DNA from: Roseibium sp. TrichSKD4
GTDB lineage: Bacteria > Pseudomonadota > Alphaproteobacteria > Rhizobiales > Stappiaceae
Reading direction: 5' to 3'
Length of the DNA: 64,000 bases
Assembly (NCBI RefSeq): GCF_000148725.1
Contig: NZ_GL476317.1
Span: 30,546 to 94,545 of the forward strand
Made by a program: the position numbers and the translations under genes. Below the pieces are notes generated by a model that was not told the DNA's origin, searched no databases, and saw nothing but the letters and a program-made list of their open reading frames with translations. Of this stretch, positions 1-64,000 are shown one piece after another; the stretch's first letter is position 1; every line of letters begins with the position of its first letter.

Positions 1-1
1 C

Positions 2-469
2 GACCATCAGATCATTTTCCCAACAGTCCGGGAGGAACTTGCCTTCGGATTGAGGCAACAGGGTCAATCAAAAAATGAAGCCGTCGATATTGTGGATCGC
101 ACCCTTCTTCGGTTTGACAAAAGCCATTGGCGGGATGCGTCGATATCAACTCTATCTCACGGCCAAAAACATCTGGTTTGTATCATGGCGATCACGGCCA
201 TGGCGCCAAAGCTGCTTATCCTTGATGAACCTTTCGCCGGCCTCGACATCCCGACAATTGCCCAGCTCAAGCGCCACCTGACGCGGTTTCAGGGGCGTAT
301 CCTCCACATTTCCCATAACCCGCTGGATCTGGAAGATGCCTCTCAGCTTTTGTGGCTCGAGGAAGGGCGGATATGTGAGGTCGGTTCTCGATGTGAGGTG
401 CTTCCTGCATATCTCAGCAGAATGCAGGATTTGGGAGGACGAGATGATCTCGCTGTCCTCGCCAGTTAG
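2..469 (+). CDS. bioM: BioM: energy-coupling ATPase of the biotin ECF transporter (5' truncated)
   Basis: ATP-hydrolysing subunit of the BioMNY biotin importer, acting on the cytoplasmic face. The reading frame is open from base 2, so the Walker A part lies outside the window. The visible part starts in the Q-loop (FPTVREELAFG) and continues through the ABC signature (STLSHGQKHL, with SHGQ in place of SGGQ), Walker B (LLILDEPFAGLD) and the switch histidine (ILHISHNP). It ends inside the start of the next gene, overlapping it by 26 bp, as is usual for bioM-bioN. An ATG at position 50 is internal to the ATPase fold and is not the start. Family assignment is firm; the biotin role rests on the adjacent bioY. 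Confidence 0.9.
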   Translation, partial: DHQIIFPTVREELAFGLRQQGQSKNEAVDIVDRTLLRFDKSHWRDASISTLSHGQKHLVCIMAITAMAPKLLILDEPFAGLDIPTIAQLKRHLTRFQGRILHISHNPLDLEDASQLLWLEEGRICEVGSRCEVLPAYLSRMQDLGGRDDLAVLAS

Positions 470-1055
470 AACTCAGGCGCACGATTGGCCTGCAACTTCG
501 AAAATTACGGGCCTTGGCGCCGCGACCTGCGGGTTGTTTTTCCTTGAAAATTTGACGGGTCAAGTCGCCGCATTCGTCATCGTGATTTTGATTTACCTTC
601 TGCCTGGCTGGCAATTTTTCAGATCAGGACTTCAGGCTCTTTGGAGGCTATGGCCATTCGGACTGATGCTTGCCATTTTTCACTTTGTGACGGGTACCCT
701 CGAGGAAGGCGCAATCGTCTCCCTCAGGCTGATATCGGCCATTGGCCTCGCCAATTTGGTGACGATGACAACGCCCTTGTCCGAATTTGCTGACAGCACG
801 GAATTTGTCAGGCCGATTGTACGTCGTCTTGGTGTTCCACCAAAGACTTTGGAAATCGTATTTGTACTCGTTGTGCGAATGATCCCGGTCCTCATTGAGA
901 GAGCGCAGGCCCTTCACGTGAGTTGGTGTGCCCGTTCTCGAAAGCGCCCTTCGTGGCGGATCATTCTGCCTCTCTTTCTCATCGCGCTTGATGACGCAGA
1001 TCATGTTGCGGACGCTCTGTTGGCGCGGGGCGGCCTTGCAGCCGAAGGAGACTGA
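444..1055 (+). CDS. bioN: BioN: EcfT-type transmembrane coupling protein
   Basis: Membrane scaffold that couples the BioM ATPase to the BioY substrate-binding subunit. About 203 residues. Several hydrophobic segments are visible, and the C-terminal coupling region carries ARS (within CARSRKRP, about residue 155) and ARG (LLARGG, near the end), matching the two Ala-Arg-X signatures of EcfT proteins. I chose the ATG at 444 because GGGAGG lies just upstream and the protein then begins in family register; an in-frame upstream ATG at 336 would lie deep inside bioM. It is followed after 2 nt by bioY. EcfT-family membership is clear; the name comes from the operon. Confidence 0.88.
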   Translation: MISLSSPVRTQAHDWPATSKITGLGAATCGLFFLENLTGQVAAFVIVILIYLLPGWQFFRSGLQALWRLWPFGLMLAIFHFVTGTLEEGAIVSLRLISAIGLANLVTMTTPLSEFADSTEFVRPIVRRLGVPPKTLEIVFVLVVRMIPVLIERAQALHVSWCARSRKRPSWRIILPLFLIALDDADHVADALLARGGLAAEGD

Positions 1056-1057
1056 TC

Positions 1058-1606
1058 ATGGAAAGAAGTGTGGCGCAGGTCGCCCTGTTTACAGCTTTGA
1101 TTGCCGTTTTGGGGATCATTCCGAAAATCACCTTGGGCTTTGGCGTGCCAATAACGGCGCAAAGTCTTGGTGTGATGCTGTGTGGAACTGTTATTGGAGC
1201 GAGAAGGGGCACTTCAGCCGTGCTCTTGTTTCTTGTCCTCGTAGCAATCGGACTGCCGCTCTTGTCAGGTGGCCGGGGGGGATTAGGTCTCTTTGTTTCC
1301 CCTTCAGCTGGTTTCCTGATTGGGTGGCCGGTTGCGGCGTTTGCAACAGGCTGCATCGTGGAGCGGTGGCGATCCGCCCCGTTGATGTTATCTGCTAGCC
1401 TTGCTTCTATTGTTGGTGGAATTGGCGTGATGTACATTTTCGGCATTGTCGGATTGTCCATCGCATTGGACAAAACACTGGTTCAATCGACGTTTCTGGT
1501 CAGCGCATTTATCCCCGGAGATATTGTGAAGGCATTGATCGCGGGCGGTCTGACAGCCTGGATCGCGCTGGTCCGTCCAGCATCATTGCTATCACGACGT
1601 TCGTGA
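1058..1606 (+). CDS. bioY: BioY: biotin-binding S component
   Basis: Integral membrane substrate-binding subunit that captures biotin. 182 residues, the normal length for BioY, with about six hydrophobic helices. The Gly-rich stretch GGRGGLGLFVSPSAGFLIGWP (around residues 70-90) is the BioY signature region. The start follows bioN by 2 nt with GAAGGAG upstream. With bioM and bioN it forms a complete biotin ECF transporter. No biotin synthesis genes are visible, so this may be a salvage locus, but the upstream side is outside the window. Confidence 0.92.
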   Translation: MERSVAQVALFTALIAVLGIIPKITLGFGVPITAQSLGVMLCGTVIGARRGTSAVLLFLVLVAIGLPLLSGGRGGLGLFVSPSAGFLIGWPVAAFATGCIVERWRSAPLMLSASLASIVGGIGVMYIFGIVGLSIALDKTLVQSTFLVSAFIPGDIVKALIAGGLTAWIALVRPASLLSRRS

Positions 1607-1777
1607 TGCCCAAGCAACCGTCTATAGTATCAAACTAGCAGCAGATTGAGCCGATTCAGCTGCGGATTCAATGGCTCAAGGAATCTATACTCCTTTGACT
1701 GAATTGGCCTGATTTTGCGGGCCATTTGATTCAAATTGCCACATGTCATAGCATTGATTGGTGTGCATTGTGGGGCG
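1607..1777. other. Intergenic DNA, probable left flank of IS630-type element
   Basis: No gene seen. Short direct and inverted matches occur here, but I could not define a convincing terminal inverted repeat pair with the DNA after 2848, so the insertion sequence boundary is left open. Confidence 0.4.
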
Positions 1778-2848
1778 ATGAACGAAAAGCCCTCAAAAAC
1801 GATTTCGCTAACTGACGAACAACGCCTTGCGCTTGACGCCATTTGCCGCCGTCGTAAAGTTGATGCCCTTGTCTAGAAACGCGCACGTGCGTTTTTTCTG
1901 TTGGATGCAGGCTATGATGCCGCTCTTGTCTGCGAGATTTTAGATATAGGGCCTACGGTTCTGACGGAATGGCGTTTTGCCTTTGCGGGTGCGGGGCTGT
2001 CGTTCTTTGGCTTGAAGGACTACAGCCAACGGCAGCGGTATTTGACGGTGGATCAAGAGCAGGCTGTAAAGGCTCATTTCAGCGAACACCCTGCGCGCAA
2101 TGTCGATGAGGTCTGCGCTCATGTTTTGGCTGAATATGGTCAGAGCTACAGCCCTTCGGGTGCGGCCAAACTGATGCGCCGTTTGGGGTTCGAGTATAAA
2201 AAGCCAAGATTGCTGCCCTCACAGGCTGATGAAGCCACGCAGGCTGCGTTTATTGCTAACTATGAGGCTCTAATGAAGAGCCTTGCCGTAGATGAGATGG
2301 TTGTGTTTTCTGATGCTGTCCACCCAGAGCATCAAAGCCGGCCTGCCCATGGCTGGTTCCCCAAGGGTCAAAAGACCGCTCTGAAGGCATCATCGGGGCG
2401 CAAGCGGCTCAACATACAAGGCGCGCTTGATCTTGAGACCTTCCACTTCACCTTTGTTGAGGGTGAGAAGATCAACGCGCAGACGAGCAAACAGATGTTG
2501 GAAAAGTTGGAGCACAACAACCCGACAATGACGGCCATTCATGTGTTTGTGGACAACGCGCGCTATCATCACGCCAAGATACTGCAGCCATGGCTGGACA
2601 GCCCAGAGCGCAAGGTAAAGCTGCACTTTCTGCCAGCATATGCGCCCCATCTGAACCCGATTGAACGCCTTTGGGGTGTCATGCACAAATGGGTGACATA
2701 CAATCGGCACTACGCTACCTTTGGCCAATTCACTGAGGCCATACTGGGCTTTTTTCGCAAGACGCTGCCTGATAATTGGAAAGAGTTCCGCGACACGATC
2801 AGCGACAATTTCCGTGTCGTCTCGCTCAAGGAATACAAGGTTATTTAG
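1778..2848 (+). pseudogene. IS630-family DDE transposase with in-frame amber stop
   Basis: Transposase of an IS630-type insertion sequence. The frame opens with ATG at 1778 and runs to 2848 (about 356 codons) except for one TAG at 1874-1876; both sides are in the same frame. After the stop come a helix-turn-helix region, then a DDE domain: an Asp in VVFSDAVHPEHQ, an Asp in VFVDNARYHH, and a Glu in LNPIERLWGVMHKW. The sequence after the TAG reads KRARAFFLLDAGYDAAL, in register with the family. A CAG-to-TAG change would explain it. An internal start near 1901 would give 315 residues lacking part of the N-terminal DNA-binding domain, so activity is doubtful. Confidence 0.85.
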
Positions 2849-3141
2849 GAGGAGATCGTCGGAATAGCCAATGACTACAATAGAACTTTGCTGCGTTACG
2901 CTTGAAGCATCATTTGTAAAATACTATCAAACGATAGTTTGTTAAATTTCATAGACTTATCGTGATAGTCAAGGGGCTTTCCTTCGTTTCCAATCGTGAC
3001 GTACCTGACGGTTCAAGAGGCAGCTAGCCGCATCCACGCCGCCTGATCCCTGCACTGGCCTCTGACACCGTCGGACGGAATTTTAAAATTCTGCGTACCA
3101 CATTTGACACCGCCCACGGGAACAATCATCCTGCTGAAATC
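2849..3141. other. Intergenic region with a small inverted repeat
   Basis: No gene recognised. A perfect 6-4-6 inverted repeat, ACTATC-aaac-GATAGT, lies at 2923-2938, and a related CTTATCGTGATAG follows near 2960. These could be operator half-sites for the dehydratase gene at 3142, or part of the insertion sequence end. Confidence 0.4.
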
Positions 3142-4092
3142 ATGTATCCCAATCCAGACACCATTGCCGCTGCTGCCCCATTGATCGCCCCTTACCTCCG
3201 TAAGACACCAATGCTGGAAGTCGAGGCCAAAGCACTTGGCCTTCCATGCGCCGTGAGCTTCAAGCTGGAGCACACCCAGAGAACAGGCACATTCAAAGTG
3301 CGCGGTGCGTTTTTCAACATGCTGACCCGAGATGTTCCAGAAACCGGCGTCGTTGCGGCCTCTGGCGGAAACCATGGTGCAGCGGTTGCCTATGCGGCAA
3401 CCACCCTGGGCCATCATAGCCGAGTTTTTGTACCTGCCCTCATAGCGAAAGAAGAAAAGCTGAAGCGGATGCGCCACTTTGGGGCCGAAGTGGTGATGAC
3501 CGAAGGCTCTGTAGGCGCCTGTATGGAAGAATATGCCGCCTATGCCGATGCCACCGGCGCGCTTTCTGTGCACCCCTATGACACAATCCCAACGCTCACC
3601 GGTCAGGGCACAATCGCCTATGAGATTGAAAAGCAGATGACCCTCATGGATCAGGGAGGCGTCGATACGATTATTGTTTCTACCGGTGGTGGTGGCTTGA
3701 TCGGCGGCGTCGCCGCCTGGGCCCAGGATCGGATCAAAGTGGTTTCTGTTGAGACGGAGGGGACTAACACATTGGAACGGTCCCTTCGAGAAGGGCCTGA
3801 TATTGACGTCGGTGCAAGCGGCGTAGCAGCAAGTTCACTCGGAGGGCCACGTCTTGGTGTAGACAGCTATGCTGTGATCAAAGACTACGTGAATGACGCC
3901 GTGATCGTTCCCGACAGTGCTGTTTTTGAGGCTGCGTCCCGTCTATGGGAGGCCACGCGCCTGATTGGAGAGCCCGGCAGTGCCGTCGCCTTGGCGGCAC
4001 TCACCTCTGGAGCTTATATACCCGAAAAGCAAGAGAGAATTTGCGTCGTTCTTTGTGGTGGCAATGAAGTGCCTGATTGGTTTCTGGAATGA
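3142..4092 (+). CDS. Serine/threonine dehydratase-family PLP enzyme
   Basis: Fold type II PLP enzyme, 316 residues, the usual length for single-domain biodegradative threonine/serine dehydratases and related racemases. The PLP lysine sits in GTFKVRGAF (about residue 53), the Asn loop is SGGNHG (about 75-80), and the phosphate-binding loop is STGGGGLIGG (about 177-186). There is no C-terminal ACT regulatory domain. It probably deaminates L-threonine or L-serine (or hydroxy-amino acids) to a 2-oxo acid, but the substrate cannot be set from sequence. It stands alone between two degraded regions. Confidence 0.82.
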   Translation: MYPNPDTIAAAAPLIAPYLRKTPMLEVEAKALGLPCAVSFKLEHTQRTGTFKVRGAFFNMLTRDVPETGVVAASGGNHGAAVAYAATTLGHHSRVFVPALIAKEEKLKRMRHFGAEVVMTEGSVGACMEEYAAYADATGALSVHPYDTIPTLTGQGTIAYEIEKQMTLMDQGGVDTIIVSTGGGGLIGGVAAWAQDRIKVVSVETEGTNTLERSLREGPDIDVGASGVAASSLGGPRLGVDSYAVIKDYVNDAVIVPDSAVFEAASRLWEATRLIGEPGSAVALAALTSGAYIPEKQERICVVLCGGNEVPDWFLE

Positions 4093-4217
4093 CCTAAACC
4101 GATATTTCCCAATTCAATTCTCCAGAAAAAAATAGAAAGATCACGCATTGCGACCACTGGCTGATGTTCGCCCTCAAATACGGCCAATTCGGTCGTAGGA
4201 GTATAGAATTCATATAG

Positions 4218-4778
4218 ATCACATCTAACACGCAAATTAGTTATGTCGGAATAGATGATGTTTCTGCAGCAAAGCTGGCAACAGAATATCTCATTTCGCT
4301 GGAGCATCGAAAAATCGCCTATATCTCCGGAGGCACTGCCGATATACGCAGTGACCTCCGTCACGCGGGATACCAAATGGGTCTCAAGGAATTCAAAAAC
4401 GAACTTCGGGACTGGAGGCTGGACGGCGACGGAACAGCAGAAAGTGGCCGCGCGGTTGTCGAGCGGCTGTTCATCAAGGGCGAAGTGCCAACGGCCTTTT
4501 TCTGCTTTAACGACAACATCTCTGTTGGCGTGATATCTACTTTGCAATTGCGCGGCTATCGCATACCCGATGATTTTTCAGTCATTGGCTTTGACGACAT
4601 CCCGTTCGCGAGCAATTTTTCTCCCGGGCTTACCACGATCCGCCAACCCCGCCAGCGGATCGGCGAATTGGGGATGAACTTGCTGTTGGATACTCTTTCC
4701 AACCGCACGATGCCGTCGGAGATCCACAAACTGCGCGACGATCTGATTGTTAGAAACAGCTGCGCAAGCACCCCGTAG
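4218..4778 (+). pseudogene. LacI-family transcriptional regulator, C-terminal remnant
   Basis: Only the second half of a LacI/PurR-type regulator remains. The frame opens after a TAG at 4215 and reads directly into the periplasmic-binding-like effector domain: YVGIDDVSAAKLATEYL, then RKIAYISGG, then FCFNDNISVGVISTLQLRGY, IPDDFSVIGFDDIPFAS and LTTIRQP. The helix-turn-helix head and roughly the first 120 residues are missing, and I found no fragment of them in the 120 bp upstream. An ATG at 4377 could start a stub that cannot bind DNA. Likely a decayed regulator of a lost sugar operon. Confidence 0.8.
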
Positions 4779-4821
4779 TAATCTGATTAACGTCGAAATG
4801 GTCCCATTTTGCATGTTCCAC

Positions 4822-4840
4822 AAACGAACACGGTTCGTTT
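4822..4840. terminator. Perfect 8-3-8 inverted repeat, terminator- or operator-like
   Basis: AAACGAAC-acg-GTTCGTTT, 44 bp after the LacI remnant stop. The T-rich right arm would fit a weak intrinsic terminator; a LacI-type operator from the former locus is the alternative. Confidence 0.4.
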
Positions 4841-5014
4841 CCCTTCAGGCCGATCAGATATTCGACGAAAAGCAAGGGCGACGTTTCATGTGCTGAAGAT
4901 AACGATCATTCGCTTTGGGGTTGCGCAGTGACCTGACGAACCGGGCGGCGGTAAATTTGCTCTCTGGAAGCTACTAACTCATTGGCACTATTGTCGATTG
5001 CCTGCCCTAGGCAC

Positions 5015-5055
5015 CCTGATCTCCCAGTGCCCAGTTTCATTCCGAGAGGCGCGCC
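5015..5055. repeat. 41-bp dispersed repeat, copy 1
   Basis: This 41-bp segment (beginning cctgatctcc and ending gaggcgcgcc) recurs in the same orientation at 15840-15880 with 38 of 41 bases identical. The flanking sequence does not match. Both copies sit in gene-poor stretches near insertion sequences, which suggests remnants of one mobile element or a shared recombination substrate. Confidence 0.75.
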
Positions 5056-5147
5056 GTCTGGCCATTGCATTCTGAAAACTAACGATAGATCTTGAAGGAT
5101 GGCTTTAAACCATCCATTCTGAAAACCTCTTTGGAGGTCCGAGGTAG

Positions 5148-5597
5148 ATTAACACCCAAAGCATCGCCTCTTGGGAAAGATTCTACGCTGAGAGTTCAGA
5201 CACTGGTGCTGGAAACTTCAGCACCGATCACACTCTTGCAATTCATACTGCAATCGATCTTGAAGTGCTACGCGCCCTAGGAACTGGATTGGCTCAGCTC
5301 ATGCCCATGGGTTCTCACAAAGAAGTGCATCGGCGCGTTGCCGACAAAGGGTTACGAGAAGAGGCCGAGGACATGCTCGCTAAGGTGAAACAGCAGGTGC
5401 CGTCACGGTTGGAAAAGAATAAGCAAGCGCACCCATGCCTCGTCGGCAGCTTCATGACAAAGCAACCAGCCCAACGGCGAGGAGGTCAACTAGTTTCTGG
5501 CCTTAGATACGAGCGAAAGGAGTTTTGTGTCGGTTCGGTACATGGTGTGAGCTTCCGTGGGTTTAAGCAGGCTGAGGCCTTGCGGGGCGGTCCTTGA
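5148..5597 (+). pseudogene. Unidentified protein remnant
   Basis: The frame is open from just after a TAG at 5145 to 5597 and its middle part (about 5160-5430) reads like real protein: ERFYAESSDTGAGNFSTDH, then LAIHTAIDLEVLRALG, then a charged amphipathic stretch KEVHRRVADKGLREEAEDML. No good start or ribosome binding site lies before the conserved-looking part, and the tail runs antisense into the convergent EamA gene. I do not recognise the family. It looks like the C-terminal end of a decayed enzyme gene, matching the decay of the LacI gene before it. Confidence 0.35.
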
Positions 5598-6486
5598 GTG
5601 CGACGACGACAGTTGCCAGCACGATGCAGGCGGCGGCTGCGTAAAAGGCAGGTGCTGGAAGGATGTCAAAGAAAATGGCATCTGCAATGACTGCGAATAT
5701 CAGGGAGAGATACTCAAATGCGGCCAGTTTTGAGACTTCGCTGCATTGATAGCTGAGGGTCATCATGATGTGAGCAAAGCCGCCGGCGATACCTGCTCCC
5801 ACCAAAAGACCGAGCTGTTCGAAACTTGGGCTAACCCAACCAAATGGCAGGGTGGCCAGTCCCGCAATTGTGCAGGTGAGGGCAAAGTAAAATGCAATGG
5901 CTCCGGCATTTTCGGTGAGCGCAAGACTTCTGATCTGCAGCTTCGCGCCTGCCGTGAGAATGGCCATGGCGAGCGCCAGTCCAACTCCAATCAGATAGGT
6001 GTCATCCAATGAGGCTGTGTTGGCATTTGGAAGGATCAGGCAGAGTACGCCGAGGAACCCGAAAAGGACACCAAACCATCTCGCACCACTGACCACTTCC
6101 TTCAGGAAAACAGCAGCAAGGACAACAGCCAAAATCGGTGCGAGATACCCAATCACTGAAGCATGGGATAAGGGCAGGTATTTCAGGGAGGAGAAAGATG
6201 CAAACATTGCCGCACAGCCTAAAAGGCACCGGAACACATGGCGCCACGGGCGCCTTGTCTTGAGTCCACTCGGGAATTCGTGTGTCCACATCAAAAACAG
6301 AACGAGCGGTATCAGTGCAAAAGCGCTGCGAAAAAACACCAACTGTCCAACCGGTACAGTGTCAGACAGCCATTTGATAAAGAGCACCATGATCGTGAAG
6401 AAAATGGTGGCACCAATGCGCAGGCTGATGCCCCGGAAGTCTGCTGTTATAGTCATTTCAATCCGAACTGTTTGTTCAGCGCCCAT
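5563..6486 (-). CDS. EamA/DMT-family inner-membrane transporter (exporter)
   Basis: Drug/metabolite-superfamily transporter of about 297-307 residues with ten predicted membrane helices in two EamA repeats; typical pieces are FFRSAFALIPLVLF, SHASVIGYLAPILAVVLA and GVLFGFLGVLCLI. Such proteins usually export metabolites. Two starts are possible: ATG at 6486, overlapping the stop of the upstream permease by 11 bp, or ATG at 6456 with GGA upstream. Either way it is the last gene of the minus-strand ABC cluster, so its cargo may be linked to the ligand imported by that ABC system. CntI of Pseudomonas, which exports the metallophore pseudopaline, belongs to this family; that parallel is inference. 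Confidence 0.82.
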   Translation of the reverse strand: MGAEQTVRIEMTITADFRGISLRIGATIFFTIMVLFIKWLSDTVPVGQLVFFRSAFALIPLVLFLMWTHEFPSGLKTRRPWRHVFRCLLGCAAMFASFSSLKYLPLSHASVIGYLAPILAVVLAAVFLKEVVSGARWFGVLFGFLGVLCLILPNANTASLDDTYLIGVGLALAMAILTAGAKLQIRSLALTENAGAIAFYFALTCTIAGLATLPFGWVSPSFEQLGLLVGAGIAGGFAHIMMTLSYQCSEVSKLAAFEYLSLIFAVIADAIFFDILPAPAFYAAAACIVLATVVVALKDRPARPQPA

Positions 6487-7336
6487 CTAGCCTGTCGCGG
6501 AGCCGATCGCCTGTTAAATTGATTGCCAGCACCGCAAAAAGGATTGCAAGGCCGGGAAAGATCATGAGATGCGGGGCAGTTTGCATATAGGTCTTACCGT
6601 CAAGCAACATAGCCCCCCATTCCGCATTGGGAGGCTGAACGCCGAAACCCAAGAAACTCAATCCGGAGATTGATAAAATGCTGCGGGACCAACCATTTGT
6701 CCAAAGAACAAGGAGGTTGGGCAGAACATTGGGGAGTATGTGGCGGCTTAATATGAGCGCGGGCGGAAGGCCATTGAGGCGCGCCTGCAACACATAGTCC
6801 TTATTGGAAATCGAGACACTCAGGCTGCGCACCAGCCGTGCGTATTTCATCCAGCTGACAGCAATCAATGCGAAAACCATGTTGGACGTACTCGGTCCCA
6901 AAAGCCCTGCTATTGTTACAGCTGCGATCAGCTCGGGAAACGCGAAGAAGCTGTCTGAGACGCGCATCAATACAACGTCCGCTGCGCGGCCGAAATGCCC
7001 CGCTGTTAGACCGATAATGGTGCCAATTACCGCGCCCACGGATGTAATCACCAAGGCGAGGCCGATTGACCAGAGACCACCATAAAGAACGCGCGTTGCA
7101 ACATCTCGACCCAGTTGGTCTGTTCCAAACCAGTGCTCGCTGCTCGGCGGAGACAGACGCAGCAGAAAATTGGTTGCATTGGGATCATACGGTGTCAACA
7201 TCAAAGCTGAACACCATATTGCAGCCACGGCCAGCGGCATGAGAAGCGTACTTCGTTTGAAACGCCGGTTTATTGTGGTTCGACTGGGTTTCGATTGAGG
7301 TTGGAGGTGATCGTGCCCGGTTTCAATGGATGTCAT
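6476..7336 (-). CDS. ABC transporter permease, DppC/NikC type
   Basis: Second inner-membrane permease of a peptide/nickel/opine-class importer, 286 residues. The N-terminal cytoplasmic segment is followed by a hydrophobic helix (LLMPLAVAAIWCSALML), then the family motif HWFGTDQLGRDVATRVLYGG (about residues 70-90) and the EAA-type coupling loop (ARLNGLPPALILSRHILPN). I chose the ATG at 7336 because it overlaps the upstream permease stop as ATGA; a start at 7366 is 10 residues longer. Translational coupling along the cluster points to one operon. Confidence 0.9.
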   Translation of the reverse strand: MTSIETGHDHLQPQSKPSRTTINRRFKRSTLLMPLAVAAIWCSALMLTPYDPNATNFLLRLSPPSSEHWFGTDQLGRDVATRVLYGGLWSIGLALVITSVGAVIGTIIGLTAGHFGRAADVVLMRVSDSFFAFPELIAAVTIAGLLGPSTSNMVFALIAVSWMKYARLVRSLSVSISNKDYVLQARLNGLPPALILSRHILPNVLPNLLVLWTNGWSRSILSISGLSFLGFGVQPPNAEWGAMLLDGKTYMQTAPHLMIFPGLAILFAVLAINLTGDRLRDRLDGR

Positions 7337-8343
7337 GACGTTTGCTCCGTGTTGACGGAGGTGCACGTAATCGACGAACTCCAGCCTTTCCGCGGATCAA
7401 GCAAGTCCTGCAATAATTCCACCAAGCTGTTAATAGCAACATAGGTCAGTGCAAAGAAGACAACCAAAAACAAGATGACAGGGTAATCGCGCGACAGCAC
7501 CGAACCCGCCAAAAGTGACCCGACACCGCCTCGTGCAAAAATGATCTCGACGATTACTGCACCTTCCAGCAGGCTGGCGACATCAAGTGCGATCATGTTG
7601 AGGGCAGGAATTGCAGAGTGACGCAAGATGTGTCGCCAAAAAATCTCTGTTTCACTGACACCGCGCAACCGAAGTGTTTCGACAAAGGGGGCTGATTTCG
7701 CTTCAAGGAAAAAGGCACGCAACAAGCGTGTTTGCGATGCGGTCACCCAAAGGCCGAGCGTCAGCGTTGGCAAGATCAAGTGGCTTAACGAGCCAGTTCC
7801 ATATGCCGGCAGCCAATTAAGGTGGGCAGCAAAGAACATGATCAGAAGCAAACCAAGCCAGTAACTCGGCATGGCGGCACCAATAGATGCCAATGCGACG
7901 GCAAAACGATCAATGAACGATCCCGGACGCCAAACAGAAACCGTCGCCAGAAGAAATGCCAAAACAAGTCCGAAGAGTAACGCCGACACCGTTAGAATAG
8001 CGGTTTCGCCGATATTTCCAACGAAAATTTCCCAGACAGTTGCCCCGGAAGAAAAGGACCGTCCAAAGTCGCCCTGCAAAAAATTTTTGAGCCAGTGAAA
8101 ATACTGGACCAGAAAGGGGTCGTTCAAGTGAAACTCCACGCGGATGGCGTTCAGAATATCCGTTGGGAAAGTCTGGGATTCCGGATAGCGGGCTTTTGCA
8201 ATTGCCTGTGCTTTGTCGCCCGGGGAGAGGTGGATCATGGCAAAGCTGATCAAGCTCACACCAAACAAGACGCTTAGGAGTGCCAGCAGCCTTGATCCAA
8301 CTGCATAAAGCATAGGTGCGTTTCGTTGTTGACGTAGCTTCAT
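7333..8343 (-). CDS. ABC transporter permease, DppB/NikB type
   Basis: First permease of the same importer, 336 residues. It has the classic DppB opening, a membrane helix followed by FAMIHLSPGDKAQAIA, then helices and a coupling loop (RLRGVSETEIFWRHILRHS). The C-terminal LLQDLLDPRKGW is also family-typical. Its start overlaps the stop of the ATPase gene upstream by ATGA, and its stop overlaps the next permease in the same way. Substrate class (peptide, nickel or metal-opine) is not decidable from the permease. Confidence 0.9.
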   Translation of the reverse strand: MKLRQQRNAPMLYAVGSRLLALLSVLFGVSLISFAMIHLSPGDKAQAIAKARYPESQTFPTDILNAIRVEFHLNDPFLVQYFHWLKNFLQGDFGRSFSSGATVWEIFVGNIGETAILTVSALLFGLVLAFLLATVSVWRPGSFIDRFAVALASIGAAMPSYWLGLLLIMFFAAHLNWLPAYGTGSLSHLILPTLTLGLWVTASQTRLLRAFFLEAKSAPFVETLRLRGVSETEIFWRHILRHSAIPALNMIALDVASLLEGAVIVEIIFARGGVGSLLAGSVLSRDYPVILFLVVFFALTYVAINSLVELLQDLLDPRKGWSSSITCTSVNTEQTS

Positions 8344-9143
8344 ACGTCTGCCCCCCTTTCATATGAAGAAGGAATTGCCGGTCCGGACAAGCTTCCGAGC
8401 GCGCGTGCAGCTAAAACAAGGTCCCGGCAATAAGGGCTGGCCGGGTCGTGAAAGAAATCTGCCGCTGTCTGATTGGCCTCCACCTTGCCGTTCTTAAGAA
8501 CCATCACTTGATCTGCATAGGCGGATGCAAACCCAAGGTCATGAGTGACAATGAGATACATAATTTCGTACTTGAGCTGGATGCGCTTCATCGTAGCAGC
8601 GATCTGCTTCTGAACCACGGCGTCCAGCGCACTCAAGGGTTCATCAAAGAGGATTAATGACGGATTGGCGATCAGGGCACGTGCTAAACAGGCTCTTTGG
8701 GCTTGTCCCATAGAAACTTCAGATGGCAACCTTGTGGCCACATCAGGGTTCAATTCAACGTCAAGCAAGGCTTGACGAACCGCCGCGTCGACATCCATTT
8801 TCGGCATACTGCGCCTGTAGAGGCTCTCCGATATGGATTGACCCAAGGGGATCTTCGGATTGAGGGCAGCTATGGGATCTTGCATGACCCATCGGCTGCC
8901 AGGCATGCCGATGGGCCCACGCCACTGACCCTTTTGGCGAATTTCCGCTTGACGATCACCTTGAAAGGAAATCCCTTCAAAGTAAGCAGGCATAAGGCCT
9001 TGAATAGACTTCAATAAGCTTGTTTTGCCGGAGCCGCTTTCTCCAACGATGCAGAGCGTTTCACCAGGCTCGACAGTGAATGAAACATCATCAAGGAGCG
9101 TTTGGCCGTTGATTGAAAGGCCAAGTCTTTGAATGTTCAGCAT
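8340..9143 (-). CDS. ABC transporter ATPase, DppF/NikE type
   Basis: ATP-binding subunit, about 267 residues from the ATG at 9143. Walker A is GESGSGKTSL, the Q-loop is WVMQDPIAALNP, the signature region reads EVSMGQAQRACLARAL (SMGQ instead of SGGQ), Walker B is SLILFDEPLSALD, and the switch histidine is IVTHDLGFAS. The 9143 start follows the previous gene's stop by 8 nt; a start at 9200 would add 19 unrelated residues. The C-terminal CRDLVLAARAL resembles the end of nickel/peptide ATPases but lacks the long Cys-rich oligopeptide tail. Confidence 0.88.
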   Translation of the reverse strand: MLNIQRLGLSINGQTLLDDVSFTVEPGETLCIVGESGSGKTSLLKSIQGLMPAYFEGISFQGDRQAEIRQKGQWRGPIGMPGSRWVMQDPIAALNPKIPLGQSISESLYRRSMPKMDVDAAVRQALLDVELNPDVATRLPSEVSMGQAQRACLARALIANPSLILFDEPLSALDAVVQKQIAATMKRIQLKYEIMYLIVTHDLGFASAYADQVMVLKNGKVEANQTAADFFHDPASPYCRDLVLAARALGSLSGPAIPSSYERGADV

Positions 9144-9151
9144 AGTGGCGT

Positions 9152-9952
9152 CTATTCCGCAGCCATAGAAGGAGCAATAAAGTCTCCTTGAGGACACCAA
9201 AGACGGTTCGCTGCCAACAATTGCCCATAGGGTGTTTGCGGATCTTCAATTAGTTGGCGTGTCTCACCAAACTCATGGATTTTTCCGCCGCTCATGATTG
9301 CAGTACGAGATGCATGGCGAACGGCGAGCGCCAAGTCATGTGTCACGATCAAAATGGCTACGCCATTTGACTTCGCATAGGTTGTAACTGTCTCCAAAAC
9401 CTGAGCGGCAATAATTGGATCTAACGCAGAAGTTGGCTCATCCAAAACCAAAAGGCGCGGCCTTCCAAGTAAGGCCATTGCAACAAGCAATCGCTGTTGC
9501 ATGCCGCGGCTCCACTCATATGGGAAAGCCCGATCAGGTGTTCTTAGTCCTAAATCTTGGACGAGCTTGTCTTCATCGGCAGCTTCATGTGAGGTGCCAA
9601 CCACAACACGAGCGCCCTGCCGCCATTGCCAGGCCAAACGTTTGAGCGGGTCAAAACCGTGATCGGGGTTCTGTGGGACATAAGCCAAACCAGGGCGTTT
9701 AGTCGTCTTGGTTGTTTGAGTGAAATCAGTTTCAACGCCATCAAAAATCATATGACCGGCATAGGGTTGTGCAGGGCGGGTCACGCCCAGAAGGCATCGA
9801 AGCAGCGTTGATTTTCCAGCTCCTGACCCCCCCACAATCGCAACGCACTCGCCGTCTGCGATTTCAAGGTCGACCGAGTGAAGGATGGTCTGTCGGCCTA
9901 TACGGGCCGACAGATTCTTCAATGTCAGAATTGGATTGCAATTAATGGGCAA
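9152..9952 (-). CDS. ABC transporter ATPase, DppD/NikD type
   Basis: Partner ATPase, 266 residues. Walker A is GGSGAGKSTLL, the Q-loop is LAYVPQNPDHGFDP, the signature region is EWSRGMQQRLLVAMAL (SRGM for SGGQ), Walker B is LLVLDEPTSALD, and the H-loop is IVTHDLALAVRH. The start is a TTG overlapping the end of the substrate-binding protein gene by 11 bp; no better in-frame ATG precedes the conserved core, so translation is probably coupled. Both ATPases of this importer have unusual signature motifs, which is common in the Dpp/Nik class. Confidence 0.85.
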   Translation of the reverse strand: MPINCNPILTLKNLSARIGRQTILHSVDLEIADGECVAIVGGSGAGKSTLLRCLLGVTRPAQPYAGHMIFDGVETDFTQTTKTTKRPGLAYVPQNPDHGFDPLKRLAWQWRQGARVVVGTSHEAADEDKLVQDLGLRTPDRAFPYEWSRGMQQRLLVAMALLGRPRLLVLDEPTSALDPIIAAQVLETVTTYAKSNGVAILIVTHDLALAVRHASRTAIMSGGKIHEFGETRQLIEDPQTPYGQLLAANRLWCPQGDFIAPSMAAE

Positions 9953-11510
9953 GGTCCAAATCCGGTGTGACGAGGTATGTTTCTGCCGGGTGGATCCTAT
10001 ATCCGGAGATCATGCCATTTCCGACGGATACTTGTGTTTTGTGGAACACCGGGATTAGTGGTAGGTCGTCATTGAGGATTTCCTGTATCCGGTCATAGTG
10101 AACCTTCCGCAGCTCATCATCGAAATCTGCGCGTCCCTTCGCCAACAATTCATCGAGCTCCGGGTTGGAGTAGCCTGAAAAGTTGTAGCTAACATCGGTC
10201 TCGACAAGTGTACTTGGAAAGTAGTCCGGGTCGCCTTGAGGCGCCGTGCCCCAAGCTTGAAGATGCATATCAATCTCACCGGCCTTTAGGGCATTGTTGT
10301 TCGCATCATATTCGCCGATCGCAATTTCAGCATTGATCCCGATCTGTTGCAGGAGAGCTTGGGTTATCTCCAGTGTTGGCCGCAGTGCAGGCCGCCCCTC
10401 ATAAGACCGGATCTTCAAGACCAGTTCTTCACCATTCAGCTCGCGGTTGCCATCGCCGTTGGTGTCTTTGATGCCAGCTTCATCTAGAAGGGTTATGGCC
10501 TTTTCTGGGTCATAATCGAGGGTAAGGTCCGAATTCACCCATGAAGCCATGGTTGCTGGAAAAAGGCTGTTTGCAGGCGCACCGCCAACACCGGATAGGA
10601 CCGCATCCACTATGGTTTTACGATCCAGCCCCAAAGAGACTGCTTGCCGCAAGGTTTTGTTTGCCAGCGGGCCTTCTGAGGTTTTTACCTGGAAAAAGAA
10701 AAGACGGGTGGTTTCTCCTTCGAACAATTGCCCGTCCCCAGTTTCCTTCAGCTTTGCGAAGTCTGGTTCTGGATAGTTAGTAACAAGATCCACATCGCCC
10801 GACCGCAAAGCCAGCGCCGCAACTGCAGCATCTGAGAGCGCATCCATGGTGATTGTGTCAAGCTTGGGCTCACCGCCCCAATAATCAGCAAACTTGCGGG
10901 TCTCGTAATATTTCTCTGTTTCTGCCGAAACGAAGACAAAAGGTCCTGTACCAACAAGCGGCAGCTCATCTGTGCCATCTTTCAAAACAGCCGCAGATGG
11001 CTCGGTCAGTGACCATAGAAACGCAGAATTCGGACTTTGGGTCTTGAACACCAGCGTGTGCGGGTCCTGGATGGTAATTCTCTCAATTCCCAGCAGACGG
11101 GACAGACGGGGGTTGTGCCCCGGATGACCTTCGATATCGAGTTTTTCAAAAGATGCTTTGACATCTTCAGCGGTCATTTTGCTTCCGTCATGGAAGAGCA
11201 CATCGTCTCGAAGGATAATTTTCCACTCGGTCGGGGATAGGTTTTCAAAACGCGTTGCCAGACGCGGCTGCATGGTCATGTCATAGCCAAGTCCGATCAG
11301 GGTTTCCGAAACCCCCGCGCGGTTGCTGAGCCAGCCATTTTGGCGCGCTCTCGGATCCGGAACACTGCTTTTAGGACCGAAAGGAACGGCAATTCGCAGA
11401 TTTTTTTCGGCTGCTGCTGCTTTGGTCGTAACGGCAGCCAAACTGGCGGCTGACATTAATCCCAAACAGGTAACAGCTGACACAAAGGACCGGGTGGAAA
11501 ACAATTTCAC
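9942..11510 (-). CDS. Periplasmic substrate-binding protein, family 5 (NikA/DppA/CntA class)
   Basis: Captures the ligand in the periplasm. 522 residues with a signal peptide ending near AAVTTKAAAA (residue about 34). Family 5 features: RFENLSPTEWKIILRDDV, FHDGSKMTAEDVKASFEKL, LVGTGPFVF, LRQAVSLGLDRKTIVDAVL and PLIPVFHKT. The start is GTG at 11510 with AGGAG 9 nt upstream. The opening AVPFGPKSSVPDPRARQNGW resembles metal- or opine-binding members more than oligopeptide binders, but this is only an impression. It is the first gene of the ABC cluster, 128 nt after nrdF on the same strand. Confidence 0.85.
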   Translation of the reverse strand: MKLFSTRSFVSAVTCLGLMSAASLAAVTTKAAAAEKNLRIAVPFGPKSSVPDPRARQNGWLSNRAGVSETLIGLGYDMTMQPRLATRFENLSPTEWKIILRDDVLFHDGSKMTAEDVKASFEKLDIEGHPGHNPRLSRLLGIERITIQDPHTLVFKTQSPNSAFLWSLTEPSAAVLKDGTDELPLVGTGPFVFVSAETEKYYETRKFADYWGGEPKLDTITMDALSDAAVAALALRSGDVDLVTNYPEPDFAKLKETGDGQLFEGETTRLFFFQVKTSEGPLANKTLRQAVSLGLDRKTIVDAVLSGVGGAPANSLFPATMASWVNSDLTLDYDPEKAITLLDEAGIKDTNGDGNRELNGEELVLKIRSYEGRPALRPTLEITQALLQQIGINAEIAIGEYDANNNALKAGEIDMHLQAWGTAPQGDPDYFPSTLVETDVSYNFSGYSNPELDELLAKGRADFDDELRKVHYDRIQEILNDDLPLIPVFHKTQVSVGNGMISGYRIHPAETYLVTPDLDLAH

Positions 11511-11574
11511 TGAACTAAACTCCTGAAGGGACGGGTTTGGATAACTGGAGAATTAAAGTCCGGTATTATCATGA

Positions 11575-11589
11575 TGTAATGTTATTACA
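11575..11589. promoter_or_regulatory. Palindrome upstream of the ABC cluster (Fur-family/Zur-like candidate)
   Basis: TGTAAT-GTT-ATTACA is a perfect 6-3-6 inverted repeat between nrdF and the substrate-binding protein gene, 65 bp upstream of its GTG. Size and symmetry fit operators of Fur-family metal sensors such as Zur, but I cannot match it to a verified consensus. Confidence 0.45.
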
Positions 11590-11638
11590 ATAGACGATGA
11601 GTCTTAAACTACAATTTTGTTTCGTTGCGGCTGATTTT

Positions 11639-14768
<3,130 letters not shown>

Positions 14769-14787
<19 letters not shown>

Positions 14788-15173
14788 AATCTTGTCATCC
14801 CCTGATCAACACGCTGAAGATCGGTGTCTGTCCCACTTAGTTCGAACCGGTAGAGCACCGGCACGCTGCACTTTTTCGAAATCACATCCCCTGCGATTGC
14901 GAAGTAGCTTCCAAAGTTCCGGTTTCCCGTGGCGATGACGCCCTTGAGAAAAGACCGGTTCCGCGCATCATTCAAAAACCGGATCACCTGCTTTGGCACT
15001 GCGCCATGGCCTTCGCCATCTGCAAAGGTCGGCGTGATCAGGACAAACGGACCCAGAACAGACGGCAAATCTTCTGTCTTGTTTCTCGGGATCCGAGTGG
15101 CCTGATGGCCAAGGCGATGTATGAAACGGTCAGTGTTGCCGGATGCGCTGGAAAAATAGGCCAGCTGCCCCAC
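14769..15173 (-). CDS. nrdI: NrdI: flavodoxin-like activator of NrdF
   Basis: FMN protein that supplies superoxide or peroxide to assemble the Mn2-tyrosyl cofactor of NrdF. 134 residues. The FMN phosphate loop is [12 protein letters not shown] (residues 6-17) and the conserved loop [17 protein letters not shown] and [14 protein letters not shown] flank the flavin. The start is GTG at 15173, 3 nt after the nrdH stop. Its presence supports the Mn form of this reductase. Confidence 0.95.
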
Positions 15174-15176
15174 GGT

Positions 15177-15398
15177 CTAGCCGAGAGCTGCGATCTTGTC
15201 CGGCCGGAAGCCTGCCCAGTGGTCGCCGCTGACTTCGACAACAGGAACCTGCGCATATCCAAGGGCCAGGACATGCGCAAATGCATCATTGTCCTGGCTC
15301 AGATCGATGACCTGATAATCAACGCCGCGCTGTTCAAGCGCACGATAAGTGGTATTGCACTGGACACAGGAAGGCTTGCTGTAAACGGTGACGGTCAT
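15177..15398 (-). CDS. nrdH: NrdH: glutaredoxin-like electron donor
   Basis: Small redoxin that reduces NrdE. 73 residues starting MTVTVYSKPSCVQC; CVQC is the NrdH-type active site. SGDHWAGFRPDKI is the C-terminal family motif. The true start is ATG 15398; an open frame upstream to 15515 is non-coding leader. First gene of the operon, directly behind the cobalamin riboswitch. Confidence 0.96.
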   Translation of the reverse strand: MTVTVYSKPSCVQCNTTYRALEQRGVDYQVIDLSQDNDAFAHVLALGYAQVPVVEVSGDHWAGFRPDKIAALG

Positions 15399-15513
15399 GT
15401 TGTCTTGCACCCCGAAGAGATCAATCAAATGATGACGGCAGACACGGAGGCGCGACGGGGCAATTACCCCATTTTCTCGCCACCTCGGACCCGCCGTCCG
15501 TGGACGTTTTTCC

Positions 15514-15700
15514 ATTCAAGGCAGGTCTCCTGGCTCACAGGTCAGTGCCGGGTGCATCCGCCTTCCCGGTTTCCCAGTGGCACAGTGGATGCAGGCTCGC
15601 TGTTTACAGTTGCGGGGGCAGCGCCGGGATTGGTTTCTCTCCGCACCGGCTTCCCTCTTCGCTGATGTTCCCAGGAAGGAATCATCAGACCTTGAACACT
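15514..15700 (-). ncRNA. Cobalamin (AdoCbl) riboswitch upstream of nrdHIEF
   Basis: On the minus strand the leader shows the cobalamin riboswitch core in order: GTTCAAGGT near the 5' end, GGGAAGCCGGTGCG, the invariant GCCCCCGCAACTGT, GCGAGCC, the B12 box GCCACTGG (about 15574-15581), GGGAAGGCGG, and the 3' closing GAGCCAGGAGACCTGCC (ending near 15517). The roughly 115 nt between it and the nrdH ATG hold a hairpin (ATGGGG-taatt-GCCCCGT inside GGCG/CGCC) that may be the expression platform. It should shut off the B12-independent reductase when cobalamin is plentiful, a known logic in bacteria that also have B12-dependent NrdJ. Confidence 0.95.
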
Positions 15701-15839
15701 AGATAGGGTATATGCGCAGGGGCGCGTGTCAACAAATTGTATCTGTGCGGCAAAACAACAACGTGGACAACCGGTGTCCCTGGCTCCTAGATAGCGGCGG
15801 CCGTCCGAAAACAACCTCCGGCCAATATATTCTGGAAAT

Positions 15840-15880
15840 CCTGATCTCCGAGTGCCCAGTTTCATTCTGAGAGGCGCACC
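15840..15880. repeat. 41-bp dispersed repeat, copy 2
   Basis: 38 of 41 bases match 5015-5055 in the same orientation (differences at three single positions). It lies 140 bp beyond the 5' end of the riboswitch, in DNA without a recognised gene. Confidence 0.75.
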
Positions 15881-16535
15881 ATTCCTTAATGCAACAGCCA
15901 GTTTACCTGCCATATATCTTAACACCGCTGTTCGAATGGGAGGCCAGTTCTATCTAATCTTAGTTTGAAGATTGTTTGGCAAACTGCACGCCGACTTCGT
16001 CAATAACCGGTTGCTTCCTATCTTTTTTGCCGCGTATTTCGCCAAACTTCGCCGTTTTGGCAGAAGAGGACGGCCATCGTACGACGCGGTCCTGATGTTT
16101 TAGATCACGGTTTTGCAGACGCTCTTCGGCTTGTCAGCCAACTAAGCGGAACTCCAAATCAAGGACCGCCTGCCGATCTGCGCTTACTTGAGTTTGGGCT
16201 CGGTGCTCGGATTTCGGACGCCAAGTCTTTCTGGCTGTCCCTGATGCACCTGACTTAAACGAAGACTATCACGAATGTGTTCGCTCAAAACGACAAGCAT
16301 CTCGCCATGTGTTTACAGATGGTTTCAGCGACGATCGTATGGAGGCACCGAACGATAATCATCCCGAACAAAAAAGTCATTCAAGCAGTATGATGTTCGC
16401 ATTGCTCAATCTTGGCTTCGTTTAGATGTCCACTCGATCCGTATCTGTTTGATTGCAATTTTGCTTGAGATGACCGGACTTCCGTAGATGAGTGATTATT
16501 TTGCAAGCTTGATTACAATATGGGCAGAAATTCCA
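15881..16535. other. Gene-poor region left of the IS3 element
   Basis: No complete gene. One stretch ending at a TAA at 16256-16258 reads plausibly as protein in the plus direction (VLDHGFADALRLVSQLSG, then LRLLEFGLGARISDAKSFW), but it has no start and matches no family I know; it may be a decayed gene. The promoter for nrdHIEF should lie between 15700 and about 15950, but I could not pick it with confidence. Confidence 0.35.
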
Positions 16536-16591
16536 TGATCCTCCCCCTTTGAAGTGGTCCATCGTTATGTTTAGGAAAACGGAGGATCAAC

Positions 16592-16870
16592 ATGGCTACG
16601 AAACGTCACAAGCCAGAAGAAATTGTCTCGAAGTTGCGGCAGGTTGAAGTCCTTGTCGGCCAAGGCATGCCGCGCATTGATGCCATTCGGCAGGTTCGTA
16701 TCACCGAACAGACGTATTACCGGTGGCGAAAGCAGTATGGTGGGATGGGAACCGACCAACTGAAAGAACTCAAACGCCTTCAGAAAGAGAACGAGCGGCT
16801 GCGCAAGGCAGTGTCTGACCTGACCCTGGACAAGTTGATCTTGTCGGAGGCCGCAAAGGGAAACTTCTGA
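16592..16870 (+). CDS. IS3-family OrfA
   Basis: DNA-binding part of the transposase, 92 residues. A helix-turn-helix (KPEEIVSKLRQVEVL ... QVRITEQTYYRWRKQYGGM) is followed by a leucine-zipper-like helix (LKELKRLQKENERLRKAV), the usual OrfA layout of the IS407 group. It ends in SEAAKGNF with the programmed frameshift site just before the stop. Complete, start preceded by GGAGGATC. Confidence 0.92.
   Translation: MATKRHKPEEIVSKLRQVEVLVGQGMPRIDAIRQVRITEQTYYRWRKQYGGMGTDQLKELKRLQKENERLRKAVSDLTLDKLILSEAAKGNF
16858..16864 (+). promoter_or_regulatory. Programmed -1 frameshift heptamer
   Basis: G GGA AAC has the canonical X XXY YYZ form and is correctly phased to the OrfA frame two codons before its stop. 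A -1 slip enters the OrfB frame, which is open across this point, giving the OrfAB fusion transposase. Confidence 0.75.
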
Positions 16871-16920
16871 GCCCCGCCCGTCGTCGAGCCTGCATCAATC
16901 ACATTCGTCAGCATCTCGGC

Positions 16921-17718
16921 GTGTCAGAGCGCCGAACCTGTCGTGTTCTGGGTCAGCACCGGTCTACGCAGAGGAAACCTCCAGCAGGGCGTGCTGACGA
17001 AGAACATCTTGTGGCGGATATGATCGCACTCGCCCGTGAGTTTGGCCGTTACGGTTACAGGCGTATTGCAGCTCTGCTCAGAGATGCTGGTTGGCATGTG
17101 AATGACAAGCGTGTTGAGCGGCTGTGGCGACGAGAGGGGCTGAAAGTGCCAATGAAACAACCGAAGAGAGGGCGGCTCTGGCTGAACGACGGATCATGTG
17201 TCCGGCTGCGGCCAGAGTATCCCAATCATGTCTGGAGCTATGACTTCGTGCACTGCCGAACCAATGAAGGAAAAGCGTTCCGGACACTGAACATCCTGGA
17301 CGAGTATTCCCGAGAGTGCCTGGCAATCCGGGTGAAGCGAAATCTGAACTCCACCGACGTGATTGATGTGCTAACGGATCTCTTCATCCTGCGAGGTGTT
17401 CCAGCCTACATCAGATCAGACAATGGGCCGGAGTTCATTGCTCAGGCAGTCAGGGACTGGATCAACGCTGTGGGTGCAAAGACCGCGTACATCGAACCAG
17501 GTTCGCCATGGGAGAACGGATACTGCGAGAGCTTCAACGCCCGCCTCCGAGATGAGCTACTCAATGGTGAAATCTTCTACAGCTTAAAGGAAGCACAAAT
17601 CCTGATTGAACAATGGAGGAAACATTACAATACCAAACGCCCACACAGCGCCTTGGGCTACCGACCACCGGCACCAGAAACCATCGTCCGGATGGACCAA
17701 AGCCCAGTCATGCACTAA
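16921..17718 (+). CDS. IS3-family OrfB (integrase-type transposase)
   Basis: Catalytic part, 265 residues from the first ATG-like start, but the frame is open back to 16858 and is normally made as the OrfAB fusion by -1 frameshifting. It shows an HTH_21 region (REFGRYGYRRIAALLRDAGW), then the rve core with DDE residues: Asp in VWSYDFVH, Asp in IRSDNGPEF, Glu in GSPWENGYCESFN. It ends KRPHSALGYRPPAPE, the IS3 tail. All motifs are intact, so the element may be active. Confidence 0.93.
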   Translation: MSERRTCRVLGQHRSTQRKPPAGRADEEHLVADMIALAREFGRYGYRRIAALLRDAGWHVNDKRVERLWRREGLKVPMKQPKRGRLWLNDGSCVRLRPEYPNHVWSYDFVHCRTNEGKAFRTLNILDEYSRECLAIRVKRNLNSTDVIDVLTDLFILRGVPAYIRSDNGPEFIAQAVRDWINAVGAKTAYIEPGSPWENGYCESFNARLRDELLNGEIFYSLKEAQILIEQWRKHYNTKRPHSALGYRPPAPETIVRMDQSPVMH

Positions 17719-17752
17719 CAATCAAAACGGACCACTCAGGTGGGGCTGATCA

Positions 17753-17969
17753 ACATCACCAAGCCGAACACGTTAAAGATCGCGACTTCGGGCTGGTCAA
17801 GCGCCATCATGGTAATCTGGAGCCCAACATGGACGCTGGTTCCAACGATCATCCCGACCCGGCAAAGTGACAACAACCGCGCATCTCGCTGAGACATGCC
17901 TGGCGGCGTTGCAATCACCGCGGCAACGGCTTGCCCAGCAGCGTCGCTCACTTTGTCGACAATGCGCAT
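17753..17969 (-). pseudogene. 5' fragment of a membrane-associated protein gene cut by the IS3 right end
   Basis: A minus-strand frame starting at ATG 17969 (GGAG about 16 nt upstream) reads MRIVDKVSDAAGQAVAAVIA and then two hydrophobic segments (LCRVGMIVGTSVHVGLQ; VAIFNVFGLVMLIS) until it hits the insertion sequence end at 17752. It looks like the cytoplasmic N-terminus and first membrane helices of a larger protein. I could not find the rest on the left side of the element, so a deletion may have accompanied insertion. Family not recognised. Confidence 0.4.
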
Positions 17970-18222
17970 GTCGTGCCCCAGTCCATCTCCAAAACAATGC
18001 GTCTGAAAATCCAGCCAACTGACGATGTTGGCTTCTCGCTGCACATAGGTTAAGCTGCAGGGGCTACACTGCATCAAAAGTCGACTTACGTCAGCGAAAT
18101 AAAGCTGTTCTGTTGGGATTTGAAACAGGAGAGGCTAGTAGATCAGGGCCTAAACCAAGAGGGGGTCCAAGGCAGCGTAAGCGCATCATCGACAGCCCAC
18201 CTGAATTCACAGCCTGGAATCT

Positions 18223-18256
18223 GTCGGTCGCCACACGGGACTGTGCAGCGACCGAC
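18223..18256 (-). terminator. Nested hairpin downstream of the ALDH gene
   Basis: Perfect 9-bp arms GTCGGTCGC and GCGACCGAC enclose an inner CACA/TGTG stem. It lies 10 nt after the stop of the minus-strand operon. There is no T-run, so it may act as an mRNA 3' barrier or a Rho-linked end rather than a textbook intrinsic terminator. Confidence 0.45.
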
Positions 18257-18265
18257 TAATCAGTC

Positions 18266-19771
18266 TTATCGTGTTGGCAGAATGTCTTCAGGGATGTCCT
18301 GATAACAGACAGGGCGCAGGAACCGCCTGATTGACAGAGTTCCGACCGAGGTCGCCCCGAAATTGGTGGAAGCCGGGTAAGGTCCGCCATGCACCATGGC
18401 ATTCGCCACTTCCACACCAGTCGGGAAAGCATTTGCTAATACGCGACCCGCCTTGCGTTCCAAGAACTTGAGCAGATCACGGGCGACTTCTGTATCACCA
18501 GAATTCATCTGCAAAGTTGAGGTTAATTGACCTTCTAGCGATTTCGCAATTCGGGTGAAATCTTCCACGCTGTCTGCCACAACAATCAGGCCAAGAGGAC
18601 CGAAGACTTCTTCAGCGAGCTTCTCATTCTTGAGCCATTCGTCCGCTGTGACTTTGAAAAGTTGCGGCGAGGCTTCCCGCTCACCTGCTTCGGTGGCGAG
18701 CAACTGCTCGACATTAGCTGCTTCTTGCACGGCCTGGGTGCCAGAGCGGTAGGCAGAGGCAATGCCAGGCGTCAGCATGACCTGCGCCCCGATGCTCGAA
18801 AGGGCGTCCTTCGCCGCAGCTGCAAAGGCGTCTGCATGCTCTTTCAGGATCACGATAATTCCGGGATTGGTGCAGAATTGCCCTGCTCCCATAGTCAGTG
18901 ATCCGGCCCAGGCTGTTGCAATCGTTGCGGCGCGCTCTGCCCCCGCCTCCGGCAGGATAAAGACCGGATTGACCGATCCAAGCTCGCCAAAGAACGGGAT
19001 CGGCTCTGGCCGCGACGCACATAGATCAAAAAGCGCGCGACCTCCGCGAAGGCTTCCTGTGAAACCAACAGCCTTGATCAAAGGGTGCTGAACCAGCCGT
19101 GTTCCGGTTTCTCGCTTGCCGCCTTGAACAACGGAGAAGACGCCGGGATGGATACCGCAGCTCTTGATCGCGGCCAAGATGGCTTCCGCCACGATTTCTC
19201 CGGTGCCCGGATGGGCCGAATGGCCTTTGACAACCACAGGACACCCAGCGGCTAAAGCCGCTGCGGTATCACCGCCAGCCGTCGAAAAGGCGAGTGGGAA
19301 ATTGGATGCGCCAAAGATAGCAACAGGACCAATCGGGCGCTGGATCAATTTCAGATCCGGGCGCGGCAATGGCTGGCGATCCGGCAGAGCCTCGTCATGG
19401 CGCTGATCCAGATACGCACCGTCCAGAATATAGCTTGCAAAGAGACGGATCTGACCTGTGGTTCGGCCCCGTTCGCCTTGCAGCCGAGCTTGCGGGAGAC
19501 CTGTCTCCTTCATGCCGATTTCGGTGATCTGCTCGCCGTGCGCCTCGATCTCGTCAGCAATCGCATTCAAAAACTTCGCACGCTCCTCGCGCGTAGAATA
19601 ACCGTAGGACCAAAACGCTTCTTCTGCTGCTTCCACGGCTGCATCTATATGAGCAGGCAATCCAATAGAAATAGCATCAGGTTCGCCCGTTGCCGGCTCA
19701 GACAAAAACGTCTGGTCTGCAGCAACCCACTCTCCGGCAATCAGATGTTTTCCATGAGGTTTGAAAGTCAT
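18266..19771 (-). CDS. Aldehyde dehydrogenase, alpha-ketoglutaric semialdehyde (2,5-dioxovalerate) type
   Basis: NAD(P)-dependent oxidation of 2,5-dioxopentanoate to 2-oxoglutarate is the likely reaction. 501 residues. The Rossmann region has PIGPVAIFGASNFPLAFSTAGGD, the catalytic Glu is in FFGELGSVNPVF, and the catalytic Cys in GAGQFCTNPG; the ending SVGTLSIRRFLRPVCYQ is typical of the KGSADH subgroup. It is the last gene of the sugar-acid operon, 13 bp after the PdxA-like gene, and would feed the product of the DHDPS-family enzyme into the TCA cycle. Other semialdehyde substrates are possible. Confidence 0.85.
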   Translation of the reverse strand: MTFKPHGKHLIAGEWVAADQTFLSEPATGEPDAISIGLPAHIDAAVEAAEEAFWSYGYSTREERAKFLNAIADEIEAHGEQITEIGMKETGLPQARLQGERGRTTGQIRLFASYILDGAYLDQRHDEALPDRQPLPRPDLKLIQRPIGPVAIFGASNFPLAFSTAGGDTAAALAAGCPVVVKGHSAHPGTGEIVAEAILAAIKSCGIHPGVFSVVQGGKRETGTRLVQHPLIKAVGFTGSLRGGRALFDLCASRPEPIPFFGELGSVNPVFILPEAGAERAATIATAWAGSLTMGAGQFCTNPGIIVILKEHADAFAAAAKDALSSIGAQVMLTPGIASAYRSGTQAVQEAANVEQLLATEAGEREASPQLFKVTADEWLKNEKLAEEVFGPLGLIVVADSVEDFTRIAKSLEGQLTSTLQMNSGDTEVARDLLKFLERKAGRVLANAFPTGVEVANAMVHGGPYPASTNFGATSVGTLSIRRFLRPVCYQDIPEDILPTR

Positions 19772-19783
19772 TGTGTCGATCCC

Positions 19784-20782
19784 TTACCGGTCCCAATGCG
19801 TGACCATGTTGCACGCAATATCAAATGCAGCCTTGGTAGCTCCTACATCGGCCGAACCTTGCCCTGCAATGTCGAAGGCCGTGCCGTGCGCCGGTGTCGC
19901 AACCGGGAATGGCAGGCCCCCTTGAACAGTCACTCCGCGGTCAAATCCGAGCAATTTCAGCGCGATTTGGCCCTGATCGTGATACATGGTGACGACCGCG
20001 TCGATTTCCTTGGCAACCGCTTTCAAGAACACCGTGTCTGACGGCCAAGGACCATCCACTGCCATTTGGGTGGCGGCAAGCTTCTTGACAGCAGGTTCGA
20101 GAATATCAATTTCCTCGGTTCCGAAATTGCCGCCATCTCCCGCATGCGGATTGATGGCTGCCACCGAAATGCGGGGCCGTTTCAACCCGGAGCGGCGCAG
20201 CGTGTTGTGAATGAGATGCACTGCTTCATTCACCCGCTCCTCGGAGATCGTGTCGGCGACATCACGCAAAGCAATGTGGCTGGTCACACGACTGGTCCAG
20301 ATCCCGTCCAGCGTGTTCAGTTCCGAGATGTAATTGGTCACGCCGAGCTTTTCGGCCATGTAATGCAGTTCATCGTCATGGCCGATCCGGGCCTTGTGCA
20401 TGGACGCCTTGTTGAACGGGCCAAACACAATCGCATCGATCACACCGTTCTGCGCGAAAGAGAGCGCTTGATCCAGTGTCCTAAGGACGGACGCACCGCC
20501 AGCCTCTGTAACCTCAGCGACCTGGATGTGATCGGCCTCAATGGTGTCCATGGCATGAAGAGCCAGTCCATCGAGCTTTGTCCAGTCACCTTGAGACGCA
20601 TCCGTCTCGATCATGGCATGGCTTTCACCAGCAACGGCCTGTCCTTGTTCGAAAACATGCCTGTCACCGATCAAAAGAAGGTCGGCCTTTTCCCGGACAT
20701 CTGTATCAGCCAGAAGACGTGCAATCAGCTCCGGACCGATCCCACTTGGATCGCCGGGAATAATCCCGATTTTGGGTTTCAT
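19784..20782 (-). CDS. PdxA2-like 4-phospho-hydroxyacid dehydrogenase
   Basis: Homologue of 4-hydroxythreonine-4-phosphate dehydrogenase, about 332 residues. It has the nucleotide-binding opening IIPGDPSGIGPEL, the metal/substrate loop INPHAGDGGNFG, and MYHDQGQIALKLLGFDRGV near the end. The start at 20782 is supported by GAGG 6 nt upstream. Set in a sugar-acid operon it is more likely a PdxA2 (DenD/Ltn-type) enzyme oxidising a phosphorylated tetronate, or a related hydroxy acid, than a vitamin B6 enzyme. No DUF1537 kinase, its normal partner, is in the operon, which leaves the substrate open. Confidence 0.82.
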   Translation of the reverse strand: MKPKIGIIPGDPSGIGPELIARLLADTDVREKADLLLIGDRHVFEQGQAVAGESHAMIETDASQGDWTKLDGLALHAMDTIEADHIQVAEVTEAGGASVLRTLDQALSFAQNGVIDAIVFGPFNKASMHKARIGHDDELHYMAEKLGVTNYISELNTLDGIWTSRVTSHIALRDVADTISEERVNEAVHLIHNTLRRSGLKRPRISVAAINPHAGDGGNFGTEEIDILEPAVKKLAATQMAVDGPWPSDTVFLKAVAKEIDAVVTMYHDQGQIALKLLGFDRGVTVQGGLPFPVATPAHGTAFDIAGQGSADVGATKAAFDIACNMVTHWDR

Positions 20783-20804
20783 TAGTCGCCTCGCATTGAG
20801 CAAG

Positions 20805-21491
20805 TTATTGGGTATGAATTCGCGTTATGTTCGTGATCGTGCTCTTCAAATGATCCCGCAAGGCACGGCGTGTTGCCGTCTCATCCCGGTTTTGAAGAGC
20901 AGTGGTGATTTCAACATGCTGGGAAAGCGTGTTCTGCCGGCGGTCTTCCTGGCGTGAAGACAGGAAGCGCGCGCGCCACAAACGGGCATTGTATTGTCGG
21001 TGTGTCTCGATCAACGGTTCGTTGTGCGACGCTTCGACGATGCTGCCGTGAAATCGCATATCCAGACGAAAGAAATCCAGCTGCGAAATGACATCGGACT
21101 GAACCGTCATCTGATGGCTGAGATCGACGATTTCAGCGATTTCCTTGTCCGATGCCACAGCACAGGCTGTTTCTCCTGCCAGCCCCTCAAGAGCGCCCAG
21201 AACAGAGATATACTGGGTCAGCTCTTCAAGAGAAGGGTCCGCCACCCTTGGTCGGCGGTTGGCTGGGTATTCCACCAGCCCTTCCCTTTCCAGCTGTCGG
21301 AGCGCTTCCCGAAGTGGGGTCCGGGAAATTCCAAGGGCCTCCGCCAGTTCTCGTTCTGGGATGGCTGTGCCAGGCTCCAGCTTTTCCAGAAGGATGAACT
21401 CACGAAGGTTATCGGCCGCTTCTTCGGCAAGCGTCCGGCGAGGCCGCACAGCCCCCTCCTCCTTCAGAGCATTCATCCATCCTTCTTTCAT
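20805..21491 (-). CDS. GntR-family (FCD) transcriptional regulator
   Basis: Probable repressor of the operon it sits in. 228 residues: an N-terminal winged helix (EKLEPGTAIPERELAEALGISRTPLREALRQLEREGLV is split over residues 35-72) and a C-terminal all-helical FCD effector domain with metal-ligand positions around LDMRFHGSIVEASHN and LSQHVEITTALQNRD. GGGGGAG precedes the ATG at 21491, 3 bp after the DHDPS-family stop. The ligand is probably a sugar acid or its keto-deoxy product. Confidence 0.9.
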   Translation of the reverse strand: MKEGWMNALKEEGAVRPRRTLAEEAADNLREFILLEKLEPGTAIPERELAEALGISRTPLREALRQLEREGLVEYPANRRPRVADPSLEELTQYISVLGALEGLAGETACAVASDKEIAEIVDLSHQMTVQSDVISQLDFFRLDMRFHGSIVEASHNEPLIETHRQYNARLWRARFLSSRQEDRRQNTLSQHVEITTALQNRDETATRRALRDHLKSTITNITRIHTQ

Positions 21492-21494
21492 TGC

Positions 21495-22409
21495 CTATCT
21501 CCCCCATCTCAAGACCAGCGGATCCAGCGGTCGGATCAGATCCATCAACCCGGATTTCGTATCCGGGTGCAGCGGTTCAATCGGATGACGACAAAAATCG
21601 GATTTGATCACGCCGCCTTCCACCATGGCCGCCTTGGCCGACCGGAACCGGCATTGGCGATTCTCATGATTGATCGCCGGCAGAACCCTCGCGTAAGCTT
21701 CCGTAGCACCTTGCCGGTCACCGGAAAAATACTTTGTTAACACGGGCTTGATCTGATCCGGGATCATGGCGCTGGTCATGCTTCCTGTCGCGCCTGCGTC
21801 CAGATCCGCCAGCAACGTGATGGCTTCTTCTCCGTCAAACGGCCCTTCAATCGCGTCGCCGCCTTCGGCGATCAGGTCACGCAGTTTCGCAGCAGCCTGT
21901 GGGCACTCGATCTTGAAGAGCTTCACCATGTCGATTTCGCGCGCCATCTTCACCAAGAGCGGCACGAGCAAATCAACACCAGATAGCGGCGCATCCTGCA
22001 CCATAATCGGCACGCAGACATCACTGACCGCCTGAAACTGCTCGAAGGTCTGCTTGGGCGAGCCCTTGAGCAAGGCTCCGTGATAAGGCGCCATCATCAT
22101 AAACATGGCCGCGCCTTGCGCCTTGGCGCGTTTCGCTCGCTCAACTACGATTTGCGTTGCGAAATGGCTGATGGTGACAATCACCGGAACCCGCCCAGCC
22201 ACATGCTCCAAGGAGAGCCGTGTCAGCGTTTCCCGCTCCTCATCTGAGATGAGGAACTGCTCGGAAAAATTCGCCAAAATGCAGATGCCATCAACGCCTT
22301 GGTCGATCATGAGATCAAGCACCCGTTTCATGCCCTCCACATCGATTGATCCGTCTGGATGAAACGGTGTCGGCGCGACAGGCCAGATACCGGAATAACG
22401 CGCGGTCAT
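21495..22409 (-). CDS. DHDPS-family keto-deoxy sugar acid dehydratase/aldolase
   Basis: Class I (Schiff-base) lyase of the DHDPS/NAL superfamily, 304 residues. TIM-barrel signposts: [17 protein letters not shown] at the N-terminus, [14 protein letters not shown] (replacing GTTGE), VIVTISHF, and the Schiff-base lysine in [12 protein letters not shown] (about residue 165-170). Its neighbours, an enolase-superfamily dehydratase and a KGSADH-type dehydrogenase, point to a 2-keto-3-deoxy-pentonate dehydratase that yields 2,5-dioxovalerate. A pyrroline hydroxy-carboxylate deaminase or an aldolase is less likely. Start overlaps the enolase stop by ATGA. Confidence 0.85.
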
Positions 22410-23581
22410 TCGCTTACCTCAAAGCTGTCCAGATGTTTGTCGGAAATCGAAATTCCCAGACCCGGCTTGGTGTCATCCAGATCAAGGTAACCATCAACTG
22501 CGTCCGGGTCGCCGTCAAAGATGTAATAGAACAGCTCGTTTCCGACCTCCACGTCATGAACCGGGAAGTACTCGGAGATAGGGCAGTTCACGCTGGCCAT
22601 CGTCAGATGGTAGTTGTGCATCTGGCCCGCATGGGGAATGACCGGCACCTGATAGGCCTCGGCAAGCGCGTTGATCTTTTGCGCAGCCGTGATCCCGCCG
22701 ACGCGGTTGGTGTCATATTGGATGACCGAAACAGCTTTCAGATCAAGAAGCTGGCGGAAGCCCAACAAGCTGAACTCATGCTCGCCGCCCGATATCGGGA
22801 TCGGTCCCTTGTTCAGCTCTGCATAGCCATGAATATCGTCGGCAATGACCGGCTCTTCCAGCCAGCGCGGCTCGAATTTTTCCAGCTTGGGCAACATGCG
22901 CTTGGTGTAATCTAGGTTCCAGCCCATATAGCATTCGAGCATCAGATCAACATCGTAACCGACCACTTCGCGCACAGCTTCCACCCGTTTCAGGTTTTCA
23001 CGCATGCCCTTCATGCCGTCTTTGGGACCAAAGCCAAACCGGGTCTTGAAGCCCTGATAGCCGTTCTTCCTGGCTTCCTCCGCTTCGCGCTGCATGGCAT
23101 CAATGTTGTCGGCATAAAGCTTGGAGTAATAGACCGGGATCTTTTCCTTGGTCCGACCGCCCAACAGCTTGAACACCGGCTTGCCGGTCAACTTGCCCAT
23201 CAAATCCCAGATCGCAATGTCGATAGCTGTAATTGCGGTCATGCCAACGCCCTTGCGGCCCCAGGCATGGGTCTTGCGGTACATCTTTTCCCAAAGATAG
23301 GCATAGTCGAAGGGATCTTCGCCAATCACCATGGGGGCGTAGTATTCGTCAATCGCGGCCGTGACCAAGTTTGGCGCAAGGGCCGCATTGCCAATGCCGA
23401 TGGTGCCGTCTTCGGTTTCCACCTCACAGGTCAGCCATTGGTGGAAGCGGAAGCTTCCCATGGCATCACCGCGATCATAAAGCGCATCAGAGGCATTTGT
23501 GCAGAAGTTCCCTTGCGGCGGAACGGTCTTGCCCTTCCAGTTCCAGACACGGGTACGGACGGATTTGATTTTTGTCATCAT
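22406..23581 (-). CDS. Enolase-superfamily sugar-acid dehydratase (RhmD/lyxonate dehydratase-like)
   Basis: Abstracts the alpha proton of an aldonate to give a 2-keto-3-deoxy acid, Mg-dependent. 391 residues with an N-terminal capping domain and a C-terminal barrel. Metal and acid/base sites: KTRFGF (second strand), [24 protein letters not shown], and the catalytic His in [11 protein letters not shown], a pattern like L-rhamnonate dehydratases. The 5' capping region [20 protein letters not shown] is well kept. Start ATG shares one base with the tctA stop (TAATG). L-lyxonate, L-rhamnonate-like or other C5/C6 acids are candidate substrates. Confidence 0.85.
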
Positions 23582-25080
23582 TATTCTCCGGTCGATTCAA
23601 TCGGCTTGCGCTGCTTGAACAGCAGCCCCCAAACCAACGGCCCGAATAAAGCCAGAGCCGTTAAGACGAAAAACAGAAGGGAAAGTGGGCGGGTGAACAT
23701 CAGCCACCACTGCTCGTCGAGCATGACCATGGATTGCCCAAGGCGCGTTTCCAACATGCCGCCAAGGATCAGACCAATGGACAGCGGAACAACGGAGAAG
23801 CTATAGCGCCGCATGAAGAAACCGACAATTCCGGCTCCAATAGCGATCCAGACATCCATCATCGATTGCTCAAGCGCATAGGCGCCCACAATTGAGAAGA
23901 TGAACACGATGGGCCACAGGATCTGGATCGGGATCAACGTGACACGGGCAAAAAGCTTTGCGCCCCATAGGCCAACACCGAAGAACAGAATGTTGACCAA
24001 CAGCATCGACCAGAAGATCGCAAAGACGAAATCCGATTGCTCGGTGAACATGGTGGGCCCGGGACGCAGGCCATGCACCATCAGGCCAGCCAGGATCACA
24101 GCAGCGGTGGGGCTACCCGGAATACCCAGAGCAAGGGTTGGCACCATCGCGCCACCAGTGGCTGAGTTGTTGGCTGCTTCCGAACCCGCAATGCCTTCCA
24201 GCGAGCCTTTGCCAAATTCTTCCGGCGTCTTGGACCAGCGCCGCGCTTCGTTATAGCCAATCATCGAGGCAACCGTTGCGCCCTCAGCTGGCAAAATACC
24301 AATGAACGTGCCAATACCGGACGATCTGAGGATTGTGCGCCAGACCTTTTTGTAGTCCTCTTTGCTTGGCAGGCGGATCGACTTCATGATCACCTGCTTG
24401 CGTTTGATATGCAGCCTGTCGGCCTGCACCAGCAATTCAGAAATACCGAAGACGCCAATCATGACCGGAACGAAGGGAATGCCCTCGCTCAGCTCATTAT
24501 AACCAAAGGTGAAGCGTTCGATGGAGGTCAGCAGGTCAATACCGACTGTGGCAAGCATCACACCGAAGGCACCTGCAATCACGTTTTTGACCGGAGACCC
24601 ATCGCCAATCGTTGCTAGCATTGACATGCCGAACAAGGTCAGCGCGAAGTATTCCGGGGGCGCGAAGTTATAGGCCGCCTTCGCCATCAGGGGCGCGGCA
24701 AGCATCAAACAGACAACTGAGATGATACCGCCAAGGGTCGACGAGACCGCAGCAATTCCAAGCGCTCGCCCGGCCTCGCCGCGCTGCGCTAGCGGATAAC
24801 CATCGAGGCAGGTCGTCGCGCTCGCTGACGTTCCCGGCGTATTGATCAAGATGGCCGTGATTGCGCCCGCAAAAGTCGCAGCGCAGTAGATCGTTGTCAG
24901 GATCGCAATCGCGGGGATCGGATCCATGGTGATAGTAAAGGGCAACAGGAGGGCGACGCCCGTCGTTGCATTAAGACCTGGCAATGCACCCACGAGAACC
25001 CCACCAAGCGTCGCAAAAGCGATCAGAATCAGAAGGTTTGGGTCAGCCAGAGCCATGAGGCCTGAAAGAGCTGCTTCCAT
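23581..25080 (-). CDS. TctA: large membrane subunit of tripartite tricarboxylate transporter
   Basis: Twelve-helix permease of the TTT family, 499 residues. The Gly-rich first repeat [21 protein letters not shown] and the second [24 protein letters not shown] are the TctA signatures, with [21 protein letters not shown] after them. Works with TctB and the TctC binding protein for proton- or sodium-driven uptake of a carboxylate. In this operon the cargo is probably the sugar acid used by the enolase-superfamily enzyme, not citrate. Confidence 0.93.
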
Positions 25081-25086
25081 AATCAG

Positions 25087-25566
25087 TTAGCCATACCAAA
25101 GGGTGGTCAGGACGCCGCGTGGGAAGCGGACTTCGAAAATGCCGTCGAACAAGAAGAAGACCAACACGGGAGCTGCAATGCCAACAAGCAGCAAGGCCCC
25201 TATGCGGCGCTCTCCCCAAATGGCCGACAATGCGGCGGCAAACAGTCCAAGGCCGAGGAAGAGATCGATTTCCGCAATCAGCACGAAACCAATTAGCAAG
25301 GCCATGGTGGATTGAACCACGCGGGATAGCGCTGCGGGTGGTCGGCTTTTGTCCGTGAAAAACAGCAGGATTGTAAGACAGATGATCAAGCCCAGCACAA
25401 GCTGAGGAAAGTCAGATGGCTGCATTCCCCGCTTCAGGATCGGAGGAACCCGATCAAACTGGGTGCTCAGCCAGAAGGCCCAGGAACAGAACCCGATGAT
25501 GCCGATTGGGATCAGGTATCTGGACAGCGAATTTGATTGTTTTTGAAGTTCCATAAGGGACCGCAC
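25087..25566 (-). CDS. TctB: small membrane subunit of tripartite tricarboxylate transporter
   Basis: Four-helix small subunit, 155-159 residues, poorly conserved as is normal for TctB. Hydrophobic segments: YLIPIGIIGFCSWAFWL, LGLIICLTILLFF, STMALLIGFVLIAEIDLFLGLGLF and LLLVGIAAPVLVFFLF. The long form starts with GTG at 25566; an ATG at 25554 gives four residues fewer and neither has a strong ribosome binding site. It lies 6 bp before tctA. Confidence 0.85.
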   Translation of the reverse strand: MRSLMELQKQSNSLSRYLIPIGIIGFCSWAFWLSTQFDRVPPILKRGMQPSDFPQLVLGLIICLTILLFFTDKSRPPAALSRVVQSTMALLIGFVLIAEIDLFLGLGLFAAALSAIWGERRIGALLLVGIAAPVLVFFLFDGIFEVRFPRGVLTTLWYG

Positions 25567-25614
25567 ACACTTGAGAAAACCGGCGCAGCAGAGGGCCTGC
25601 TGAGCCGTGATGCG

Positions 25615-26565
25615 TTATTCGATGAAACCAAGCTCTTTCAGAGCCGCGTTCATATCATTGGTCATGGCGTTGATCTGCGCACCCCAGACGTCAGAACCAG
25701 CAACCGATGTGCTGTCGAGACCCACGGACTCCAGGAAACCCTGGTAGACGCCGTGGTTCATCGCCTTAAACAAGGAGGCCTCGATCTTCTCGGCAACTTC
25801 ATCTGGTGTGTTCTTGTGGACCACAAAACCGCGGACGGTGGAGAAGCTGACGTCAATGCCGAGCTCTTTTGCAGTCGAAACATCCGGCAGACCGTTCATC
25901 CGATTATCGGCCAACACAACAATCGGGCAGACTTCACCAGCATCGATTTGAGATCCAGCTTCTGCAAGGTTCAGGACTGCGACATCAACTGCGCCTGCAA
26001 GCAACTGTGTTGCCAACTCGCCACCGCCATCAAACGGGACGATTTTAGGGGTCTGAAGGCCGCCTTTCGTGGTGAACATGAAGGCAGACACATCATTGAT
26101 ATTACCGAGGTGTGTTGTGCCGTAGGACAAAGCATTGTCCTTCTGTACCGCAACAAAGGCTTCTGCATTGTCATATTCGCCGCAGCGAACCATCAGGATT
26201 TGCGGATCGTCGGTACCACGGGCGATCGGGCGAATATCATCGAGGGTGAGCTTGGTCTTGCCTTTCGCAACGGTTGCAGCGTGACCAATGGTGAACACGA
26301 GGATCGCGTGGCCATCTGCTGGGACATCAAGATAATGATCCATGGCAACGGCGCCGCCGCCGCCCTTTTTGTTGAGAACAACCATGTCCTCACCCAGCTC
26401 ACGACGAGCGCGAAGCATCATCATGCGGGCAGTGACATCAGTTCCGCCGCCGTTCCCTGCATGGGTGATCACTTCAATGGTTCTGCTCGGATAGTCCTCT
26501 GCCTGCGCGGATGCGCCGGTCAGGGCGATCGCTGCAAGGGCAACACTGGCTAGAAGCTTTTTCAT
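25615..26565 (-). CDS. TctC: periplasmic solute-binding protein
   Basis: Extracytoplasmic receptor of the TTT transporter (Bug family), 316 residues, with a signal peptide MKKLLASVALAAIALTGASA. The mature protein opens YPSRTIEVITHAGNGGGTDV, where Bug proteins bind the ligand carboxylate, and continues VVLNKKGGGGAVA. First gene of the operon; the intergenic DNA upstream carries a GntR-type operator candidate. Confidence 0.9.
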   Translation of the reverse strand: MKKLLASVALAAIALTGASAQAEDYPSRTIEVITHAGNGGGTDVTARMMMLRARRELGEDMVVLNKKGGGGAVAMDHYLDVPADGHAILVFTIGHAATVAKGKTKLTLDDIRPIARGTDDPQILMVRCGEYDNAEAFVAVQKDNALSYGTTHLGNINDVSAFMFTTKGGLQTPKIVPFDGGGELATQLLAGAVDVAVLNLAEAGSQIDAGEVCPIVVLADNRMNGLPDVSTAKELGIDVSFSTVRGFVVHKNTPDEVAEKIEASLFKAMNHGVYQGFLESVGLDSTSVAGSDVWGAQINAMTNDMNAALKELGFIE

Positions 26566-26644
26566 CAGTTCCTCCTCATCGAAAATGCGCGTGTTTTTGA
26601 GGCAAAAATTTATGCGCCACAGGTTATGTATCAGGTATTTGGTG

Positions 26645-26658
26645 TTTGGTATACCATT
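26645..26658. promoter_or_regulatory. Candidate GntR (UxuR/ExuR-like) operator upstream of tctC
   Basis: The core TGGTATACCA (26647-26656) is a perfect 10-bp palindrome in TTTGGTATACCATT, 82 bp upstream of the tctC start. The core is the same as in UxuR/ExuR operators, which are FCD-type GntR proteins like the one encoded in this operon. Autoregulation is inferred. Confidence 0.65.
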
Positions 26659-26842
26659 TTTTGCCTATTTTTCCTATGTACCAATTGCTGCCGCAACCGC
26701 GCTGCTTTTCATCGGTAACGCGATTGCCGATCACGCTTTATTAGCGGCGCCATCGCTTAGCCTGTGGAGAGTTATGTATCGTCACTCATTGAGCTGCTCT
26801 ATCTAGCCGCCCGTAGTCAAAGAGGCCCCTCAGGTCAGGACC

Positions 26843-27685
26843 CTACACTTCGACAGGGGACGCCTGTTTGCGGACTTGAAACAGCCGACGGCAAAACGCC
26901 GCAAGGAAAACAGCGGTCAGAACGAGAATAATCGTCGGAGCCGGGGCACTGTCGATATAAAAGCTCAGATATGTGCCCGTCAGCATCGAGCCGATGCAAA
27001 CAATGGTGGCCAAAACGAGCATTTTGCCAAAACTGCGAACCAGCAAAAATGCAATTGCCCCGGGCGCGACCAACAATCCTATTGCCAATATCAACCCAAC
27101 AGCCGAGAGCGTTGCAACGATGGTCAAGGACAGTGCAGCCAGCAAACCATAGTGCAAGAGATTGACCGACAATCCGGCGGCTCGTGCCTGAGCCGGGTCA
27201 AAGCTGTGAAGCAGGAGGTCTTTCCACTTCAGCAGGATCAACCCTGCAACCACCGCAGAAATAAGGCCTGCTGTCCAAAGATCCTCAAGGCCAATGCCCA
27301 GAATATTCCCAAACAGGATGTGGTCCAGATGGGCGTTCGACTCCACCGCTACATAGAGCACGATCCCCAGCCCGAACATACCGGAGAACACGACCCCCAT
27401 CACCGTGTCCTGTTTCACACGGCTGTTATCAGCAAGATACCCGGTGGCCAACGCGCTGATCATACCCGCTGCAAAGGCACCGATTAGCAGCGGCAACCCC
27501 ACAATATAAGCCAGGACGATCCCCGGCAGGACAGCATGGCTGATGGCGTCCCCCATCAGGGCCCAGCCTTTAAGCACCAGATAGCAGGACAAAAGCGCGG
27601 TTGGGATTGCAACGATCAGACAGATCAGGAACGCGTTCTGCATGAACGGGAACCGGAAGGGCAATAGGACCGTCTCCAGATCCAT
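26843..27685 (-). CDS. sitD: SitD: Mn(/Fe) ABC transporter permease
   Basis: ABC-3 family inner membrane permease, 280 residues, eight to nine helices. Starts PFRFPFMQNAFLICLIVAIP, with GWALMGDAISHAVLPGIVLAY, the strongest family motif, at about residue 45. Last of the sitABCD cluster, butting directly on sitC (1 bp apart). With SitC it forms the heteromeric channel. Ending ATTIILVLTAVF... is ordinary for the family. Confidence 0.9.
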   Translation of the reverse strand: MDLETVLLPFRFPFMQNAFLICLIVAIPTALLSCYLVLKGWALMGDAISHAVLPGIVLAYIVGLPLLIGAFAAGMISALATGYLADNSRVKQDTVMGVVFSGMFGLGIVLYVAVESNAHLDHILFGNILGIGLEDLWTAGLISAVVAGLILLKWKDLLLHSFDPAQARAAGLSVNLLHYGLLAALSLTIVATLSAVGLILAIGLLVAPGAIAFLLVRSFGKMLVLATIVCIGSMLTGTYLSFYIDSAPAPTIILVLTAVFLAAFCRRLFQVRKQASPVEV

Positions 27686-28579
27686 CTAACGCCCCTCCCG
27701 GATCGAAGCCGCTTCGAAATCAGATGTATCAGCCAGAGCCTTGGCAGCTTTCCGGCGCGCGGCCAGAAGCCCGTGTTTCGGCGCAAAGACAAAAGCGACA
27801 AGGAACACCAGTGTTTGCAAGGTCACAATAATGCCGCCGGTCGCACCATCGAGGAAATAACTCACATAGGCGCCAACAAAGCTGCTCGAGGCTCCGATGA
27901 AAACCGAGACAATCAACAGCCGTGAGAACCGGTCACATAGTAGGTAAGCCGTTGCACCGGGCGTGACGACCATGGCAATGACCAGAAAAGCGCCGACCGT
28001 CTGCATCGCGGCAACGACACTGGCCGACAAAAGCACAAAGAAGACGGCTTTCAAGAGCGCCGTGTTCAGGCCAATGGACTGGGCGTGGCTTTCATCGAAA
28101 AACGTCACCATGAGGTCTTTCCACTTCAGCAAAAGAACCGTCAGGGACACGAAGCCAATGACGGCAAGCTGCAGCGTGTCTTCCGGTGTGATTGCCAGAA
28201 TGTTGCCCATTGTTATGGTTTGAACGCTGATGGAGGTTGGACTGAGCGATACCATGAAAAGCCCAAGACCAAAAAAAGATGTGAAGATCAATCCGATGAT
28301 CACATCCACTTTCAGGCCGGAGCGCTCAGACAAAAACAGCATCGCAGCCGCTGCAAGTCCGCCTGCCAGAAATGCCCCAACCGAAAACGGCAAACCGAGC
28401 ATATAGGCCCCGGCAACACCCGGCACCACAGAATGGGAAAGTGCATCTCCAATCAGAGACCAGCCCTTCAGCATCAGGTAAGCGGATAGAAAAGCACAAA
28501 CACCGCCCACAAGCGCAGACACCCACATGGCATTGATCATATAGGAATAGGAGAAGGGCTCCAGCAAGATAGCTGTCAT
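27686..28579 (-). CDS. sitC: SitC: Mn(/Fe) ABC transporter permease
   Basis: Second ABC-3 permease, 297 residues. It carries the parallel motif [21 protein letters not shown] and a C-terminal cytoplasmic tail ([18 protein letters not shown]). The start overlaps the stop of the ATPase gene as ATGA. Two different permeases in one cluster distinguish Sit/Mnt-type systems from ZnuABC, which has one. Confidence 0.9.
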
Positions 28580-29484
28580 GTGTCTTGCCCTGCAGGGGAG
28601 CGGTTATCAGTTTCAGCACGCGCTTCTGCACGAACCGTCTTCTCGCCATACCGGACCAGAGGCCGCTCATCATCTGTCAAAATGGTGATTTTACGGCTGT
28701 CTTCGTCATCATGCAGCTGATTGCCACCAAGAGTGAAATGACGCAGGACGCCGCCAAAGGCGATTTCGAGATTTTCCGGGGTGAAAACCGTTTCCGTCCG
28801 CCCAAAGGCCAGAACAGTGCCTTTGACCAATACCGTGCGATCACAGAACTCCGGCACCGATCCCAGATTATGGGTGGAGACCAACATAACGCGGCCTTCT
28901 TCGCGAAGCTCTCGCATGAGTGCGATGATCTGGTCTTCGGTTTTCACATCAACGCCGGTAAAAGGCTCGTCCAGCAAGATCACTTGACCGTCCTGCGCAA
29001 GAGCCCGCGCCAGAAACACCCGTTTGCGCTGGCCACCTGACAGCTCTCCAATCTGGCGCTTGCGAAAGTCCTGCATATTCACGCGGCTCAGCGCCTCGTC
29101 CACCGCCACCCGATCCTTGGCAGACGGGCGACGCAAGAACCCCATGTGGCCATAGCGCCCCATCATCACAACGTCTTCAACAAGGACAGGAAAGGTCCAA
29201 TCGACCTCTTCTGCTTGAGGCACATAAGAGACGAGATTGCTTTTCAGGGCGGCGGGCACGCTCTTTCCAAGCAAGGAGATTTGCCCTTGGGAAGTTGGAA
29301 CGAACCCCATGATCGCCTTGAACAAGGTCGACTTGCCCGCCCCGTTTACACCCACCAGTGCGGTGACCGTTCCGCGGGGCACTTCAAAGCTGGCATTGCG
29401 CAAGGCTGTGTGACCGTTGCGATAGGTTACCGTGACATCAGTCACGCAAATCCCGGCGCTTGCAGTCATTTCGGCGTGTGTCAT
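28576..29484 (-). CDS. sitB: SitB: Mn(/Fe) ABC transporter ATPase
   Basis: ATP-binding subunit, 302 residues. Walker [13 protein letters not shown]-loop [14 protein letters not shown] (the VDW is typical of Mn/Zn ATPases), signature [15 protein letters not shown], Walker [13 protein letters not shown] and H-loop [10 protein letters not shown]-terminal extension of about 50 residues ([18 protein letters not shown]) goes beyond the core, with unknown role. Lies 51 bp after sitA. Confidence 0.92.
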
Positions 29485-29535
29485 GAAGCTCCTGTTCCAG
29501 CCAGCGGTCCCGCACCGCTTTAGTTCCGCTGCGTC

Positions 29536-30435
29536 TTACTTATTGGCGCCTGTCAGCCCTTTTGCAACAGTTTCCGAGGTGACCCGTAGAAGATCGAGAT
29601 AAGTTGGCACCGGACCACCGGCCTCACTGAGGGAATCGACGTATAATTCCCCGCCATAGGCTACACCGGTTTCACGCGCGACCTGTTTTGCCGGAGAGGT
29701 GTTGACCGTGCTTTCACAAAAGACCACAGGGATCTCATTCTCGCGGACCCCGTCAATCACCTTGCGCACCTGTTGGGGAGTTCCGACCTGATCAGTATTC
29801 ATCGGCCAGAGGTAGAGTTCTTTCATGTCGAAATCGCGCGCCAGATAACTGAACGCCCCTTCACAGGTGACCAGCCACCGCTGGTCTTCCGGAATTTGTG
29901 CAATTTGCTCCCGAAGCGGCTGGATGGTGTCGGTCAGCTTTTGTTTATAGGCTTCCGCGTTCTGTTTGAACGTATCTTTGTTTTGCGGATCATGTTCGCT
30001 CAAAGCCTTGGCGATGTTGTCGATATAGACATGCGCGTTGTCCAGCCCCATCCAGGCGTGCGGGTTTGCCTTGCCTTCATAAGACCCGGAGCCAATGGAA
30101 ATCGGTTCAATGCCATCAGACAAAGTCGCCGATGGAACATCTCCAAGATTGCGCAGGAATTGCTCAAACCAAAGCTCAAGATTGAGCCCGTTCCAAAGGA
30201 TCAGATCTGCATCGCTGGCGCGGACAATGTCTCGTGGTGTCGGCTGATAGCCATGGATTTCCGCACCTGGCTTGGTCACTGACACCACCTCGGCAGCGTC
30301 ACCAGCCACGTTTTGTGCCATATCCGCAAGCACCGTGAACGTCGTCACGACCTTCAGTTTTTCTTCAGCAACAACAGCAGAAGAAAGCGACACCAGAACG
30401 GCAACTGCAGTTGTTAGTTTCAGAAGAGTGCGCAT
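29536..30435 (-). CDS. sitA: SitA: Mn(/Fe)-binding periplasmic protein
   Basis: Cluster A-I metal-binding receptor, 299 residues. The start at 30435 has GGAG 6 nt upstream and gives a clean signal peptide (MRTLLKLTTAVAVLVSLSSA); a longer frame to 30519 is not needed. Metal ligands expected for PsaA/SitA can be placed: His in AEIHGYQPTP, His in ANPHAWMG, Glu in TCEGAFSYLA and Asp in LYVDSLSEAGG. There is no His-rich loop, which argues for Mn/Fe over Zn. Mn supply would support the NrdF cofactor encoded in this window. Confidence 0.92.
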   Translation of the reverse strand: MRTLLKLTTAVAVLVSLSSAVVAEEKLKVVTTFTVLADMAQNVAGDAAEVVSVTKPGAEIHGYQPTPRDIVRASDADLILWNGLNLELWFEQFLRNLGDVPSATLSDGIEPISIGSGSYEGKANPHAWMGLDNAHVYIDNIAKALSEHDPQNKDTFKQNAEAYKQKLTDTIQPLREQIAQIPEDQRWLVTCEGAFSYLARDFDMKELYLWPMNTDQVGTPQQVRKVIDGVRENEIPVVFCESTVNTSPAKQVARETGVAYGGELYVDSLSEAGGPVPTYLDLLRVTSETVAKGLTGANK

Positions 30436-30503
30436 TGTGTCTCCGCAAGGATTATTCATTCTCCTGTTTGTTATTGCGACCCATTCGCAAAAAGTCAACC
30501 AGT

Positions 30504-30518
30504 TGAGAATGATTTGCA
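30504..30518. promoter_or_regulatory. Fur/Mur box in the sitA-fadJ intergenic region
   Basis: TGAGAAT-G-ATTTGCA is a 7-1-7 inverted repeat agreeing with the Fur core TGATAATnATTATCA at 11 of 14 arm positions, and resembles Mur boxes of alphaproteobacterial sit operons. It is 69 bp upstream of the sitA start. Confidence 0.7.
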
Positions 30519-30664
30519 ATTGCGAGAAGCAAATTCAAACTCTTTCGCCGAAATCCACCTCCTCCCTTGACTTCTCCGGACCGCTTGCGAAAACTCCCGG
30601 CAACTCATCCGGGCCACAATTGTCCGGGTTTCCGCTTTTCCCATATGCCGATCAAGAAGTTCTC

Positions 30665-32752
30665 ATGACCGACACACGCGCCCCTATAGTTACAGTTGAA
30701 ACTTCCAATGCCATTGGCCTTGTTGCGATTAACAATCCACCGGTAAACGCCGCTTCTCAGGCTGTTCGCGCGGGTCTGGTTGCTGCGATGGATCAGCTGT
30801 CAGTAGATACGTCAGTCAAGGTCATCGCAATGTATGGGGTTGGCCGCACGTTTATCGCTGGTGCGGATATTCGCGAGTTTGGAAAACCACCACAGGAGCC
30901 TTGGCTCCCTGATGTTTGCAACCGCATTGAAGCCATGGAGAAACCGGTCATTTCCGTTTTGCACGGCAACGCTCTTGGCGGCGGACTTGAAGTTGCCCTC
31001 GCCACTCATGCGCGGATCGCCTTGCCTGGGCTGACCATTGGCTTTCCGGAAGTGACCCTTGGCATCCTACCCGGAGCTGGGGGCACACAGCGCGCTCCGC
31101 GCCTTGCCGGAATTGCAGCCTCCCTTGATCTGATTACCACCGGCAACCGCATTGAGGCAGAGGCCTCGCATGAAATCGGTCTAATTGATGTCATCGCTGA
31201 CGGTGACCCCAGAGACCTTGCGATAAAATTTGCCGAACAGGTTCTGAGCGGAGAATTGGAAACCCGGCGAACCGGAGAGTTGACTGTTACCGAGGACCCG
31301 GACGCGATTGCAACGGTCGCGGAGACTTTGAAACGCAAACAGCCAAATCTTTTCTCACCGCACAAATGCGTTGAAGCTGTTGCTGCCAGCATCCTGCCCC
31401 TGAGCGAGGGCCTTCAAAAGGAACGCAGCCTCTTTTTTGAATGTATGGAAAGCCCGCAACGTGCCGGTTTGATCCATGCGTTTTTCGCTGAACGCGCTGT
31501 ATCAAAAATCCCGGAAGCGAAAGAAACCCCACGAACCATTGAAAACATAGGCGTGATCGGCGGGGGAACCATGGGCTCCGGCATTGCAACGGCCTGCCTT
31601 TTGGCCGGTTTCCAGGTGATCCTCGCCGAGCGGGACGAGGCCGGTGTGGAGCGTGGCGTATCGATCATCTCCGGCAATCTGGATGGTGCCGTCAAGCGTG
31701 GAAAGGTTACTGCGGATCAGCGCGACACAATCCTCTCCAACGCTCTGTCCACCACCACCGATTATGCTGCCTTTTCTGATGCCGACCTCGTCATTGAGGC
31801 TGTTTTTGAAGATATGGACGTCAAGAAGTCCGTCTTCAAACAATTGGATGCCATCTGCAAGGATGGCGCGGTGCTGGCCACCAACACTTCCTATCTGGAT
31901 GTGAATGAAATCGCGGCGAGCACCAGCCGACCAGAAGACGTGATTGGCTTGCACTTTTTCTCGCCCGCACATGTCATGAAATTGCTGGAAGTGGTGGTTG
32001 CAGACAAAACGGCGCCAGATGTGGTGGCGACCGGGTTTGCGCTTGGCAAACGCCTTCGCAAAATCGCAGTTCGTGCCGGCGTGTGCGATGGCTTCATCGG
32101 CAACCGAATACTCAACACCTACAAAAAAGCCGCCGACTACCTGATGATGGATGGAGCAAGCCCGGAAGAGGTGGATCGAGCCATGGTCAATTACGGGTTT
32201 GCCATGGGGCCGTTTACGGTTGGGGACTTATCCGGTCAGGATATCGGTTGGGCGGCCCGCAAACGGCAAGCACCCATGCGCGCTCAGCAAGAGCGCTATG
32301 TCGCGATCCCTGACCGGCTGTGCGAACAGGAAATGTTCGGACGCAAGACAGGCAAAGGCTATTACGTCTACGGCGAGGGTTCTCCAACGCTCAACCCGGA
32401 GGCCGTTGCCATCATTGAAGATGAACGTGCCAAAGCCGGCATAACACCCCGAAACTTCTCTGAAGACGAGATTACAGCCCGGATCATGACGGCCATCATC
32501 AAAGAGGCGATCAGCATTCTTGAGGACGGCATTGCATTGCGTCCAATTGATATCGATGCGGTTTATCTCTTTGGATATGGCTTCCCGCGCTTCCGGGGTG
32601 GTCCAATGCACACCGCCGATGCCATCGGCGCTGCAGAACTGGTGAAGAGAATTGAAACCTACGTTCAGGAAGATGCCTTCTTCTGGAGGGTTCCGAACCT
32701 GCTGGCGGAAACCGCACAGCGCGGTGGCAAGTTCGCAGAATTGAACGGCTGA
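30665..32752 (+). CDS. FadJ/FadB-like enoyl-CoA hydratase/3-hydroxyacyl-CoA dehydrogenase
   Basis: Multifunctional beta-oxidation protein, 695 residues. An N-terminal crotonase domain (oxyanion-hole parts GRTFIAGADIREF and HGNALGGGLEVALA, then GFPEVTLGILPGAGGTQR) is followed by an NAD-binding 3HCDH domain (IGVIGGGTMGSGIATACLLAGF, IEAVFEDMDVKKSVF, GLHFFSPAHVMKLLEVV) and two C-terminal 3HCDH domains ending at YGFPRFRGGPM. The start at 30665 is the first codon giving a family-like N-terminus; an open frame upstream to 30272 runs across the sitA promoter and is not coding. It lies alone, divergent from sitA; no thiolase follows. Confidence 0.92.
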   Translation: MTDTRAPIVTVETSNAIGLVAINNPPVNAASQAVRAGLVAAMDQLSVDTSVKVIAMYGVGRTFIAGADIREFGKPPQEPWLPDVCNRIEAMEKPVISVLHGNALGGGLEVALATHARIALPGLTIGFPEVTLGILPGAGGTQRAPRLAGIAASLDLITTGNRIEAEASHEIGLIDVIADGDPRDLAIKFAEQVLSGELETRRTGELTVTEDPDAIATVAETLKRKQPNLFSPHKCVEAVAASILPLSEGLQKERSLFFECMESPQRAGLIHAFFAERAVSKIPEAKETPRTIENIGVIGGGTMGSGIATACLLAGFQVILAERDEAGVERGVSIISGNLDGAVKRGKVTADQRDTILSNALSTTTDYAAFSDADLVIEAVFEDMDVKKSVFKQLDAICKDGAVLATNTSYLDVNEIAASTSRPEDVIGLHFFSPAHVMKLLEVVVADKTAPDVVATGFALGKRLRKIAVRAGVCDGFIGNRILNTYKKAADYLMMDGASPEEVDRAMVNYGFAMGPFTVGDLSGQDIGWAARKRQAPMRAQQERYVAIPDRLCEQEMFGRKTGKGYYVYGEGSPTLNPEAVAIIEDERAKAGITPRNFSEDEITARIMTAIIKEAISILEDGIALRPIDIDAVYLFGYGFPRFRGGPMHTADAIGAAELVKRIETYVQEDAFFWRVPNLLAETAQRGGKFAELNG

Positions 32753-32777
32753 TCCGTCACTTTCTGCCAGACGAAGG

Positions 32778-33566
32778 TCAGATGGCGGTGAGACCGCCAT
32801 CGACAGCAATGGCCTGTCCTGTCATGGCGGAATTGCCCGGCGAACACATCCAGAGCATTGCATCGATGACTTCTTCCGGCTGGATCGTTCGCTTCATCGG
32901 GATGCGTTTGGTAAGGCGTCGTGCCGCCTCGTCTTCCGTCAATCCGTGGCGGATAGCCAGCTGATCTGTCATCTGATCAAGCATCGGTGTATGGGCAAAG
33001 GCCGGGCCAAGTGCATTGATGCGAATACCCTTTCCGGCAACTTCATCCGCAGCAGAGCGGGTGAGTCCAACAATGGCATGCTTAGAGGCCGCATAGGCCG
33101 CGAGATACCCAGCTCCCACCAGCCCTGCCACCGACGCCATGTTCAATATAGTTCCTTCGCCCTGCTTCAGCATCTGCGGGATCTGATACTTGAGACCCAA
33201 AAAGACGCCGCGGGTGTTGACCGTCATGACCTTTTCAAAGGTTTCAAGGTCCATTGATGGCAAAGATGTCAGAGGATGCGCGCGCCCAGCATTGTTGATC
33301 GCAACATCAAGCAGCCCGAACTCTTCTTTCACCGCTTCAAAATGAGCGGCAACACCAGCTTCGACTGTTACATCAAGCTGTTCAGCCAAAACCCGGCACC
33401 CTTTGGCGCGCAGGCCGACCGCGACATCCTTCAGTTTTTCGCCGTCAACATCCGAAAGGGCGAGCAACGCCCCTTCCGCAGAAAAGCGCTGTGCGGCAAG
33501 CCGCCCAAAACCTCTGGCAGCACCCGTGATTTGCACCACCGTCTGGTCAAACCGGTGCGGACTCAT
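32778..33566 (-). CDS. Short-chain dehydrogenase/reductase
   Basis: NAD(P)-dependent oxidoreductase, 262 residues. Cofactor loop TGAARGFG (residues 14-21), NNAG (about 91-94), catalytic Ser in NMASVAG, and YAASKH for the Tyr-Lys pair. An Asp after beta-2 (LSDVDGEKL) favours NAD over NADP. Last gene of a five-gene operon for acyl-CoA metabolism; likely acts on a 3- or 4-hydroxyacyl-CoA. Start overlaps the kinase stop by ATGA. Confidence 0.88.
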   Translation of the reverse strand: MSPHRFDQTVVQITGAARGFGRLAAQRFSAEGALLALSDVDGEKLKDVAVGLRAKGCRVLAEQLDVTVEAGVAAHFEAVKEEFGLLDVAINNAGRAHPLTSLPSMDLETFEKVMTVNTRGVFLGLKYQIPQMLKQGEGTILNMASVAGLVGAGYLAAYAASKHAIVGLTRSAADEVAGKGIRINALGPAFAHTPMLDQMTDQLAIRHGLTEDEAARRLTKRIPMKRTIQPEEVIDAMLWMCSPGNSAMTGQAIAVDGGLTAI

Positions 33567-34612
33567 TTGGGAAACACCTCACTTGCCGCCCGAAGCCCAT
33601 CTTCAGCAAAACCGGGAACATGGCGCCCCAATTGCAAGCCCCGTTCAGGGTCCGCACCATTTCCATCCAGCGCACGTTTCTTTACACCTTGCAGAATTGC
33701 AGCCATGCGAAATGCGCAAAATGCAACATAAAACCCAAAATTCGGAATCTTATCGATCCCCATTTGAGCGCAATAATCTGCGATGAACTCTGCATCTAAA
33801 GGGATGCCCAGCGCTTTGCGGTCCACCCCTCTTAATCCGCGACTATCAGGCCCGGTGGGACGCCCCCATTGCATGACAAGAGCAGCAAGATCAGCGAAGG
33901 GGTGCCCGAGAGTGGACAATTCCCAATCCAGAACAGCAACGCATGTTTCCTCATCTGGCGCAAAAAGCAGATTGTCGATGCGAAAATCGCCATGGACCAG
34001 AGTACGCCGTCCGTCATCTTCCGGCTGATTGGCCTCAAGCCAGACGATCAGCTCATTCATCGCCGGGATGGGTTCTGTTTCCGAGGCCTTGTATTGGCGG
34101 CTCCAACGGCTGATTTGACGGGCATAGTAATTTCCATCCGGTCCATAGTCCGTGAGTCCGACGGCATCAAGGTCAACCGAATGAATGGCCGATAGAACCC
34201 GAGCCATTTCGCTGTAGATCTCGGTCCGGTTGCTCACCGTCTCACCCGGCACACGCGGATCATCAAAAGCGCGCCCGTCGACTTCTTCCATCAGGTAGAA
34301 CATCGACCCGATAACGCCATCGTCTTCGCACAAGGCCAAGATTTTCGGAACGGGAACAGATGATCCTGATAACGCGCGTTGAACCCTAAACTCACGATCA
34401 ATCGCATGGGCTGATTTCAGCAACGCACCGAAAGGTTTGCGCCGGAGAATTAGGGCACGATCTTTCGTTTTGAGCCGGTACGTCGGGTTGGACTGCCCTC
34501 CGGAAATTTGGGCCAGCTCAAAGGGACCCCTCAAATGCGGCAAATTCGCAGCCAACCATTTTGACAATCGCCCAATATCCAGATCGACCGGCATTTCCTT
34601 CGAGGTCATCAC
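33563..34612 (-). CDS. APH-family phosphotransferase (ACAD10/11- and LvaA-like)
   Basis: Small-molecule kinase of the aminoglycoside phosphotransferase fold, 349 residues. It has FELAQISGGQSNPTYRL (ATP loop), RALILRRKPFG, the catalytic loop LVHGDFRIDNLLF and metal-binding AVLDWELSTLGHP. In the ACAD10/11 group and in LvaA of levulinate catabolism, such kinases phosphorylate 4-hydroxyacyl-CoAs. The neighbours (CoA ligase, MaoC hydratase, SDR) make that role more likely than antibiotic resistance. Overlaps both neighbours by ATGA. Confidence 0.85.
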   Translation of the reverse strand: MMTSKEMPVDLDIGRLSKWLAANLPHLRGPFELAQISGGQSNPTYRLKTKDRALILRRKPFGALLKSAHAIDREFRVQRALSGSSVPVPKILALCEDDGVIGSMFYLMEEVDGRAFDDPRVPGETVSNRTEIYSEMARVLSAIHSVDLDAVGLTDYGPDGNYYARQISRWSRQYKASETEPIPAMNELIVWLEANQPEDDGRRTLVHGDFRIDNLLFAPDEETCVAVLDWELSTLGHPFADLAALVMQWGRPTGPDSRGLRGVDRKALGIPLDAEFIADYCAQMGIDKIPNFGFYVAFCAFRMAAILQGVKKRALDGNGADPERGLQLGRHVPGFAEDGLRAASEVFPK

Positions 34613-35604
34613 CGCCCTGCCAACTGAGCGGCGAACTGCAAGGCCTGTCGATACTCATCTTCAATCCGCTCAACCACCTCGCCGGCACCCACGACGGACT
34701 TGATAGCGCCAATCCCCTGTCCGGATCCCCAAACATCTCGCCAGGCTTTCGGCTTTTTGCTGCCGTCCTTGAAGGTCATGGAGGACGGATCGGCCTCGGG
34801 AAGTTTGTCAGGATCGAGCCCGGCGCGGGCAATAGAGGGTTTGAGATAGTTGCCGGATATGCCGGTAAAGAGCGTCGAAGTCATGATGTCTTCCGCCCCA
34901 CTATCCACCAGCATCTGCTTGTATTCCGGAAGTGCGTTTGCTTCCCTGGTCGCTACAAAGGCGGAACCGATATAGCCAAGGTCTGCGCCGAGAACCTGCG
35001 CCGCCAGCAGAGCTTCTCCGGTCGCAATGGAGCCAGAGAGAAGCAACGGCCCATCGAACCATTCCCGAATTTCGCGGACCAAGGCAAAGGGCGATTGTGG
35101 TCCCGCATGCCCCCCCGCACCCGCCGCAACAGCAATCAGTCCGTCAGCACCTTTCTGGATCGCCTTGTGTGCGAAGGTGTTGTTGATGATGTCATGCAGA
35201 GCGATACCACCGCAGGAATGGGCCGCTTCATTCACTTCAGGACGAGCACCCAAAGATGTAATCCAGATAGGTACTTTCCAGCGCGCGCATATCTCCAGAT
35301 CCCGCTCGAGCCGCTCATTGGAGCGATGGACGATCTGATTAACCGCAAAAGGCGCGGCGGGTCTGTCCGGATTTTCCTGATTGTACCGATCAAGCTCCTC
35401 GGTAATCTGCTGCAGCCATTTTTCCAACATGATCGGATCGCCCTCAGCTTCGCGAACGTTCAGGGCCGGAAAGCTACCGATGATCCCGGCTTTACATTGG
35501 GCAATAACAAGCTCTGGAGACGAAACAATAAATAGTGGCGCTGCAACTGCGGGAATACGCAGGTTTTGCAAAACCGGCGGCAGATTGTTGGATTGACGCA
35601 TCAA
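34609..35604 (-). CDS. Nitronate monooxygenase-family flavoprotein
   Basis: FMN-dependent enzyme of the 2-nitropropane dioxygenase/NMO family, 331 residues. Marks: RIPAVAAPLFIVSSPELVIAQC at the N-terminus, FAVNQIVHRSNER, the FMN/catalytic loop GAGGHAGPQSPFALVREI and GSIATGEALLAAQVLGADLGYIGSAF. The catalytic His is in GGHAG. In acyl-CoA operons these proteins are common, yet their true substrate is often unknown; some members act as enoyl reductases or on propionate 3-nitronate. Start overlaps the MaoC stop. Confidence 0.87.
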   Translation of the reverse strand: MMRQSNNLPPVLQNLRIPAVAAPLFIVSSPELVIAQCKAGIIGSFPALNVREAEGDPIMLEKWLQQITEELDRYNQENPDRPAAPFAVNQIVHRSNERLERDLEICARWKVPIWITSLGARPEVNEAAHSCGGIALHDIINNTFAHKAIQKGADGLIAVAAGAGGHAGPQSPFALVREIREWFDGPLLLSGSIATGEALLAAQVLGADLGYIGSAFVATREANALPEYKQMLVDSGAEDIMTSTLFTGISGNYLKPSIARAGLDPDKLPEADPSSMTFKDGSKKPKAWRDVWGSGQGIGAIKSVVGAGEVVERIEDEYRQALQFAAQLAGR

Positions 35605-36113
35605 GAGCCCTTTTCTTCCGGCACCGTTTCTTCAGCCGCCAGATACATTCGGTTGATCCATTCGGCAGTCAGCGCCGGGCGCTTCCCACCTTCGATGTCG
35701 ACAGAGACTTGCCAGACTACGTCCACTTCTCCAGGCTTTTTTTCACTCACAGAGGCAAGAGTAAAACGACCGCGCACCTTAGCGCCAACCTTGACGGGTG
35801 AGAGGAACCGGATCTTGTCAAACCCGTAGTTGATCCCCATCCGGGTGCCTTCAATCGCAGGTGTCGCGTCCAGTGCCATGGCGGACAACAGGGAGAGCGT
35901 CAGAAAGCCATGCGCAATGGTGCTGTCCATTCCCGCCTCATCGCGCGCCCTTATCGGGTCCACATGGATGAATTGGTGATCTTCAGTGACATCTGCAAAG
36001 GCATCAATTCGATCTTGGCTAACCGAGAACCAGCGAGAGACACCGACTTCCGTTCCAACAAGAGCCTTCATGTCGGCAAGCGAAATTCCGCTGGGAGGTG
36101 AAGTCGCGGTCAT
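35601..36113 (-). CDS. MaoC-family (R)-enoyl-CoA hydratase
   Basis: Hotdog-fold hydratase, 170 residues, single domain like PhaJ-type or NodN-type proteins. Hydratase motif FADVTEDHQFIHVDPIRA with catalytic Asp and His, followed by TIAHGFLTLSLLSAM. Probably hydrates a 2-enoyl-CoA within the operon. Starts 20 bp after the CoA ligase; GAGGAGG lies upstream of its ATG. Confidence 0.9.
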   Translation of the reverse strand: MTATSPPSGISLADMKALVGTEVGVSRWFSVSQDRIDAFADVTEDHQFIHVDPIRARDEAGMDSTIAHGFLTLSLLSAMALDATPAIEGTRMGINYGFDKIRFLSPVKVGAKVRGRFTLASVSEKKPGEVDVVWQVSVDIEGGKRPALTAEWINRMYLAAEETVPEEKGS

Positions 36114-36132
36114 ACGTCTTGTCGCCTCCTCA

Positions 36133-37767
36133 TCAGGCAGGGTCCGACAGCGTGTGACCGGCGAACTGCTTGCGCAAAGTCAGCTTGGAAACCTTGCCTG
36201 TGGCGGTCAAAGGCAGGTTTTCGACATAGACCACATCGTCCGGCAATTGCCATTTGGCGAAATGAGCGCTCAGCATTTCCAGCAATTCTTCTTGCGGTGC
36301 GTCCCCATCCTCGCCCGACTGGACAATAAGCAACGGGCGTTCGGTCCATTTTTCATGCGGAACGGCAATGACTGCACAACTGACCACCTTGGGGTGAGAC
36401 ATCACAACGTTTTCCAGATCAAGTGAGCTGATCCATTCGCCGCCGGATTTGATCAGGTCCTTTGCTCGATCTGTAATCATCAGGAAGCCATTTTCATCTA
36501 TTGTGGCAACATCACCAGTCTTGAACCAGCCTTCTGCGTCAAAGGCTTCGCGGTTGGCCTCCTCATCATTGAAATAGCCGCTGGTAATTGTGTTGCCACG
36601 CACATAAAGATTGCCGGGAGACTTGCCGTCGTGAGGCAAGCGATTGCCGTCATCGTCAGTGATTTTGAGATCTACCCCAAAGACCCGTCGCCCTTGAGAA
36701 CATTTGGCTTCGACGCGTTCTTCCAGCGATAGGGAATGCGCTTCAATCGGCAGATTGCCTTGTGTTCCAATCGGGCTCATCTCTGTCATTCCCCAGGCAT
36801 GGCAGACATTGATGCCCGATTTCTCAAATGCTTCGATCATGGAGCGGGGAGCCGCTGACCCGCCGACCACCACATCCGCAAAGCCTTCCGGATTGCGCCC
36901 TTCCGCCTTAATTTGCGCTTGCAGGCCCAGCCAGACCGTTGGAACGCCCCAAGCCGAATAAACCTTTTTTCGGTCCATCAAATCGAACAGGCTCTTGCCG
37001 TCCAGTTTCGGACCTGGGAAAATCAGGGATGCACCGGTGAGTGGTGCGGCATAAGGAAGCCCCCAAGCGTTGACATGAAACAGGGGCACCACCGGCAGGA
37101 TGCGCCGCCCAGCCTGCAGAACATTTAGCAGCGAGATGCCCACCATCATCGCGTGCAGCGCAGTAGAACGATGGGTGTAAAGTGTGCCCTTTGGATTTCC
37201 CGTTGTTCCGGACGTATAGCAAAGCCCTGCGGCTGTCTCTTCGGGAAAGTCTGGCCAGTCTATCTGATCTGGCTGGCCCTCAAGCAATTCTTCGTAACAC
37301 AAAAGACCAGACAGGCTGCCTTCCGGCATATGCGCTCTGTCGGTCATGACAACAATGCGCAAATCCGGCGGCAATTGCGGTGAGAGCTTTTCCAGCATCG
37401 GCACGAATGTGATGTCGGTGAACAGCAACCGGTCCTTGGCGTGATGAATGATGTAGAGCATCTGCTCTGCCGACAAGCGCGGATTGATGGTGTGGCAAAC
37501 TGCGCCAATGCCCGAGATCGCGTAATACAGCTCCAAATGTCGGTAGCCGTTCCATGCCAGAGTCGCGATCCGATCGCCCACATTTATCCCCAACCTCAGA
37601 AGACCATGAGCAAGTTGCGCGGTTCTCTTAGCGGTTTCTCGATAGGTGGTGCGGTGAATGTCTCCCTCCGTCCGCACGGAAACAATCTCGCCATTGAGGA
37701 AATTCGATGCAGCAAATTCCAGCAAATCCGCGATTTTCAGCGGACGCATCATCATCAACCCTTCCAT
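36133..37767 (-). CDS. Acyl-CoA ligase (AlkK-like, medium/long-chain)
   Basis: ANL-superfamily enzyme that activates a carboxylic acid with ATP and CoA. 544 residues. P-loop-like A3 motif [21 protein letters not shown]5 [15 protein letters not shown]7 [18 protein letters not shown]8 [19 protein letters not shown] and catalytic Lys in [17 protein letters not shown] supports the ATG at 37767. First gene of the operon; identity to AlkK-type fatty acid ligases is an impression from spacing and motif choice. Confidence 0.92.
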
Positions 37768-37796
37768 TGAGCTCCTCCCACTCTGGATGGTGATTC

Positions 37797-37840
37797 AGGC
37801 TGTGCGGACGAAATGCATCTCCAATTCGTCCGTACAGCCT
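37797..37840. promoter_or_regulatory. Large inverted repeat in the CoA ligase leader
   Basis: Two 16-bp arms (AGGCTGTGCGGACGAA and TTCGTCCGTACAGCCT) with one non-Watson-Crick position and a 12-nt loop, 30-73 bp upstream of the ligase ATG. The G opposite T pairs as G-U only in a plus-strand transcript. Could be an operator for a dimeric regulator of fatty acid genes. Confidence 0.5.
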
Positions 37841-37971
37841 AGGCCAACAGGCGATTTTGTTTGATCTCCGCGTGCTGAGCCTTTTCACTATACTGTGGAT
37901 CGAAAACTTGAAAAGCGTTTGCCTAAGGCTTTTGATCTGTCTTTGAGGGCGTCTCCCGAACGACAAACTGG

Positions 37972-38439
37972 ATGTATAGCAACTTGAAACTGCTGATCCC
38001 CCCACCCCTTGTTGCCTTGGCCGCGAGCTTCCTGATTTGGCAGACCAGCAAAGCCGCGCCTCAGCTTCTCATCCACTTTCCAGCCCAGTTGGGCGTTGCC
38101 ATTCTGGTTGCCTCAGTTGGATTGTTTATTGAGCTGACGGGCGTGATTCAGTTTTTCAGCAGAAAGACGACCGTGAACCCTCTCAAGCCGAACACAAGCT
38201 CGCACCTGATAACCGACGGCTTTTATCGCTTTAGCCGCAACCCGATGTATGTCGGCATGATGCTGCTGTTATTGGCTTGGTCTGTTCATCTCGGTGCCCT
38301 CATACTCGGCCCCTGCGCCATTGCACTTGCCATGTGGTACGTCACTATCTTTCAAATCAAGCCGGAAGAAGAAACACTGGAAACCATGTTCGGCAAAGAC
38401 TATCAAACCTACAAATCTCAAGTCCGCCGCTGGATTTGA
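37972..38439 (+). CDS. Isoprenylcysteine carboxyl methyltransferase-family membrane protein
   Basis: Small integral membrane methyltransferase of the ICMT/PEMT type, 155 residues, about four helices. The SAM-binding signature is in LITDGFYRFSRNPMYVGMML, with the C-terminal EEETLETMFGKDYQTYKSQVRRWI. In bacteria the substrate is generally unknown (lipids or isoprenoids are suggested). Ribosome binding site weak. Convergent with the LysR gene. Confidence 0.87.
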   Translation: MYSNLKLLIPPPLVALAASFLIWQTSKAAPQLLIHFPAQLGVAILVASVGLFIELTGVIQFFSRKTTVNPLKPNTSSHLITDGFYRFSRNPMYVGMMLLLLAWSVHLGALILGPCAIALAMWYVTIFQIKPEEETLETMFGKDYQTYKSQVRRWI

Positions 38440-38459
38440 ATGGGTGATTGCTCACCAAT

Positions 38460-39383
38460 CTAACCCGGCAGGACTTCATCTTCGCTTGCAAATGCGCGGT
38501 GGGCTTCGTCGAGAAGCCACGTCCTGAAGGCTTTGACGACCGGGCGCAAGGTTCGGTTTTCTGGATAGACAAAATGATAGGCTGTAGCCTGGGACAGGGA
38601 CACATCGAACAATTGAACCAGCCGTCCTGCTGCTAACTCGTCGCGAATGAAAAAGCTTGGCATCAAGGCCGCGCCCAGGTGGTGAATTGCAGCTTCCGAG
38701 ATCATGACAAACTGTTCGAACCGAGCGCCTTGGAAAGCCACGTCCGTTTGAACTCCAGCAACATCAAACCATTGTCGCCACGCCAGAGGCCGTGTTGCCA
38801 GTTGAAGCCGTGGCACGCGGGTCAAGTCAGTGGGCTCTGAAATATTATGCCGGTCCCGGAACACCGGTGACGCAACTGGAATCACATCCTCTGGAAACAG
38901 GGGCTCGGCAATGGCCCCAGCCCAAACAGGGTCCCCGTGGTGGATCGCACCATCGAAGGATTCATTGGCGAAATCGAAGGGTTGAAGACGCACACTCAGG
39001 TTCAGTCCGGCTTTTGGATAGACTTTTAGAAATCCGGACAGGCGCGGGGCCAGCCACCGCGTTCCAAAAGTCGGCAAGACAGCCAAGTTGAGGACGTCTT
39101 CACTGCCGGCATAAGACATGACTTGCCGGGTGGCACTGGTTAGGGATTCCATCGCGCCGCGGATATCATGCAGGTAAATCCGTCCGGCATCCGTCAGAAC
39201 AATCCTTTGCCGGACCCGCCGAAACAGCTCAACACCAAGCCGGTCCTCCAACTGACGAACCTGTTTGGATATGGCCCCCTGAGTAAGGTGGAGTTCCTTT
39301 GCCGCACGCGTGAAACTGCCGTGGCGCGCCGCGCACTCGAAGGCAATCAGCGTGTCTGCCGGCGGAATGAAGGCGCGCCTCAT
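38460..39383 (-). CDS. LysR-family regulator (GcvA/GcdR-like)
   Basis: 307 residues. N-terminal HTH: FECAARHGSFTRAAKELHLTQGAISKQVRQLEDRLGVELFRRV. The C-terminal co-inducer domain includes LNLAVLPTFGTRWLAPRL, typical of the GcvA group. It is divergent from gcdH with 155 bp between, the usual arrangement in which such a regulator controls glutaryl-CoA dehydrogenase. Probable effector: glutarate or a related acid (inference). Confidence 0.9.
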   Translation of the reverse strand: MRRAFIPPADTLIAFECAARHGSFTRAAKELHLTQGAISKQVRQLEDRLGVELFRRVRQRIVLTDAGRIYLHDIRGAMESLTSATRQVMSYAGSEDVLNLAVLPTFGTRWLAPRLSGFLKVYPKAGLNLSVRLQPFDFANESFDGAIHHGDPVWAGAIAEPLFPEDVIPVASPVFRDRHNISEPTDLTRVPRLQLATRPLAWRQWFDVAGVQTDVAFQGARFEQFVMISEAAIHHLGAALMPSFFIRDELAAGRLVQLFDVSLSQATAYHFVYPENRTLRPVVKAFRTWLLDEAHRAFASEDEVLPG

Positions 39384-39538
39384 GAGATTTCCTTCAAGGA
39401 CCTAATTATTCCAAATTGGCATAAACTTTGTCGAAGCTTTCCCTTTATTGCAAGACCGGAACATCCCATACTCGCCAAAACCGGAATGTTTGGGCAGCTA
39501 TTGTGAGATCGCCTGAACCCAAATGAAGGGCCACCACC

Positions 39539-40756
39539 ATGAATGCACCAGCACAGATCAAATCCTCCCCAGCCGGTGGCGGCGTATTCGACTGGCAAGA
39601 CCCGTTTTTCTTGAAAGCACAGCTGGGTGAAGATGAAACCCTGATCATGGAAAGCGCACAGTCCTATGCGCAATCGAAGCTGCAGCCGCGTGTGATTGAG
39701 GCCTACCGGGAAGAAAAGACGGACCGGGAGATCTTTAATGAGATGGGCGAACTGGGCCTTCTCGGCATAACCCTGCCAGCGGACTATGGCTGCGCGGGAG
39801 CGTCTTATGTGTCCTATGGCCTCGTTGCCCGTGAAGTAGAACGTGTGGACTCCGGCTACCGGTCCATGATGAGCGTTCAGTCTTCGCTGGTCATGTATCC
39901 GATCTACGCCTACGGATCGGAAGAGCAGCGCCAGAAGTACCTGCCAAAACTCGCCTCGGGAGAATATGTCGGGTGTTTTGGCCTGACAGAGCCGGATGCC
40001 GGGTCCGATCCGGCAGGGATGCGGACGCGTGCCATCAAAACGGACAGCGGTTACCGACTGACCGGCTCCAAAATGTGGATTTCAAACTCACCGATTGCGG
40101 ATGTCTTTGTTGTTTGGGCGAAATCGGAAGCCCACGATGGTGCGATCCGCGGCTTCGTTCTGGAAAAGGGCATGAAGGGCCTCTCCGCCCCAAAAGTAGG
40201 CGGCAAACTTTCCTTACGGGCGTCCATCACCGGCGAAATCGTCATGGACAATGTTGAAGTCGGTGAAGATGCGCTACTACCGAATGTGTCCGGTCTCAAG
40301 GGTCCGTTTGGCTGCTTGAACCGTGCCCGGTATGGCATTTCGTGGGGTGTCATGGGAGCAGCTGAAGACTGCTGGACCCGCGCGCGTCAATACGGACTGG
40401 AACGTGAGCAATTTGGGCGCCCGCTTGCCCAAACCCAGCTGTTCCAGAAAAAACTGGCAGACATGCAAACCGAAATCGCACTTGGCCTTCAAGCGGCTTT
40501 ACGCGTTGGGCAGTTGTTTGATGCCGGTCAGGTTGCCCCGGAAATGATTTCGCTCATCAAGCGGAACAATTGCGGCAAAGCCCTCGATATTGCCCGTCAG
40601 GCCCGTGACATGCACGGCGGCAATGGCATTCAGGAAGAATATCATGTGATGCGTCACGCGCAGAACTTTGAAACCGTGAATACCTATGAAGGAACACATG
40701 ACGTTCATGCGCTGATACTGGGCCGCGCGCAGACCGGCTTGCAGGCGTTTTTCTGA
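39539..40756 (+). CDS. gcdH: Glutaryl-CoA dehydrogenase
   Basis: FAD enzyme that oxidises and decarboxylates glutaryl-CoA to crotonyl-CoA in lysine, tryptophan and glutarate breakdown. 405 residues. ACAD motifs: [34 protein letters not shown], the Arg-rich [19 protein letters not shown] specific to GcdH, and catalytic Glu in [20 protein letters not shown]. Divergent from the LysR gene. The product could enter the FadJ-like enzyme's pathway. Confidence 0.94.
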
Positions 40757-40797
40757 TCGTCCTGTCTGACTGACTTCTGACGCTTTGGGAGGAGCGG

Positions 40798-41979
40798 ATG
40801 ACGGATCGGACTGCAGATGTTGTGATCGTGGGCGGCGCGGTGATGGGATCATCGGCCGCCTGCCATCTCGCGCAGCGCACGAATTTTTCCGGGCAGGTTG
40901 TTGTTCTGGAGGCTGACCCGTCGTACCAGACTTGCGCCTCGGCGCGGTCCGCAGCGTCTATTCGGCAGCAGTTTTCATCTGAGATCAATATCGAGATTTC
41001 ACTGTATGGTATCAGCTTTCTGCGTGATATCGGGACTAACTTGGCAGTTTCAGGAGAACAGCCAGTTATCGACCTGAAAGAAGGCGGCTATCTGTTTCTC
41101 GCTACACCCGACAAACTAGCCATTTTGGAAGAGAACCACGCTCTCCAAACCAAACTTGGAGCTGATATCGGGCTGTTCGACCAAGGCGGATTATCCAACC
41201 GCTATCCCTGGCTTACAGTCGATGATCTCTCCGGTGGATGCCATGGTCTCTCCGGGGAAGGCTGGTTTGACGGGTATGCGCTGCTTCAGGCCTTCCGCAA
41301 AAAGGCGCGCTCACTTGGTGTCGACTATGTTGGTGAACGGGCGGAGAAGATTGAGCGCACTGGCGCAGACTGGTGTATTCATCTTTCCAGTGGGGACCGC
41401 TTGAGCGCACCGATTTTGGTCAATACGGCGGGAGCTTCCGGCGGCGCGGAGATTTGCAAACAGGTTGGTCTTTCTGTTCCAATTCATAGTCGCAAGCGCT
41501 GCGTCTTTACGTTTGAATGCCGCGAAACACTGCCCGATTTTCCGCTGCTGATTGACCCGACCGGCACCTATGTTCGCCCGGAAGGCGCTGGCTTTATTTG
41601 CGGAAGTGCACCTGCTGAGGATGACGACACAGACAGTTCTGATTTTGACGTAGATTACAACCTGTTTGAGGAGCATATCTGGCCGACGCTAGCCCATCGT
41701 GTTTCCGCCTTTGAGGCCATCAAACCGGGTGCGGCCTGGGCTGGCCATTACGACATGAACCTATTTGACCACAACGCGTTTGTGGGCCCCGTTCCTGGAA
41801 TAGACGGCTTTTATCTGGCGCTCGGGTTTTCCGGGCACGGGTTACAACAAGCACCTGCTGTCGGGCGAGGCCTCTCAGAGATCATCATTTCAGGTGGTTA
41901 TGAGACGCTGGACCTGAGCCCACTTTCTATCGAGAGGCTTTGGTCGACGACGCCCCTTGTTGAGCGCAACGTGGTTTAA
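40798..41979 (+). CDS. FAD-dependent oxidoreductase, DAO family
   Basis: D-amino acid oxidase/sarcosine oxidase-like flavoprotein, 393 residues. Dinucleotide fold DVVIVGGAVMGSSAACHLAQ with an acidic VVLEADPSYQTCASARSAASIRQQF following. C-terminal FAD region GLGFSGHGLQQAPAVGRGLSEII (seen as ALGFSGHGLQQAPAVGRGL). Strong ribosome binding site GGGAGGAG. 41 bp behind gcdH and possibly co-transcribed; substrate probably an N-methyl or other amine-bearing acid. Confidence 0.88.
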   Translation: MTDRTADVVIVGGAVMGSSAACHLAQRTNFSGQVVVLEADPSYQTCASARSAASIRQQFSSEINIEISLYGISFLRDIGTNLAVSGEQPVIDLKEGGYLFLATPDKLAILEENHALQTKLGADIGLFDQGGLSNRYPWLTVDDLSGGCHGLSGEGWFDGYALLQAFRKKARSLGVDYVGERAEKIERTGADWCIHLSSGDRLSAPILVNTAGASGGAEICKQVGLSVPIHSRKRCVFTFECRETLPDFPLLIDPTGTYVRPEGAGFICGSAPAEDDDTDSSDFDVDYNLFEEHIWPTLAHRVSAFEAIKPGAAWAGHYDMNLFDHNAFVGPVPGIDGFYLALGFSGHGLQQAPAVGRGLSEIIISGGYETLDLSPLSIERLWSTTPLVERNVV

Positions 41980-41996
41980 CGCACGCAGTCCGCTCT

Positions 41997-42866
41997 TCAA
42001 CCCGCCTCGGACACAACCAGCTCACTTTCAGAACCATTTCCGGGCTTTAAAGGCGCTGGTGAAGTAGGGGCTGAACCCTTTTTGTTTTGCGTCCAGTTCA
42101 CGACTTTCGACAAGGCTTCTTCCATTGTGCCCTTTAGGCGCTTAACCCGAACCCTATCCGGTTCAAAGGGCGGCGTTTCGTGGCGCAGATAGGCGCGCTG
42201 TGCCACAACGATGGTCATCGCATGCACGCCTTTTCTGGGGTCCCCATAGGTTCTTGTAATGTGGCCGCCGGTAAACAGGTCATCAATTCCGATGGAGAAG
42301 CCTGTCACGCCCTTAAAGCAGCCCGCAATGACATCCTTCAGGCCTGCATCGCAAGACTTTCCTTCTGCCGTTCCCAAACTCACCATCGGCAGCCCGCGAT
42401 CGCAAAATCCCTTAATACGCGACCGCATGGACTGACAATCGAACACTGCGATTTCGCTATGCTGCTGTTTCAAACGGGCAATTTCTGCGTCAATGGCCTT
42501 ATGAAACGGGTCATGAAACAGCAAAAGGCGCTGCTCGTGCTCGGCTGCGCCCGGCTCTTCCTCATATTTGTAGATCTTTTTGCCATCCAACGTCAGGGTC
42601 GGGCAACAAGAGGTTGAACTGTCTTCTCCAACCTCAAAATCCGTGGGAGCCCGGTCCACATCGGCGACCAGCTTGGAAATCGTGGAATAGATGACGGTAG
42701 CGTCCAAATCTTCGGAAAGATCAAATACCTGATCCAGATGCCAGGACATATCCGTCTTCAGACGTCCGGTGGCGCTCATTCGGCTCTCTACCGCAGGGGG
42801 GATCGCTGCCCCAGTGTGCGGCAGACAGATAAGAAGCGGGCCATTGCCTTTTTTGACACGAATCAT
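41997..42866 (-). CDS. N-formylglutamate amidohydrolase-family protein (HutG-like)
   Basis: Zn-dependent hydrolase family, 289 residues. Opening LLICLPHTGAAIPPAVESRM, then DMSWHLDQVFDL, VADVDRAPTDFE and VFDCQSMRSRI with expected metal and substrate residues, and IGIDDLFTGGHITRTYGDP towards the end. HutG cleaves N-formyl-L-glutamate in histidine breakdown, but no other hut gene is near, so another N-formyl or amide substrate is possible. About 35 C-terminal residues (KKGSAPTSPAPLKPGNGSES) are low-complexity. Confidence 0.85.
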   Translation of the reverse strand: MIRVKKGNGPLLICLPHTGAAIPPAVESRMSATGRLKTDMSWHLDQVFDLSEDLDATVIYSTISKLVADVDRAPTDFEVGEDSSTSCCPTLTLDGKKIYKYEEEPGAAEHEQRLLLFHDPFHKAIDAEIARLKQQHSEIAVFDCQSMRSRIKGFCDRGLPMVSLGTAEGKSCDAGLKDVIAGCFKGVTGFSIGIDDLFTGGHITRTYGDPRKGVHAMTIVVAQRAYLRHETPPFEPDRVRVKRLKGTMEEALSKVVNWTQNKKGSAPTSPAPLKPGNGSESELVVSEAG

Positions 42867-43173
42867 TCTTTAGCCTCGGAACACCTGACACGCCATGATA
42901 GACGGTCTTTTCGCGCGACAACTGTGAAATGGACAGGAAATCCGGCTCCGCCCAGAACAGCGGGGATTAACCTATCAGGGCACTGAAACTCAACAATTTT
43001 TCCAAAGTTCTAACGTTAGGGTACATAACACGGTAAATTTTTGCAGCAGCTAAATTGAGTTGATCACATTTCCTGTTCACTGCTGCAGAATTTTGTGCAG
43101 CCCGCCAATACCCGGTTTAAAAGAAAAATTCTCGCCTCATTATTTATGAGCTACCCATTTTTCGGAGCCTTTC
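42867..43173. promoter_or_regulatory. Divergent regulatory region with long-spaced inverted repeat
   Basis: 307 bp between two divergent genes, AT-rich, no gene. TGCAGCAG (43042-43049) and CTGCTGCA (43080-43087) form 8-bp perfect arms 30 bp apart, and GTGCAGC follows at about 43095. Possible paired operator sites. Confidence 0.4.
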
Positions 43174-44351
43174 ATGACACTTCAGCGCGGAAAAGAATTT
43201 CTGATGATACCGGGACCAACCAACATCCCGGATGAAGTTCTGCGTGCCATGCACCGCCGGCGATGGATATCTATGACGGCCCTTTGGTCCAAACCACTGA
43301 AACCTGTCTGGCCGGATTGAAAAAGCTCTTTCGAACCTCCCACCAGCCCTACATTTATGCTGCGAATGGTCATGGAGCCTGGGACGCAGCCTTGTCGAAC
43401 ACCCTTTCGGTCGGCGACCGGGTTCTTGTGCTCGAATCCGGACTGTTCGGGACGGCATGGGGCGAAGCGGCAAAGACCATGGGGCTTCATGTTGAAACGC
43501 TCACTGGCGACTGGAGCAAACCCGTCGACCCAGACGCCTTGGAAGAGGCCCTGCAAAAAGACAGTTCCCATTCGATCAAGGCCGTGCTGGTTGTGCAAGT
43601 TGATACTGCCTCTGGTGTCTGGAACGACATTGAGCGCTTGCGCCGGGCAATAGATGCAGCTGGCCACCCTGCCCTTTTCATGGTCGACACAATTGCCTCA
43701 CTCGGCTGCATGCCATTCAAGATGGATGAGTGGGGTGTTGATGTGGCGCTCACCGGCTCGCAAAAGGGTTTGATGTGTCCGCCAGGGCTTTCATTCGTTG
43801 CAGCTGGCCCGAGGGCGCGAGAAGCGCATGTTTCTGCCGGATTGCGCTCCAACTATATGGACTGGACCTTCCGCGACGGGCCGGTGCATTACCACAAATA
43901 TTGCGGCACACCGCCGGAACACCTGCTTTTTGCCTTCAAGGCTGCATTGGAACTGATATTTGATGAAGGGCTTGAGCAGGTATGGCACCGCCATGCGCTA
44001 CTTGCCAAAGCCACCCGCCAAGCCATCGATGTCTGGGGCAGGGCGGGAGCCATGCACATCATGGTCGAGGACCCCGCTGCCCGCTGCAACAGTGTCACAG
44101 TGGTCAAGGCTACTGATTGGGAAGCGGCCCCACTTCGCGAGTTTACTCAAAATATCTGCGGCGTCACGATTGGTGGGACAATCGGTGATGGTGTGGGCGA
44201 AGGCTTTCGGATTGGACATATGGGCCATGTCAGCGCCGCCATGTTGCTGGGCACCCTCGCCAGCGTTGAAACCGGTTTTGAAAAACTTGGCATCCCCCAT
44301 GAGAAAGGCGGCGTGACCGCTGCGATGGCCACTCTCGCCAAAGCAGTCTGA
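43174..44351 (+). pseudogene. Class V aminotransferase (serine/alanine-glyoxylate type), frameshifted
   Basis: PLP enzyme that would move an amino group from serine or alanine to glyoxylate, about 392 residues if repaired. The start at 43174 (GGAG 6 nt upstream) reads MTLQRGKEFLMIPGPTNIP and on to LRAMHR, then the frame changes by -1 near 43255-43262 to PAMDIYDGPLVQTTE. Adding one C in the run CACCGCCGG restores the family's MHRPAMDIYDG. The rest is intact: MVDTIASLGCMPFKMDEWGVD is split by normal spacing, PLP Lys in LTGSQKGLM, and RIGHMGHVSAAMLLG at the end. Either a recent pseudogene or a base-call error; an ATG at 43263 gives only a headless form. Confidence 0.85.
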
Positions 44352-44370
44352 CGGCCTATTCAATTCCTGC

Positions 44371-45840
44371 TCAAAGGCGCTTTTCAAGCTGGTCGCAGAT
44401 GGTTTTCAGAACCTCAATGCGCGCGTAGCGTTTGTTTTCGGACGAGATCAAGGTCCAAGGGGCATAAGGGGTCGAAGTTCTGTCGACCATATCGCCTGCT
44501 GCAATCGCATATTGATCCCATTTCAGGCGATTGCGCCAATCCTCGTCGGTGATCTTGTGCTGCTTGTAGGCCGTTTCTTCGCGCGCCTTGAAGCGCCGAA
44601 GCTGTTCCTCAGCGCTGATCGCCAGCCAGAATTTGCAGACCATGAACCCGAACCCGGTCAATTCACGCTCAAATTCGTTGATTTCATTATAAGCCCTGAG
44701 CCAGTCCTCATGACTGGCAAAGCCCTCTACACGCTCCACCAGCACGCGCTCGTACCACGAGCGATCAAAGATCGCGACCTGCCCCTGACGGGGAAGCCGG
44801 CGCCAGAAACGCCAGAGATAAGGGCGGGCTTTTTCCTCATCCGTTGGGGCCGAGATCGGGTAAACCTTGTAAATGCGTGGATCCATAGGCCTGATCACCC
44901 GCCGAATGGCCCCACCCTTTCCAGCTGCATCGTTGCCCTGAAATACCAGCACCATGCCGGTTTTTGAAAACCCCTTGTGGTCGGTCAGGTCGGACAGGCG
45001 CGCCTGCAGTTTGTCGCGCTGCTTTTCATAGTCGTCCTTGTCCAGTTTGGCGGTCAGATCAATCGCATCCACAGCGGACTGCCTGCTGAGCCCAATCACA
45101 ACAGGCGGGGCAGAAACGGCGGCCGATGCCCCTTCATCCAGTTTCAGCCGCATGGACCGAGCAACTGTCTGGCCAACAGCAGCATCCCGGTACTCCGGAT
45201 CTTGCGAGGGGATAACAAACCGCGGAGCATGACCCCTGCTGGTTTCGAGAATGATCTTTTCACCGAGAGTCGTGGCCTTATCGTAGTTCTTGAGCGCAGC
45301 CCAATCGGCCAATACATGCCGCGCCTTGTTTTTCTTTTTGCCAATTTTCTGAAGCCGCTTTTCCTGCTTCTTTTTTGGCAAGACATACCAGAACTTAAAT
45401 AAGAGGACGCCTTCAAGCGCCAACATCTCCTCAAACCGGCGGATGCGGTCAAGCTCGTGTTCGACGTCCTGATCATCTATTTTACCAAAAACACGATCTC
45501 TCAAAATACGCTGATACCAGCTTCCGAATACGATGGCTGTTTCGCCCTTCGCCGAAAGATCCCGCCAATATCTCCAAAGGCGGGGGCGCAGGCGGGCTGC
45601 TTCCAGTGGGTCTGAATAAGCGTTGCAAACAAGATGGCGCGCATCCATCCACTCATAAAGCCGCGCAACAGATTCGCCCTTGCCTGCACCATCCAATCCG
45701 TCCACGACAATGATGGTCGAGAATTCCTTCTTCTCAATCATTTCAAGCTGGGCAGATAACAGGTTTTCGCGGATTTCCGGCTCCAGCTTCTTGAACGTTT
45801 TCTTGTCCATCTTCTGGGGGAGTTCCGCAGATTCAAACAT
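44371..45840 (-). CDS. pap: Polyphosphate:AMP phosphotransferase (PPK2 class II, two-domain)
   Basis: Transfers phosphate from polyphosphate to AMP, making ADP. 489 residues from the ATG at 45840 (GGAG upstream); a frame to 45921 adds 27 unlikely residues. Two tandem PPK2 domains: the first with Walker A DGLDGAGKGESVARLYEWMD and the second with QGNDAAGKGGAIRRVIRPMDPR, then FDRSWYERVLVERVEGF (Walker B/lid). In class II enzymes the C-terminal domain is the active one. Convergent with the aminotransferase. Confidence 0.93.
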   Translation of the reverse strand: MFESAELPQKMDKKTFKKLEPEIRENLLSAQLEMIEKKEFSTIIVVDGLDGAGKGESVARLYEWMDARHLVCNAYSDPLEAARLRPRLWRYWRDLSAKGETAIVFGSWYQRILRDRVFGKIDDQDVEHELDRIRRFEEMLALEGVLLFKFWYVLPKKKQEKRLQKIGKKKNKARHVLADWAALKNYDKATTLGEKIILETSRGHAPRFVIPSQDPEYRDAAVGQTVARSMRLKLDEGASAAVSAPPVVIGLSRQSAVDAIDLTAKLDKDDYEKQRDKLQARLSDLTDHKGFSKTGMVLVFQGNDAAGKGGAIRRVIRPMDPRIYKVYPISAPTDEEKARPYLWRFWRRLPRQGQVAIFDRSWYERVLVERVEGFASHEDWLRAYNEINEFERELTGFGFMVCKFWLAISAEEQLRRFKAREETAYKQHKITDEDWRNRLKWDQYAIAAGDMVDRTSTPYAPWTLISSENKRYARIEVLKTICDQLEKRL

Positions 45841-46124
45841 TATGTGTCTCCAAAAGGTGTAAGGCACCCGTCGCAAGTCTTGTTGATTCTTGGCGTGCTC
45901 TGCCGAAGCCAATGCGGGCACAGACCCTGCACTGCTTCAATTCAACTCTTCACATTACGTAAAATCAACAGGTTACCAGCACACAGTCTCATTATCCGTT
46001 CGAACCGGAACAAAATCATATAGAATTGGGTGTGAACTCTATTGGTTGGAGCGATGTGAGCCTATATGAAACCTGATCCGCATTTTATATTCGTCGCACC
46101 CTGCAATCCTGACTTCGCGAACAC

Positions 46125-48180
46125 GTGCCAGATTTTCTAAATCAGATCCTCAATTTCATTGCCGAAAACCCGTCGATTGCGGGCATGGTCTGCTTTGCCG
46201 CGGCTATGGGAGAGGCTTTGTTCATTATCGGGCTGGTGGTCCCAAGCACGGTTGTTCTTGTCGGTGCGGGCACATTGATCGGCCTTGGCAAACTTGATCC
46301 AGTATCGATTTTCATCTGGACCACACTGGGAGCCACGGCTGGCGATGCGCTCTCCTATTGGTTCGGCTATTTCTACAAGGACAAGATCAAGAGCGTTTGG
46401 CCGCTGTCCCGATATGCTGATCTGGTCGTTCGGGGAGAGGAATATTTCAAGAAACACGGCGGCAAGAGCGTTTTCATCGGCCGATTTGTCCCTGGTGTGA
46501 AATCCGTTGTTCCGGGTATCGCCGGCATGGTCGGAATGGACGCCTGGCGCTTTACGGTCGTCAACTTCACTTCGGCGGTTGCCTGGACCGCCGCTCACAT
46601 TGGACCGGGCATTATCGCAGGCACTGCACTTGATGCTCTCGGCCAAATCAGCGCCCGCCTTGCGCTGGTTGTTGGCGCACTGTGCGTGATCGTCTTCCTT
46701 GCCGTCATGCTGGGACGCTGGCTGATCCTGATTATCATACCGCTGTTCCCCGGAGCTCACTCCGCTCTTCACGGTTGGTTTGCCCGTCGAAACAATCGTA
46801 TCAGCCAGTGGATTGCGGAGACCTTTGACCCGGCGCACCCCCGCTCTGCGGGCATGATCGCGTCTGCGATCGTCCTCTTGATCAGCTTGCCCACCTTCTT
46901 CTGGTTCATTGGCGAAATCTCACCCGGCGAACCGATGGTTCGTGCGGATGTTGCGATCCTCAACCTGTTGAAGGCTGAGAACACCGGCGGGTGATACGTT
47001 CATGATCGCCGTCACCACCTTGGGTGACGGGGTTGTCGTGACCGCCATCACCCTTGTGGTTGCGCTTTATCTTTTGTCCCGCAAAGCTTGGCGCAGGGCA
47101 ACCGGCTTTCTGGTTGCCATGGCGGCAACGGCGGTTTTTGTACCGGTAATCAAACTGATGCTGCACCGCTCGCGACCCATAGAGCTCTATTCCGGTGCCG
47201 ACGCGTTCAGTTTTCCCAGCGGACACGCCACGCTCAACGCGGTTTTGTTCGGCATTTGCGCGGTCCTGATTGCCCATGACCGCAGCCGTTGGACCAAGGC
47301 CGGCGTTTTCACCGTGACTGCCATCTATGTGATCACAATGGGCTTTTCCCGGATTTATCTGGGAGCCCACTGGATGTCAGATGTCCTTGGCGGTCTGTTG
47401 TTCGGTATCGCAATGGTTTCGGCCTTCGGCTTCGTGTTTGGCCCAATCCGAAATGAAAAAGTCGGCCGGGTCACTCTGGCTGCTCTGGTGATTGGAACCT
47501 TGTCTGTGGTCGGCACCTGGCATGCCGTCAAATCTCATGACACTGCCCTGGAGGCTTATGCCCCAAGGGTCAATACCGAGATCTTGGCTGCAGCAGATTG
47601 GATGGAAAACACTTGGCAAACCATGCCTGAGCGTCGAATTGAGCTCAATGGAGACGATGAAGAGCCACTGGTGATCCAGTTCGCAGGTTCCCTGGAAAAG
47701 TTTGCCGAAATCACCAGCGCCCAAGGATGGCAACGACCGCCGCAATGGTCGCTGAGCAGCGCAAGCGGTTTTGTTGAAGGGCAAACACCACCGGACTCAC
47801 TACCCATTTTGCCGCGAAGCCAAAATGGCAGGCAGCCCGATTTGGTGTTGATCCAGAAAGACCCGGATGATGTCAAAGCCGGAAGATGGGTCATGCGCCT
47901 ATGGCCAAGCGAATACCGCATTCTCAATGGCAGTGCGCTTGAAACGCTTTATCTTGGCAGCGTTGTTCACGAAGACATCATGCGCCCGATGGGCGAGTTC
48001 TCAGGACCACGGACTGACCGAGATTTCCCAAGCGCGGAAGGAAACCCGGCTCTCCTTATTCCCGGGTCTGTCCTACGCACCCGCGCAAATGGCTCGCAGG
48101 TGGTCCTTGCCATCCTGCCGACAGCCCATTCGGCCACTAGTTCGGACGAAACTCCACCGGCCAGCGCCCCGGATCAGTAG
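46125..48180 (+). pseudogene. DedA-PAP2-LssY fusion protein gene, split by frameshift
   Basis: Normally one membrane protein: a DedA/SNARE-associated domain, a PAP2 lipid phosphatase and an LssY-like tail. The first frame (GTG at 46125 to TGA at 46994) has DedA motifs EALFIIGLVVPSTVVLVGAG and FIGRFVPGVKSVVPGIAGM. The second, open before 47002 and ending 48180, has PAP2 motifs KLMLHRSRP, FPSGHAT and SRIYLGAHWMSDVLGG, then the LssY part. The natural link LLK-x-LRTPAGDTFM is present but out of frame between about 46971 and 46976, as if two bases were lost. Two separate proteins could be made if the ATG at 47002 is used. Confidence 0.85.
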
Positions 48181-49174
48181 CGTTTCCGTCACAATCGAAT
48201 TTTTCCCGGTATTCAAGCAGTTCGAGCTCAAGCACCTCCCCGGGGCCATCGATCAGACGGAAGGTTTGGCGAACACCACAATCGCCCGATCCCCGCTTGA
48301 AGTCCGTTGTGACGATGTGGCCGAGCCTTCCATCAACCTCAGCGCTCATAGCGGCATAGTTCTGGTATCCTTCCAGCCAAGGTGGATTGGGCAAGGTTAG
48401 AAGTTCCCCTTACGCCCCGGCCGGGTTTTGGGTTAGACCAAACACCCCGGCCCCCTGATAGGCGCCCATCGTGCAGGGGATTTGCCACAACAAGTAACCA
48501 TCACTGATTTCATAACGCGCCCCGCCCCAGGCAAACGCACCGCCAATGTCGCAATCTTCTGCTGCAAAATCGCGCATCAAGGTGCGCAAGACCCGCGGAA
48601 CCTCAGCCACATCGGCGAGCAACCGCTCCGGACCAATTGGCACCCCGGCTGGAAGACTGGCAGAGGGTGGAGATACTTTTGTTTTTTGAGGAACACATCC
48701 GCTTAGCCCCTTGGCATTGGCCGTGAACGGAATTTTTCCCTTCTGAATGACCGTCAATTTCACTTTATCAAACTGAACAAATTGATCTTGGAAAGTATAG
48801 TCGATCACCTCGATCTGAACCTTCACCTTCCGGTCGCTGGTGGCAAACACATAATGCTGGCCAAATCCCCCTTCTCCGCCGTGCACCAACTGCTGTAAAG
48901 AATAGAAATCCCCCCCGATTTTGAGCCGTGCGGGCTCCACACGACCGTCCCCCGGTTTGGCTGCATGTAGCAAAAACGCATATCGGTCCGTTTCCGGGTC
49001 TTTGTTGTGCTGCCAGAAGGACAACCTGCATTCAGGTAAACCTCCTTGCAGATCATTTGTTCCAAACAGTTTCAGGGCGATTTCATGCTCATTATCTGAT
49101 GCGAGGGCATCTTGCCTTGCAATTCCTGCGAAGACCGCAGACAAAACAAGAGAAAGTCCCAAAATCCGTAACAT
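48137..49174 (-). pseudogene. DUF1176 secreted protein gene with in-frame stop
   Basis: Periplasmic DUF1176 protein. GGAAGGACG precedes the ATG at 49174, which opens with a signal peptide MLRILGLSLVLSAVFAGIA. The body carries VPRVLRTLMRDFAAEDCD and LLWQIPCTMGAYQGAGVFGL, then a TAA at 48410-48412. The same frame continues GELLTLPNPPWLEGYQNYAAM, FKRGSGDCGVRQTFRL, LLEYREKFDCDG and WPVEFRP, the typical DUF1176 C-terminus, to a stop at 48137. One base change explains it. The tail overlaps the end of the DedA-PAP2 gene by 44 bp, tail to tail. Function of the family is unknown. Confidence 0.85.
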
Positions 49175-49346
49175 TGGCTGCGTCCTTCCCCACCCTATTA
49201 ACGCGCAAGTTCGTTTGATTGCTACCATAAGTAAACACAACCCAGTCACGATAACGAGCGAGAAATTGAGTATTCGGCAAAAGGTGCAGGCCAATTTCAC
49301 GTTCAAGCTACATTGGACTTGATATCCGGCCTGCGTATCCTTATAC

Positions 49347-49362
49347 TTTCAATAAATTGAAA
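49347..49362. promoter_or_regulatory. SqrR/BigR-type operator candidate before the sulfide operon
   Basis: TTTCAATAAATTGAAA is a perfect 7-2-7 palindrome and contains TTC-N8-GAA, the core of the ATTC-N8-GAAT site of persulfide-sensing ArsR repressors SqrR/BigR. It ends 16 bp before the first start codon. No regulator gene is in the window. Confidence 0.65.
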
Positions 49363-49378
49363 CTTTTGGGTTTGACTG

Positions 49379-49807
49379 ATGACCGAATTCACACCTGTCT
49401 ACTCTCTGCTCGGAGGCGCACTGATCGGCCTTGCTGCCGTTGCGCTGATGGCAGTTCATGGCCGGATTGCAGGAATTTCTGGAATGGTTGGAGGCTTGCT
49501 GCAATCCCCCACATCTGCTGACTGGGGATGGCGTGCAGCTTTTCTGGCAGGCATGATTGCAAGCCCCGTCGTTTTGCTCATCGCCACTGGCTCCATGCCA
49601 AGCATCAGCGTCCCACCAACAACTGCCATGCTGATTGGCGGTGGCGTTCTGGTCGGGATTGGGGTCACCTTTGGGTCCGGGTGCACGAGCGGCCATGGTG
49701 TTTGCGGTATCTCCCGCTTTTCTGCCCGATCCATCGCAGCAACCATGACATTCATGGTGACGGGCCTCCTCACCGTCTTCTTGGTCCGTCACGTGATTGG
49801 AGGCTGA
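49379..49807 (+). CDS. YeeE/YedE-family sulfur transporter, subunit 1
   Basis: Inner membrane protein of 142 residues, four helices. It holds the YeeE pattern GVTFGSGCTSGHGVCGISRFSARS, whose conserved Cys and the GCTSGHGVCG motif take part in thiosulfate or sulfur-compound transfer. Paired with the next gene (3 bp gap), the two halves together correspond to a full YeeE-like pore. In bigR-like operons these proteins move sulfur species out of or into the cell. Confidence 0.9.
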   Translation: MTEFTPVYSLLGGALIGLAAVALMAVHGRIAGISGMVGGLLQSPTSADWGWRAAFLAGMIASPVVLLIATGSMPSISVPPTTAMLIGGGVLVGIGVTFGSGCTSGHGVCGISRFSARSIAATMTFMVTGLLTVFLVRHVIGG

Positions 49808-49810
49808 CCC

Positions 49811-50281
49811 ATGTTGAAACTGATTTCTTCTTTCTCCATTGGCCTGGTCTTCGGTGTTGGCATTCTTGTGTCAGGCATGGCTAATCCAGCCAAAGTCTTG
49901 AACTTCTTTGACCTCTTCGGCACATGGGATCCGAGCCTTGCCTTCGTCATGGGCGGTGCGCTGATTGTCACGTTCGTGGGCTATCGGCTGGTTCTTCGCC
50001 GCTCTGCTCCGCTGCTGGACTCCAACTTTTCACTTCCAACCAAGTCAGACCTGGACGCCAGACTGATTGGCGGGTCTGCCATTTTCGGAATCGGTTGGGG
50101 GATCAGCGGTTTTTGCCCCGGCGGCCTTGTGCCAGCTCTTGGACTTGGCCGGGCTGAACCTTTTTATGCCATTGGCGGAATTTTGATTGGCATTTCGCTA
50201 GCGAAACTTGCGATAAAAGCGCTCGATGCAAAAACCGAATCAAAGGCTGACATTGCCACCCCGGCAACTGGCAACACATAG
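49811..50281 (+). CDS. YeeE/YedE-family sulfur transporter, subunit 2
   Basis: Second half-size YeeE protein (DUF6691 type), 156 residues. It has GVGILVSGMANPAKVLNFFDLFGTWDPSLAFVMGGA (split as consecutive short motifs GMANPAKVLNFFD and GTWDPSLAFVMGG) and GIGWGISGFCPGGLVPALG with the conserved Cys. Translationally close to its partner and 14 bp before the dioxygenase. Confidence 0.9.
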   Translation: MLKLISSFSIGLVFGVGILVSGMANPAKVLNFFDLFGTWDPSLAFVMGGALIVTFVGYRLVLRRSAPLLDSNFSLPTKSDLDARLIGGSAIFGIGWGISGFCPGGLVPALGLGRAEPFYAIGGILIGISLAKLAIKALDAKTESKADIATPATGNT

Positions 50282-50295
50282 AAGGGAAGACGATC

Positions 50296-51186
50296 ATGGA
50301 TCAGACTTACCCCATCGGCATGACAGTCAAACCGGACGTCACGCCGTTTTTTGACAAACCCTCCAACACCATTGCCTATGTGGTGAAAGATCCGAACTCC
50401 AGCGCATGCGCGGTTGTCGACAGTGTCATGGACATCGACTACGCCGCCGGTCGCATAACATATGACCATGCGGATCGGATGATCGCCTTCATTAAGGAAA
50501 ACGGCCTCGAGCTTGAATGGCTCATTGAGACCCATGTGCATGCGGATCATTTGTCTGCAGCCCCTTACATTCAGCAGGAACTGGGCGGAAAGCTCGGGAT
50601 CGGAGAGAAGATCACTGTCGTTCAGGACACCTTCGGAAAGGTGTTCAACGAAGGAACCGAATTTCAGCGAGATGGCAGTCAGTTTGATCGCCTGTTCAGA
50701 GACGGCGACACCTATCAGATCGGTACAATGACGGCATGTGCGATCTACACGCCGGGTCACACACCCGCCTGCATGGTTCATGTGTGCGGAAATGCGGCTT
50801 TTGTCGGCGATACCCTGTTCATGCCAGATGGCGGATCAGCCCGTGCTGACTTTCCCGGCGGGGATGCCGGAACACTTTATGATTCGATCCAGAAAGTTCT
50901 AGCCCTTCCTGACGATATGCGACTGTTCATGTGTCACGACTATGGTCCTAATGGTCGTAACATTCAGTGGGAAACAACAGTCGCGGAGGAAAAGGCGCAT
51001 AACATCCATGTTGGCGGTGGCAAGACGCGGGAAGAGTTTGTCAAATTCCGCACCGAACGGGATGCCCAATTGGACATGCCAAGGCTGATCATCCCGTCGC
51101 TACAGGTAAATATGCGCGCCGGGCAGTTGCCACCGGCCGATGAAGACGGCAAAACTTTTCTCAAAGTGCCTGTAAATGGCCTTTGA
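50296..51186 (+). CDS. blh: MBL-fold persulfide dioxygenase (Blh/ETHE1-like)
   Basis: Non-haem iron enzyme oxidising glutathione persulfide to sulfite. 296 residues. Metallo-hydrolase motif ETHVHADHLSAAPYI, further His in YTPGHTPACMVH, Asp in AFVGDTLFMPDGGSARADFPGG and the closing His in LFMCHDYGPNG. The SARADFPGGDAGTLYDSI stretch is typical of Blh. AGGGAAG upstream. Central enzyme of the sulfide detoxification operon. Confidence 0.92.
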   Translation: MDQTYPIGMTVKPDVTPFFDKPSNTIAYVVKDPNSSACAVVDSVMDIDYAAGRITYDHADRMIAFIKENGLELEWLIETHVHADHLSAAPYIQQELGGKLGIGEKITVVQDTFGKVFNEGTEFQRDGSQFDRLFRDGDTYQIGTMTACAIYTPGHTPACMVHVCGNAAFVGDTLFMPDGGSARADFPGGDAGTLYDSIQKVLALPDDMRLFMCHDYGPNGRNIQWETTVAEEKAHNIHVGGGKTREEFVKFRTERDAQLDMPRLIIPSLQVNMRAGQLPPADEDGKTFLKVPVNGL

Positions 51187-51214
51187 GACTGGACCTGCCA
51201 CTTAAGGAAGCGGA

Positions 51215-51625
51215 ATGACACCGAAAACCATCACCGACAGTCTTAGCGTCAGCACGCAAATCGAGCCTGAGAATGTCGCGCAGATCAAGGAGCTCGGCTT
51301 CAAGGCTATCATCTGCAATCGACCAGATGGAGAAGCGGCCGATCAGGCGAATTTTGCCGCAATTCAGGCCGCGGCTGAAACTGCAGGACTGGAAACTCGG
51401 TTTCTTCCGATTATTTCCGGCCACATGACAGAGCAAGATGTTGTTGCCTTCGGCAAGGCGCTTGAGGAACTGCCCGGCCCGGTCTTCGCCTACTGCCGAA
51501 CCGGCACACGCTGTGCAACCGTTTGGGCCTTGTCTCAGGCCAACTCGCGACCCGTGGAAGACATTTTGAAGGATTCGGCCGCTGCCGGTTACGACCTTCG
51601 CCCGGTCTTTGGAATTGCTGGCTAA
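51215..51625 (+). CDS. DUF442/TIGR01244 sulfur transferase or phosphatase-like protein
   Basis: 136-residue protein with a dual-specificity-phosphatase-like fold; the P-loop reads FAYCRTGTRCATVWAL (Cys-X5-Arg, CRTGTR). N-terminal ITDSLSVSTQIEPENVAQIKELGFKAIICNRPDGE is the DUF442 opening (motif pieces SVSTQI and GFKAIICNRPDGE). In BigR operons this domain is fused or next to Blh and is thought to handle persulfide sulfur. 28 bp after blh with AAGGAAG. Confidence 0.9.
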   Translation: MTPKTITDSLSVSTQIEPENVAQIKELGFKAIICNRPDGEAADQANFAAIQAAAETAGLETRFLPIISGHMTEQDVVAFGKALEELPGPVFAYCRTGTRCATVWALSQANSRPVEDILKDSAAAGYDLRPVFGIAG

Positions 51626-51635
51626 CACCTTGTCC

Positions 51636-51659
51636 AAGGCCCGGCACCTGCTGGGCCTT
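51636..51659 (+). terminator. Stem-loop after the sulfide operon
   Basis: AAGGCCC-ggcacctgct-GGGCCTT followed by a short T run, 11 bp after the DUF442 stop. Probably a partial terminator that lowers but need not stop read-through to the SulP gene. Confidence 0.55.
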
Positions 51660-51727
51660 TACTCCTAATTGTAGGCATTCCGGGGCTTCGCCCCCGTACG
51701 ACCAGATGCGCTGAAAGCGACCACAGA

Positions 51728-53518
51728 ATGTCCCAACGCGTTCTTCAACGCTATTTCCCGATTCTGAACTGGGGACGCAGTTACACCCGCGAAACGGCAA
51801 CCAGTGATCTGGTGGCCGCTGTGATCGTCACGATCATGTTGATCCCGCAATCTCTGGCCTATGCATTGTTGGCCGGCTTGCCGCCAGTAGTTGGTCTTTA
51901 CGCATCCATCCTGCCACTTGTTGCCTACGCGATTTTTGGAACAAGCCGCGCCTTGGCTGTCGGGCCTGTTGCGGTGGTCTCCTTGATGACGGCCTCCGCT
52001 GTTGGCGAATTCGCCTCCCAAGGAACGCCCGAGTATTTGGGCGCAGCGATCGTGCTCGCCTTCATTTCCGGGTTGATGTTGGTGCTCATGGGCCTCCTGC
52101 GGCTCGGATTTCTGGCAAACCTTCTCAGCCACCCGGTCATTTCCGGATTTATTACCGCATCCGGGCTGCTGATTGCCTCCAGTCAGCTGAAACATATTCT
52201 TGGTGTTCCAGCCTCTGGCCACACGCTCTACGAGATTTTTGGCTCGATTTTTTCCCATTTGGGAGAGGTCAATTTCATTACCTTCGTGATCGGCATATCC
52301 GCGACAGTGTTTTTGTTTTGGGTCCGCAAAGACCTGAAAAAACGCCTTCTCAGCATGGGTGTAAAGCCGTTTTGGGCTGATATTATGACTAAGGCCGGAC
52401 CTGTCGCTGCAGTCGCAGTCACAACCCTGTTGGCTGCGGCTTTTGATCTTGGCACTTATGGTGTTCGGATCGTGGGCGACATCCCCTCCGGTCTTCCAGT
52501 TCCACAATTACCCGACTTTGACTCAGACCTTTGGCTGCAATTGGCCGGTCCTGCCCTGCTGATTTCCGTTATCGGATTTGTAGAATCCGTCTCCGTCGCT
52601 CAAACGCTGGCTGCCAAAAAACGACAAAGGATCGAGCCGGATCAGGAACTCATCGGACTGGGGGCCTCCAATATCGTTTCTGCGGTGTCCGGTGGATATC
52701 CGGTTACCGGCGGGTTTGCGCGATCCGTCGTCAACTTTGATGCAGGTGCTGCAACGCCCGCAGCCGGAGCGTTCACCGCAATCGGAATTGCTGTGGCGAC
52801 TCTGTTCTTAACTCCGCTTTTGACCCACCTGCCGCAGGCAACTCTGGCTGCCACCATTATTGTCGCTGTTTTGTCGCTGGTGGATTTTGGCGCGATCAAA
52901 CGCACCTTTGCCTATTCCAAGAGTGATTTTCTCGCCATGGCCAGCACCATTGGTGTCACCCTGTTCTTCGGAGTTGAACAGGGTGTGGTTGCGGGTGTGG
53001 CCTTGTCCATCGCGCTCCATCTTTATCGCTCCAGCCGTCCGCACACTGCGATTGTTGGTATCGTGCCGGGAACCGAGCATTTCCGAAATGTGGATCGCCA
53101 TCCGGTGGTTACCAGTGACAAAGTCTTGTCTTTGCGGCTTGATGAAAGCCTGTTCTTTGCCAACAGCCGCTATCTGGAAGACCGTGTATATGGTCTCGTG
53201 TCTGAGCGACCCAATATCGAACACATTGTCTTGATGTGCCCTGCGGTCAATGACATAGATGCCAGCGCTTTGGAGAGCCTCGAAGAAATCAACCATGGTC
53301 TGTCAGACAGTGGCGTATCTTTCCACTTGTCCGAAGTGAAAGGACCGGTGATGGACCGGCTCCAGTCCACGGAGTTCATTGCGCATCTGACCGGGAAGGT
53401 GTTCCTGAGCCAATATGATGCGCTCTGTACGCTTGACCCGCAAACGGCCCATATTTCGGAATCCCGCACTCCCAAAAAAGCCGCAAAGTCCGATATTTGG
53501 GCTGGTCCTGAGATCTAA
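51728..53518 (+). CDS. SulP-family anion permease with STAS domain
   Basis: 596-residue sulfate-type permease. Membrane core with AVIVTIMLIPQSLAYALLAGLPPVVGLYASILP (signature pieces LIPQSLAYALLAGLPP and VGLYASILP), GPVAVVSLMTASAVG, ANIVSAVSGGYPVTGGFARS, and GVEQGVVAGVALSIALHLYRSS, then a cytoplasmic STAS domain (about residues 450-560; MCPAVNDIDASALESLEEI). Position after the persulfide genes suggests it moves sulfite or sulfate made by the dioxygenase, but bicarbonate or other anions are possible. Confidence 0.92.
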   Translation: MSQRVLQRYFPILNWGRSYTRETATSDLVAAVIVTIMLIPQSLAYALLAGLPPVVGLYASILPLVAYAIFGTSRALAVGPVAVVSLMTASAVGEFASQGTPEYLGAAIVLAFISGLMLVLMGLLRLGFLANLLSHPVISGFITASGLLIASSQLKHILGVPASGHTLYEIFGSIFSHLGEVNFITFVIGISATVFLFWVRKDLKKRLLSMGVKPFWADIMTKAGPVAAVAVTTLLAAAFDLGTYGVRIVGDIPSGLPVPQLPDFDSDLWLQLAGPALLISVIGFVESVSVAQTLAAKKRQRIEPDQELIGLGASNIVSAVSGGYPVTGGFARSVVNFDAGAATPAAGAFTAIGIAVATLFLTPLLTHLPQATLAATIIVAVLSLVDFGAIKRTFAYSKSDFLAMASTIGVTLFFGVEQGVVAGVALSIALHLYRSSRPHTAIVGIVPGTEHFRNVDRHPVVTSDKVLSLRLDESLFFANSRYLEDRVYGLVSERPNIEHIVLMCPAVNDIDASALESLEEINHGLSDSGVSFHLSEVKGPVMDRLQSTEFIAHLTGKVFLSQYDALCTLDPQTAHISESRTPKKAAKSDIWAGPEI

Positions 53519-53522
53519 CCTC

Positions 53523-54596
53523 GTGCCCGCGCCAACCTCAGGCCAAACGCCTTCCAAGCTTTGCTACCGTGTTCAACCCGGCACCAGCGGATACCTCGTC
53601 GTGGTTTTTTCTCAGGTGCGCGTGCCGCCGGGCAAATTTGGGTTGGAGCGGCTTTTTGCGGGCACCCGGCATGCGTGCCTCTTTTTCAATGATCCTCGCA
53701 ATCGATGGTATCTGGATCAACAGAACGACATCGGCCATCTGATCGACAAAACAATTGATACTCAAAAGCCCTCAAGGATCATCTATTACGGGTCCTCAAT
53801 GGGCGGAACGGCAGCTTTACATGCCGGACTTTCGCGGCGAGATGGCGACATTCATGCCTTTGGCGCTGAACTCCTAACAGGCCAACCGGGTTCCCAAAGT
53901 TTAGAGCATGGCATTTCAGCGCAAACAGCGGACTTCCTGAGTCTTGAAACCCTCGCGGAAGCCAACACACCTCATTCGGTGCATCTTTATTATGGCGGAT
54001 TTGATGGCACGGATGCAGCCAATGTGGCCCGCGCTGCGGACAATCTTAGCCAAACATATATTCATTTGCTCGCATCGACCCATGCCAGCCACGACCACCT
54101 TTACAGCCGGAATGTCATTCGCCAGCTGATCAAGACGTTTGACCGCGACCCTCAAACACTGCTTGTGCCAAAGTCGCTTCTTCTGGACGCTGACCTAGCC
54201 AGCCTCTCGGCATTTGGCCGTCTCTGGGAAACGTTCTCGAAGGGCGAAACTCTCCAGTTGGACGAACTAAAAGCCCTTCCAATATTCAATTCCAATCCCG
54301 GGCTTCAGTGGCTTTATGCAGAAGCGGTTAGCCAAAATGGTGACGTAACAAAGGCTGCTCACTTGTTGGAACATCTGGATCAAGCCATCGAGGCACAGCC
54401 CGTCTGGCGCACGCTGCCAAAAAGGTGGCGCAAGCAAATCCCGCTTCGGCGGGCAGATATGCTACTTGATGCTGGCTACAGATCGCAGGCCGCACACGTT
54501 CTGGAAGACGCATTTGTCCGCTTTTCAGCTGATGACCGAATGCGTAGCCTTGCAAAACGCGCCGGTTTTTCGAAAGCGGAGAAACCTACTGACTGA
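53523..54596 (+). CDS. Alpha/beta-hydrolase-like protein with helical tail
   Basis: 357 residues from a GTG at 53523, 4 bp after the SulP stop. The N-terminal half has a hydrolase-like core: SGYLVVVFSQVRVPPGKF, ACLFFNDPRNRWY, and the nucleophile elbow IIYYGSSMGGTAALHAG (G-S-S-M-G-G). His residues in LLASTHASHDHLYSR could complete a catalytic triad. The C-terminal 140 residues are helical and repeat-like. Similar proteins occur near surface polysaccharide loci in alphaproteobacteria, though nothing here confirms that. Function unknown. Confidence 0.75.
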   Translation: MPAPTSGQTPSKLCYRVQPGTSGYLVVVFSQVRVPPGKFGLERLFAGTRHACLFFNDPRNRWYLDQQNDIGHLIDKTIDTQKPSRIIYYGSSMGGTAALHAGLSRRDGDIHAFGAELLTGQPGSQSLEHGISAQTADFLSLETLAEANTPHSVHLYYGGFDGTDAANVARAADNLSQTYIHLLASTHASHDHLYSRNVIRQLIKTFDRDPQTLLVPKSLLLDADLASLSAFGRLWETFSKGETLQLDELKALPIFNSNPGLQWLYAEAVSQNGDVTKAAHLLEHLDQAIEAQPVWRTLPKRWRKQIPLRRADMLLDAGYRSQAAHVLEDAFVRFSADDRMRSLAKRAGFSKAEKPTD

Positions 54597-55065
54597 ACGG
54601 CTCAAGAAGAGACGGGATCGCCTTGCAGAACTGATAGGTGACTGGAGGGCGCTCACCTTCCTGAAACAGGAGATTTTCACTACCCCTTTTGGCGACAGTG
54701 ACAAGGCCCAGCGCACTTCCACCCCGGTCCAATCTGCAGTTCATCGCCGCCCGTTGGATTTCCGTCGCATCCTGCTCGGCACCATAGACGAGGCACACAC
54801 GGCCCGGCGTTTCGAACAAGCCGCGATAGATTGCGATTGCATCTCCCGGCGCGCCAACATCTATCCGGCCTAATTCCTGACAATCGCCCTCGGTCTGTGT
54901 CCAGATGCCTTGCGCAAAATCAGCAAATCGCAAATCCAGTGTGCGGCTGGCGAGAATGTCAGAAACCCGCGGAACTGAAACTGTCAAATCGCCTTTACCC
55001 GCCTGTGCAGGCGCGTTTAGGCCCAAAACACAGGCCGCAAGGCACAACCATTTGACACTCTTCAC
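54586..55065 (-). CDS. Hypothetical secreted protein
   Basis: 159 residues starting with GTG at 55065, which has GGGAGG 8 nt upstream. Signal peptide VKSVKWLCLAACVLGLNAPAQA, then a Cys-containing domain with DFAQGIWTQTEGDCQELG, RVCLVYGAEQDATEIQRAAMNC (pieces) and VTYQFCKAIPSLL. Several Cys suggest disulfides in the periplasm. No family recognised. It overlaps the hydrolase gene by 11 bp, tail to tail. A longer frame to 55218 runs into the insertion sequence region and is unlikely. Confidence 0.65.
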   Translation of the reverse strand: MKSVKWLCLAACVLGLNAPAQAGKGDLTVSVPRVSDILASRTLDLRFADFAQGIWTQTEGDCQELGRIDVGAPGDAIAIYRGLFETPGRVCLVYGAEQDATEIQRAAMNCRLDRGGSALGLVTVAKRGSENLLFQEGERPPVTYQFCKAIPSLLEPFSQ

Positions 55066-55178
55066 TCTAAAGCCCTCCCAAGCTTGATGAGATTGTTCCG
55101 CCAATTCTCCCGGCCATTCGAACACCCGCAAACAGCCACCCGAGCAAAAACACTTATCGAGTCCGCCCTGAACAACGT

Positions 55179-56528
55179 CTAAGCCATTGATGTTGCGCGT
55201 GGCCGAAGCAATACGCAAATATTCGATTTGACCGGTTTGGGGATGGGGTTTGTGATCCAGAGCAGCAAAATGATCAGTGCATTGAGGATCAGACGCAGGT
55301 TATGACCGGCTGCGGCCAGCAGGGCGTTGATGGCATCGCCATTTTTGCCATTGAGGAAGTTCCGGTCAAGTCGTCCATCTGTTTTCATGTGGCCGATGGT
55401 GGCCTCGATCGCTGATCGTCGTTTCAGCTCACGCTTCATCTGTGCCGTCAGCCCGCGCTTCTGGCCGGAGATCATGACCTTGGCGTCGCCCTCATAATCA
55501 TGCCCCCGATAGCCACGGTCCACATAGACACGCTCAGCTTTGGTGCCGCAGACTTTCTCAGCCTGACTGATGGTGTCATTCAAGGTGTGCCCATCATAGG
55601 GATTGCCCTCAAAAGCCCTCGCCGCAAGAACCAATCCTTCCCGATTGGTCGTGGCAATGCCAACCTTGGCCCCGAACTCGTAAGGTGTTCGCGCCTTGCC
55701 CTTGGCAATACAGGCCACTTCCGGCGCATGCATGGAATAAATCTTGTTTTTGTCCTTGGGGGTCTGGGCCAGAAGCCGCTCCACCAGTCCCAGCAGACGG
55801 GAGAACCGGTGCTCAAGACCTTCGTTGCCTGCGATCTTGCGGGAGATGTCGCGATAGACCCGGCCCAGATAGGTCTTCAGCTTTTTGAGTTCCCGGCGCA
55901 TCCGCTTGAACTGTTTGGCATGGGCATAACGGCCCGCCATCAAGGCCGCCTTTTTGGCAACTCTGGTATGGCTGCGACGCAAGATGATGCCGGCCCTCTT
56001 GGCCTGGCGCACCAGAAGCTGCAAGGCCTTGTGATAAAGACGGCTATCGGTGGGATGGGCAATGGCTTTGGGTTGAACGGTCGTATCAACCAAGACCCGC
56101 TCAAGGCTGCTCTTCTTGATCGTCCCGCTCTCAATCGCAACACCTACCGTAGCAGAAAGAAGCTTTTCCATTCCCTCAGGACCAATCCGTTTGCGCCAGC
56201 GGGTCATGGTTGAGGGATCAATGGGGAATTGGTGCTGGAAAAACTCAAAACCGCAGAAAGACTGCCAGTAGGGGTTTTCAACCCAACGCTCAACCGTCTC
56301 TTCATCGGAAAGATCGTACATGTGCTTGAGAAAGTGCAGCCCGGCCATCAGACGCGTTGGTTTGGCCGGTCGTCCCAAGGGGCGATAATGCCTGCCGAAC
56401 TCCGCATCAAATTCATCCCAAGGCATCAGACCAGACAGCCGCACCAACGAATGGTTCATATCGATGATTGCGGCCAGGCGTTCCTTGAACAGATCGCCAC
56501 ACCGTTTGTTGCGTTTTGAAGGTCTCAT
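55179..56528 (-). CDS. IS5-family DDE transposase
   Basis: 449 residues. N-terminal DUF772 domain (GRPAKPTRLMAGLHFLKHMYDLSDEETVERWVENPYWQ, with motif YWQSFCGFEFFQHQFP), first Asp in LERVLVDTTVQPK, second in RVYVDRGYRGHDYEG, and Glu in KRRSAIEATIGHMKTDGRLDRNFL. It looks full length. The last ten or so residues (RPRATSMA) may be read from flanking DNA. The element lies beside rather than inside a recognisable gene. Confidence 0.9.
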   Translation of the reverse strand: MRPSKRNKRCGDLFKERLAAIIDMNHSLVRLSGLMPWDEFDAEFGRHYRPLGRPAKPTRLMAGLHFLKHMYDLSDEETVERWVENPYWQSFCGFEFFQHQFPIDPSTMTRWRKRIGPEGMEKLLSATVGVAIESGTIKKSSLERVLVDTTVQPKAIAHPTDSRLYHKALQLLVRQAKRAGIILRRSHTRVAKKAALMAGRYAHAKQFKRMRRELKKLKTYLGRVYRDISRKIAGNEGLEHRFSRLLGLVERLLAQTPKDKNKIYSMHAPEVACIAKGKARTPYEFGAKVGIATTNREGLVLAARAFEGNPYDGHTLNDTISQAEKVCGTKAERVYVDRGYRGHDYEGDAKVMISGQKRGLTAQMKRELKRRSAIEATIGHMKTDGRLDRNFLNGKNGDAINALLAAAGHNLRLILNALIILLLWITNPIPKPVKSNICVLLRPRATSMA

Positions 56529-56577
56529 GAGAATATGCCAGAAAATGCGTGCTTCGGATCAACTAACCGGCATATTC
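55200..56577 (-). mobile_element. IS5-type insertion sequence, ends approximate
   Basis: Around the transposase, the left edge (ggccgaagcaatacgca, from 55201) and the right edge read inward (gatccgaagcacgcatt) share CCGAAGC and ACGCA in inverted orientation, giving a loose terminal repeat. GAATATGCC at 56531 and GGCATATTC at 56569 form a further inverted pair near the right end. No target duplication was identified. Confidence 0.5.
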
Positions 56578-56767
56578 ACACATCCAAAACCCAATGGGTA
56601 TCCATACTCTTCAATCAGTTAAGGGGTTTTTCAGCGCGAACTATCGAGTAGCTCAATGTGGCGCAACCGGGACACGAGCGATTTTGGCTGTAGGGTGCTT
56701 GACCAATACCGCCATAAAATGTGAACAAGTCAAGAACATCTAACTCTATGTAGACTGGGCGAGGCCG

Positions 56768-57262
56768 ATGACGCTCGATAACAGGGTTTTGCTTGATGAT
56801 CCCCTTTCAGACGGACGCCAATCCGATACCGCAATGATGGTCTGGCGCGGGACGGCCCGCATGATGCGGCAGATGGATTTTTCGTGCTTGGCAGAAGTCA
56901 GTCTTGCGTCCGGGCGGCGGGCCGACCTCTTGGCGCTTGGTCCAAAGCATGAAGTCTGGATTATCGAGGTCAAGTCGTCCATCGCGGACTTTCGTGCTGA
57001 CACCAAGTGGCCGGACTATCGTCAACACTGCGACCGATTGTTTTTCGCCACACATCCGGATGTTCCTGCCGAACTCTTTCCGGAAGAGGCAGGGCTGATC
57101 ATTTCCGACGGCTATGAGGCCCACATGCTTCGCGAAGCCCCGGAACACAAACTTGCGGCAGCAACACGCAAATCCGTCACTCACCGGTTCGCCCGCGCGG
57201 CTGCCAATCGTCTTCACGGGCTGGCAGACCCCGATCTGGCCACTGCGCTTCGCACAGGCTAA
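56768..57262 (+). CDS. mmcB: MmcB-family DNA repair protein
   Basis: 164 residues, the usual MmcB length; in Caulobacter MmcB belongs to the SOS/mismatch-independent DNA repair genes. PD-(D/E)XK-like core: ASGRRADLLALGPKHEVWIIEVKSS (RADLLAL and IIEVKSS supply the Asp and Glu-X-Lys), then DFRADTKWPDYRQHCDRLFFATHPD. GAGG sits just before the ATG. Next gene is a photolyase, so this is a small DNA repair locus. Confidence 0.9.
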   Translation: MTLDNRVLLDDPLSDGRQSDTAMMVWRGTARMMRQMDFSCLAEVSLASGRRADLLALGPKHEVWIIEVKSSIADFRADTKWPDYRQHCDRLFFATHPDVPAELFPEEAGLIISDGYEAHMLREAPEHKLAAATRKSVTHRFARAAANRLHGLADPDLATALRTG

Positions 57263-57358
57263 CCACGCGCACGGCATCCGGCAAATGGAGACTGTTGTAA
57301 ATCCGATTGCAATGCGATCCGTAAATACATGGATTGGCAAATGGGCGACAGGAGCAAC

Positions 57359-58924
57359 ATGCGCGCGCCGGTTCAAATTGTGTGGTTCAAGAAAGACCTG
57401 AGAACCTATGACCATGCACCGCTCTTGAAGGCTGCGCAGGCCGGGCCGGTGCTGCCGCTTTACGTCATCGAACCTAAGCTTTGGATGCAACCCGATATGT
57501 CTGGTCGGCACTTTGCCTTTTTGAAGGAAAGTCTTGTCGACCTTCGTGATGACCTCCAGGGTTTGGGGGTGCGATTGGTTCTCAAGGTCGATGATATCAT
57601 CCATGTTCTGACAGATCTGAAATCACGACACGCGATTGCTGCCCTCTGGTCTCACGAAGAAACTGGAAACGGCTGGACGTTTGCGCGGGACAAACGCGTA
57701 TCTGCTTGGTGCCGTGCCAGCGGTGTTCACTGGCACGAACTTAGACAAACCGGCGTGGTTCGCCGTCTCAAAGGCCGGACCGGCTGGGCCCGTCAGTGGG
57801 ATACGGTCATGGGTGACCCCATTGCGCATCGCCCCCAAAACATTGCGGCAGTTCTGGAGCCCAGTGACCCGTTCCCATCCCAACACGAGCTTGGGTTGAA
57901 CCCCGACCCTTGCCCTTACCGCCAAACCGGTGGACGGCAGGCAGCGCTTGCAACACTTGACAGCTTTCTCACACGACGCGGTAGACCCTACCAGTGCGCC
58001 ATGTCATCACCTGTGACAGCGTTTGACGCCTGTTCTCGCCTGTCGCCGCATATCGCTTTTGGCACCTTGTCGCTCCGGGAAATTACTCAGGCAACCTATG
58101 ACCGGCAGCGGCACCTGAAGACCAATCCACTGCCGGGGGACAGAAGTTGGCGTTCCGCCATGCGTTCCTTTTCCGGCCGTCTGCACTGGCATTGCCATTT
58201 CATGCAGAAACTGGAAGACGAACCGCGACTGGAGTTTGAAAACCTCCATCAGGCGTATGACGGGCTGCGTCCAAGCGTTCCAGACGAGACGCTTTTCCAG
58301 GCCTGGAAAGCTGGAGAAACAGGACTACCCTTCGTTGATGCCTGCATGCGCGCGCTGTCAGCAACCGGCTGGATGAATTTCAGAATGAGGGCGATGCTGG
58401 TTGCCGTCTCCAGCTATCATCTATGGCTCGACTGGCGCGAACCGGGGCTGCATCTTGCCCGTCTTTTCACGGATTATGAGCCGGGCATTCACTGGCCGCA
58501 GGTGCAAATGCAATCAGGTACGACCGGGATCAACACCGTGCGGATTTATAATCCGGTGAAACAAGGGCTGGACCAGGATCCAGATGGCGTATTTGTCCGC
58601 AGGTGGGTGCCTGAGCTTGCTGATATTGACGCACAGCATATCCATGAACCTTGGAAGGCAGATAACGCGGGCCGCGTCCTCGGTAAGCGCTATCCGTTTC
58701 CCGTTGTCGATCACCTTAGCGCGGCCAAGGAAGCGCGGGAAAAGGTTTGGGCCATCCGCAAAGGCGGTGACTTCAGATCAACAGCCCAGAACATTCAGGA
58801 AAAACACGGTAGCCCCAAGCGCGGTATTGGCATGCGCGGGCAACGCCGCCCGTCTCGCACCCGCCAGCAGGACACACATGCAGCGCAATCCTCTTTCCTT
58901 GATCTACTGGAGGAGAAGCAATGA
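57359..58924 (+). CDS. Cryptochrome/photolyase-family protein
   Basis: Light-driven DNA repair enzyme or blue-light receptor, 521 residues. N-terminal photolyase alpha/beta domain starts [18 protein letters not shown]. The FAD-binding domain has [62 protein letters not shown] and [27 protein letters not shown] just before the ATG at 57359 favours this start over 57329. It overlaps the downstream DUF2256 gene by ATGA, a pairing often seen for this photolyase group. Confidence 0.92.
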
Positions 58925-59082
58925 AAATGCGCAAAAAGGCGGATTTTCCGCAGAAAATCTGCCTTCACTGCCAGAAGCCCTTTTCCTGGCGCAAAAAATG
59001 GGCGCGTGACTGGGAGGCAGTGCGGTATTGCTCGGAACGCTGCCGCAGCGCGCCTAAACTGACGTCTGCTGCAGAAGAATAA
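58921..59082 (+). CDS. DUF2256 small Cys-rich protein
   Basis: 53-residue protein starting ATG at 58921, overlapping the photolyase stop. Sequence features: [16 protein letters not shown] then VRYCSERCR, a CxxC...CxxxC zinc-ribbon-like pattern typical of DUF2256. These small proteins are regularly found next to cryptochrome/photolyase genes, and the ATGA overlap implies coupled synthesis. Function unknown; a zinc-binding partner or assembly aid is possible. Confidence 0.88.
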
Positions 59083-59086
59083 CAAT

Positions 59087-60538
59087 CTAATAGCCGACCT
59101 GCTTGAGCGCGGGATAGAGCGCCCTCCAACGATGGTAAGCCTCATCATAGGCAGCCACTTGCGTGACCTCTGGTTCAAAAGTTCTGGAAGTGGGCGGCGC
59201 TGAAAATATACCGTTTGTGGATCCACTTTCTGCTGCCATCGCCAACCTCGCAGCGCCAAGGCTTGCGCCAAAGTCGCCTTCAGAGGGACGAAAGATCGGC
59301 ACTTTCAATATTGTTGCAAGCGCCTGTAACCAGACATCCGATCTCGATCCACCGCCCACCGCGGTCAGTCCCGCGACCGTACTGCCAGCAGATGTCAGTG
59401 CGCCCAGACAGTCTCTCAACGCAAACGCGACACCTTCCAGAACCGCTTGGGTCAAATCGATTTGCCCTGCTGTGTGGGACAACCCTGCAAAACTGCCGCG
59501 AATTTCGGCATCGTTGTGCGGTGTTCGTTCCCCGCCAAGATAGGGAAGAAACGCGACTTGGGAGGGAGACTTGATCGCGCCGAGCGCCTTGACCATCTCA
59601 GTAGGCTCTGCGCCTAGTAGGCGCGCCAGCCAATTCAAACTGTCGGCCGCAGACAGGATCACGCCCATTTGATGCCAAGTATTCGGCACGGCATGACAGA
59701 AGGCGTGGACTGCACTTTTCGTGTTTGGCTGGAAGCGCTCAGTCGCCACAAAAACCACGCCGGATGTCCCAAGAGACACAAAACCCGCCCCTGAAGGCAG
59801 GGCACCGATCCCGCAAGCTGATGCTGCATTGTCTCCTGCGCCCCCGGCAACCACAGGCGACTTTGCCCAGCCATACCGCTGGCACAGGTCTGTTCGGACC
59901 TCACCTGATGCTTCGCTTCCCTCAACCAGACGGGGCATCTGGTTACGGTCGAGACCTGTCGCAGCAAGGAGCGGAGCAGACCACTCTCGTTTGGCAACAT
60001 CCAGCCAAAGCGTCCCCGCGCTGTCGGACATATCGCTGACGTGGTCTCCTGTCAGTTTGAGACGGATGTAATCCTTTGGCAGAAGCACCTTGGATATTTG
60101 CTCGAAGATTCCCGGTTCGTTTTCTCGAACCCATTGCAGTTTCGGCGCGGTAAACCCCGGCATCACACGGTTGCCGCCCAAGGTCAGAAACTGAGGCTCG
60201 CGCGCTTCAAGCTCTCCGCACTGGGTCGCGGACCTTGTGTCATTCCACAAAATGCAGGGACGAAGCGGCCGGTCGTCAGCCCCCAGCAAGGTGGCTCCAT
60301 GCATTTGGCCTGACAAGCCGATGGCTTTAACCGCTGCCATTTCCGAGGGATGATGAGCCGCAAGGTCATCGAGTACATCCAGAGATGCTGCCCACCAGTC
60401 ATCCGGAGCTTGCTCTGACCAGGAGAGATGTGGGCGATCAACTGTCAAGGCTGCGCTTGCAGCCCCGATGACTGACTGATTCTCGTCAATCAGCAGCCCT
60501 TTGACAGAACTTGTTCCAAAATCCAGACCTAGAAACAC
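59087..60538 (-). CDS. xylB: Xylulokinase
   Basis: FGGY-family kinase phosphorylating D-xylulose. 483 residues. LGLDFGTSSVKGLLID (phosphate loop), IGLSGQMHGATLLG, LRPCILWNDTRS, KDYIRLKLTGDHVSDMSDSAGT, GGAGDNAASACGIG and LTAVGGGSRSDVWLQALA are as in XylB. The start is GTG at 60538 with AGGAAGG 6 nt upstream. Divergent from a ROK-family XylR-like regulator; no xylA is visible, so xylulose could come from a polyol route. Confidence 0.93.
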   Translation of the reverse strand: MFLGLDFGTSSVKGLLIDENQSVIGAASAALTVDRPHLSWSEQAPDDWWAASLDVLDDLAAHHPSEMAAVKAIGLSGQMHGATLLGADDRPLRPCILWNDTRSATQCGELEAREPQFLTLGGNRVMPGFTAPKLQWVRENEPGIFEQISKVLLPKDYIRLKLTGDHVSDMSDSAGTLWLDVAKREWSAPLLAATGLDRNQMPRLVEGSEASGEVRTDLCQRYGWAKSPVVAGGAGDNAASACGIGALPSGAGFVSLGTSGVVFVATERFQPNTKSAVHAFCHAVPNTWHQMGVILSAADSLNWLARLLGAEPTEMVKALGAIKSPSQVAFLPYLGGERTPHNDAEIRGSFAGLSHTAGQIDLTQAVLEGVAFALRDCLGALTSAGSTVAGLTAVGGGSRSDVWLQALATILKVPIFRPSEGDFGASLGAARLAMAAESGSTNGIFSAPPTSRTFEPEVTQVAAYDEAYHRWRALYPALKQVGY

Positions 60539-60626
60539 TGCGCCCTTCCTACTTTAAATTTCATATCTCACCGCATTTTCAATCCTAGATTGTCACATTA
60601 TTTCTGAATGCTTCCAAATCCCGACA

Positions 60627-60665
60627 AATGCCTGATTGATTTAACATTGGCATTTTTTCGATGCC
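60627..60665. promoter_or_regulatory. Operator-like repeats between xylB and the ROK regulator
   Basis: Three ATGCC/GGCAT half-sites: AATGCC at 60627-60632, GGCATT at 60649-60654 and ATGCC at 60661-60665. The middle and right form GGCAT-tttttcg-ATGCC. They lie in the 245-bp divergent region and may bind the regulator. Confidence 0.5.
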
Positions 60666-60783
60666 TAAAAAAATATTGATTGCGCGGTGGCAAGCTGCCA
60701 GTTTGGCCGCACTTTCACCAGACATTTATGCGTGTCTCGCTCAAGTGCTCTGATCAAATTAGGTCCATTTTCAGGTTCTGATC

Positions 60784-61977
60784 ATGCCCGACAAGGCCGA
60801 TCGAGATCAAATACGCCGTCAAAACCGAAGCATCATCCTGCAGGCTCTGCGACGGGACGGTCCCTTAGCGCGGATTGAACTCGGCCAGATTACTGGATTA
60901 AGCCCAGCGACCGTGACCTCGATCACTGCCGATCTTCTGGATCAGGAGCTGATCGAAGGCTTTGAAAGCACAGAGGCAAAAGAACAAACCTCTCGCGGAC
61001 GACCACGGTCGCTGCTCAAACTGAAGTCGGGAGCAGCCTTTGTTGTTTGCATCCGCCTTTCCATACAAAGACTTGAATTGTCGCTGGTCGACTATTCTGG
61101 CGAAATCGCTGGCGAGTTAAACGCTGATTTCGACGATGGAGAACTCACCTCCGACACCACAGCCCGCGTTTTGATCGATCTGGTTGCCGACCTGCTTACC
61201 AGGGCCAAGGTCACCACCTCAGCTGTCAGGGAAATTGGCCTTGTGGCGCAAGGTGCCGTAGAAGTGGAGACCGGGACCATTATCTGGAGCCCGGCAATTG
61301 AGGGACGCAACACGGCAATTGTTGAGCCGTTACAGCGAGTCTTCAGTGCCAATTGTCATGTCTCCAATGACACAAACATGATCACCGAAGCCCTGCATTG
61401 GTCTGATCCGGAGCGGTATGGCAACACTTTCGTGGTTCTGCTTCTCGACTATGGTGTCGGCATGGGGCTGTTTCTCGATGGCAAGTTGTTCTCCGGCATG
61501 AACGGCAAGGCCGCCGAGTTTGGGCACTCCAACCATGCTCCGGATGGAGCGATTTGCCTTTGCGGAAAAAAAGGCTGCTATGAAGCCTATCTCTCTCGCA
61601 GCGCATTGTCTCAGGTCGCCCCGCCAGACCCAAATTGCGAAGTCTCACGTTTTCAGGCTGCCATTGATATGGCTGCTGAAGGGAAAGCGGAAGCCTTGGC
61701 GCATTTTCGTCAAGCTGGGCATGTGCTCGGCTTTGGACTTGCGCGCATTATAGCTCTGATTGATCCAGCGAGAATTGTTCTGACCGGTAGCTCCACAAAG
61801 GCCATGCCCTTTATGGAAGATGGACTGAAAGCCGGACTGGCGTCAGGTCTGATTGATGACCTCAACCAAAATTATGAAATCGATGTTGCACCATGGGATC
61901 AGAATTACATCATGCGCGGCATGGCCGCTCAAGCGATGCGACGGCTCGACCTCGATTTCAAAGGACCGGGAAAGTAA
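60784..61977 (+). CDS. ROK-family transcriptional regulator (XylR-like)
   Basis: 397 residues. N-terminal winged HTH (IILQALRRDGPLARIELGQITGLSPATVTSITADLL) and a sugar-kinase-like ROK domain with the ROK zinc motif GHSNHAPDGAICLCGKKGCYEAYLS (His plus CLCGKKGC). Phosphate loop residues are VLLLDYGVGMGLFLDG, where a catalytic Asp is not needed in regulators. Faces away from xylB and probably represses it in the absence of a pentose. Confidence 0.9.
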   Translation: MPDKADRDQIRRQNRSIILQALRRDGPLARIELGQITGLSPATVTSITADLLDQELIEGFESTEAKEQTSRGRPRSLLKLKSGAAFVVCIRLSIQRLELSLVDYSGEIAGELNADFDDGELTSDTTARVLIDLVADLLTRAKVTTSAVREIGLVAQGAVEVETGTIIWSPAIEGRNTAIVEPLQRVFSANCHVSNDTNMITEALHWSDPERYGNTFVVLLLDYGVGMGLFLDGKLFSGMNGKAAEFGHSNHAPDGAICLCGKKGCYEAYLSRSALSQVAPPDPNCEVSRFQAAIDMAAEGKAEALAHFRQAGHVLGFGLARIIALIDPARIVLTGSSTKAMPFMEDGLKAGLASGLIDDLNQNYEIDVAPWDQNYIMRGMAAQAMRRLDLDFKGPGK

Positions 61978-62128
61978 AATACCAATCTCTACTCCCGCCA
62001 AATGCTGCATCGCAGCGTAGCTTTCTGAATTTCCGTCGCTGATTTTTGAGCATTATCGCACAATTCACGTAAACAAATATTCGACCCACAACACATCTTA
62101 AATATCTGATTTATTACAACTTATATAT
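61978..62128. other. Intergenic region after the ROK gene
   Basis: AT-rich, no gene or RNA recognised; joins the preT promoter region. Confidence 0.4.
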
Positions 62129-62143
62129 TGAGTATTATACTCA
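62129..62143. promoter_or_regulatory. Palindrome upstream of preT
   Basis: TGAGTAT-T-ATACTCA, perfect 7-1-7 inverted repeat, 130 bp before the preT start. Regulator unknown. Confidence 0.45.
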
Positions 62144-62163
62144 TATATTTAGAGCTTTCAGAA

Positions 62164-62189
62164 AAAATTTGACTAATTGTTCAAATTTT
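62164..62189. promoter_or_regulatory. RutR-like operator upstream of preT-preA
   Basis: AAAATTTGA and TCAAATTTT form perfect 9-bp arms with 8 nt between. The centre TTGACTAATTGTTCAA (62169-62184) matches the RutR site TTGACCAnnTGGTCAA at 12 of 14 set positions. RutR senses pyrimidines, which fits the downstream pyrimidine-reduction genes. Confidence 0.65.
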
Positions 62190-62272
62190 CTTCCAATCAA
62201 TATTGAGAGTGAACTCAACAAACGAAGTTCGCACCAAATAGTTTTGAATCGCCAGTTTTCCGGAGGGCCTTC

Positions 62273-63628
62273 ATGACCCAGCAAAACGCCGCACCTGACG
62301 TGGCTGCAGGACGTTTGTCGGACGAAGAATATAAAAAGAACTTCGCCGATCTTCACCCATTGCTTGCGCCTCACGAGGCCATGGTCGAGGCTGACAGATG
62401 TTACTTCTGTTACGATGCGCCTTGCACGCAAGCCTGCCCGACCAGCATCGATATTCCTCAGTTCATCCGTCAAATCTCGACAGAAAACCCGGCGGGCGCT
62501 GCGAAAACCATCTTTGCGGAAAACATCCTTGGCGGCATGTGTGCCCGGGTCTGTCCTACGGAAACGCTTTGCGAACAAGTCTGCGTTCGCGAAGAAGCAG
62601 AAGGTAAACCGGTCAAAATCGGTCAGCTGCAACGCTATGCGACAGACCACTTCATGGAAACTCATGAAACCACACCGTTTACCCGGAAAGCCTCAACCGG
62701 AAAACGAATTGCAGTCGTTGGAGCTGGTCCAGCTGGCCTTTCCTGCGCCCACTCTTTGGCAGTTGAAGGGCATGACGTCGACTTGTTCGACGCGCGCTCG
62801 AAACCGGGCGGGCTGAATGAGTTCGGGATCGCTGCCTACAAATCGGTCGACAATTTCGCTGCTCGGGAAGTCGAATTTGTTCTTTCCATTGGCGGTATCA
62901 CGCTGAAAACCGGCAAAGCGCTTGGCAAGGACCTGAACCTTGCTGACCTGCGCACCCAATATGATGCTGTTTTCCTGAGCATTGGCCTTGGCGGCGTGAA
63001 CGACCTTGGTCTGGAGAACGAAGGAAAATCCGGCGTCCTCAGCGCCGTGGACTACATCTCAGACCTTAGGCAAGCAGAAGACTTGTCAGCCTTGCCCGTT
63101 GGAAAGCGTATCGTCGTGATCGGCGGCGGCATGACGGCAGTTGATATTGCCGTTCAGTCCAAGTTGCTTGGCGCAGATGATGTGACCATTGCCTATCGTC
63201 GTGGTCAGGGACGCATGAATGCCAGCGAGTATGAACAGCATCTCGCCCAGACAAATGGCGTGAAAATCATGTCATGGGTACAACCCAAAGCCATTGCTGC
63301 TGAAAACGGTCACATCAGCGCAATTGAGCTGGAACGCACGGCAGAAGAAAACGGGCAGCTCAAGGGCACGGGTGAGACGGTGACACTGCCCGCAGACATG
63401 ATCTTCAAGGCGGTTGGACAGACATTGGTCTCAGCGGACCTCAATGGCGCTGACTCAACCGTTCAGATCGAAAAGGGACGCATTGTGGTCGACGCAGACC
63501 GCAAAACAAGTCTCGACGACGTTTGGGCCGGGGGAGACTGCGTTCTGGGCGGCGAAGACCTAACGGTCGCTGCTGTCGAAGACGGCAAGATTGCCGCTGC
63601 CTCCATCCATCGCGCGCTTAGCGCCTGA
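62273..63628 (+). CDS. preT: PreT: NAD-dependent dihydropyrimidine dehydrogenase, flavin/FeS subunit
   Basis: Electron-input subunit of the PreTA complex that reduces uracil and thymine to dihydropyrimidines (first step of reductive breakdown). 451 residues. N-terminal Fe-S cysteines in ADRCYFCYDAPCTQACPTSIDIP and GMCARVCPTETLCEQVCVR, then a FAD fold VVGAGPAGLSCAHSLAVEGHDVDLFDA and an NAD fold IVVIGGGMTAVDIAVQ, ending VWAGGDCVLGGEDLTVAAVEDGK. GGAGG 8 nt upstream of the ATG. 20 bp before preA. Confidence 0.93.
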   Translation: MTQQNAAPDVAAGRLSDEEYKKNFADLHPLLAPHEAMVEADRCYFCYDAPCTQACPTSIDIPQFIRQISTENPAGAAKTIFAENILGGMCARVCPTETLCEQVCVREEAEGKPVKIGQLQRYATDHFMETHETTPFTRKASTGKRIAVVGAGPAGLSCAHSLAVEGHDVDLFDARSKPGGLNEFGIAAYKSVDNFAAREVEFVLSIGGITLKTGKALGKDLNLADLRTQYDAVFLSIGLGGVNDLGLENEGKSGVLSAVDYISDLRQAEDLSALPVGKRIVVIGGGMTAVDIAVQSKLLGADDVTIAYRRGQGRMNASEYEQHLAQTNGVKIMSWVQPKAIAAENGHISAIELERTAEENGQLKGTGETVTLPADMIFKAVGQTLVSADLNGADSTVQIEKGRIVVDADRKTSLDDVWAGGDCVLGGEDLTVAAVEDGKIAAASIHRALSA

Positions 63629-63648
63629 CCGTTTCAAGGAGATCCGAC

Positions 63649-64000
63649 ATGGCAGATCTGCGCACGAATTTTATTGGCCTCAAGTCCCCCAATCCCTTCT
63701 GGCTGGCCTCTGCCCCGCCGACAGACAAGGCATACAATGTCATCCGTGCTTTTGAGGCCGGTTGGGGCGGCGTTGTCTGGAAGACGCTGGGAGAAGACCC
63801 GCCGGTGGTCAACGTCAATGGCCCGCGCTATGGGGCGATCCACGGCAAGGACCGTCAGCTTTTGGGCCTCAATAACATCGAACTGATCACAGATCGCCCC
63901 TTGGACGTCAACCTTCAGGAGATCAAGCAGGTCAAGCGCGACTGGCCGGACCGGGCCATGGTTGTGTCGTTGATGGTCCCTTGCGAGGAGCAAAACTGGA
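63649..64000 (+). CDS. preA: PreA: dihydropyrimidine dehydrogenase catalytic subunit (3' truncated by window)
   Basis: FMN-containing catalytic subunit; 117 codons are visible before the window ends. MADLRTNFIGLKSPNPFWLA is the canonical PreA/DPD opening, followed by SAPPTDKAYNVIRAFEAGWG, VVWKTLG and LLGLNNIELITDRPLDVNL. AAGGAG precedes the ATG. The rest, including the active-site Cys and C-terminal ferredoxin domain, lies outside the window. Genes pydB/hydantoinase and pydC usually follow in this operon type. Confidence 0.93.
   Translation, partial: MADLRTNFIGLKSPNPFWLASAPPTDKAYNVIRAFEAGWGGVVWKTLGEDPPVVNVNGPRYGAIHGKDRQLLGLNNIELITDRPLDVNLQEIKQVKRDWPDRAMVVSLMVPCEEQNW

Follow-up and report, generated by a model that had tools for sequence, protein, structure and literature searches.

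Two probable neighbouring starvation units in Roseibium sp. TrichSKD4: a cobalamin riboswitch-nrdHIEF operon and a conserved importer-EamA cassette behind a Zur-type box

The window analysed in the present study is a stretch of 64,000 nucleotides of Roseibium sp. TrichSKD4 (contig NZ_GL476317.1, positions 30,546 to 94,545). A first-pass annotation had read, in order on one strand, a cobalamin riboswitch, nrdHIEF, a palindrome and a NikA/DppA-class importer of five genes followed by an EamA gene, and searches with Rfam and with domain and family models confirmed the arrangement:

15503..15709, minus strand: cobalamin riboswitch upstream of nrdH (RF00174, 124 bits, cut-off 31.5)
15177..15398, minus strand: nrdH (TIGR02194, 99.2 bits, cut-off 85.75; start inferred, reading frame open to 15515)
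14769..15173, minus strand: nrdI (TIGR00333, 152.6 bits, cut-off 74.65)
12640..14787, minus strand: nrdE, class Ib reductase alpha (TIGR04170, 1240.7 bits, cut-off 750)
11639..12628, minus strand: nrdF, class Ib reductase beta (TIGR04171, 475.8 bits, cut-off 355)
11575..11589, no strand assigned: Zur-type box TGTAATAACATTACA, a palindrome 64 nt before the first gene of the importer
9942..11510, minus strand: solute-binding protein (SBP; PF00496 SBP_bac_5, own subfamily of the NikA/Opp class)
9152..9952, minus strand: importer ATPase 1 (PF00005; nearest TIGR02770 nikD, below cut-off)
8340..9200, minus strand: importer ATPase 2 (PF00005; likely start near 9143)
7333..8343, minus strand: importer permease 1 (nearest NF045470 Opp2B nickel permease, 292.9 bits, cut-off 350)
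6476..7366, minus strand: importer permease 2 (nearest NF045474 Opp2C nickel permease, 299.7 bits, cut-off 300)
5563..6486, minus strand: EamA/DMT-family transporter, last gene of the cassette (PF00892, 85.5 bits)

The riboswitch was the sole Rfam match across the window, and both permeases were recognized as BPD_transp_1 domain proteins. The five importer genes overlap or almost touch, the exact overlaps depending on the start codons chosen. The overlap proposed between the last permease gene and the EamA gene amounts to 11 bp only if translation of the latter begins at 6486, and a start site 30 nt further on is equally likely.

The riboswitch and nrdHIEF represent a common B12-type backup reductase, a unit distinct from the importer and EamA genes. 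The genes for NrdH, NrdI, NrdE and NrdF are adjacent, and all four products score above the curated cut-offs, as in a class Ib reductase operon. The riboswitch shares 75% identity with its nrd counterpart in Labrenzia L002, and the same pattern, a B12 box preceding nrdH, was observed in 25 of 26 nrd loci in the family of G008; compared with other B12-riboswitch-controlled backup reductases, the nrdHIEF of the window is ordinary apart from its neighbour. The class II enzyme NrdJ was present in each of 21 cassette genomes searched. When cobalamin is scarce, the riboswitch would permit the synthesis of the B12-free class Ib reductase, which would back up the B12-dependent class II enzyme presumably encoded in Roseibium sp. 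TrichSKD4.

The importer and EamA genes are a separate conserved six-gene cassette. The order SBP-ATPase-ATPase-permease-permease-EamA is intact in all 20 close relatives (L003-L011 and L143-L153, with the EamA gene of L150 running into a contig end), although the relatives compared are not independent lineages, and the earlier view of the EamA protein as an integral partner of the importer was thereby strengthened. The window EamA protein is 62-80% identical to its counterparts in L003-L011, and the gene is absent from 9 of 21 mid-tier cassettes. Such a pairing of importer and exporter is also found in opine metallophore systems, where an EamA or MFS protein accompanies the importer. COG0523, DUF1826 and DUF6525 genes lie upstream of mid-tier cassettes, four of 41 relatives have a ZrgA zinc operon nearby, and a cation diffusion facilitator gene was observed upstream of the L010 cassette.

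The palindrome between nrdF and the importer, originally likened to a Fur-family site, was recovered and is more exactly a Zur-type (zinc) box. Its pattern, allowing up to two mismatches, has one match in the window against 0.17 expected, placing in the promoter region of the cassette the palindromic box typical of a Zur regulon. A Zur-type box matching at 13 or more of 15 positions was found within 220 nt upstream at all 21 close-tier loci, with a shuffle rate of 0.7%. The exact pattern occurs at 27 sites across the 20 close-relative genomes, at least once in 15 of them; the cassette boxes of the other five carry mismatches, and the pattern read backward has no site in any of the 21 genomes scanned. 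Other sites include those at zur-znuC/znuA (L105), at znuC-znuB-zur (L263) and at COG0523 genes (L099, L102, L245, L246 and L262), some of these genes being named from reading the translation only, and 3 of the 27 exact boxes have no evident zinc gene nearby. Among the 21 mid-tier loci, a good box precedes the importer in five (L157, L162, L163, L172 and L173) and lies at a nearby zur-zrgA operon in L167 and L171; the same scan gave no good box in the remaining 14, for which Zur control would be hypothetical. The score of the L163 box is slightly below the weakest close-tier score.

The window palindrome also resembles the Zur box of Paracoccus denitrificans demonstrated by EMSA, and the same study describes Zur binding to a similar box in front of a Ni/dipeptide ABC operon, which is expressed about 8- to 16-fold more strongly when zinc is low (PMC5387054). 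Because the box is found at 21 of 21 close-tier cassettes and at zur/znu and COG0523 genes, and because it is similar to the Paracoccus box, zinc shortage is the best-supported signal for the cassette, with Zur predicted to bind there. The P. denitrificans cluster concerned, pden1338-1344, shares with the cassette a Zur-type box and a cluster C/NikA-class importer, is induced in low zinc, with Zur binding to the promoter of its importer in EMSA, and has a COG0523 gene and two hypothetical genes upstream, as do several mid-tier loci. However, its genes are listed as SBP, permease, permease and ATPase rather than SBP-ATPase-ATPase-permease-permease, neither EamA nor a riboswitch is mentioned in the available portion of the report (PMC5387054), and orthology of the two importers is no more than a possibility.

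The proposed connection with B12 was also supported, since in four of the 20 close relatives (L006, L007, L151 and L152) a cobalamin riboswitch immediately precedes the cassette. No riboswitch was seen before the cassette in the other 16, four of which have short upstream DNA, in a search that covered 15 of the 20 loci by Rfam and five by pattern only. The cassette riboswitches of L006, L007 and L152 are 72-81% alike, and they are 66-71% identical to the riboswitch of a NikA-class importer in L002 versus 53-60% to nrd riboswitches. An origin as relics of a lost nrd operon is not favoured for these three because of their mutual similarity, compared with the 54-57% identity between the window nrd riboswitch and the cassette riboswitches of the four relatives. 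The L151 riboswitch is about equally distant from all (53-63%), with no preference for importer or nrd riboswitches.

Several other explanations of the locus were weighed. A single conserved module of nrd and importer genes, as originally proposed, was rejected because the cassette and nrdHIEF each occur without the other: in the DNA stretches retrieved, nrdHIEF adjoins the cassette in none of the 20 close relatives and in one of 21 more distant relatives (L154, divergently), and none of the 26 G008-family nrd loci lies beside the cassette, nor does the cassette adjoin nrd in any of five nrdHIEF plasmid neighbourhoods. Near one of the 26 loci (L226) lies an Opp-class importer of another kind, on the opposite strand, and two of the five plasmid neighbourhoods have other ABC genes nearby. 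For the window itself, co-transcription of riboswitch, nrdHIEF, importer and EamA as one operon under predominantly B12 control would accord with the shared strand, the 128-bp gap and the second, albeit divergent, pairing in L154, and read-through from nrdF into the importer is possible because no terminator-like site was listed in the gap (minus strand, 11511-11638). One weak promoter-like site (9/12) was found at 11642-11614; both scans, for promoters and for terminators, gave counts near or below those expected by chance (19 against 14.4; 3 against 8.9) and are weak evidence either way. Given the importer's own Zur-type box and the lack of adjacency in relatives in both directions, such an operon appears unlikely. 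A cobalt (or nickel) importer responding mainly to B12/cobalt shortage, its box read by another Fur-family regulator or a cobalt-sensing Zur, we consider unlikely: the riboswitches directly before four cassettes, three of them closer to an importer riboswitch than to nrd ones, the nearest nickel models of both permeases and the L010 cation diffusion facilitator gene agree with it, as does the published statement that the majority of cobamide riboswitches control genes for cobalamin or for the transport of cobalt (PMC7689651), but all 20 close relatives have the box while 16 have no riboswitch seen there, and the same box is found at zur/znu and COG0523 genes.

The proteins themselves bear on the remaining alternatives. 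No cassette protein reached the cut-off of a curated importer family. The best NCBIfam model for the SBP was NF045468 Opp5A_nikA (248.1 bits, cut-off 600), and the SBP fell below the cut-offs of the NikA-type nickel-binder TIGR02294 (164.6 of 393 bits), of CntA NF047575 from the staphylopine/opine importer (119.1 of 800 bits) and of the curated peptide importer (DppA/OppA) models. The cassette shares protein classes and nearest family models with the NikABCDE nickel importer, but it misses the curated Nik cut-offs and carries a Zur-type box; a NikR query gave no match beside cassettes L143-L173. The best PDB match of the SBP was the nickel-binding protein 3t66 by single sequence, which came second after 5u4o by profile. 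Nickel- and peptide-binding structures score alike, and none of the sequence comparisons distinguishes zinc from nickel, cobalt or peptide as the cargo. Residues including N133, W166, Y246, E248, Y370 and R373 are conserved in 98-100% of the 42 cassette SBPs compared and in 0-4% of 28 other NikA/Opp-class proteins, a comparison of interior positions that left out end positions such as R54 and H490 because many of those 28 sequences are truncated where their match ends. This pattern argues for a special ligand, which it does not identify. Like the box at every close-tier locus and the zinc-gene neighbours at mid-tier loci and L008, it speaks against an ordinary peptide or amino-acid importer that, together with an amino-acid exporter, happens to lie close to a zinc box. 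Di- and oligopeptides are bound by the same protein class, the DppA, AppA and YliB structures match nearly as well as 3t66, and EamA proteins include amino-acid exporters, whose models the window EamA weakly matches; even so, this explanation is improbable, and the preference of the first-pass annotation for a metal-class importer over a plain peptide importer was supported. More improbable still is a true Cnt-type opine metallophore system with its synthesis genes elsewhere. CntABCDF and CntI/CntE zincophore clusters have an Opp/NikA-class importer or EamA exporter and zinc control, as the cassette does; one survey describes opine zincophore clusters in which an EamA or MFS exporter accompanies an Opp- or FecCD-type importer, its cluster 5 combining EamA with the Opp type (PMC7438024). 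However, the CntA, CntC, CntD and CntF models are below cut-off, and no cntL or cntM adjoins the window cassette, as had been noted. Among 40 cassette genomes, the NAS-like domain PF03059 was found in two, one match being weak, both with cassettes lacking EamA (L156 and L168), although in G200 a NAS-like gene lies within a Zur-box cluster; the opine dehydrogenase PF10100 was found in none of the 40 by a search that matched no control genome either, which makes this negative uninformative. No recurrent metallophore gene was found among the cassette relatives, nor a recurrent biosynthetic gene among the 70 largest flank clusters listed for 42 cassette loci. In L005 alone, a Zur-boxed candidate chelator operon lies behind EamA; it was rejected as a general ligand source, its DUF364 gene occurring in 1 of 40 cassette genomes and its ATP-grasp gene having a close match, among nine genomes, only in its own.

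Herein, we propose that the locus probably comprises two neighbouring starvation units, the riboswitch-nrdHIEF backup reductase and a Zur-repressed importer-EamA zinc cassette. With sufficient zinc, Zur would repress the six genes; upon zinc shortage, the importer would take up a zinc complex (perhaps cobalt or nickel complexes too), and EamA would export the ligand, which might be synthesized afresh elsewhere in the cell or reused once the metal has been released. The conserved EamA partner may lead to a so far unknown zinc ligand of marine alphaproteobacteria. Read-through from nrdF could make the window cassette respond to B12 shortage as well, and in some relatives a riboswitch immediately preceding the Zur box may achieve the same dual regulation.

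Each of the two regulators, Zur and the cobalamin riboswitch, is well known by itself. Their presence before one importer in some relatives hints at a shared response to B12 and zinc shortage; if the repeated tandem is true, zinc and B12 supply would be sensed together. We tentatively suggest, as a possibility well short of even, that one logic gate couples both shortages, with a riboswitch and, 180-290 nt on, a Zur box governing both the NikA-class importer with EamA and a DUF1636-FecCD importer, and with importer and EamA acting as a closed shuttle, zinc or cobalt complex in and bare ligand out, that would need no adjacent synthesis operon. No report of this tandem was found in the available portions of open-access full texts (PMC6103462 and PMC7689651 included), subscription papers lying outside the search. 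A precedent for crosstalk comes from zinc-starved Cupriavidus, in which some zinc is replaced by cobalt (PMC11340326). In the present study, the same leader of riboswitch and Zur box as at the cassette was observed before a second importer in eight genomes.

The pieces named by the first-pass annotation, a cobalamin riboswitch, nrdHIEF, an ABC importer and an EamA gene, are all present on the minus strand of the window. The nrdH, nrdI, nrdE and nrdF genes all exceed the curated cut-offs, and the importer set begins 128 bp past nrdF with a SBP_bac_5 solute-binding protein, followed by two ABC ATPases, two permeases and EamA.

15503-15709, minus strand: cobalamin riboswitch (Rfam match)
11575-11589: Zur-type palindromic box, between nrdF and the importer
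5563-11510, minus strand: six-gene importer-EamA cassette

The conserved unit is the importer with EamA under a zinc-type box, and its union with riboswitch-nrdHIEF in the window is local. The six-gene order is shared by nine close relatives, L003-L011, identified in a single scan across named genomes (binding-protein identity 68-83%; the closest cassettes found, at 76-83%, are in Roseibium and Labrenzia), and by eleven more (L143-L153, where the L150 EamA reaches the contig end). The latter came from searching 390 genomes taken from a larger order, plus 87 belonging to one family. Of the single nrd-importer-EamA module first proposed, the importer-EamA part was intact in 20/20 close relatives, whereas nrdHIEF adjoined it in 0/20 of the fetched stretches (with short upstream DNA in L004, ~0.6 kb; L005, 1.3 kb; L007, 2.2 kb; and L150, 2.6 kb). 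The cassette likewise adjoined nrdHIEF in 0/26 nrd loci in the family of genome G008, and nrdHIEF plus importer is therefore rejected as the conserved unit. The importer is retained in 21 mid-tier cassettes (43-50%; L154-L173 and L001), 12 of which have an EamA gene after it, shortened to 175 aa in L158; a second nrd-cassette pairing, divergent, occurs in L154.

The riboswitch-nrdHIEF arrangement is ordinary in these bacteria. Of the 87 genomes in the G008 family, 26 carry nrdE (one of these copies contains stops), and a B12 box precedes nrdH in 25 of the 26 nrd loci. Since the B12-dependent class II reductase NrdJ is encoded in all 21 cassette genomes tested, three of which additionally carry nrdE, the riboswitch is predicted by established logic to switch on a B12-free spare reductase. 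In L149 (genome G446), NrdJ is encoded on the opposite strand, ~3 kb past the cassette (oriented 17602-18648; G446:C4:408182-410035).

The palindrome between nrdF and the importer, initially described as Fur-family-like, proved to be a Zur-type box that recurs in all close-tier loci and at znu-zur and COG0523 genes. Allowing two mismatches, the window holds one match to TGTAATRNYATTACA, with 0.17 expected. In 21/21 close-tier loci, the window counted, at least 13/15 positions match TGTWATRNYATWACA within the 220 nt preceding the binding-protein match, a level that shuffled sequences attain at 0.7%. Because the pattern was partly derived from the cassette sites themselves, its occurrence elsewhere is the independent test. 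Across the 20 close-relative genomes the exact pattern occurs 27 times, at least once in 15 of them, and its backward reading occurs 0 times in the genomes scanned. Eight of the 27 are at cassettes, two at znu-zur genes (L105, L263), five before COG0523 GTPases (L099, L102, L245, L246, L262), eight before a DUF1636-FecE-Peripla_BP_2-FecCD operon, one before a candidate chelator operon (L005) and three have no recognizable zinc gene beside them (L104, L264, L265). Gene names are supported by family searches in L258, L261 and L263 and by matches to those genes in L245, L246 and L253-L260, and were read from translations in L099, L102, L105 and L262. Caulobacter work describes GTTA-N5-TAAC as a motif shared by many Zur sites of proteobacteria (PMC4176598). 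In EMSA, the Zur protein of Paracoccus denitrificans binds promoters carrying boxes such as GTAATATAATAACAT. One of these promoters precedes a Ni/dipeptide ABC importer, and under zinc limitation its operon pden1338-1344 (importer, COG0523 gene and two hypotheticals) is induced ~8- to 16-fold; the authors regard direct regulation by Zur as somewhat unusual for importers of this class, whose specificity they describe as unassigned (PMC5387054). Zinc is thus well supported as the signal for the cassette. Much of the proposed metal/cobalamin shortage theme was right, but the box of the conserved unit is of the zinc type and the nrd union is local.

The suggested B12 tie of the cassette was borne out in relatives, which show that such control is not accidental. 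A cobalamin riboswitch lies immediately upstream of the cassette on the same strand in L006, L007, L151 and L152, among 20 close-relative loci scanned (15 with Rfam; L146-L150 by B12-box pattern only). The riboswitch-to-box gap is 181, 200, 285 and 195 nt, respectively, with one box mismatch in L007 and two in L151. Only short open frames intervene (28 codons in L007 and L152, by reading); with the ribosome-site-like sequence seen just past the riboswitch, ahead of the Zur-type box, they may encode a leader peptide. L151 (genome G428) has an extra Zur-type box (14/15; oriented 8310-8324) ~230 nt before the riboswitch, besides the weaker box behind it. Exact B12 boxes numbered 60 in 20 genomes (~115 Mb) vs 2 for the backward pattern, and 10 of the 27 exact Zur-type boxes lie no more than 300 bp downstream of one, against a rough chance expectation of ~0.01. 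These ten are of two kinds, cassettes (G004, G106) and the DUF1636-FecCD operon in eight genomes, which are related, so that the eight are not independent events. At all eight operons (L253-L260) a full riboswitch was matched (Rfam), 241-247 nt from the box, making this a second predicted dual-control locus. Such a tandem would act either as an OR gate (a second promoter at the box) or as an AND gate (Zur as a road-block), between which sequence alone does not discriminate. In the window, transcription might read through from nrdF into the cassette.

No cassette protein reached a curated importer family model at curated cut-offs. Against Opp5A_nikA the binding protein scored 248 bits (cut-off 600), and against CntA 119 bits (cut-off 800); the permeases are nearest the nickel-type Opp2B and Opp2C models (Opp2C, 299.7 bits vs 300). 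The nearest solved structure to the binding protein was 3t66, a nickel-binding protein, in a single-sequence search, and 5u4o ahead of 3t66 in a profile search, with peptide binders close behind in both. In 42 cassette binding proteins, 45 polar or aromatic residues are conserved in at least 95%. Among 28 other proteins of the NikA/Opp class, interior residues such as N133, W166, Y246, E248, Y370 and R373 occur in 0-4%, which sets the cassette proteins apart as a subfamily, probably with a ligand of its own. The predicted cargo of the importer is a metal complex, with EamA as the putative exporter of the ligand.

Opine genes do not recur across cassette genomes: opine dehydrogenase matches were found in 0/40, although the query was also silent in control genomes, and nicotianamine-synthase-like genes in 2/40, one weak. 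In G200, whose cassette is without EamA, a NAS-like gene (Pfam) clusters with a Zur-type box (14/15) and, by reading, COG0523-like and MFS-like genes; the whole cluster spans L181:3390-9939. In Sulfitobacter algicola (L005:7078-11266), a box-led GHMP kinase-PLP enzyme-ATP-grasp ligase-DUF364 operon directly after EamA is a possible chelator pathway. Two Streptomyces plasmids (L179, L180) carry DUF364-GHMP kinase-PLP enzyme sets, which share three enzyme types with the L005 operon, next to ABC genes of the iron type and MFS genes. No synthesis genes were seen adjoining cassettes other than that of L005, and therefore the ligand may be a recycled or a common one.

Upstream of mid-tier cassettes, COG0523 (6/21), DUF1826 (7/21; a similar gene is near close-tier L009) and DUF6525 (16/21) genes were found. 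A ZrgA zinc-uptake operon lies near the cassette in L008, L167, L170 and L171, and all of these except L170 also have a Fur-family gene there. A cation diffusion facilitator gene is immediately upstream of the cassette at L010:8659-9720. Another nrd-zinc neighbourhood is L222 (oriented 205-7548), where riboswitch-nrdHIEF is preceded by two COG0523-like genes and by Zur-type boxes that overlap one another. On a Labrenzia plasmid (L002:3237-19628), riboswitch-nrdHIEF is flanked by two further importer clusters of the NikA class; a separate cobalamin riboswitch belongs to one of them, and nikR adjoins the other. In the window, transposase-like ORFs were read at 1901-2848, 16592-17718 and 55179-56528, the first two flanking the nrd-cassette region on both sides. 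A separate ABC importer on the cassette's strand (26843-30519; two ABC-3-like permeases, an ATPase and a TroA-like binding protein) was judged by reading to be of the manganese or zinc type.
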